Below, piece by piece: positions 1 through 31,189 of a stretch of 31,189 nucleotides of DNA (position 1 is the first letter of the stretch; every line of letters starts with the position of its first letter). Made by a program: the position numbers and the translations under genes. The notes under the pieces were generated by a model. It had not been told where the DNA came from and did no database searches. It saw only the letters and a list, made by a program, of their open reading frames with translations. The stretch is from a virus, in IMG/VR virus record IMGVR_UViG_3300006735_000126, positions 1 to 31,189 of that record; one strand, written 5' to 3'.

Positions 1-3000
1 CCTTTACCAACACCGTATTTTTTATCTCTACGATCGTTGTATTTTTTAATTTTATCTATAAGCCACTTTTTATTCTCTTTATATTGCTTAACCTTTTTTT
101 CTCTAGTTTCAACATTTTCATATGGCTCTACAATTTGATTTCTTCTATCTTTTAGTTTATTTTCTTCTATACGACTTTCTTTTATTCCGTCTATTTTTTC
201 TTCTCTATTTAAGTCGTTGTCCTCTCTTATATCATCTTCTTTTTTTCTTTGCTCGTGAAGTTTTACGTCTATTTCTATTAACTCTTCAACTTCTTTTTCG
301 TTCATCATATCAACATTCTCGAAGTTTTCTTGGGAATAAGCGCTTCGTTCTAAAGTAATATCCATATACTCGCTGAGCAATCTCATCTTTTTATCTGAAG
401 TTAAGGCTGGATTTTTTAATTTATCTGAAATATTTTTTAGTCTGTTGTTATATAAATCTATCTTCATTTCATAGGTTTTACCTACAAAAGGCCTTATAAA
501 ATTATTAGCTATAACACCAGGCATAGTAACAGTACGCTCCATAATAAGACCTTGAGCCATAGATTCAGGAGCGTCTCTCCATATGCTCACCTCGTTCATG
601 CCATAAATAAATTTATCGCCTAAGTTTTGCCCAAACACCGTTGCAGCTCCTTCTGACAACGACTCTCCAGTCATATAATAAGCGCCAAGACCTAAGCTTT
701 TTGGCTGAAAAGTTTTCTTAAAAGTATCAACAAAACCAGTGTGTATACGTTTTTTTAAAGGATTTGGTGTTCTTTTTAGTATACCAAGTGTAAATTTTTC
801 AGTAGTGTACTCAGCGCCAAATATAAGACCAGCGTGCATCCATCTTTGTGCCAAACTATAATCAGTGGTACCAAGTTGATTTGAAAATCTAGATTCATCC
901 AAACTACTACCTGCTGCAGAGCCAGCAAGAATTGATAACCCAGCGGTACCACCACTAGCATATAGTACTACAAGTTGTGGCAAGAACTGAGATACAGATC
1001 CAAATATATACATACCGTAATCTTCAGCAGATTTAAGATTTCCCCACTCTGGCATTACTGTAACACCATTATGTAATTCTGCAACAAAGTTTTTTAATTC
1101 CGCCTTATAACCGCTGGTATATTGACCGGTAAATTTACCATTTTCAACAATAGGTATACCTCCCCTCCATTCCTCAAAAGAATCTCCCCAACCTTCAAGC
1201 GTTGACGTAATAGCGTTAATAGTAGGGTATTCATCTGTCCAATGACCTGGTACTATTTTCTCTATATTCATAGGTATCTCAGCTATTAAGCCTTCAAGAC
1301 CACTAGCAATAGATGTTGCGCTAGCTAAAAGTTTAGCAGCAGCAAAAGTTATAGGATGTCCATTTCTTGATATATGATTGTGAAACTCAATAAGTTCTTC
1401 TTCATCTTTAACAAGACTTTCTGCTGTTAGTAAGTACTTGTTATATGCAACTACATTACTTTTTTGTTGATCTTGTAGGGTTTTTATTTGTATGCGTTCG
1501 TTTTCTAATTCTTTTTGTGCAGTGTTGTATTCAGCTTTTAAATCATTAGCTTCTTTTACAATGCTATTATATGCGTTGTATTGATATTCACCCCATTTAA
1601 AAGGACCATATGTTACTGGTTTACCTATTCGCTCAAACTTTAAATCAATCTCTTCTGATTTAGCTGTAAAATAATTTGCTTTTTCTTCGGCTTTTGTTCT
1701 ATATGATTTTAACAACTTACTTATTTCAACTTGCCCATCTTCAATAAGACCTATTGTTGTTTTTAAAAGTGTAACATTTTTTTTAGCATCTTTGCCTAAA
1801 GTTTTTAACGCGGCTTCTGTGTCTTTTGTTAGTTTTTTCTGAGTGGCTGGCGTTGTAAGTTGCCACCATGATTGATTGTTGTCAACATAATTTTCTACAT
1901 TGTTTTGTGTTATTTCAGCTGCAGCATCGTCAATAAACATTTGGTTCATCTCTCTTCTAATATTTCTTTCGGTAGTCCATTGAAAAGGAAACTCTTCTTG
2001 AACCACGTGCTTCCCATCAATATATTGATACTTTTGTCCGTTTGATTGGTTTAAATAATAATCACCACTTTGAACAAATTCATCTCCAGCGCCTTCAGAT
2101 GGAGTATTATCAAAAACTTTATACAAAGGAACTCCTTCAAAATTTGGATCAAGAGTACCTGTTATAAATCTATATGGGCCTACGTTGTCAGTTATCAATC
2201 CTCTTTCTTTATCTAACTTTTGCAGTTTGTTCCTAGCTTTTAAATATTTAAAATATGTCCAAGTACCCTTTATAGACAGCTGTAACTTTCTTTCATTTAT
2301 AAATTTAGGATCGCTAACAAGTGCTCTTAATTTATTACAGTCCCAGCCTAAGTAACTGCTTTTTACAACTTTACCACCACTATATTTACAAGGATTTGAC
2401 CCTACACCCCAAGCTAAATTATGTACAATTTTTCCATTTTGATCTTTTACAATATAACTTCCCTGATTTTCATTGGTAAGAGAAAGTGCACTAGGATTAT
2501 AATAATCACCTTGCTTTGCTACTAAAGCATTATACTTTCTAATTTTTGAAAGAATATCATCAATAGCACTTTTGTTTTTAGCAACAACAGCATTTTCTTG
2601 TTTTTCTGATGGAGAAAATCTATAAGCGTTTTCTAATGGAGTAGAATACTTTATTGCTTGTTCACTATCTAAATTAGATTGATTTCTCCACCTATTAATT
2701 TGATTTCTTTTTCTTTTTTTCTCATATAAATCAATCTCTTCTATGGTCATGGGAGTCCAAGTGTTACCTTCGTCGCTTGACTTCGTATACGGTCCTAACA
2801 TCATATCTGGACCTCCACCTTGATACCAAAAATTATCATCAAGACCATCGCCGTATTGATCATTTTCTTTTGCGTATTTATCTTCCCACCATCCAACAGG
2901 CTGTACAATACCATCAGTACCCCTACCGTTTTGATTTGCTAATTCATGAGAAGGGGCTAAAAAATTAAAATCATCGGTATACATTTCGTTTATTTCTTCC

Positions 3001-3545
3001 CAATTAATATCTGCTATTTTAGGGATTTGATTAGGATTTGTATCAAAAGATCTTTTATCTATTGTACTAGCATACGCGTTTAACAGTTTTGGATCATAAC
3101 CTTGTAAATCTGGAAACTTTTTACCTACAATACTCCAGAAGTCAAAATCTTCAACATCAATATTATCAGAATCAACACCTTCTTTATACCTAGATGGTGA
3201 AGAGTTTAGTGCAGTTATTACAAATTCTTTTAACACGTCTTTTAAAGCGTTAGATTTTTGATAAGGATTTTTACTTGTGTCAACTTTTTTTATTGGTGGA
3301 GGTGGTACAAAATCTTTTAAATCGTTACCTTGTTTATAAAAACTAAAAGCAGCTCTAGATATACGTCCCCAATCCCCGTCGGCACCGTCTTTATTAGGAC
3401 CAGTTTTACCAAGATCAGCACCGAGATCTACTAGCTGCTTTTGAACAAGTTTAACCTGTTCTCTGTTCATTTTAATAATATCACCAGTAGTAACATTATT
3501 AATGTTTATAACGTCTTTTATTTCGATTTCTTCCGTGTTATTCAT
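1..3545 (-). CDS. Giant internal virion/ejection protein, partial (gp16-like position), with N-terminal peptidoglycan-binding-like domain
   Basis: The frame is open from an ATG at 3543-3545 to the window's left edge, about 1181 residues, so the C-terminus is missing. Residues ~27-72 look like a PG_binding_1 domain: VKLVQKQLVDLG, then DGADGDWGRISRAAFSFYKQ, the usual Q-x2-L-x2-LG ... DGxxGxxT/S-xxAxxxF pattern. Two hydrophobic stretches follow, at ~728-756 (Ala/Leu-rich, after HPITFAAAKLL) and ~843-882 (YIFGSVSQFLPQLVVLYASG and a Gly/Ala-rich tail). The last ~100 visible residues are highly charged (Glu/Lys) and probably helical. The gene is last in a cassette of two other ejection-like proteins, the T7 gp14-15-16 order, so I infer a protein ejected into the host envelope to form a channel. 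T7 gp16 carries a lytic transglycosylase at its N-terminus; here a wall-binding domain seems to take that place. No catalytic motif was recognised in the visible part. Confidence 0.75.
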   Translation of the reverse strand, partial: MNNTEEIEIKDVININNVTTGDIIKMNREQVKLVQKQLVDLGADLGKTGPNKDGADGDWGRISRAAFSFYKQGNDLKDFVPPPPIKKVDTSKNPYQKSNALKDVLKEFVITALNSSPSRYKEGVDSDNIDVEDFDFWSIVGKKFPDLQGYDPKLLNAYASTIDKRSFDTNPNQIPKIADINWEEINEMYTDDFNFLAPSHELANQNGRGTDGIVQPVGWWEDKYAKENDQYGDGLDDNFWYQGGGPDMMLGPYTKSSDEGNTWTPMTIEEIDLYEKKRKRNQINRWRNQSNLDSEQAIKYSTPLENAYRFSPSEKQENAVVAKNKSAIDDILSKIRKYNALVAKQGDYYNPSALSLTNENQGSYIVKDQNGKIVHNLAWGVGSNPCKYSGGKVVKSSYLGWDCNKLRALVSDPKFINERKLQLSIKGTWTYFKYLKARNKLQKLDKERGLITDNVGPYRFITGTLDPNFEGVPLYKVFDNTPSEGAGDEFVQSGDYYLNQSNGQKYQYIDGKHVVQEEFPFQWTTERNIRREMNQMFIDDAAAEITQNNVENYVDNNQSWWQLTTPATQKKLTKDTEAALKTLGKDAKKNVTLLKTTIGLIEDGQVEISKLLKSYRTKAEEKANYFTAKSEEIDLKFERIGKPVTYGPFKWGEYQYNAYNSIVKEANDLKAEYNTAQKELENERIQIKTLQDQQKSNVVAYNKYLLTAESLVKDEEELIEFHNHISRNGHPITFAAAKLLASATSIASGLEGLIAEIPMNIEKIVPGHWTDEYPTINAITSTLEGWGDSFEEWRGGIPIVENGKFTGQYTSGYKAELKNFVAELHNGVTVMPEWGNLKSAEDYGMYIFGSVSQFLPQLVVLYASGGTAGLSILAGSAAGSSLDESRFSNQLGTTDYSLAQRWMHAGLIFGAEYTTEKFTLGILKRTPNPLKKRIHTGFVDTFKKTFQPKSLGLGAYYMTGESLSEGAATVFGQNLGDKFIYGMNEVSIWRDAPESMAQGLIMERTVTMPGVIANNFIRPFVGKTYEMKIDLYNNRLKNISDKLKNPALTSDKKMRLLSEYMDITLERSAYSQENFENVDMMNEKEVEELIEIDVKLHEQRKKEDDIREDNDLNREEKIDGIKESRIEENKLKDRRNQIVEPYENVETREKKVKQYKENKKWLIDKIKKYNDRRDKKYGVGK

Positions 3546-3560
3546 ATTAATAATAGTTTA

Positions 3561-5123
3561 TTATCTACCCTCGTAACCAAAGTCGTAGTTAGGATCAACA
3601 TTGCTATATATACCACCGTATGTGTTTATTAACTCGTGACGCGTGTGAACCGTTCTGTCAGCACCTGTAAAAGGAGTTTTGTTAGGATATCCATGAGCTA
3701 CATAATTACCTGTACTTGGATCAAACTTGTATATTATTTTATTTCTACCACCAAGGGTAATATATTGTTGACCTTCTGATATAGCTAAAACAGTGTTGTA
3801 ATCTTCAACTTCATTTCCTCTTGTTGGAGCTATTACTGTTTTACCAAATAATTCAATTGTTCTGTTTTGAGCATTTTTTGGTAAACCTTTTAGATATGAT
3901 GCTTTGTATTTTTCTTCTATTATTTCTTTAAAATGACCAATTAAAAGTTTTTTAGACCTTTCAAGATTAAAATTAGGATTTTCTATATCTGTTAAGACTT
4001 TAATCATTTCATTGTAATTTTCTCTAAATATTCTTGGGTTTGCGGCGTTTTCAATATCGTTTTGATCTATAACACCGTCTCCGCCAAACGCTTCTATCAT
4101 TTCCTCAAACATTTCCTTAAACGTTGCATCCATTAATTCTAATTGTATACCATATTTTCCACTAAACTTTAATTCTGTAAGAAAAGAAGGTCTACCAAGC
4201 GTTATGTTTCTGTTACTACCACCCATACCAACTCTTCTTAAGCCTAAGCTTCTAAAGTGTTCTGGTGTTTGTATTATAACATCTAATTGAGATAAAATTT
4301 CGTCAACATTTAAATTTGATGATTCATTTGCTTTTCCTCGATCAAAAGCTTGTTCTTCTATATCGTTTACAAGAGCTATTATTTGATTGTCTTTTTCTAA
4401 CAAAGCTGCTGGAAAATTTTCTCTCATTTGATCTATGTTAAAAGCTGCTTCACCAGTCATATACTCTTCTGTTATAAAACCAACAACAGAAGTTGGATCT
4501 GGATTTCTAACGCTTTTATACTCTTTTTTAAAGTTTCTTGCATAAAAAGTTAATTTACCATCTACAAAGCCAACATAAACATCTGGGTCGTTGTCTATAT
4601 CAATACCCATCATTTTGTTTTGAGCAGCTATAACATCAGCGCTTAAAGCACCATCAATCCATGAATCTTTTTGTTCATATAATAACTCAAATGTTTGCCT
4701 AGCGTTATAAGCCTCGTTTATAACTCTTTCAAGTTCAGAACTCAACCTTGTTCTTGCTCTTTGGTTTTCAACATTATCATCTCTACCATATGTGTTAACA
4801 GCCATAAATTCTTCTTGAAGTCTCCTTACTTCCATGTCTAAAGCATCGATAACTTTTTGACTCATTGTTTCACCTTTGTCAATAAGTTTTTGTTTTTGTT
4901 TTTGCAATGTTTTTTGAAATTCACTTAACTGCTTGTGTCTACCTACCTCCATTTTTTGCTCTAACTCTATATAACCTTTGAACACATTATCCATTGCTTT
5001 ATAATAACTAGCTGTAGCGTCTATAGCACCTTGATATAAAGGCGTTAAATCTGGAGCAGTTACTTTTGCTTGTGATAAGCTGTGTTTAAAAGATGCTTCT
5101 ATTAATTTGTTATCTATTGCCAT
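3561..5123 (-). CDS. Internal virion protein, coiled-coil rich (gp15-like position)
   Basis: 520 residues starting MAIDNKLIEASFKHSLSQAK. The first ~170 residues are charged and helical with a coiled-coil look (QLSEFQKTLQKQKQKLIDKG, then EVRRLQEEF). A globular middle part follows (VYVGFVDGKLTFYARNFKKE), and the C-terminus is Gly/Tyr/Asn-rich. There is no signal peptide, membrane segment or enzyme motif. A short GGDGVIDQNDIE stretch near residue 350 resembles a calcium loop but is not convincing. It lies between the gp14-like and gp16-like genes, 4 bases after the former and 15 bases before the latter, which is the main reason for calling it an ejection protein stored in the head. The start has the AT-only leader typical of this genome and no Shine-Dalgarno sequence. 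Function is inferred from position, length and composition, not from a recognised domain. Confidence 0.6.
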   Translation of the reverse strand: MAIDNKLIEASFKHSLSQAKVTAPDLTPLYQGAIDATASYYKAMDNVFKGYIELEQKMEVGRHKQLSEFQKTLQKQKQKLIDKGETMSQKVIDALDMEVRRLQEEFMAVNTYGRDDNVENQRARTRLSSELERVINEAYNARQTFELLYEQKDSWIDGALSADVIAAQNKMMGIDIDNDPDVYVGFVDGKLTFYARNFKKEYKSVRNPDPTSVVGFITEEYMTGEAAFNIDQMRENFPAALLEKDNQIIALVNDIEEQAFDRGKANESSNLNVDEILSQLDVIIQTPEHFRSLGLRRVGMGGSNRNITLGRPSFLTELKFSGKYGIQLELMDATFKEMFEEMIEAFGGDGVIDQNDIENAANPRIFRENYNEMIKVLTDIENPNFNLERSKKLLIGHFKEIIEEKYKASYLKGLPKNAQNRTIELFGKTVIAPTRGNEVEDYNTVLAISEGQQYITLGGRNKIIYKFDPSTGNYVAHGYPNKTPFTGADRTVHTRHELINTYGGIYSNVDPNYDFGYEGR

Positions 5124-5127
5124 GTTA

Positions 5128-5835
5128 TTATGTTAAAAATTCTGTATTATACCCAAAATATTCGTCTCTAAATAAATCACCCTCATTTGCTTTCATACCA
5201 GTACTTACTGTACCTTGAATAGCTTGTATTAAAGCTTGCTGTTGAGCTATCTGTGCGCTCATTTGGTTTGCTTGAGCTTGAGAAAAAGCCGCGTTAGCAC
5301 CAGTAGCTTCACCCATTTGCATGCCAAGTAAAGTTGCTTGTCTATCTCTTTTTGCTTGTTCGATGTTTTGTAGGCCTTGTTTTTCTGCTAATTGATTTTG
5401 CATAGAACCTTGTGCTGCTAGTCTTTGGTTTGATGCCTCTTGTTGTCCTATACCAGCGGATATTCTTTGTATTTGTAAAGCACCTTGATTAGCTAATGTT
5501 TGAGCCAAACCACTAATACCACTAGCACCAGCCGCATCACGTAGTCCACCCATTACATCTGCTAATTGTTGAGAGGATTGTTGGGCTTGAAATTGAGCTG
5601 CTTGCTGATTTACAGTTAAATCTTCAAAAGCGTTTTCCATGTTTTCAAAAGGATTTTTAAACTGCATACTTCTATACCTTTCCTTTTCTATATCTAACAG
5701 CTCTTGTTGTTTTATTCTTTCTTTTTTAGCGTCTCTAGCTTGTGCCGCTGCTAATCTTCTATTTTTATTAGCGCTCTGAACACCCATATATCCAGTTAAC
5801 GCCGAAACACCAACTGCTACTGCACCCCAAGCCAT
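5128..5835 (-). CDS. Internal virion/DNA ejection protein (gp14-like)
   Basis: 235 residues. The N-terminus (MAWGAVAVGVSALTGYMGVQ) is Ala/Gly/Val-rich and could form a membrane-inserting helix. A long Ala/Gln-rich helical region follows, with LRDAAGASGISGLAQTLANQ and IQRISAGIGQQEASNQRLAA in the middle and many QA/QQ pairs towards the C-terminus. Small Ala/Gln-rich proteins of this type occur before the large ejection proteins in podoviruses (T7 gp14, P22 gp7/gp20), and I recall the LAQ.LANQG signature from marine and Bacteroidota phages. It is first in the three-gene ejection cassette, with only 4 bases to the next gene. The probable role is to leave the virion first and help make the envelope channel. 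The ejection role is well supported by context; direct homology to T7 gp14 was not tested. Confidence 0.65.
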   Translation of the reverse strand: MAWGAVAVGVSALTGYMGVQSANKNRRLAAAQARDAKKERIKQQELLDIEKERYRSMQFKNPFENMENAFEDLTVNQQAAQFQAQQSSQQLADVMGGLRDAAGASGISGLAQTLANQGALQIQRISAGIGQQEASNQRLAAQGSMQNQLAEKQGLQNIEQAKRDRQATLLGMQMGEATGANAAFSQAQANQMSAQIAQQQALIQAIQGTVSTGMKANEGDLFRDEYFGYNTEFLT

Positions 5836-5860
5836 AATATATATTTTTTAATTAATATTC

Positions 5861-6355
5861 TCATTTTTTATTTTTTATAAATTCTTCATAGTCATCCCAA
5901 TCAAACACTACGTTTATTTTTGCTAACTCATCTAAATCTTGAGTGTTTGTAGGATTTGCATGTACTGTTACTATAACACAATCTTCAATAGCATAAACAA
6001 TTCTTTTAGCGCCTTGTGGTGACACTATATAACATGGCGCAACAAACTCGTCAATACCATCTTCTTTTGTTCCTGCTAGTAAACCTGATAGTAAAAAAAA
6101 GCCATAACTGTGTTTGTGTATTGCTGAAAAACCTAATTGACCTTTTTTCATTTTCATTTCTCGCATGTACAAACCGTTTGCAAAAGAGTGTTTGTATTCC
6201 CAAAGTCCTTCAGCATAAGTTATTTCTTTACCGTTGCCAATTATATTTTCGCCGTCCGCAATACTAACAAAATAATCTTCTATTTGTTTTACCTTTTCTT
6301 TATAAGATTTTGCTGGTGTATTATCAAATATTTTTTGTAATTCGTTTTTAGACAT
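5861..6355 (-). CDS. Cupin-fold protein in the tail/ejection region
   Basis: 164 residues. After an N-terminal helical part (~1-30) comes a beta-rich region with cupin features: the first motif around AIHKHSYGFFLLSG has an H-x-H pair at His80 and His82, then Gly-rich turns, then VAPCYIVSPQGAKRIVYA as a likely second motif, and IVTVHANP with His132. These residues could bind a metal, but a complete two-motif metal site is not certain. Phage genomes sometimes carry single-domain cupins of unknown role among structural genes. Possibilities are sugar or small-molecule binding, a modifying enzyme, or a virion part. It sits between a small structural protein and the ejection cassette, so it is probably expressed late. 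The stop is TGA. The fold call is fairly good; the function is unknown. Confidence 0.6.
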   Translation of the reverse strand: MSKNELQKIFDNTPAKSYKEKVKQIEDYFVSIADGENIIGNGKEITYAEGLWEYKHSFANGLYMREMKMKKGQLGFSAIHKHSYGFFLLSGLLAGTKEDGIDEFVAPCYIVSPQGAKRIVYAIEDCVIVTVHANPTNTQDLDELAKINVVFDWDDYEEFIKNKK

Positions 6356-6399
6356 AATTTAATTTAATTTATATCTAATATAGTCACAGTTTTTGTGCT

Positions 6400-6795
6400 T
6401 TATTTACTACTTATAGACACTTGCGAGCCAACAGAAAACAATTCGTTTCTATTGTTGTAGTCGTTATTTACAAATTCACATAAAGCATAATAACCTTTTA
6501 AACTACTACTATTTACAGATAAATTCTTTTTAAAAGTAATAAAACTTTGTGCAGACAAATTAAAAACAGAATTTATTTGAGCGCTAGTCAAACCTATTGA
6601 ACTAAAGTTAAAACCTATATAACTTTCTTCTGTGTTTATTTCTGTAACTTCGCCAATTAATTTTGTTGTGACATAAGTAGAAAAACCACCAATAGAAGAA
6701 CTTATGGGATTACAATACAAAAGATCTCCAATTTGTAGAGAAAAATTTATATCAAAATTTAAATTACCTATACTAGCCTCAGTGTTTAATGCCAT
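6400..6795 (-). CDS. Small structural protein, conserved type with C-terminal ELFSVGS..SSK motif
   Basis: 131 residues, beta-rich, no signal peptide or membrane segment. The N-terminal half has a turn-rich IGDLLYCNPISSSIGGFST segment. The C-terminal half has FITFKKNLSVNSSSLKGYYA followed by FVNNDYNNRNELFSVGSQVS and ends in SSK. From memory, the pattern F.KN..vN.s.lkGYya ... ELFsVgsev..SSK recurs in small proteins next to tail genes in marine and Bacteroidota phages, with no assigned function. It lies between the Ser-rich appendage protein and the cupin, 10 bases downstream of the former. It is probably a minor virion component, perhaps at the tail. Coding status is strong; function is inferred from position. 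Confidence 0.6.
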   Translation of the reverse strand: MALNTEASIGNLNFDINFSLQIGDLLYCNPISSSIGGFSTYVTTKLIGEVTEINTEESYIGFNFSSIGLTSAQINSVFNLSAQSFITFKKNLSVNSSSLKGYYALCEFVNNDYNNRNELFSVGSQVSISSK

Positions 6796-6805
6796 GTTTA
6801 TTTTA

Positions 6806-8374
6806 TTATGTTGCGGTTAATATTTTTTCTAAATCAAGACGTATAACTACATCTGATGCTCCAGCTTCAAGTACTTCAACCTCACCTGTTATCGTAGCTA
6901 TTCTACTAGCGCCGCCAAATGTTAGTGTTATACCATCTTCTAAAGTTTGTGCCGCGCTAAGAACTATAGTTCCATTACCGTTTACAGCGCCAGCACCACT
7001 ATCTACAGTAGGTATTGCTGCAGAAACATCAATACCAACACCTGTTACAGTACTAACTTTATCTCTTATACCAGCTCTTTCGTCTACAGTTACATTTGTA
7101 CTGTTGCTAACAACTCCATCTACAGTAGTTGTTACTGGTGTTAATTCTACTTTTAAATTACTAAATTTAAGATCATAACCACTAAGGCTTTTAATAGACG
7201 AAGAACCATAACCATATATTTTTATATCGTTATCTTTTAAAGCGTCTGCTTGTTGTAGATTAAAAACAACATTACCAGCTTGACTAGTTACAACACCGTT
7301 TGTCAAAACAGCCGGAGCTGTTGGCTCTATTGCTTTCACAAAATCAATAGTAGAATCTTTAGTATAAGATTTTGAGATAAAAGAACCTAATGAAGTTTTT
7401 TGTTTTTTTACAACTGTTTCTTCAACTGTTACCTTGTAATCGCTTATTACCGTGCCAGCAGTAACGTCAGAAGATGGAGCCAAAAACATACCAGGTAGCA
7501 AACCAACAATGTTGTTTATTGGCCATCTATAATAAGTAGATGAACTTACGTCTTCACCAGAAATAGGTAAACTAGCGCTACCAATAGTTCTCTCTACATA
7601 AGCAGCGAAATCTTCTGCCAAGGGCTGTCTTTGTATAACAAAATTTCTATTCGTATTAGCTGTAGCTACAATAGTGAATGATAATTTTTCCCCTCTATTT
7701 CTACCACTTACGGTTACGGCGTCGGTGGTTATGCTAACACCACTAAAACCAGTTAATGCGTTTGGAGAAATAGCCGTTAATGTAACTGTTTTATCAGCTT
7801 CTTGGTATATTTTTTTTAACAACACCGCGGAATCAGATCCACTAGAAGAATTAAAATCCACAGTGTTATCAGCGTATCTAGCTTCTTTATATTGACTATG
7901 TTTTGTGTTTTCTTGTAAACTAGCTATTAAATAAAAATCATAAGTATCAGTATTAGTATCAGGTAAAGCAGGAAACTTAATACTTCCGTTATATGCTCTA
8001 GACTTAATAATTTCTTGTAAACTATTTGGTGTGGTTGTAAATGTTTCAGTTGTAAAGTTGTAATAGTTATCGTGGTTGTTTTTTACTATTAAAGTAAATA
8101 CAGAATTACTATCACCTTGCACTATAAAACGTCTACTTTCGCCAGCGGCTTTAATATTACTAAGATCTATGTTAAAATTTTTTATAACTTTTGTTTTTTC
8201 ATCTTGCGCGCTTTTGTTGTATAATTTTTCATGCTCAACGTCTGACATAAGAGTTCCATCTGGCATATAGTGAAAACCAGGTGGAGCTGGAGCTCTATCG
8301 GTTTGTGTAATAGAACTGCTAGAAGAGTATGATGAACTTGATGAACTTGATGAACCTCCGTATCCGTTTGCCAT
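6806..8374 (-). CDS. Putative virion appendage/structural protein with Ser-rich N-terminus
   Basis: 522 residues. It begins MANGYGG and continues with a run of serines to about residue 21, then a Pro-containing linker and PGFHYMPDGTLMSDVEH (~32-48). The rest is Thr/Ser/Val-rich with many beta strands and repeated TAVTVSG-like and ITTDAVTV-like segments, typical of a trimeric or beta-sandwich structural protein. No catalytic motif is visible. The flexible Ser-rich N-terminus may be a tether. Its place directly downstream of the giant tail protein suggests a tail-attached appendage, fiber-associated protein or receptor-binding protein. I recall similar PGFHYMPDGTLM segments in uncultured marine phage proteins, but only as uncharacterised structural proteins. 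Which virion part it forms is unknown. Confidence 0.55.
   Translation of the reverse strand: MANGYGGSSSSSSSSYSSSSSITQTDRAPAPPGFHYMPDGTLMSDVEHEKLYNKSAQDEKTKVIKNFNIDLSNIKAAGESRRFIVQGDSNSVFTLIVKNNHDNYYNFTTETFTTTPNSLQEIIKSRAYNGSIKFPALPDTNTDTYDFYLIASLQENTKHSQYKEARYADNTVDFNSSSGSDSAVLLKKIYQEADKTVTLTAISPNALTGFSGVSITTDAVTVSGRNRGEKLSFTIVATANTNRNFVIQRQPLAEDFAAYVERTIGSASLPISGEDVSSSTYYRWPINNIVGLLPGMFLAPSSDVTAGTVISDYKVTVEETVVKKQKTSLGSFISKSYTKDSTIDFVKAIEPTAPAVLTNGVVTSQAGNVVFNLQQADALKDNDIKIYGYGSSSIKSLSGYDLKFSNLKVELTPVTTTVDGVVSNSTNVTVDERAGIRDKVSTVTGVGIDVSAAIPTVDSGAGAVNGNGTIVLSAAQTLEDGITLTFGGASRIATITGEVEVLEAGASDVVIRLDLEKILTAT
8331..8357 (-). repeat. Three tandem 9-base units coding Ser-Ser-Ser
   Basis: Plus-strand gatgaactt occurs twice exactly at 8331-8348 and a third time with one change (gatgaacct) at 8349-8357. 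On the coding strand the unit reads as serine codons (TCA TCA AGT) and builds the Ser run near the N-terminus of the appendage protein. Units of nine bases keep the frame, so copy number could change by slippage without breaking the gene. Confidence 0.8.
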
Positions 8375-8376
8375 GT

Positions 8377-11300
8377 TTATGATTGTATTATTGAGTTAAT
8401 TATTTGAAGTTGAGAAGAATTTACAACTCCTATACCTTGATAAGTAAAATCTTCTTCTTCAATTTCACCTCCTTCAAAACCTTTAATATAGTTAAACCAC
8501 TTGTTTTCTTTTTCTATAAACTCAACATTTGCGCCAAACTGCATGTCAGTGTTTATATTTTGTAAATACCAACCTTTTTTCTCAATTAAATTATAATATT
8601 GACCATCTTGTAATTCTTGAGTTACTTTTGCTTGAGAACCTTCATATAACAATGTTTTAAAACTTTTGACAACACTAGGACTATCGTTTAATAAAAATGT
8701 TATAGAAGAAGGATTTGTAATACTATAAAAACTATTAAAGCTACCAGTTTCTGCATGGTGTTGATATATTTTACCTTCATAAAAAGTATAGTAGTTGCTA
8801 GCCATACTAATACCACTTTCCATTTGAATAAAAGATTTAAAACTTACCCAACCTCTTATGTCTTCTTTAAAAGACAGTACATATTCTTGTGAACCGTATT
8901 CTGGTTGTAGTGGCTCGTTAGTTTTTAAAGCTATATTATATTCGTCTTTTTTATCATCATAACTACCAATTAGTTTATCACTAAGCTTTAAATGATCTCT
9001 AAACCAATCTTTCATGCCGTGATCAGATATTGGTGTTAACCCATCTTTTGATAATCTAACCACAGCACCTCTTTGTTTGTCTGTGAAATAAGCTCTATAA
9101 GACTCTGATGCAAATGACTCTGGGTTTTTAGATATACCGTATTCTCCAGCATATGGTATAGCCTGACCAAGAACGTTTACATTAGCCACTAACTGAGGAT
9201 TACCATCTGCGTTAAATATAGCGTCTTTAGTAGCTAGTATTTTTAAAACTCTATCTTCACATAAAGTAATTAAATCACCATCAGCAGTAGATCTTGAGTG
9301 TAACTTTTGAATGCTTCCGTATATTGGATTTATTTCTTTAGTTATTTTTTCTGCTTGTATAAATTGATTTAAGCTATTTGTAGAACTAACAGCATTATAT
9401 ATTCCAGAAAATATCAAACCATATTTTCTAGTTTCTTGTTCTATTTTTTCTTCTAAAGTAGATGAAGCTCTAACACCATTAGACATAAACGGAGCATTAA
9501 AACTATCTCTAACTCTATTAGATTCTACGCCATTTCCAAAAGAATAACAATTATACCAGTTTAAAGTATGATAATGTTTCCAAGTGAAAGCGTCTATAGT
9601 TAATTCTAAATCACTTATACTTTCAACAGTTGAAGTAAATATACTACCATCTGGTTTTATTATATTTACATTATCGTTATTACCTATAGCTATTGGATTA
9701 CCACCAACACCTGTAGGAAGTTGAGATAATGTTAAAATGTTTCCTGATATAGAGTTTATAACAGTTCCAGTAGGTATAGAAAAACCTTGCACGCTTACAT
9801 GAGTTTCAATAGTACAGTTTTCAAACGTACCAATAAGTTGAAACCCAATTTGCTCTTGTTGCAAAGGTAAAAACCCTGAATCTGTACTGTCATCTAGTTT
9901 TATAGGTATTAAATCACTTGCTTCATAATATATATCTAAATCAGCACTGTCTTTAGGTTCTGTCTCCCATATAGCTGGGTTTTCTGGCAAAGTTATATTA
10001 TCATAACTAGGCTCAATAAACTCCATTGTGTAACCAACAGCGTATAATAAATTAACACTACCACCTGTATTAACCCCTGTGTTAGCGTTAGTTGTAAATG
10101 CCCCAGTACCCGTTGTACTTTTTTGCAAACTAATTCTAGCTGCAGAGTTAGGACTATAACCATTCATAGCTCCTTGCGCAAAGGTTATACTTGTGCTTGG
10201 ATCACACCTTACAACATGAGTTAAATCTAAAGCTTCCATATAACCTGTTAAATATATTTTTGTAGAAGCTACACCGTTATATATTCCATTATTAACAATA
10301 ACATCTCTAACAACTAAATGAGGTTTGGTTGTTCCAGTGTCACAGACAACAGCTTGAGCGCTTTCATTTACATAACTAGTTACCACATAACCCGGTACTA
10401 CTCTACAAGAATTTCCAAATTGATCGGTAGCCGCTAAATAGGATGCTTGAGTAACCACTATATAATGGTGATTTATACCAACTGAACTTGAATCATCTCC
10501 AGTACTAGACGTTGATCCAGGACCAAGATGGTTACCAAAAGGACCTGAACCTGAAACTGGGTTTGCAGTGGTTAAAGATGTTTTTCTACCACCAATTATT
10601 GGTCCTATATCTGATTGTATACCACCTACGTCCGCTGGCACCCAGTTTAACTGCCCTGAAACGTGCTCCTGTGTCCACCGCCATGTCTTATTAAAATTTG
10701 GTGATAATTGAGCGCCGTTAAAATGGCCACCATCCCCAAGCGTTCCACCACTAGTCAGGGATCCAGCAGTCTCTCTTAAAATCTCTCCGGCATCATCATA
10801 GCCCCCATGAGTATAATACCTTAAAATATTATTTTGGTATACGTTACCAGTGATATTATATTCTTTTAAATTTGGATCTTCAGCCCATCTCCATGTGCTA
10901 CCTGGGTTAAGTCTATCAGTAAAAAGAGTTGTTGATAAATCCTGGTAGTTTGGATTACCTGTTCCTACAGCAAAAAAATTATCAAAATTCGTTCCTTGAG
11001 TTAAACCATGTGTGAATATTCCACCCCCTACAGGAAGAGCAGAGTATTCGTTTTCCGCCGTTTGATTTCCTATAGATTTGTTTAAGAAAATAGGACCAAG
11101 TGTTAATTTAAAATGGTGGTAACCAGTAGAAATATCTAAAGCATCTGTACCCGAGGTACTACCAATAGGTTGCATAGGCCCTATACCACCAATTGATAAA
11201 TCACTCATGTCAAATTGGTCTGCTTGTGACGATGGGTGCTGAAAATAATTTAAAGAATTTTGACTAGCCGTAGCTTTATCAACGTGTTTGTACATGTCTA

Positions 11301-14300
11301 AAAACCAAACCTCATTTTTCCTAGCAAAACGATCAGCAACTTTATTATTATCAAGATAACTATGAGCAGCGCTGGCATTAACACCGGCACTATAAACATT
11401 TGTAGCACCATAATATTGAGATGAACTCCTGTGAAAACCAGTGTATTGATAAAACTCAGTAAACCAAGGTACGCTTGGAGTGGTGCCATTATTCGTTATA
11501 GTACCACTATTACTTGGAGAATCAAATCTATATTTAGACGTTGACATGTCCAACCCCTGTATGTCGTCCATATCATCAGTTGGCCACTCTGTATTACCAT
11601 AATCATATCTTCTAAAATAACAAGCAAATCTACCAAAAGGATGACTATATGCTGATCTACCACCTGTTGCATTGTCTCCGTTAACATCTTCACCATGACC
11701 AGTAGCCTTTATACTATGCGTCACGTGGTGGTTTTCTCTCATAGAATATACTTTTTTAGATGTAACTGTTCTCCATTGTTGGTTTTTAGTAGTATCTTGA
11801 GAAATGTATGTTCTAAACGTATCGTCTATATATATCTTAACAAAAAACTTACCATCAAAAATAGGTAAGTTTTCAACTTTTTTCTTAAATATATTTATTA
11901 CAGCTTGGTCTTGTATTTCTGTTGAAAACTGACCTGTTGGATCGTCAGTTACAAAGTTAACATCATCTTCTAAAAAACGATCTGTTTGTATATAATACTT
12001 TGGATCAATAGGTACTGTTGAATCAAAAGCGTCTGTAGTTATAGAGGTTATTCTGTACTCTTGACTTTCTGCGCTAGAACCTGTTAGTGAAAGTGTAAAA
12101 TACAAATCTCCATCATCTATTTCATGTAACTTACTAGCTGAAGTATTGTTAAAATGATTATAATTCAAGGTAAATTTATCTGTTCCTTGCACTGGATTAT
12201 CAGAAGTAGTATTAGCGTTAAAAACAGGGTCTGTACCATTAAAGTGTTTTGCAGATATAATTTTTAATACGTTTGTTTTTATGTAATCAGGTGCTTCATT
12301 TTCTATCGCTAAAACCTTATATCTATTTTTTGTTTTTACAGCTTCGCTAGACTCTTGTGATTTTTTTAGTAATAAAAACGTTTCTTCATCTATTTTGTTT
12401 CTATCAATACTAGCAAAAGACAACCAAACGTTACCGTCCTCAGCGTCATACCAACGATCCATTGCTAAATTATAATACTCACCAGATGTTTGTTTTATAT
12501 AAAACTTATAGTACTTTTGATTTTTAGGCGCATCAGATCCAAACTTAACCCTTATTCTATTAGCCTCATCTGCTCTTGAGTAATCTACTTCAAAAGCTCC
12601 AGAAGGATTTGATATAACTGGCGTTTCTCTACCATACTCGTCAATAAAAACAACTCCTAGTTGGTATTCCCTTAGAGATTTTATAGATTTTATCGTGTTA
12701 GTTTGATAATCACCCCAACCTAATGGATGTGATGTTTCAAGTAAATTTATTTTAAAGTTTGGAGAATATGGATTACCAGCAGTATCAAAAACATCCCAGC
12801 CTTGAGTGTAGTTAGCAAAAACAATTCTGTTACCAGTTACTTCTTGTGCTAATGCGCTTTTTGGAACATTATCCCAAGATCTTAACAGTTGGTTTGAAGG
12901 AACTGTAGCTTTAATTGTTTCGTTGTTTATAGTATATGTGTCATTTTGCCAATAATTATCAATAGAATTTACTTTAATAGTATCAACGGTATAAACATTA
13001 GGTGAACCATCTTCTTTATAAAGTATATCTATTTCAACAACATCTAAAGGCGTATCGTTTAATCTAAAGTTTTTTATATCAATTTGACTTATCAAGTTGG
13101 TCATACCTAAATTATAACCTTTCTTAGGATGATAATCAAAACTTCCAGGAACAAATGCTATTTGAGTAAAAGGAGAATAAGTAGAATATTCACCGTCGCT
13201 ATATTTGTATCTAGTTGCAAATCTAGGAAACTTAAACTCAAACAGTCTTTCGTACGTGTCATATTTATCTATAGCATATTTTCTTTCTCCTGTGTTAGGA
13301 TCAGCTCCTAGTGGAAAGCCATCAATATTTATTATTTCTAACTCTACAATAATAGGCGTTGTAGCAGTAGCTGTAAAACCGTTTGGAGCGTCGGTTATTT
13401 CTGCTTTTATTCTATAATCCGTTATTGGAATTGCTGGAGGCTCTGAAGCGCCACTTGATAAATCGTCATATTCTTTTAAAACTACTTGACCACCAACACT
13501 CCAGTCTACAAGTGTGAAGTTCGTATTACCATATATATCTTCATCTATTTGTATTTCTACAGTTTCACCAACTGATACGCCTGAGAAATCATACGGATCA
13601 ATATTAGGCGCTGTTGCTGTTATTATATCATCATTAGTATTAGTATTTGGAAACTGATCTACTGTTATAGTTACAGCGCCAGTGTATACTTCTGGTGGGT
13701 TAAGTTGTAAACCACTATAATCTCTACCTGTTTTTAAATCTAAAACTGGAGCTTTGCTAGGTGGTTTTCTAATAAGAGTAACGTGTTGCTCTGCTAAAGG
13801 TATATTATCACTCATTGTTATACCTCTTTCTTCGTTTATGAGTCTAGTGTAACCAATTGGGTTGGTAGGAGTTCCTAGTTTACATCTTGGTATGTTTATT
13901 TTTTTAGGTTCGTTTTGGCCATCCGTCCAGAATAACATTTCATCAATAATATTTATTCCAGTTATCATGATGTGATTACCGTTATCATCAACAGGAAAGT
14001 TTAAAGGAGGATTATAACCAGATTCTTCTCCAAAGTTAAACTCAAAAGCCAAAATAGATCCAGCTGTAACCTCTGTAAGCAAATCATCCGGCATATAAGA
14101 TAACTGTACAGAGTTATTAGCGCCAAATCCGCTAACTGTTGGTGGGTCTGGATTAAACACTCCACTTGTTGGACTTGGACCAGTAAGAGGTGTGTAGTTA
14201 GCACCGTTAGAAAAATCATACGTGTTTGTTATAGCTGGAGTGTTGTTAGCGTTCCAACCAGATTGTATAACATAAACAGTTGACAAGACCATGCCCTGCA

Positions 14301-14832
14301 GTATGAGTTGATTTTGAGTTGGATAAAAATTTAATAAAGTCAACAAATAATAACCAGCTTGACTCTGCACTGACTGTTGGAAATAACCTTGTAATGGTAA
14401 CACAACGTTAGAAGCTTCTATAACTACAGGTGATACAGTGTTGTCTTTGTATTCCATTATACTGGCACCTGAAGATATGGCGTTAAATATTGGATCTGGA
14501 GATGTGATTGCTGTACCAGGTGTAAGACTGTAATTCATTAACGCGTCGTTAATTGAACCGCCAGCTCCTTGTGATAAAAACCAATATACAGCATTGTTTT
14601 TTTCGTCATCTATACTACCGACACAAATATTATCTTGACTTATAAGTGAGTCTTGTTGGTTCGGTTGAAGTTTAATATTACTCAAAAGATTTTGAACAGT
14701 ACCTACTTCAGAGTTGTCTGATGTAGATACTTGTACATTCATTGCATGTCTATATTCTCCATTTGAAACAAGTCTTTCGTCAAGATCCTTGTTCATCTTA
14801 CCACCGGTAAAATTCTGTTTAATCTCTGGCAT
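8377..14832 (-). CDS. Giant tail stabilization protein (gp10/gp12-like family)
   Basis: 2151 residues, the largest gene here. The N-terminus MPEIKQNFTGGKMNKDLDER followed by LVSNGEYRHAMNVQV is the hallmark of the phage stabilization/tail tubular-type family: a GG.MN.D.DER..p.geY..A.N pattern in which the protein lists its own fixed contacts with the portal ring. A conserved block around residues 530-620 (FPRFATRYKYSDGEYSTYSP, then FVPGSFDYHPKKGYNLGMTN) also fits. The C-terminal ~400 residues contain NPIYGSIQKLHSRS, EDRVLKILATKDAIFNADGN, GEYGISKNPESFASE and KQRGAVVRLSKDGLTPISDH, a beta-propeller-like repeat region typical of the family. In between (~950-1600) is a long, less familiar Gly/Asn/Thr/Tyr/His-rich stretch. 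The role is to close the tail hub or form the nozzle below the rings. It starts 3 bases after the stop of the upstream gene. Confidence 0.85.
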   Translation of the reverse strand: MPEIKQNFTGGKMNKDLDERLVSNGEYRHAMNVQVSTSDNSEVGTVQNLLSNIKLQPNQQDSLISQDNICVGSIDDEKNNAVYWFLSQGAGGSINDALMNYSLTPGTAITSPDPIFNAISSGASIMEYKDNTVSPVVIEASNVVLPLQGYFQQSVQSQAGYYLLTLLNFYPTQNQLILQGMVLSTVYVIQSGWNANNTPAITNTYDFSNGANYTPLTGPSPTSGVFNPDPPTVSGFGANNSVQLSYMPDDLLTEVTAGSILAFEFNFGEESGYNPPLNFPVDDNGNHIMITGINIIDEMLFWTDGQNEPKKINIPRCKLGTPTNPIGYTRLINEERGITMSDNIPLAEQHVTLIRKPPSKAPVLDLKTGRDYSGLQLNPPEVYTGAVTITVDQFPNTNTNDDIITATAPNIDPYDFSGVSVGETVEIQIDEDIYGNTNFTLVDWSVGGQVVLKEYDDLSSGASEPPAIPITDYRIKAEITDAPNGFTATATTPIIVELEIINIDGFPLGADPNTGERKYAIDKYDTYERLFEFKFPRFATRYKYSDGEYSTYSPFTQIAFVPGSFDYHPKKGYNLGMTNLISQIDIKNFRLNDTPLDVVEIDILYKEDGSPNVYTVDTIKVNSIDNYWQNDTYTINNETIKATVPSNQLLRSWDNVPKSALAQEVTGNRIVFANYTQGWDVFDTAGNPYSPNFKINLLETSHPLGWGDYQTNTIKSIKSLREYQLGVVFIDEYGRETPVISNPSGAFEVDYSRADEANRIRVKFGSDAPKNQKYYKFYIKQTSGEYYNLAMDRWYDAEDGNVWLSFASIDRNKIDEETFLLLKKSQESSEAVKTKNRYKVLAIENEAPDYIKTNVLKIISAKHFNGTDPVFNANTTSDNPVQGTDKFTLNYNHFNNTSASKLHEIDDGDLYFTLSLTGSSAESQEYRITSITTDAFDSTVPIDPKYYIQTDRFLEDDVNFVTDDPTGQFSTEIQDQAVINIFKKKVENLPIFDGKFFVKIYIDDTFRTYISQDTTKNQQWRTVTSKKVYSMRENHHVTHSIKATGHGEDVNGDNATGGRSAYSHPFGRFACYFRRYDYGNTEWPTDDMDDIQGLDMSTSKYRFDSPSNSGTITNNGTTPSVPWFTEFYQYTGFHRSSSQYYGATNVYSAGVNASAAHSYLDNNKVADRFARKNEVWFLDMYKHVDKATASQNSLNYFQHPSSQADQFDMSDLSIGGIGPMQPIGSTSGTDALDISTGYHHFKLTLGPIFLNKSIGNQTAENEYSALPVGGGIFTHGLTQGTNFDNFFAVGTGNPNYQDLSTTLFTDRLNPGSTWRWAEDPNLKEYNITGNVYQNNILRYYTHGGYDDAGEILRETAGSLTSGGTLGDGGHFNGAQLSPNFNKTWRWTQEHVSGQLNWVPADVGGIQSDIGPIIGGRKTSLTTANPVSGSGPFGNHLGPGSTSSTGDDSSSVGINHHYIVVTQASYLAATDQFGNSCRVVPGYVVTSYVNESAQAVVCDTGTTKPHLVVRDVIVNNGIYNGVASTKIYLTGYMEALDLTHVVRCDPSTSITFAQGAMNGYSPNSAARISLQKSTTGTGAFTTNANTGVNTGGSVNLLYAVGYTMEFIEPSYDNITLPENPAIWETEPKDSADLDIYYEASDLIPIKLDDSTDSGFLPLQQEQIGFQLIGTFENCTIETHVSVQGFSIPTGTVINSISGNILTLSQLPTGVGGNPIAIGNNDNVNIIKPDGSIFTSTVESISDLELTIDAFTWKHYHTLNWYNCYSFGNGVESNRVRDSFNAPFMSNGVRASSTLEEKIEQETRKYGLIFSGIYNAVSSTNSLNQFIQAEKITKEINPIYGSIQKLHSRSTADGDLITLCEDRVLKILATKDAIFNADGNPQLVANVNVLGQAIPYAGEYGISKNPESFASESYRAYFTDKQRGAVVRLSKDGLTPISDHGMKDWFRDHLKLSDKLIGSYDDKKDEYNIALKTNEPLQPEYGSQEYVLSFKEDIRGWVSFKSFIQMESGISMASNYYTFYEGKIYQHHAETGSFNSFYSITNPSSITFLLNDSPSVVKSFKTLLYEGSQAKVTQELQDGQYYNLIEKKGWYLQNINTDMQFGANVEFIEKENKWFNYIKGFEGGEIEEEDFTYQGIGVVNSSQLQIINSIIQS

Positions 14833-14835
14833 GTA

Positions 14836-16329
14836 CTAGTGTTTAATTTGTTTTGATTTACCTCTTAAAATTTGAGTTATTTCTTCTAATTTAATGTTAG
14901 AAAGTCTTAGTTTTGCTTTTCTAGTTTCAGCAAATTTTTCTTTTTTAAATCTTTGAACTATATATTCTGGCACATTAGATCTAGTTGATACTATCGCGTA
15001 CGCTATATGTTTATACATTGCTTCCTCAGCTAGTTTGTGAACCTGCATTTCTTCATCAGTGCCAAGACTATCGCTTATATAATCTAATACCACGGTTTGC
15101 CCGCTTACGTTAGAGCTAAAGTGTATTTTACCACTTTTACAATCTATATAAAAAGACCCATTAACTTGAGCGTGTTGAGGGTCTAAACCGTATCTACCGC
15201 TTTTCATCTTCCAGTGAATATCATCTTCGTAATCTTGATTACTATTTTCTGAAGGAGCATTGGATTTATAGTTGTCCCAAGTTGTAGACGTTAAAGGATC
15301 TGTTTTTAAAACGTTTAAAATTTCTGTATTAGTTAATACTATATCATCTATGCTATTAACTGCAGAAGCCGTTGTATTTGCTATTGAAAAATCAACCTTA
15401 CTAGTAATAATAACCCAAACATCATTGTGATTAGAAACATCTATAGCGCTATCCTCAATAAGAGTTTTAGTTTCAGCGCTAGATCCTGGTAGCCACTCTA
15501 AATAAGCATTTTCATTATCTATAGTTTGCAACCAGTTTATTGCTGTTGGGTCTGCAAGTTCAGAATAATTATTACTTGCGCTGTAGTTTAAAGTGTTAGT
15601 TCCAGTAGGATCAAAATCAATTAAACCCATAACTAAAGTACCACCAGTAACGTCTGTAGCTGCTGCCGCTGCTGTTCCTTTTGCTGACAACTCTATACTG
15701 TTTAAGTTACTTACATCTATTTTTTGATAAGCATAATACAACCTACTTTTATCTTTATTCCAAGAGTTATGTACATGCTGAGTAAATGTTAACTCTCCAC
15801 TAACAACTTCTATAGCATCAGTTCCTAATACAACATTTGACTGCGCGATTGTTCCTTCTGTCCAAACATCACTTTTGTACCAAGGCACAGCAAATGTACT
15901 AGAAAAATCTTGATTAACTAAAACCGGGTGAGCACCTGGAAACTCATAATTACCATCACTATCTTGTATTATTTTTGTAGGGTTTGAAGTTTTACTTGTT
16001 GGATATAACGGGTGTTTAACGCCTGATGAATCTACCCAACTAACTTTAGTGTAGTTAACGTAATCACGTGGAAGAATCATTTGTAAACTAGGTGGCAAAA
16101 CAATTTCTTGTGACTTGCAAGATTTAAACGTGTCAAACGATAACTCTTGTAAAGCTCTTTGAGCAAAAAATGATATGTCTGCTCTTTTTATTTTAGATAT
16201 TAATTTGCTTTCTCCAACATAAGCAATTTTAAATTGAGTTATAATATTATCTAATGACGTAAATTGATAATTACCGTAATCATCACCTTGGTAATATGAT
16301 TGTTGAGTAGTGTTGTCTAATAATCCCAT
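14836..16329 (-). CDS. Tail ring/adaptor protein 2
   Basis: 497 residues. The N-terminal half carries FTSLDNIITQFKIAYVGESK, then ADISFFAQRALQELSFDTFK, then EIVLPPSLQMILPRDYVNYT, then VSWVDSSGVKHPLYP. From memory this FAQRALQELS.DT ... PPSL.M.LP.DYVNY.K.sWVD pattern marks a ring/adaptor-type protein of crAss-like and marine phages, placed between the gp4-like ring protein and the stabilization protein. The middle (~150-370) is a Thr/Ser/Asn-rich insertion that looks like an added beta domain, perhaps decorating the tail. The C-terminus (EMQVHKLAEEAMYKHIAYAI, then RFKKEKFAETRKAKLRLS) is helical and again typical. It ends 3 bases before the stabilization protein and starts 4 bases after the ring-1 stop. 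The role is inferred: a ring below the portal. Confidence 0.7.
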   Translation of the reverse strand: MGLLDNTTQQSYYQGDDYGNYQFTSLDNIITQFKIAYVGESKLISKIKRADISFFAQRALQELSFDTFKSCKSQEIVLPPSLQMILPRDYVNYTKVSWVDSSGVKHPLYPTSKTSNPTKIIQDSDGNYEFPGAHPVLVNQDFSSTFAVPWYKSDVWTEGTIAQSNVVLGTDAIEVVSGELTFTQHVHNSWNKDKSRLYYAYQKIDVSNLNSIELSAKGTAAAAATDVTGGTLVMGLIDFDPTGTNTLNYSASNNYSELADPTAINWLQTIDNENAYLEWLPGSSAETKTLIEDSAIDVSNHNDVWVIITSKVDFSIANTTASAVNSIDDIVLTNTEILNVLKTDPLTSTTWDNYKSNAPSENSNQDYEDDIHWKMKSGRYGLDPQHAQVNGSFYIDCKSGKIHFSSNVSGQTVVLDYISDSLGTDEEMQVHKLAEEAMYKHIAYAIVSTRSNVPEYIVQRFKKEKFAETRKAKLRLSNIKLEEITQILRGKSKQIKH

Positions 16330-16333
16330 TTAT

Positions 16334-17068
16334 TTATTGTTTTTCTTGTTGAATTTGTACTGACTCCATACCTTGACCAGCTCTCATAATATCGTCTCTT
16401 ACCATTGATATACCAGCTAGTTTTAATATTTTATAAACTAATTCTGATTCTTCTGACGGATGTAATTCAAAATCTGTTGATGCGCCTGGATTCCAAAGAG
16501 CTGTGTTACTATTTTGAGAAACTATATATCCCCACTTAGGTGTTGATGGTTTTTTAATGTAATTTATTTTTACACCACCTTCTACGGGCGGAGGTGGAAT
16601 TATTTTAATTCTATCAAAACCAGAAGCATCGTGTATATAAACTGGTCTTTTTTCGCTTTCTTTAGCTAAAGGACTGTTACTGTATTTTGTATACTCTTTA
16701 GCGGTAACTTCTTCTGCAATTACATTTTTTTTATTAGAATTGTAATCAACCATTACTTCTACTATTCTGTATAATGAAAACTGTCCTAAATCTATATTTC
16801 CATCAGAATCAAAAACAGTGTTAGCAATGTCTGTCCAAATTTCAAAAGCACTTATTTTACTTTCTATAATGTCTTTCATATCAGAGTGACCCATTGAATT
16901 ACCAGGTATTCTATTAAACTGATTTAAGTCATAAAAGTATTGCTCGAATATTTCTTTTTGAGAGTGATCGGCAAACAAATTAAACTCTTGTGGAGTTATA
17001 TAACCTCTCTGTTCTTTATTAGCTATAGCTAAAACTTTTTGATAAACATCATCTACACTTATTGCCAT
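16334..17068 (-). CDS. Tail ring protein 1 / head-tail adaptor (gp4/gp11-like)
   Basis: 244 residues. The N-terminus reads VDDVYQKVLAIANKEQRGYI then TPQEFNLFADHSQKEIFEQY. This N-K-x-Q-x-G-Y-I-[ST]-P-x-E-F-N pattern, followed by a helical Gln/Glu segment, is a recurring signature of the first tail-ring protein in crAss-like and other Bacteroidota phages, comparable in place to P22 gp4 or T7 gp11. The middle holds a beta region with IIPPPPVEGGVKINYIKKPS, and the C-terminal part (FELHPSEESELVYKILKLAG) is helical. In the virion it would bind the underside of the portal and open the docking site for the next ring. It is followed at 4 bases by the second ring gene. Family assignment is from motif memory plus position. 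Confidence 0.72.
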   Translation of the reverse strand: MAISVDDVYQKVLAIANKEQRGYITPQEFNLFADHSQKEIFEQYFYDLNQFNRIPGNSMGHSDMKDIIESKISAFEIWTDIANTVFDSDGNIDLGQFSLYRIVEVMVDYNSNKKNVIAEEVTAKEYTKYSNSPLAKESEKRPVYIHDASGFDRIKIIPPPPVEGGVKINYIKKPSTPKWGYIVSQNSNTALWNPGASTDFELHPSEESELVYKILKLAGISMVRDDIMRAGQGMESVQIQQEKQ

Positions 17069-17077
17069 AATATTTTT

Positions 17078-17245
17078 TTATTTTTGATAAGGAAATTTTT
17101 TATTTAAAGCGTCTCTTCTTTTACCACACCCACAATCTTTCTTGCCCATAGCTTTTGCTCCAGCTTTAGCTAAATCATGTATTCCTGTTGCTTTCATAAA
17201 TTTTTCTATTGAGTCGCCTAATCCTTTTGATTTTTTGTTTTCCAT
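17078..17245 (-). CDS. Small Cys-motif protein (55 residues)
   Basis: The ATG is at 17243-17245 and the TAA at 17078-17080. The protein begins MENKKSKGLGDSIEKFMKAT and ends KAMGKKDCGCGKRRDALNKK followed by FPYQK. A short amphipathic segment (GDSIEKFMKATGIHDLAKAG) leads to a compact C-G-C motif and a basic tail. I recall small proteins with a GLGD.IEK.tkaTGI ... DCGC.KR...LN.lFPY layout in Bacteroidota phages near head-tail genes. Two close cysteines could bind a metal, perhaps across two subunits, but this is a guess. It lies 9 bases before the ring-1 gene and after the hairpin at 17266-17289. AT-only leader (taaaatataataaa). Real coding is likely given motif, spacing and codon pattern; the function is unknown. 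Confidence 0.72.
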   Translation of the reverse strand: MENKKSKGLGDSIEKFMKATGIHDLAKAGAKAMGKKDCGCGKRRDALNKKFPYQK

Positions 17246-17265
17246 TTTATTATATTTTAGTAGTT

Positions 17266-17289
17266 ACGATCGCCCCGTAGGGCGACCGC
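17266..17289 (-). other. Stable RNA hairpin with UACG tetraloop
   Basis: Read on the transcribed strand, GCGGUCGCCC and GGGCGAUCGU can pair around the loop UACG, giving 10 pairs including 2 G-U. The closing C-G pair with UACG makes a cUNCGg-type tetraloop, an unusually stable form. It is a GC island in an AT-rich genome, 13 bases after the stop of the gene at 17302 and 20 bases before the start of the 55-residue protein. No U-tract follows it (AACUACUAAAAUAUAA), so an ordinary intrinsic terminator is unlikely. A processing site, a 3'-end protector for the upstream message, or a leader structure would fit. Confidence 0.75.
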
Positions 17290-17301
17290 TCTACAGTTAG
17301 A

Positions 17302-18144
17302 TTAATTTAATCTTTTTTCAATACTTGAGTATATTTCCATACCCTCGTCAGTTTTAAACCAAGCAGCTAATGCTGAGTACGGATGTTCATCAAAAGGAAC
17401 GTTTAATAGTTTTCTATTATTAGAACCCCATGAAATAGTTCGTTGATCTTGTGATAACACTAATATTTTTTCTTCAACGGCTCTAATACCAAAATTTCTA
17501 AGAACAATATTTTCATCATTTACTAAATCTAAGAACAAACTAGGATTTCTTTTAGCAAATATAAGTAAATCGCGTTTAAGTTCTTTAGAACTCATGTTTG
17601 ACACTTTAGAACCAACCTCAGTACGCATAACAGCTTCAGCCATATCAACATCTAAGTTTCTAGCCGCGACTAAAGCGTCTACTTCTAAATTAATATTTTC
17701 TAGTTGATCTTCTGCTATTAATTGTGGTTTGTGTTCGTAATAAAGTGTGTCTTTATGTGGGTGGTATAAGCTTAATAGCTTTTGTAAAACTGTTTTCTCT
17801 CTTCCTACGTACAAAGCACCGTCTCTAAATATAATATGTTCTAGTCTTTGATCGCCTTTCATTTCATCAACAAAAGGTGTTCTTTGGTTTGAACAATACT
17901 TCAATTCTCTTTCGTATCCTTTTTCTTCGTCAAAATAATATATATTTGATGATCTTATAGATCTACTAACAGGTTTTTTACCACCTTTCAAATAGTACAT
18001 TCTGTTTTTTAATTCCCAAGTTTCTTTTTTTAGTAATGGTTTTTCCATAACCGGTGTTTCAACTTTTGTTTGTTTCACAACTTTTGGTTGTTCTTCAACT
18101 GGTGGTGTTGCAACCACTTTTTTTGTTTCTTGTTTTTTTGTCAT
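17302..18144 (-). CDS. Conserved head-associated protein, function unknown
   Basis: 280 residues. The first ~35 residues are a low-complexity Lys/Val/Pro/Glu tail. A compact domain follows: KETWELKNRMYYLKGGKKPV, SNIYYFDEEKGYERELKYCS, NQRTPFVDE and QKLLSLYHPHKDTLYYEHKP. The second half is helical: ALVAARNLDVDMAEAVMRTE, KVSNMSSKELKRDLLIFAKR and NPSLFLDLVNDENIVLRNFG. I recall this arrangement from uncultured marine and T4-like cyanophage-associated proteins without a function. It is the first gene after the major capsid terminator and comes before the tail-ring genes, so a head-completion, head-vertex or neck protein is likely. The leader is AT-only (ttatatattatatt before ATG). Coding is certain; function is inferred from position only. 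Confidence 0.65.
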   Translation of the reverse strand: MTKKQETKKVVATPPVEEQPKVVKQTKVETPVMEKPLLKKETWELKNRMYYLKGGKKPVSRSIRSSNIYYFDEEKGYERELKYCSNQRTPFVDEMKGDQRLEHIIFRDGALYVGREKTVLQKLLSLYHPHKDTLYYEHKPQLIAEDQLENINLEVDALVAARNLDVDMAEAVMRTEVGSKVSNMSSKELKRDLLIFAKRNPSLFLDLVNDENIVLRNFGIRAVEEKILVLSQDQRTISWGSNNRKLLNVPFDEHPYSALAAWFKTDEGMEIYSSIEKRLN

Positions 18145-18174
18145 AATATAATATATAATAAAATTAATAAAAAT

Positions 18175-18206
18175 AAAGGGACTGGGAAATTAATCCCAGT
18201 CTCTTT
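18175..18206 (-). terminator. Intrinsic terminator after the major capsid gene
   Basis: On the transcribed strand AAAGAGACTGGGA and TCCCAGTCCCTTT form a 13-position stem with one A-C mismatch around the 6-base loop TTAATT. It is followed by a U-rich tract (ATTTTTATTAATTTT). It begins 15 bases after the capsid stop. Only one such hairpin was found in the structural region. It fits the common arrangement in which capsid message is made in excess and read-through supplies the downstream tail genes. Confidence 0.9.
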
Positions 18207-18220
18207 AATATAATAAATGC

Positions 18221-19738
18221 TTACTTCATTAACATGAAATTGTTAGCACCTTGTACAACTAAACATCTTTCAGAAAGCATGTGTATTTGCATCGCGTCAA
18301 GTGCAGATGTAGCAGCACCAACCGAACCAGTAACCCAAGTTTTCATCTTTCTGTTGTCAGTTTGAGAAGCTCTATAACGAACATGTAAGAAAGGTCTTTT
18401 AAGATTTTTTCCTAATTGTTGGTCATAAACAGTTGATGTACCAGCTGGGATTACAACCCCTCTAATAGCGCTAGCACCAGCAACAGCGTTAATACCACCT
18501 CTTGTAGCAAAGTCATTTAAGTATCTAAAGTCAGATTTGTAGAAGTCATAAGAACCTCTTCGGAATCCAGAAAAACCTAAATTAAGCGCCATGTCTTCAG
18601 AGTTGTCAAACACTCCGTAAGAAGTACCACCAGCTCCGTAAGAATTCATAGAAGCCAACATATCATCCATTGCTAACGAAGTAGCTCTGTTTACAAACAT
18701 CATGTTTTCCTCAATAGCACCTTGCTTGTCAAATTCAGCTAAAATAGCGTCGAACTCAGCTAAATCAGTAGCAGCGTTAACACCAGTAACACCAGAGGTT
18801 AAATTACCTCTATCTTCGATAGCTGCAAATAAACCTTCAGTACCAACAGCGTCGCCATTAGTTCCGCCAACCATTAAATCAACATCAGTAGTTCCAGAAC
18901 CTTTAACACCTTCAATCATTGACATTTCTAAGTAGTCAGTAAATCTAGCTCTTGTATCAGCCTCAGCTTTTAAATACCATAAGTATCCAGAAGCGCCTGT
19001 TTCACTAGTAATTTCTACCCAACCAATTCTAGACGCATCAGAACCTGATACTTCGTAGTAATCTTTTAATATAATTGGCTTGTTAGTAAATGTTTTGAAC
19101 TTAGGCTCGTTAGCACCTCTTGAATCAGTAGCTGTTCCATAAGAACCGTCAGTACCATAACCAGCGCTAGTCTGGTATGATCTACCTTTTCCAAACTCAG
19201 AACCATAAACTAATATAGTACATGAAGCTGCATCAGCTATACCAGCAGCTGCATCAGCATCTTCATAGTTAGCTACTTCAATGTTTGTACCACTTACCTG
19301 TGTTACAAGACCTTTAAAAGTAACACCAGTTCCACCAGCTACAATTACAGTGTCATTTACACGAACACCGTGATCAGAACCTGGATCTTGACCATCCATG
19401 TCAGTTAATATTTCAATCTCACACCCTGGATTGTCGCCGCCAATACCTTGATCAGCATCGATCATAGTACATTTATAAGCTAAGTGTAATCTACCTTGTT
19501 CAGACCATACAACTTGATCAGCTGTCATGCTCTCTTCAGCTCCTACTTGTGAAAGAAATCCTGAGATAGTTCTGTTTCCAAAAACCTCAGCTTCTTTTTC
19601 AATAAGATCTGGTACGTATTGTTGTGCCCAGCCTAGGGTATCTGCTGATCCCGTAGCTAAGTCTAGATAATTTGTGTTTAACGCTTGCTTTTGTGGAGCA
19701 GCAACGCTATTCAAATTATCTCCTGGAGTAATTGCCAT
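18221..19738 (-). CDS. Major capsid protein
   Basis: 505 residues. The first ~85 residues include NTNYLDLATGSADTLGWAQQ, then YVPDLIEKEAEVFGNRTISG, then FLSQVGAEESMTADQVVWSE, like the N-arm and E-loop region of HK97-fold capsid proteins from marine and crAss-like phages. A Gly/Asp-rich insertion (~90-200) separates this from FKTFTNKPIILKDYYEVSGS and YLWYLKAEADTRARFTDYLE, then the C-terminal RYRASQTDNRKMKTWVTGSV. HK97 fold is inferred; no known motif proves it. Context is decisive: scaffold directly upstream (20 bases), portal and terminase before that, and a strong terminator after it. Abundant product expected. No Shine-Dalgarno sequence; leader aaaattaaaaaatt before ATG. Confidence 0.9.
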   Translation of the reverse strand: MAITPGDNLNSVAAPQKQALNTNYLDLATGSADTLGWAQQYVPDLIEKEAEVFGNRTISGFLSQVGAEESMTADQVVWSEQGRLHLAYKCTMIDADQGIGGDNPGCEIEILTDMDGQDPGSDHGVRVNDTVIVAGGTGVTFKGLVTQVSGTNIEVANYEDADAAAGIADAASCTILVYGSEFGKGRSYQTSAGYGTDGSYGTATDSRGANEPKFKTFTNKPIILKDYYEVSGSDASRIGWVEITSETGASGYLWYLKAEADTRARFTDYLEMSMIEGVKGSGTTDVDLMVGGTNGDAVGTEGLFAAIEDRGNLTSGVTGVNAATDLAEFDAILAEFDKQGAIEENMMFVNRATSLAMDDMLASMNSYGAGGTSYGVFDNSEDMALNLGFSGFRRGSYDFYKSDFRYLNDFATRGGINAVAGASAIRGVVIPAGTSTVYDQQLGKNLKRPFLHVRYRASQTDNRKMKTWVTGSVGAATSALDAMQIHMLSERCLVVQGANNFMLMK

Positions 19739-19758
19739 AATTTTTTAATTTTAAATTG

Positions 19759-20994
19759 TTATTTATTTTTGTTTTTAATTTTAAACTTGAAATCAGAAGA
19801 ATTATCACCTAACACTCTTACTTTAATTCCACCAGCTTCTACTACGCCATGACTTTGTCTTGGGTTCATATCAACGTTTTTAGACTTAGCAATACTATTT
19901 TTTATTGCATCTGCCTTTCCTTGTTCGTAAAAATGTTTAGCAATAGCATCTGCGTTCATCGCTGTATAAAGAGATTTATGATAACCCATAGCGTCTGTTA
20001 AAGCCATTTTTTTATCCAAAAACTTTTTGGTAAAATTATTTAAATTGCTTTGAGTTTCTTTAATTTCTTCAGCGTTGTTCACGTTAAATCTATATTTTTT
20101 TTCACCAACGTTATATTCAAAACCTTTGAACTCGCTGTTAAAAACTTGATTAGTTTTTTGAGTAAAAATATCAGAGTTTGTTTTTGCTATTTCTTGATTT
20201 GCTTTTGACTCCTTGTTGTATCTATTAAAGAAATTTACAGCTTTTTGTTGCTCAGTTGTAAGTTTGTTTCCAGCCTTAATGTCTTTATAGTATTTGGACT
20301 TTTGCCCGTCCAAGTGGCGTTTAGCGTTGGCAACTTGCTCTTTTAACGCTAATTTTTTTCTTTTAATCTCTATTTCTTCGTCTACTTCTTCGTCATAAGA
20401 GAACGTGTCTTCCATAAGAAAGTTAATTTCCTCGTTATTTAGGTGTGGTTTTGTTTTTTTATAATACTCTTTTAAAATAGTATTATCATCAACTTTGCTA
20501 TAATCTTGGTTAAGTTTTACGTAATCATTTAAATCACCACCAGTTTCTTCCATAAAGTCAATTAACTTTTGAATGTTTTCTGGTAATGGTTTTCCAGTAG
20601 CTTCTGCTTCAGCTATAGCTTCCTCAACTTTTTCTTCTACTTTAGCAACCTCTTGCTCTGTAGAATCTTCTGTTACTTCTTCTAATACTGGAGTTTGTTG
20701 TGTTTTTTCTTCCGATTGTATTTTTTCTTGTTCCTGTGTGGACTCGGCATCTTTAGACTCTGCAACCACTCCTTCGTCGTTAGTGTTATCTTTTTTAACT
20801 TCATTTTCTTTTGGCTCTTGCTCTTTAGTTAAATCAACCTTGGTAACGTCTTCTTTTTTTTCTTCTGATTTATCTTTAATGTTAACTTTTGTAACATTGT
20901 CTTTAGGTGTTGCAAATTTTTTTGCTTTAGGTTTTTTAACCTTTATTTTTTCCACAGTATTATCTACTGTAGGTTCTTCTTTTTTGTTTTCCAT
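19759..20994 (-). CDS. Capsid scaffold protein
   Basis: 411 residues. The first ~135 residues are low-complexity Lys/Glu/Val/Thr, highly charged and likely disordered. Then comes a conserved block, LIDFMEETGGDLNDYVKLNQ and ILKEYYKKTKPHLNNEEINF, followed by MEDTFSYDEEVDEEIEIKRK and a Lys-rich coiled-coil, KLALKEQVANAKRHLDGQKS. The C-terminus is basic (DFKFKIKNKNK), where T7-type scaffolds contact the capsid shell. FmeetGG.lnDYv.Ln and eyYk..kPhL..eEi.fl recur in scaffold proteins of marine podoviruses. The position between portal and capsid genes supports this. It acts inside the procapsid and leaves before DNA packaging. No protease gene was seen next to it, so exit without cleavage is likely. 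Confidence 0.85.
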   Translation of the reverse strand: MENKKEEPTVDNTVEKIKVKKPKAKKFATPKDNVTKVNIKDKSEEKKEDVTKVDLTKEQEPKENEVKKDNTNDEGVVAESKDAESTQEQEKIQSEEKTQQTPVLEEVTEDSTEQEVAKVEEKVEEAIAEAEATGKPLPENIQKLIDFMEETGGDLNDYVKLNQDYSKVDDNTILKEYYKKTKPHLNNEEINFLMEDTFSYDEEVDEEIEIKRKKLALKEQVANAKRHLDGQKSKYYKDIKAGNKLTTEQQKAVNFFNRYNKESKANQEIAKTNSDIFTQKTNQVFNSEFKGFEYNVGEKKYRFNVNNAEEIKETQSNLNNFTKKFLDKKMALTDAMGYHKSLYTAMNADAIAKHFYEQGKADAIKNSIAKSKNVDMNPRQSHGVVEAGGIKVRVLGDNSSDFKFKIKNKNK

Positions 20995-21021
20995 AATATA
21001 ATATAATAATAATTAATAAAT

Positions 21022-23466
21022 TTATTGAGGATCAAATTGTCCTAAACCAAATCCACCACTTAATAAATCATTACCCTCGGATTCAAAATCCATCATAGAC
21101 GTAGCTTGACTAAAATTTTTAGGTGGTTTGTTGTTGTTTCTTTGATCAATTAATTCTGATTGTTGAGATGCTTGAATTCTAGTTCTTTCATCTTTACGAT
21201 CTTCTTTTTCTTTCTCTTTACTTTTTTGTCCTTCAACTTCAATGCCTTTAAGTTGCATGTTGTAATTAAATTCTAATTCCATTAATTCTTTCTTATGCAT
21301 AACTTCTTGTTGCATTTTTTGAGATTCTAATTGAGATTTCACTTGTTCTAATTGAGCTTGACTTTGTGATATTGCTTGGTTTTTTTGCACCTCAGCTTGA
21401 GCTGCTGCTTGAGCAGACTGCTGGTTTAACTGAGCCTGTTGTTGCATGTTTTGCATTTGTACCTGCTGATCTCTATCAAGTTTTTTCTTTCTTCTTATTT
21501 TTAAAAGTTGATTAGCTAGCTTTATATTTTTTATTTCTCTAATATCAATTGCATCGGCTAATTCTATAACCTGTTGTTGTAATGCCATTTGAATGTTATT
21601 TTCTAACATCATTTTTTCTTCTTCATCTGGTTGTAGTTCAATGAAAATACCAAAATCGTACAAGTGAAGTTCTTTTAACTCTTCAAGTATAGATGAATTG
21701 TGCACGCCTATTGATTGTATGAAAGCTTCTTTTGTTGGTGAATACTCTAGTATATCCGATATTCTTAGTGATAGGCATTCTGCCGTTTCAGCTGTTAAAT
21801 ACAAGCCAGCTTGCAATATGTGTCTTGTCGCAGTGTTGCTGTTTGCAGCGGCTAATTTCTGAACGCCCACTAAAGCATTTTTATCTGGCATACTACCGTC
21901 TCTAGCCTCATTTAACCCAGTTACATCTCTAATCATTTGCATATAGTAGTTATAATTACCTATAAGCGCTTGCATTTTATTACCACCATTACCGCTAGTT
22001 ATTTCTTGAATAGGAACTTTACCTGGATTCATATCGCCTTCTGAAGTAAAACTTCTACCGATAACAGAACCTGTTTGAAAAAACATATTTAAAGCTTCTT
22101 GTGGATTATAGTTTGTACCGTTGCCTAAATCTATTTCTGCTAAACCATCAGCATCTAGATAAACACCATCAGGAACCATACGTGATAATACTTGTTGTAA
22201 CTTTAGGTGTGTTAATTGAATCATATCAGCAAATCCAGTTATTTTTTTAACTAAAGAATCTATTTTACCATTATACATTCTAGGAGCTACAATAGCATAG
22301 TTCATTTTTACTTTAGTAAAATTACTTTTAGGACGCATCATGTTTTTTGCCATTTCCCACTTAAGTAGTCTATTTGTACCAAGTATCATAGCGCCCTCGT
22401 ACAAACACTCTATTGATCTTAACATTTTGCCATAACCACCCTGCATACCTTCTGGCGGACTAAAGGAGTCATCTTTAGGTATTACTTTTTCAGCGCCAGT
22501 TCCAGTTTCTTTTACTTTGTAAACTTCATTCATATAAGTTTTATAATTAAAATACAAAACTTGTATAGTGTTATTATCTTCTTTGTCGTAATTGTGTCTT
22601 GAGTTATAATTAGATCTATTATTAGATTTATTGCTCATTATTTCATCTAAATCACTTTCTGATAAAAATGGAAATTGTTTTGCTAGTTCATTTACTGGAA
22701 TTGATTTTACTTCTCCAACATAATATATATCTTCAAAATATGGAGATTCTGTGTAAGAATATACTAAATTAGCTGGATCTACATAGTCAATAACAACGCC
22801 TTCAGATGTGTTAAAAGAGGTTTTAACAGCACCTATGCCTAACACAGTAAGATCGTAATAAAACTGCTTTTTAATTAACTCATATTTATTACCTTCCATC
22901 AAGACGTTTAAAGCTTGTTCTTCTGCTAACTCAGCTGATTGCTTGTAAGTTATTTGCATGTGAAGTGCTAATTCTTCATCTGTATCTGGTAGTTCTTGTA
23001 CGTTACTGTCTCTAACGTTTAAATTTAAATCTTGTTGAACAGTTTGATTAAACTCTCTTAACCTCATGTCTTTTAACACAGCGTCCATATATTTTGTTCT
23101 TTTAGAAACTCCATATGGATCTTGTGAATAAGCTTTTATATCGTATGTTCTTTCCGCTATACCATTAACAACAATATCTACAAATTTAGATATAATAGGT
23201 ACAGGTTTCCAGTCTAAATTTAAATAGGACAAATCACCATTTATAGACAATTCATCCTTATACTTTTGAATAGACTGTTCGCCTCTAGCGTACAATCTTA
23301 AATCGTGAAAATCACTGTGGTTAGTTCTGTATCTGTTAATATTTCTATCATTATCAAACCACTCTTGCTCTATTGCTTTACCAACTTTTAAACCATAGTC
23401 ATAGCTCAGCTTTTCAGCGTCACTAACAGTTTGACTAGGAAAATAGCTTTTGCTAGAATATGCCAT
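21022..23466 (-). CDS. Portal protein
   Basis: 814 residues. The N-terminal core carries DYGLKVGKAIEQEWFDNDRN and VPIISKFVDIVVNGIAERTY, with LGIGAVKTSFNTSEGVVIDY and VDPANLVYSYTESPYFEDIY, the typical clip/wing region of portals of marine and crAss-like phages. The core ends with MIRDVTGLNEARDGSMPDKN, another portal signature. From ~residue 660 on the sequence is a long Gln/Lys/Glu helix with many QQ/QA repeats (MQNMQQQAQLNQQSAQAAAQ), which resembles the barrel helices of P22-like portals and of crAss-like portals. It ends in FGLGQFDPQ. As a 12-mer ring it would hold terminase during packaging and the tail rings afterwards. It begins 2 bases after the terminase stop. Confidence 0.9.
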   Translation of the reverse strand: MAYSSKSYFPSQTVSDAEKLSYDYGLKVGKAIEQEWFDNDRNINRYRTNHSDFHDLRLYARGEQSIQKYKDELSINGDLSYLNLDWKPVPIISKFVDIVVNGIAERTYDIKAYSQDPYGVSKRTKYMDAVLKDMRLREFNQTVQQDLNLNVRDSNVQELPDTDEELALHMQITYKQSAELAEEQALNVLMEGNKYELIKKQFYYDLTVLGIGAVKTSFNTSEGVVIDYVDPANLVYSYTESPYFEDIYYVGEVKSIPVNELAKQFPFLSESDLDEIMSNKSNNRSNYNSRHNYDKEDNNTIQVLYFNYKTYMNEVYKVKETGTGAEKVIPKDDSFSPPEGMQGGYGKMLRSIECLYEGAMILGTNRLLKWEMAKNMMRPKSNFTKVKMNYAIVAPRMYNGKIDSLVKKITGFADMIQLTHLKLQQVLSRMVPDGVYLDADGLAEIDLGNGTNYNPQEALNMFFQTGSVIGRSFTSEGDMNPGKVPIQEITSGNGGNKMQALIGNYNYYMQMIRDVTGLNEARDGSMPDKNALVGVQKLAAANSNTATRHILQAGLYLTAETAECLSLRISDILEYSPTKEAFIQSIGVHNSSILEELKELHLYDFGIFIELQPDEEEKMMLENNIQMALQQQVIELADAIDIREIKNIKLANQLLKIRRKKKLDRDQQVQMQNMQQQAQLNQQSAQAAAQAEVQKNQAISQSQAQLEQVKSQLESQKMQQEVMHKKELMELEFNYNMQLKGIEVEGQKSKEKEKEDRKDERTRIQASQQSELIDQRNNNKPPKNFSQATSMMDFESEGNDLLSGGFGLGQFDPQ

Positions 23467-23468
23467 AT

Positions 23469-25685
23469 TTATTGCTTAATTATTCTTGAATTAGTTCCAG
23501 TATTAGTATACTTGGATATATTTATATTTAGTTTAGGTTTTTCGATTTTAGCATTTGGCGCATATAAATGTTTATTGTTTGCCATTATAGCTAAACCACT
23601 ACTTATAGTTGCATCAAACTTTGTTCTTTTTGTAATATCAAACCTACTCCAATCATTTAGTAACTCATTAAAATATAAATTACCAAAAGTTCCATCTTGT
23701 TTCATGCCAACATGATCTTGTATGTACATTTCTATTGCAGCGGCATGTGCTTGTTTTATATCTTCGCTTGAATTTGGTATGCCACCAATTTCTTTTTCTG
23801 CTACAGATAATTTATTCCAAATCTTATCAGGACGATTCATACTAAAACCTCTATAACCTCTTCTTCTTAAATAGTACAACAACCTCGGTTTATTATTTTC
23901 TGCTAGTATTGGCATGCTGTAAAATACTAGCGCCATTAATACGTCTTCAAAGAACATCTCTGCTGTTGGAGGTCTTGACAAGTATTCTAAGAAAAAACTA
24001 TTAGCAGGAGCGTCTTCCATGCTAAACTTAGTTAAACCGTGTAAAGAACCTTTAGATCCACCACCATCTACAGTTCCTGATATATCATATGAATCACAAC
24101 CAAACGCCCCCATGTGTTCATTTCCAGGATGTTTTACCCCATTTTTAAGTATAACTCTATTTTGTAACTGTTGGGGTGGCACCCAGCTAACCTTAAATCT
24201 ACCTTTTGCATCTGGATAAAATATAACCTGCGTGTCTTTTACGCCATTTACCCATTGAAAATTACCTCTAGTAATGCCTAATGTTCTAGACATTTCTTCA
24301 TTATAATCTATTTGTTCATATATTTTTACAAGATTAAAAATACTATTTTTTGTTTCATCTCTAAACGCGTGCTCTTCAGTTCTCGGGAACTGTCTGTAAA
24401 ACTCGTTTAAAGCATCTTGATCGTCTTTTAATCCGTCAACTTCGTTTTGCCAACTGTCTATTACACCTATATCTATTAATTCACCATCTGGTGCGAGCAC
24501 ATCCCCGTCAGGAGTAGTAAATACTGGAACTCCGTATTCGTCAATAAATCCTTCATAGTTCCATTCCATTGGGATAAACAAAGAGTATAAACCAGATTTT
24601 GTTTGGCCGTTTCTATTTCGCTTTGTGACATCACTTGCATTATATAGTTTTTTAAAATTATCACCTCCTTTATCAAGAGCGTTAGAAGTAGATCCCATCA
24701 TGCATTTACCAACTATTCTACTACCTAACCGCAAGCAAGTTTTTGTAACTCGCCAGTTGTTTAGTATGTTATCAGGCCTTTCCCATTTACCGCTTTCGTC
24801 ATGCACTAATAAATTTAACTTTTCACCGTCGTAACTATTATCACCTGTATTTTTCCAATCTATAGTTGTATCTAACCCCTGTATGTCTTCTAACTTTTCA
24901 TTTGTTGTAATCTTTTTTCTAGTGAATTTACTAGCGGGCACTCTATACGCTAACTCTGATTTAGGTCGATCCATACCGTCTTGTATAGGTTTAAAGAAAA
25001 ACGGATAGTTTATACTAATCGGTACAACTTTGTCTGTAAACATTTTTTTAGCATCAGCACCTGTTTTAGAAAGTATACCATATCTACTATCACTTGCAAG
25101 TGTGGCTAAGTTAACTGTTTCTGCAGATGACATAAACGAAAATCCTGACCTTCTGTTTTTTAGGTAACACATACCATAACATCTTTTATCCGCTTTACAA
25201 GCTTCCCAAAATATATAAAACAACCTGTTAGCTTCTCTAAAATCAGGAGCCCCAACATCTATCTTGCTCCATTGTAGATACATATAATGAGTACCTGTTA
25301 TGTAAGTTGGTTTACTATTGTTAACAAACCAAAAACCTTCATCTCTTCTTTTAAACTCTTCGTCTATATAGTCAAACCATTGTTCTTTTTGTTCTTCTGG
25401 ATGGTTTTTCCAGTCAAATATATTTTTTAACCTAGCAAGTTCTTTAGGATAATCTTGTTTAGCCCATTTATTTAATTCATGTTTGTACACTTGCCCTGGC
25501 ACTCTTGGCAGCGCAATTCGCAAATTTTGGATTTCAACCACTTCGCCAATTTGACCAGTTTTTGATATAACAATGATATCATGTTCTTTATTGTATCCAT
25601 ATTTCCATTTTTTAGATTTGTTAAGCCGACTTATAGTCGCGCGTTTAATAGGTTTTATTGTTTTAACTAAATTTTGCTCGTACAT
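23469..25685 (-). CDS. terL: Terminase large subunit (packaging ATPase/nuclease)
   Basis: 738 residues. The ATPase part has YLKNRRSGFSFMSS (174-187) at the Walker A position, lacking the canonical G-K-T/S; NLLVHDESGK (291-300) as Walker B with Asp-Glu; and CMMGSTSNA (~328-336) as the coupling motif. QFPRTEEHAF (432-441) is the usual link to the nuclease part. GAFGCDSYDISG (~526-537) gives the first nuclease acid, with later acidic residues near FFEDVLMALVFY and AENNKPRLLYYLRRRGYRGF. It cuts concatemers and pumps DNA into the head through the portal. The preceding gene's TAA overlaps its ATG by one base (TAATG), suggesting coupled translation. TerL of ~740 residues is known from uncultured marine phages. 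Confidence is high for the function, lower for subfamily. Confidence 0.93.
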   Translation of the reverse strand: MYEQNLVKTIKPIKRATISRLNKSKKWKYGYNKEHDIIVISKTGQIGEVVEIQNLRIALPRVPGQVYKHELNKWAKQDYPKELARLKNIFDWKNHPEEQKEQWFDYIDEEFKRRDEGFWFVNNSKPTYITGTHYMYLQWSKIDVGAPDFREANRLFYIFWEACKADKRCYGMCYLKNRRSGFSFMSSAETVNLATLASDSRYGILSKTGADAKKMFTDKVVPISINYPFFFKPIQDGMDRPKSELAYRVPASKFTRKKITTNEKLEDIQGLDTTIDWKNTGDNSYDGEKLNLLVHDESGKWERPDNILNNWRVTKTCLRLGSRIVGKCMMGSTSNALDKGGDNFKKLYNASDVTKRNRNGQTKSGLYSLFIPMEWNYEGFIDEYGVPVFTTPDGDVLAPDGELIDIGVIDSWQNEVDGLKDDQDALNEFYRQFPRTEEHAFRDETKNSIFNLVKIYEQIDYNEEMSRTLGITRGNFQWVNGVKDTQVIFYPDAKGRFKVSWVPPQQLQNRVILKNGVKHPGNEHMGAFGCDSYDISGTVDGGGSKGSLHGLTKFSMEDAPANSFFLEYLSRPPTAEMFFEDVLMALVFYSMPILAENNKPRLLYYLRRRGYRGFSMNRPDKIWNKLSVAEKEIGGIPNSSEDIKQAHAAAIEMYIQDHVGMKQDGTFGNLYFNELLNDWSRFDITKRTKFDATISSGLAIMANNKHLYAPNAKIEKPKLNINISKYTNTGTNSRIIKQ

Positions 25686-25960
25686 TACTTAGATCTGCCT
25701 TCTGCGAATCCTTTAAAGATTTTTTCCTTTCTCTCTTCAGGTGCTTTGCCCTCAAGCAGGTTCTCTTCTTCTTGAATTCTGTTAAGTATTTCAAATGCGT
25801 CAAATATAGCTAGTTTTTTAGTAGCCGCGGCATTTTTTAATCTATCTGCTGATATATCATCATCAGAGTCTACAATAGGTTCTTTAGCAACTTTGATTAA
25901 TTCATCAACGGCCTTATGCCCAGCTTGGATTATATTCTTCTTCGTCTCCTTGGTATTCAT
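25685..25960 (-). CDS. Small conserved protein, possible small terminase
   Basis: 91 residues if read from MNTKETKKNIIQAGHKAVDE (ATG at 25958-25960). An earlier ATG at 26008 would add 16 residues in a weaker N-terminus and a longer overlap with the upstream gene. The protein is helical, with ELIKVAKEPIVDSDDDISAD, RLKNAAATKKLAIFDAFEIL and a charged C-terminus. Its place directly before terL and the TAATG overlap with it suggest a small terminase or packaging accessory protein. There is no recognisable helix-turn-helix, so the small-terminase idea stays tentative. I recall the DDISADRLKNAAA.KK.AIFDAFEIL pattern in uncultured marine phages. It overlaps the end of the GroES-like gene by 47 bases with the preferred start. 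Confidence 0.5.
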   Translation of the reverse strand: MNTKETKKNIIQAGHKAVDELIKVAKEPIVDSDDDISADRLKNAAATKKLAIFDAFEILNRIQEEENLLEGKAPEERKEKIFKGFAEGRSK

Positions 25961-26495
25961 ATTTAATTGTAATAAAATTTGATAAAACTCTATATAGTCT
26001 TTCACCATCTACTATAAATTCGTATTCACTTTTTGGTCTAAAACCAATTAGATCGCCAATCTTCACCGTACCATCTGTATACTTAACAACACCTTGAAGT
26101 GGTTTTTCTGATTCAATATTAAACTGATCTATTGCTTTTAAAGGTTTTATAAAACAATAACCTCTTGGAGCTATCCACTCTTTTTTTCTTTTATATAAAA
26201 ATATTTGGTCGTGGTTTATAAAATAAGTAGATTCATTAAAATAACTTCTACTATTTTTTTCTATACCTTTTACATTGTTCCATCTTCTAAACACGTTGTG
26301 ATGAACTATCACTGTGTCACCTGGTTTTATATCTGTATCACCAATTATAGGTGTTGATACAACAAAAGCTTCTCTGTTTACATATTGATGATTAAATATT
26401 TCAGTGTTAAGTATTAACTCTTTATCACCAATTTTTTTGCTATTATTGTATCTTTCTCCTTTTGGTTTTACAACAAAGTTGTAAACACTTTTCAT
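25914..26495 (-). CDS. GroES-like co-chaperonin, two Cpn10-like domains in tandem
   Basis: 193 residues. The N-terminal half (~1-103) reads like a Cpn10 barrel: FVVKPKGERYNNSKKIG, then VNREAFVVSTPIIGD, then IKPGDTVIVHHNVF, then YFINHDQIFLYK. The C-terminal half (~104-182) repeats this: APRGYCFIKPL, LQGVVKYTDG, TVKIGDLIGFRPKSEYEF and VDGERLYRVLSNFITIKY. The second half matches the GroES layout (RxxIKP ... GDxVxF ... G.E..vdGe.y.vv...I...) especially well. Host GroES has one domain per chain, so this is a double-length chain. Phage GroES substitutes, such as T4 gp31, help the host GroEL fold the capsid protein, which fits the position upstream of terL, portal and capsid. The start overlaps the upstream stop by one base (TAATG). 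Domain call is moderately secure. Confidence 0.62.
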   Translation of the reverse strand: MKSVYNFVVKPKGERYNNSKKIGDKELILNTEIFNHQYVNREAFVVSTPIIGDTDIKPGDTVIVHHNVFRRWNNVKGIEKNSRSYFNESTYFINHDQIFLYKRKKEWIAPRGYCFIKPLKAIDQFNIESEKPLQGVVKYTDGTVKIGDLIGFRPKSEYEFIVDGERLYRVLSNFITIKYEYQGDEEEYNPSWA

Positions 26496-26716
26496 TAGTA
26501 TTCTAGATTATATTCTATAGATACAGCCATGTTTTTGTTAAAGTCTTTCCAAGGTAAAACGTCTTTGTTTTTTTTGATATATATAGAATATTTTTCATCT
26601 TCTTCTAATATATCACAAATAGTATGACCTCCATAAACTTCTTGTCCAACAGCATAGTGCATGGCGTCGTTTTTGTAATCTTTCCCTACTGAGATTTTAC
26701 GAATTAACTTCGCCAT
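26495..26716 (-). CDS. Small conserved protein of unknown function
   Basis: 73 residues, beginning MAKLIRKISVGKDYKNDAMH and continuing with VGQEVYGGHTICDILEEDEK, YSIYIKKNKDVLPWKDFNKN and MAVSIEYNLEY. Beta-rich with a central Gly-Gly turn; no signal peptide or membrane segment. I recall similar K.sVG.dyk..aM.Y.vGq.v ... v.WK.f..mp.siEyn.ef proteins in several uncultured marine phages, always without function. The preceding gene overlaps it by 20 bases. It ends by a one-base stop/start overlap (TAATG) with the GroES-like gene, so the two are probably co-translated. A role in head assembly is possible only by neighbourhood. Confidence 0.55.
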   Translation of the reverse strand: MAKLIRKISVGKDYKNDAMHYAVGQEVYGGHTICDILEEDEKYSIYIKKNKDVLPWKDFNKNMAVSIEYNLEY

Positions 26717-26981
26717 TTTCTTTTGTATAATTTATAGCACCACTTTGAATATCTATATCAAATGTACCGTATTCTTTTTCAAATTCTTTTTGTAACAAAG
26801 TAAGTTCATCTCTAAGACCAGCTATACCATGCAAAAGATCATGCTTTCTAAGCTCCATAGAACCTATTTCTAACTGTGATCTATTCATGTTGTTTACTGT
26901 TTTTTGAACTTTTTCTAGTTGTTCATCAGTTATTTTTTCTGGTTTAAGATCCAGAACCTTTTCTTTTTTTGCCATTTTCAT
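26697..26981 (-). CDS. Small coiled-coil protein of unknown function
   Basis: 94 residues starting MKMAKKEKVLDLKPEKITDE; the second ATG two codons later is also possible. It is charged and strongly helical with a coiled-coil look (NNMNRSQLEIGSMELRKHDL, then GLRDELTLLQKEFEKEYGTF), ending in a short beta segment DIDIQSGAINYTKENGEVN. The ending EKEYGt.DIdI..G.I.Y recurs in phage proteins near head genes from memory, with unknown role. It overlaps the next gene by 20 bases, so translation may be coupled. There is no evidence for any enzyme activity. Confidence 0.6.
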   Translation of the reverse strand: MKMAKKEKVLDLKPEKITDEQLEKVQKTVNNMNRSQLEIGSMELRKHDLLHGIAGLRDELTLLQKEFEKEYGTFDIDIQSGAINYTKENGEVNS

Positions 26982-27002
26982 TTAATTTAAGTTAATTTTA
27001 TT

Positions 27003-27797
27003 TTATTGTCCTTCTATATAGTCAAATATTTCTTTTCTATCTCCTGAGCTAGCAGCTGTTCCATCCCATATAAGTACATCTTTAAAAAATCCTACAAAAT
27101 TACCACTTTCGTCAAAAGATGCTCCTATGTCACTTATTGTTATTTCACCGGCGTCTGTTAACTGACTACCCATTTGTGTTCCTGTAGCAGTACCATTTAG
27201 AGATTCGTTTCCTCTAATAAACACGTTTAAATTCCCTGTAGAACCATCACTTCTAACAATAAGAACTGTAAAGTACTCATCGGTCGCTATAGTTCCACTT
27301 GCTAAAGCGAAATCTCTATTTACATTGTTTACTTTAGCTCTTAAGGTTGTGTTACTATTTAATCTTAAAAACTCAGTAGCGGCGCTCCCCATAAGACCAC
27401 GAGCAGCACTTAAATCAGTAGCTTTAAATCTTACAGCTATTGTAAAATCTGTGTTTGCATCTAAATCAATTTCTTCAGAAAGATCCATAAATTTAATTTG
27501 ATTATGGAATTTTACACCACCAATATCTGCCGCATCTGTTTCCCAAAGAGGTTTGTCGCCAGTATCTGTTTGCACTGCGTTTATACTTGTAGAACCAAAA
27601 GCGTTCCAAGCATTAATTTTGTCTTGATCTGCCATATTTCCAGCCGCTGTACTATGAGTGACAGAAGTACCACCGCTATCTTGATCCGCAGTAATATTTT
27701 GATTAACCTTTAACCACAACGTTAAGTTTGATAAACTTGCTGGTGTCCAGCTATCTACATATTGACTAGAAGTTACGCTGTTACCTAATCCTAACAT
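27003..27797 (-). CDS. Putative virion surface protein with LamG/lectin-like domain
   Basis: 264 residues. It starts MLGLGNSVTSSQYVDSWTPA, then LSNLTLWLKVNQNITADQDS, with DKINAWNAFGSTSINAVQTD and KPLWETDAADIGGVKFH in the middle. The region ~100-260 (IDLDANTDFTIAVRFKATDL, RGLMGSAATEFLRLNSNTTL, NVFIRGNESLNGTATGTQMG and VGFFKDVLIWDGTAASSGDR) has the order of a concanavalin A/LamG jelly-roll: TPASLSNLTLWL is the usual opening, and KDVLIWDG near the end is a typical LamG closing pattern. Such domains bind sugars and appear on phage surface proteins. I infer a head or tail decoration that may touch cell-surface glycans. The gene starts with a one-base overlap of the upstream stop (TAATG). Confidence 0.6.
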   Translation of the reverse strand: MLGLGNSVTSSQYVDSWTPASLSNLTLWLKVNQNITADQDSGGTSVTHSTAAGNMADQDKINAWNAFGSTSINAVQTDTGDKPLWETDAADIGGVKFHNQIKFMDLSEEIDLDANTDFTIAVRFKATDLSAARGLMGSAATEFLRLNSNTTLRAKVNNVNRDFALASGTIATDEYFTVLIVRSDGSTGNLNVFIRGNESLNGTATGTQMGSQLTDAGEITISDIGASFDESGNFVGFFKDVLIWDGTAASSGDRKEIFDYIEGQ

Positions 27798-28204
27798 TAG
27801 TCTCCTATATAAGCTATCACAGCTCCAGAGTGAACATCTATTTCAGTCCATCTACCGTAAATAGTAACTCCTTTTGGAAACGTAACGGCGTCTGCTTCAC
27901 TACTACCACCAATAATAAGACCACCAGATCCTTCGTCTGTAGTTTCTGATCCAGCAGCTAAATCACCAGCGGCTTTTTCTGTACCTATATAAACAGCGGC
28001 TACTGCTGTAGTATTTACAGCTGTTCTAACAGTTGGATTATCAGCAACTAAACCAGCTGAGTCATCAAAAACAGTATCAGCTAACATTGTTATAGCTACA
28101 AAAACTTTATTTGTTGGTGGCTTTATAGCGTCACTACTTGCTGTGGTGTATACGCTACCTAATTGTCCAAAGCCATAAGAGACTTCTGTTGAATTTATTC
28201 CCAT
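27797..28204 (-). CDS. Small structural/decoration protein candidate
   Basis: 135 residues. It starts MGINSTEVSYGFGQLGSVYT, then is Ala/Thr/Val/Gly-rich with beta character (NKVFVAITMLADTVFDD, LVADNPTVRTAVNTTAVAAV) and ends FPKGVTIYGRWTEIDVHSGA plus VIAYIGD. The composition, free of Cys and rich in short beta strands, and the FPkGvTIyGRWteidv.sGavIAYiG ending look like small virion proteins seen in uncultured marine phages, perhaps capsid decoration proteins. No signal peptide or enzyme motif. It precedes the LamG-like gene with a TAATG junction, so the two may form one surface structure. Function is uncertain. Confidence 0.5.
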   Translation of the reverse strand: MGINSTEVSYGFGQLGSVYTTASSDAIKPPTNKVFVAITMLADTVFDDSAGLVADNPTVRTAVNTTAVAAVYIGTEKAAGDLAAGSETTDEGSGGLIIGGSSEADAVTFPKGVTIYGRWTEIDVHSGAVIAYIGD

Positions 28205-28208
28205 TTTT

Positions 28209-28595
28209 TTATTTTTTTACTTTTTCAAATGATCGACCACCAAAATAAGCACCGATCACGGTTATTAATACTAATTGTAATAAGTCAGTCCATTTTTGTT
28301 CTACCACAAAGTTAATAGCACCTGCATCTATAAATATTAATAGTACAGTTGATATTACTAAAAATGCTAAAACTAATGGTCTGATGTTTTTAGATAACCA
28401 TGAATCTGACTTCATGTCTGCTTGCCATCTAGAAGTTATTTCTTTTTCCATTTGAGTTTCGTATTGTGCTACTAACTCTTTTACTTTTAACTCTGCAGCG
28501 AGTTTTTCTTCGTCAGATGTATGTAAACCATCTATAACACCACCTACACTTTTAACGAGGTCAGCAGCGCCACCTCCAAATAATTTATCTAACAT
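28209..28595 (-). CDS. Holin-like membrane protein
   Basis: 128 residues from MLDKLFGGGAADLVKSVGGV (ATG at 28593-28595). A longer version from 28613 adds six residues but would overlap the upstream gene. After a helical, charged part with LHTSDEEKLAAELKVKELVA and a long amphipathic helix come two clear hydrophobic segments, RPLVLAFLVISTVLLIFIDA and LLQLVLITVIGAYFGG, and a basic C-terminus. GL.t.dEEK ... WL.kn.RPl.l ... GayFGgRsfEK matches the look of the three-TM holin family first named in gene transfer agents (GTA_holin_3TM, PF11351), from memory. It would open the inner membrane at the end of infection. It starts 1 base after the preceding stop. Confidence 0.65.
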   Translation of the reverse strand: MLDKLFGGGAADLVKSVGGVIDGLHTSDEEKLAAELKVKELVAQYETQMEKEITSRWQADMKSDSWLSKNIRPLVLAFLVISTVLLIFIDAGAINFVVEQKWTDLLQLVLITVIGAYFGGRSFEKVKK

Positions 28596-28596
28596 A

Positions 28597-28815
28597 TTAT
28601 TTCTTTTTTGCAAATTTTTCTAATCCACTTATACCGAAGCAACCAATCACTACAAATACAAATGAATCGTATATAAATTCATTAATTACTAGGTCTTTAC
28701 CAAAATAACCCGTTATTACGTCTACTAACATAATCACACACATTACTGCAAATGCTAAAAATCCTATAACAGATTTTTCATTATAATCATTATTATCTTT
28801 AAATATATCCTTCAT
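28597..28815 (-). CDS. Small two-TM membrane protein
   Basis: 72 residues from MKDIFKDNNDYNEKSVIGFL (ATG at 28813-28815). An upstream ATG at 28881 would lengthen it by 22 residues but would run through most of the end of the neighbouring gene, so I prefer the shorter form. Two hydrophobic segments: VIGFLAFAVMCVIMLVDVIT and FIYDSFVFVVIGCFGISG. The C-terminus is basic (LEKFAKKK). It may be a holin partner, antiholin or membrane anchor. Its place directly before the holin-like gene supports a lysis role, but sequence alone does not prove it. The preferred start overlaps the preceding gene by 17 bases. Confidence 0.55.
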   Translation of the reverse strand: MKDIFKDNNDYNEKSVIGFLAFAVMCVIMLVDVITGYFGKDLVINEFIYDSFVFVVIGCFGISGLEKFAKKK

Positions 28816-29233
28816 CGTGACCATTATTAGCATCGTTTTCCCAAGGAAAACCAGTGTCTCCAGCTTCTTTCCATTTACCATCTACCAATATAGCATCAAC
28901 ACCATTAATATTTTTTCTCATAAATTTATCTCCGTTATACATAACATAATCGTCTGTATACGCTAGTTTACCTGTTTTCATGTCTGTAGCGTGTCTCATT
29001 TCGTGGTTTATTACTTGTGATTCTTCTTGACTACCAGGTGTTATTTGATCACTAATAAATATACTACCATCCATATTGGCTTCACCCATAACACCTTCAT
29101 CTAATGGTACTCTAATTACTGGAGTACCAGGTACAGACGCGTCTCCACCAGCTTGCTGGCCAAAACGCATTTTTGTTTTTATTTCACCGTTAACAGCGTA
29201 ATTACCTTTTTCTGATCCTAGTTTAAATGCCAT
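28799..29233 (-). CDS. HExxH protein, possible zinc metallopeptidase
   Basis: 144 residues. It starts MAFKLGSEKGNYAVNGEIKT, then has TPVIRVPLDEGVMGEANMDG and SIFISDQITPGSQEESQ followed by VINHEMRHATDMKTGKL. His77-Glu78-Met-Arg-His81 is the zincin HExxH signature, in a helical context (sQVINHEMRHAtDM), with Asp84 nearby. No further zinc ligand can be proven. The whole is short for a secreted peptidase, and there is no signal peptide. It lies between two small genes and the membrane proteins, so a lysis enzyme, a cell-wall peptidase or a virion maturation protease are all possible. I recall similar sequences in uncultured marine phages. Motif certain; enzyme activity uncertain. Confidence 0.6.
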   Translation of the reverse strand: MAFKLGSEKGNYAVNGEIKTKMRFGQQAGGDASVPGTPVIRVPLDEGVMGEANMDGSIFISDQITPGSQEESQVINHEMRHATDMKTGKLAYTDDYVMYNGDKFMRKNINGVDAILVDGKWKEAGDTGFPWENDANNGHDEGYI

Positions 29234-29243
29234 TTACTTTTTT

Positions 29244-29864
29244 TTAGTTAGTACCTATACCAAGTTCACCCTTAACATACTCTACTTCACCCCTACTAGT
29301 TCTTAATTCAGATTCGTTATCTACATCTTGGTCATCTATATTAAGTAGTTTACCACTTTCTGGATCATAGGTATATATTGTTGTTTTATTTTTACTTTTA
29401 ACAATCACTTGTTCTAAATCACCATCTTTATTTTCTATTTTAGTTGTTTGTATAACATCAAACATCCTGTCTGTACTAACAGGGCTGTGAGTTTCCATTA
29501 CTCTAGCATAACTAAAATCATCAATATCATCAGCGTTTTCAAAATATTCTATATCTTCTCTTAAAATTTTTCTAGCTTCTTCATTTAAAACTAAAACTCT
29601 TTCAGTATATGAATACCTGCCTTTTTTTAGTTTTTTCTCAGAATCATCACCGTAGGCAGCAATAGTGTAATTATAACCCATTCCGGTTGTGTCATAAAAA
29701 CCATCTGGAGTAACACCATATAAATCGTCAAAATTAAAACTATCAAACTCTGATAAAGAACTATCAGTTTCAAGAGGTCTATTTTGTTGACTTGTGCTAG
29801 GGTCGGTAATACGTCTTACAGGTGAACGCATTTGTGACGCCAAAGCATTTATTTTATCATACAT
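29244..29864 (-). CDS. Uncharacterised acidic protein
   Basis: 206 residues, starting MYDKINALASQMRSPVRRIT. It is Asp/Glu/Ser-rich, with a central ERVLVLNEEARKILREDIEY segment and a beta-strand region with KNKTTIYTYDPESGKLLNID near the C-terminus. No recognised domain, signal peptide or membrane segment. It follows the winged-helix-like gene (4-base gap) and precedes the HExxH protein (10-base gap). One possibility is a partner of the HExxH protein, since both are in one tight gene string; there is no direct evidence. The leader lacks a Shine-Dalgarno sequence. Confidence 0.5.
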   Translation of the reverse strand: MYDKINALASQMRSPVRRITDPSTSQQNRPLETDSSLSEFDSFNFDDLYGVTPDGFYDTTGMGYNYTIAAYGDDSEKKLKKGRYSYTERVLVLNEEARKILREDIEYFENADDIDDFSYARVMETHSPVSTDRMFDVIQTTKIENKDGDLEQVIVKSKNKTTIYTYDPESGKLLNIDDQDVDNESELRTSRGEVEYVKGELGIGTN

Positions 29865-29868
29865 ATTT

Positions 29869-30309
29869 TTATCTATCTTTATCTTTAATCATATCATCTA
29901 TAGCTTTATTGTAAACTTTATCTGTATATGACTTGTTGTTATAAAATACACTTCTTTCTGATGTAGGAAGATCTTCCTCACCTAGAAGTATTCTGTAAAT
30001 TCTACTTATCATTTGAGAGCATTTGAAAGAAGTTTTAAATACAGAGTACATAATAGTTGTTCTATTTCTATGCCTCCAAACATCAATCCAACCTCCATCC
30101 CTTAATCTTTCCCACCTTGCTTTATCCCACGAATATGTGTAAACTCCGTTGATAAAATCGTTTCGTGTAAATCTTCCTTTACAATCTAAATAAATTAATA
30201 ATTCCAAATCTGCATCTTTTAACCCGTAAGTTTTACAGACCCACTTTCTAGTGAGCCTGTAATACTTAAGGATGTTTAATTCACGCAGATCCTGCGCGGT
30301 TAATCTCAT
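29869..30309 (-). CDS. Winged-helix-like DNA-binding protein candidate
   Basis: 146 residues. The core (~34-85) reads ADLELLIYLDCKGRFTRNDF, then YSWDKARWERLRDGGWIDVW, then RHRNRTTIMYSVFKTSFKCS: a helix-helix-turn-helix and wing layout like MarR-type winged helices. The C-terminus has SRIYRILLGEEDLPTSERS and YTDKVYNKAIDDM. I recall this LELLiYLd..g.Ftr.dF ... sWd..Rw..L...GWI.vwR pattern as a conserved protein of marine phages, called MarR-like by others. It could regulate late genes, or have a structural role in packaging since it lies in the virion gene string. The start after the paralog pair is 6 bases after their stop. Confidence 0.55.
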   Translation of the reverse strand: MRLTAQDLRELNILKYYRLTRKWVCKTYGLKDADLELLIYLDCKGRFTRNDFINGVYTYSWDKARWERLRDGGWIDVWRHRNRTTIMYSVFKTSFKCSQMISRIYRILLGEEDLPTSERSVFYNNKSYTDKVYNKAIDDMIKDKDR

Positions 30310-30315
30310 TCAAGA

Positions 30316-30603
30316 TTAAGCAGCAGCTATTGCAGCTATACTGGTTACACCATCTATAGCGGCTACATTAATAACACCACCTTTTTGGATAGCGCTTTGA
30401 TGTATGTGTCCTGCTATTACTTCAGCTACTTCGCTAGATTTACCAGTCGCTGTTATAGCAACTTCGTCAAAAGCTAAATCATCTGAAGTACCAAGACATC
30501 GAAGATCAACAGTATTAGCATCAACAACGTCTATAAACTCTACTTTATCAGCAGGCAACCAAGTGCATTCGTTAGCATCTTTTCTTAGTTTTAAAATATT
30601 CAT
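30316..30603 (-). CDS. Small protein A of a paralogous pair
   Basis: 95 residues, MNILKLRKDANECTWLPADK at the start, then beta-rich with TSDDLAFDEVAITATGKSSE, VAEVIAGHIHQSAIQKGG and an Ala/Ile-rich end. It shares with protein B (30630-30950) the M-x2-L-x-[FL]-[KR] opening, a PAD[KR] element, an ITATG strand and an I-A-x-H segment, so the two arose by duplication. Neither has a signal peptide or membrane segment. Similar ~100-residue pairs occur in marine phages in front of head genes from memory, perhaps as small virion or decoration proteins. Role unknown. Confidence 0.6.
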   Translation of the reverse strand: MNILKLRKDANECTWLPADKVEFIDVVDANTVDLRCLGTSDDLAFDEVAITATGKSSEVAEVIAGHIHQSAIQKGGVINVAAIDGVTSIAAIAAA

Positions 30604-30614
30604 ATCAATATATA

Positions 30615-30624
30615 TTTAAGGGTT
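30615..30624 (-). repeat. Decamer AACCCTTAAA in the leader of protein A
   Basis: The coding-strand sequence AACCCTTAAA lies 11 bases before the ATG of protein A and recurs in the leader of protein B at 30991-31000. This may be a shared regulatory or translation element, or just retained duplication. It is too short to be sure. Confidence 0.3.
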
Positions 30625-30629
30625 AATAA

Positions 30630-30950
30630 TTAGACAGCTGTCAATACCAATGCTGATATCGCGCTATTGTTAAAATTAGCATCTATTACTGGTGAAGCTC
30701 CATTGGCCATATTACCATATAAATGCTCAGCGATTAAATCACCAGTTGTTTCAGCAGCACCTGTTGCAGTGATTACAATTGTATCACCAGCAGTGTCGTT
30801 ACTTGTACCAGCAATTGCTTTTAATCGTAAAGTTAGAGTGTTATTTGTAGATGAAGAAACCATAGCTAGGATTCTATCAGCAGGAACATAATACTCTATA
30901 TTTGCGTCGTTTGTGCTAGTCGCAACTTTTTTGAATCGTAAAACTTTCAT
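30630..30950 (-). CDS. Small protein B of a paralogous pair
   Basis: 106 residues starting MKVLRFKKVATSTNDANIEY, with VPADRILAMVSSSTNNTLTL, RLKAIAGTSNDTAGDTIVIT, ATGAAETTGDLIAEHLYG and a short C-terminal SALVLTAV. It is paralogous to protein A next to it: same opening, PAD[KR], ITATG and I-A-x-H elements, and similar length. Composition is Ala/Thr/Asn-rich and beta-prone, as expected for a virion component. No enzyme motif. Its leader (30951-31018) is a 68-base AT-rich gap, the longest in the window. I infer a minor structural role from context only. Confidence 0.6.
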   Translation of the reverse strand: MKVLRFKKVATSTNDANIEYYVPADRILAMVSSSTNNTLTLRLKAIAGTSNDTAGDTIVITATGAAETTGDLIAEHLYGNMANGASPVIDANFNNSAISALVLTAV

Positions 30951-30990
30951 TTTTTGTTCTTTTAATTAATAATTTGTTTTCGTTTTTAAG

Positions 30991-31000
30991 TTTAAGGGTT
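30991..31000 (-). repeat. Decamer AACCCTTAAA in the leader of protein B
   Basis: Coding-strand AACCCTTAAA about 40 bases before the ATG of protein B, the same ten bases as at 30615-30624 before protein A. The distance to the start differs (40 versus 11 bases), which argues against a fixed ribosome-binding role. Confidence 0.3.
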
Positions 31001-31018
31001 TTGGATTATGGTTTAGGC

Positions 31019-31189
31019 TTAATCTACTAGAACAACGTCACCATCACGAATAACTCTATACAGAGTGTCTTTCCATGATATGTCGTGTCCAGCATGTTTA
31101 TCGTAATATATCGTGTCACCATCTTTTAATCCTTCAACTAAATTACCACACGATATTATTTTTGCTTTTATATAACGGTTGTCTACATC
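31019..31189 (-). CDS. GroES-like co-chaperonin, C-terminal part only
   Basis: 56 residues are visible; the start lies beyond the right edge. The frame reads IKAKIISCGNLVEGLKDGDT, then IYYDKHAGHDISWKDTLYRV, then IRDGDVVLVD and a TAA at 31019-31021. This is the end of a Cpn10 barrel: V..G ... l..GD.v.y.k.aG.ei...g..y.viR..Di..v matches the GroES C-terminal half closely (GD, the aG..i turn, the y.vir..D ending). GroES works as the lid of the GroEL folding chamber; a phage copy would redirect the host chaperonin to phage proteins. With the tandem GroES-like protein at 25914-26495 this makes two candidates in one gene string. Confidence 0.75.
   Translation of the reverse strand, partial: DVDNRYIKAKIISCGNLVEGLKDGDTIYYDKHAGHDISWKDTLYRVIRDGDVVLVD

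Follow-up and report, generated by a model that had tools for sequence, protein, structure and literature searches.

A GroES gene at the edge of a phage contig and a predicted doubled GroES-fold protein in the same gene run

Introduction

Co-chaperonins of the Cpn10/GroES type possess a flexible mobile loop that bears a hydrophobic tripeptide, and in Cpn20 each of the two domains has such a mobile loop. Phage T4 gp31 (1g31, 2cgt) is a phage-encoded protein of the GroES fold, and works with the GroEL of its host according to the available text of PMC7185714, which cites its source; the same text states that certain phages encode GroEL and GroES together. In chloroplasts, Cpn10 and Cpn20 reportedly act as hetero-oligomeric rings (PMC5780408, available part), and tandems of the Cpn20 type, such as the 7ekq chains of Chlamydomonas, consist of two head-to-tail GroES folds. 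For marine Bacteroidetes phages, the accessible text of Nishimura 2017 (PMC5332604) reports GroEL in 36 genomes of a group 2, which are kin of Cellulophaga phi38:1. The term 'groes' occurs 0 times in this text and a tandem lid is not mentioned, whereas the record analysed here has both. GroEL and GroES homologs are mentioned in the accessible part of the Panino paper, and that of the North Sea flavophage paper counts chaperonin cpn10 among the genes common to Pervagoviridae. We found no description of a tandem phage GroES as such in the literature searched; coverage was incomplete, and a report in print may well exist.

Results

The virus record

The window analysed is the entire virus record IMGVR_UViG_3300006735_000126, 31,189 bp in length, with its long genes on the minus strand. 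Terminase, portal and several virion proteins could be identified in it by PHROG match (Table 1). The terminase shares 37.6% identity over 97% with that of Cellulophaga phi38:1, and several virion PHROGs also matched; the source virus is probably a marine tailed phage with kinship to flavobacterial podoviruses, and may belong with phi38:1 in marine Bacteroidetes phage group 2 (Pervagoviridae). In one related contig (G027, L180, 71,968 bp) groEL is divided between both contig ends. In another (G002, L024, 71,276 bp) the gene order is the usual one, with groEL-groES towards one contig end and the doubled gene towards the opposite end. Either contig has the look of a circularly permuted genome of ~72 kb, so that the 31,189-bp record may be less than half of a genome.

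Table 1. Coordinates of the co-chaperonin genes and their neighbours in the window
Feature	Position	Strand	Basis or remark
Portal protein	21022..23466	-	phrog_6547, E=3.9e-149
Terminase large subunit	23469..25685	-	phrog_6681, E=8.6e-173; fixed neighbour of the doubled GroES gene
107-aa protein, function unassigned, between the doubled GroES gene and the terminase gene	25685..26008	-	open reading frame; PHROG match: none
Doubled GroES-fold co-chaperonin (predicted), 193 aa	25914..26495	-	phrog_13932 and predicted fold
Phage GroES/Cpn10, C-terminal part of 56 residues (complete relatives: 85)	31019..31189	-	start beyond the contig end

The edge frame is part of a GroES gene

The frame at the right edge is open to the contig end, before which there is no start codon. 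Pfam Cpn10 matched the fragment at E=1.1e-4 in a search of the whole record, with 18.1-19 bits, just under the cut-off of 21.1 because 36 of the 93 model positions are covered; two PHROG families of GroES matched it at E=1.2e-5 and 1.9e-5. A relative that is identical to the fragment over all 56 residues (L006) reached 32.3 bits against Pfam Cpn10, above the same cut-off. The best of five AlphaFold2 models of this relative had a pLDDT of 74.7 and a pTM of 0.64 (the five span 74.7 to 56.7), and the sole stretch under pLDDT 50, residues 16-31, falls at the place of the mobile loop. With this model, Foldseek found 4pj1 (E=1.1e-4, probability 1.00), 1wnr was superposed with Z 10.2 (rmsd 2.4, 75 residues), and the top 15 entries ranked by Z were without exception Cpn10/GroES or gp31. 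As judged from the family matches and from the fold predicted on the relative, the edge frame is the C-terminal two thirds of an ordinary phage Cpn10/GroES. The preliminary description, which held that the 56 C-terminal residues fit GroES, was thus borne out by the Pfam and PHROG matches, the identity with L006 and the predicted fold.

Scanning viral contigs yielded at least 545 confirmed relatives, of which 80 were kept, and the 220 loci pooled contained 124 complete single genes, coding for 90 distinct proteins. Complete relatives have 85-87 aa, and the 29 residues missing at the edge correspond in them to strand 1 and the mobile loop of the GroES fold. The motif GL[ILVM][ILVM]T of this loop is present in all 90 distinct relatives; the record's own loop lies beyond the edge. 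The sequence to the right, which the preliminary description had named as the place to complete the gene, is available in a near-identical contig, IMGVR_UViG_3300030376_004046 (99.985% identity to 24661-31189, 6,529 bp), which extends into the start and the loop of GroES and has a phage GroEL as its next gene, directly upstream of groES. In the relatives the N-terminal part, with its mobile loop, is GroES-like, and the non-GroES sequence that would have refuted the preliminary description was not seen. Within groES, directly past the end of groEL, this contig has a scaffold gap of 10 N, whose flanks read as the GroES start (MK) and the GroES loop (GLIMT). Our record probably stops at this groES site because the assembly breaks there, and since part of the missing stretch falls inside the gap, the GroES N-terminus for this exact genome is taken from the relatives. 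Usable dS values were obtained for 83 of 96 pairs; in these, dN/dS over the 56 codons of the edge gene had a median of 0.07 and a maximum of 0.30, and the gene is under purifying selection.

On a single contig (L002:2209-3936) GroEL runs into the last ~58 residues of GroES in one 575-aa frame, which fits an in-frame deletion and a mis-assembly equally well. Directly after groES, L025, L028 and L038 encode small proteins other than those found at 30630-30950 and 30316-30603 of the record, which marks a variable slot.

GroEL and the co-occurrence of the three genes

In 14 of 14 records checked, the end of groEL overlaps the start of groES by 4-17 bp. Three phage GroELs share ~39-40% identity with Salmonella GroEL and are without the GGM tail. 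All 11 residues examined of what we take to be the ATPase site are kept in the three proteins; at positions presumed to make apical contacts, the phage GroEL differs from that of Salmonella (Y199L, Y203H, L234Q, L259K), and docking of a lid on it is consequently not a given.

From the loci, 40 long related records were chosen. This sample is biased, since the edge protein had brought in 19 of them and the doubled protein 7. The doubled gene was found in 40/40 of these records, a second GroES-family match in 36/40 and GroEL in 34/40. Among the 14 records recruited by the 146-aa neighbour gene, the doubled form was present in all 14, the single form in 13 (one partial) and GroEL in 12; the two exceptions without GroEL (G028, G037) are contigs that stop ~0.5 kb upstream of this neighbour gene, in or before groES. 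Three records recruited by the doubled protein are without the single form. Upstream of the doubled gene, their contigs extend for 1.9 (G018), 3.1 (G020) and 4.8 kb (G021) before they stop. The distance between single and doubled genes goes down to ~2.9 kb in other records, so that the single gene may be truly absent from G020 and G021.

The doubled protein

The doubled protein matched phrog_13932, 'co-chaperonin GroES', over residues 1-173 (E=7.4e-17). Domain 1, which has a mobile-loop-like ELILNT, spans about residues 1-105; domain 2, in which the loop is shortened, spans about residues 106-181. The predicted model (pLDDT 80.4, pTM 0.73) had its best solved matches in 7ekq_R (E 4.8e-4), named as a Cpn20 co-chaperonin subunit in the PDB sequence table, and 7ekq_Q (E 2.0e-3), followed by single GroES chains for each half. 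Superposition on 7ekq_Q gave Z 9.2 (rmsd 4.7, 152 residues), and each half gave Z 8.2, residues 1-103 with 1wnr and residues 106-180 with 8wuc. Among viral models, a full-length match to 'Chaperonin cpn10' of Cellulophaga phage phi18:3 was obtained.

Pfam returned 0 families for the record's doubled protein, and Pfam Cpn10 did not match the doubled proteins of elemo, Panino and MW202828; it did match the second domain of those in phi13:2 and phi38:1. The alignment of the doubled family had 0 matches among PDB sequences, and its comparison with the single-family profile was not significant (E=0.052). The GroES identity of the doubled protein hence rests on PHROG, the fold and the second-domain Pfam matches in phi13:2 and phi38:1. 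On this footing the gene is real, with two predicted GroES folds per chain.

The two domains differ in their loops. In domain 1, a hydrophobic tripeptide precedes NT in 160 of 162 distinct doubled proteins. The loop of domain 2 is 13-15 residues long in 160 of 162 proteins (the other 2 could not be parsed), compared with 26 for the single form by the same measure, and the tripeptide is absent from it in the record's protein. Thus, in contrast to the loop per domain of Cpn20, the doubled protein has one long tripeptide loop per chain, in domain 1 only; its identity with the 7ekq chains is 13-16%.

The doubled and single genes are separated by ~4.5 kb within one run of genes on the same strand. 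The earlier suggestion that the phage may hold two different co-chaperonins, one conventional and one doubled, in one gene string agrees with the predicted GroES folds, the family matches and this spacing. Very probably the phage carries both, together with a GroEL of its own.

Named phages

Seven named phage records were searched for GroEL, single Cpn10 and the doubled protein. The single and the doubled form were each found in the same six (elemoF, Panino, MW202828, phi38:1, phi13:2 and phi18:3), and GroEL in the first four of these; none of the three was found in Tenacibaculum phage Gundel_1. The doubled gene adjoins the terminase gene or sits one small gene off in 6/6 named phages that have it. 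In Panino, L222:20129-20395, annotated as hypothetical and near GroEL, is Cpn10 at 36 bits, and this phage therefore has the same three-gene set as ours. By tblastn with the doubled protein, 77 of 50,697 phage records matched, 68 of which are Flavobacterium phages.

The Flavobacterium elemo phages, Cellulophaga phi38:1 (Pervagoviridae), Maribacter Panino and MW202828 resemble the record in having GroEL, a nearby single Cpn10 and a doubled GroES by the terminase. The record's doubled protein shares 33-43% identity with three of them and its single GroES 28-33% with two. In the elemo phages, however, the single and doubled genes lie on opposite strands, whereas in the record they share one strand. 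Cellulophaga phi13:2 and phi18:3 (Pachyviridae) likewise have a single GroES and a doubled gene near the terminase; GroEL was not found in these two, in contrast to the record's phage. Consequently the gene set is not new, as GroEL and both lids are already in the public annotation of isolated phages. With T4 gp31 the identity is 8-11%, and 1g31 was superposed with Z 8.0 on the single and 7.7 on the doubled model.

Phylogeny and origin

The preliminary description had also suggested a phylogeny of both proteins against host and phage GroES. Our tree had 42 rows of ~75-105 residues each, with long branches and 11 open forks; it sampled 10 of the 24 rows of the single-family alignment and 7 doubled proteins, and left out a MAG row (L246, 123 aa) and the single proteins of phi13:2 and phi18:3. 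The five host GroES fell together (98/99), separate from the phage proteins. The seven doubled proteins had their first domains in a single group (100/98), while their second domains grouped weakly (70/64). Because of the short rows, long branches and open forks, we lean only on the host and first-domain groups. The tree gives no support to the view that the doubled form arose recently by copying of the single one, and its grouping suggests a long presence of the doubled form in these phages.

Descent of the doubled gene from a host was rejected: its profile matched one of 299 Flavobacteriaceae genomes, namely the centre genome, a MAG, with the matches on short contigs. Four of six MAGs also matched, these having been picked for a phage-like GroEL. 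Phage-like GroEL with single or doubled GroES was seen in MAG bins (L226-L232, G041-G046) assigned to Maricaulis, Sphingobacteriales, Alphaproteobacteria, Flavobacteriaceae, Rickettsiales and Aliivibrio, and phage-like GroEL also in a Euryarchaeota bin. Such genes probably belong to mis-binned phage contigs and are a trap for host assignment.

Discussion

We consider it likely that the edge frame is a phage GroES, encoded after GroEL in a pair of overlapping genes, and that the phage has in addition a tandem lid of GroES fold. The overlapping genes, the conserved loop and the intact ATPase-site residues make it most likely that the single GroES serves as the lid of the phage's own GroEL: seven copies would form a ring, the mobile loops of which would bind the apical domains of that GroEL and so close off a cage in which phage proteins fold. 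We are less sure of the role of the doubled protein. It would be a second, specialised lid for the folding of a virion protein; its position near the terminase gene, and its presence together with a single GroES in phages in which GroEL was not found, suggest that it can probably use the GroEL of the host and that it may serve a virion protein.

Alternatively, the tandem could put the GroES fold to another use, as a protein of the virion or of DNA packaging, and form no chaperonin lid. Its place near terminase and portal genes, in the record and in all six named phages having it, would suit such a role, as would its weak sequence link to GroES and the shortened second loop. A purely structural protein, however, would have no need for the domain 1 tripeptide that nearly all distinct doubled proteins keep, and we regard this possibility as unlikely.

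Somewhat more doubtful still is a mixed lid, in which single and tandem chains co-assemble on the phage GroEL in the manner of chloroplast Cpn10/Cpn20. The joint presence of both forms in 6/7 named phages and 36/40 chosen contigs is consistent with such a lid, and so are the chloroplast tandem chains as best solved matches of the tandem model and the hetero-oligomeric rings reported for chloroplasts (PMC5780408, available part). Yet the two genes are ~4.5 kb apart, they form no single operon unit in the elemo phages with their opposite strands, and domain 2 is without the long loop that a simple doubled GroES would have. With equal reserve, one may speculate that these phages evolved, independently of chloroplasts, a complete chaperonin system for a large virion protein, whose lid has two components: a Cpn10 of one domain, and a tandem that resembles Cpn20 but has one active loop per chain. 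Such a lid could be a mixed ring, for example with seven domains from one single and three tandem chains, or a taller, two-storey tandem dome.

One could argue that the edge frame belongs to a GroEL-GroES fusion or is a gene remnant, and is no free co-chaperonin, from the N-terminal part, which lies outside the record and is gapped in the nearest contig, and from the joint frame of L002, but we reject this and any non-GroES reading as highly improbable in view of the free protein at 124 complete loci, the low dN/dS and the GroES sequence on both flanks of the gap.

The edge gene by itself is ordinary. More interesting is the pairing, with a compact genome that would encode two lids, one normal and one doubled, besides GroEL, and the existence of natural relatives that have both lids without GroEL. 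This raises the question of why one virus has two kinds of lid and how labour is divided between them. The phages offer a bacterial test bed for the tandem-lid symmetry problem posed for chloroplast Cpn20 (PMC5780408, available part), and also for the question of how phages tailor folding cages to the virion proteins they encode; isolates that carry these genes are available, among them the Flavobacterium elemo phages and Cellulophaga phi38:1 and phi13:2.

Other features of the record

The doubled GroES frame and the 107-aa frame share 95 bases in different frames (25914-26008, minus strand), and the start of the latter may have been set too early. One open frame of 2,151 aa occupies 8377-14832 (minus). 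A 144-aa protein at 28799-29233 (minus) contains NHEMRHATD, a metallopeptidase-like motif, and its peptidase matches are all sub-threshold. The adjacent proteins at 30630-30950 (106 aa) and 30316-30603 (95 aa), both on the minus strand and with no confident family match, look alike by eye.
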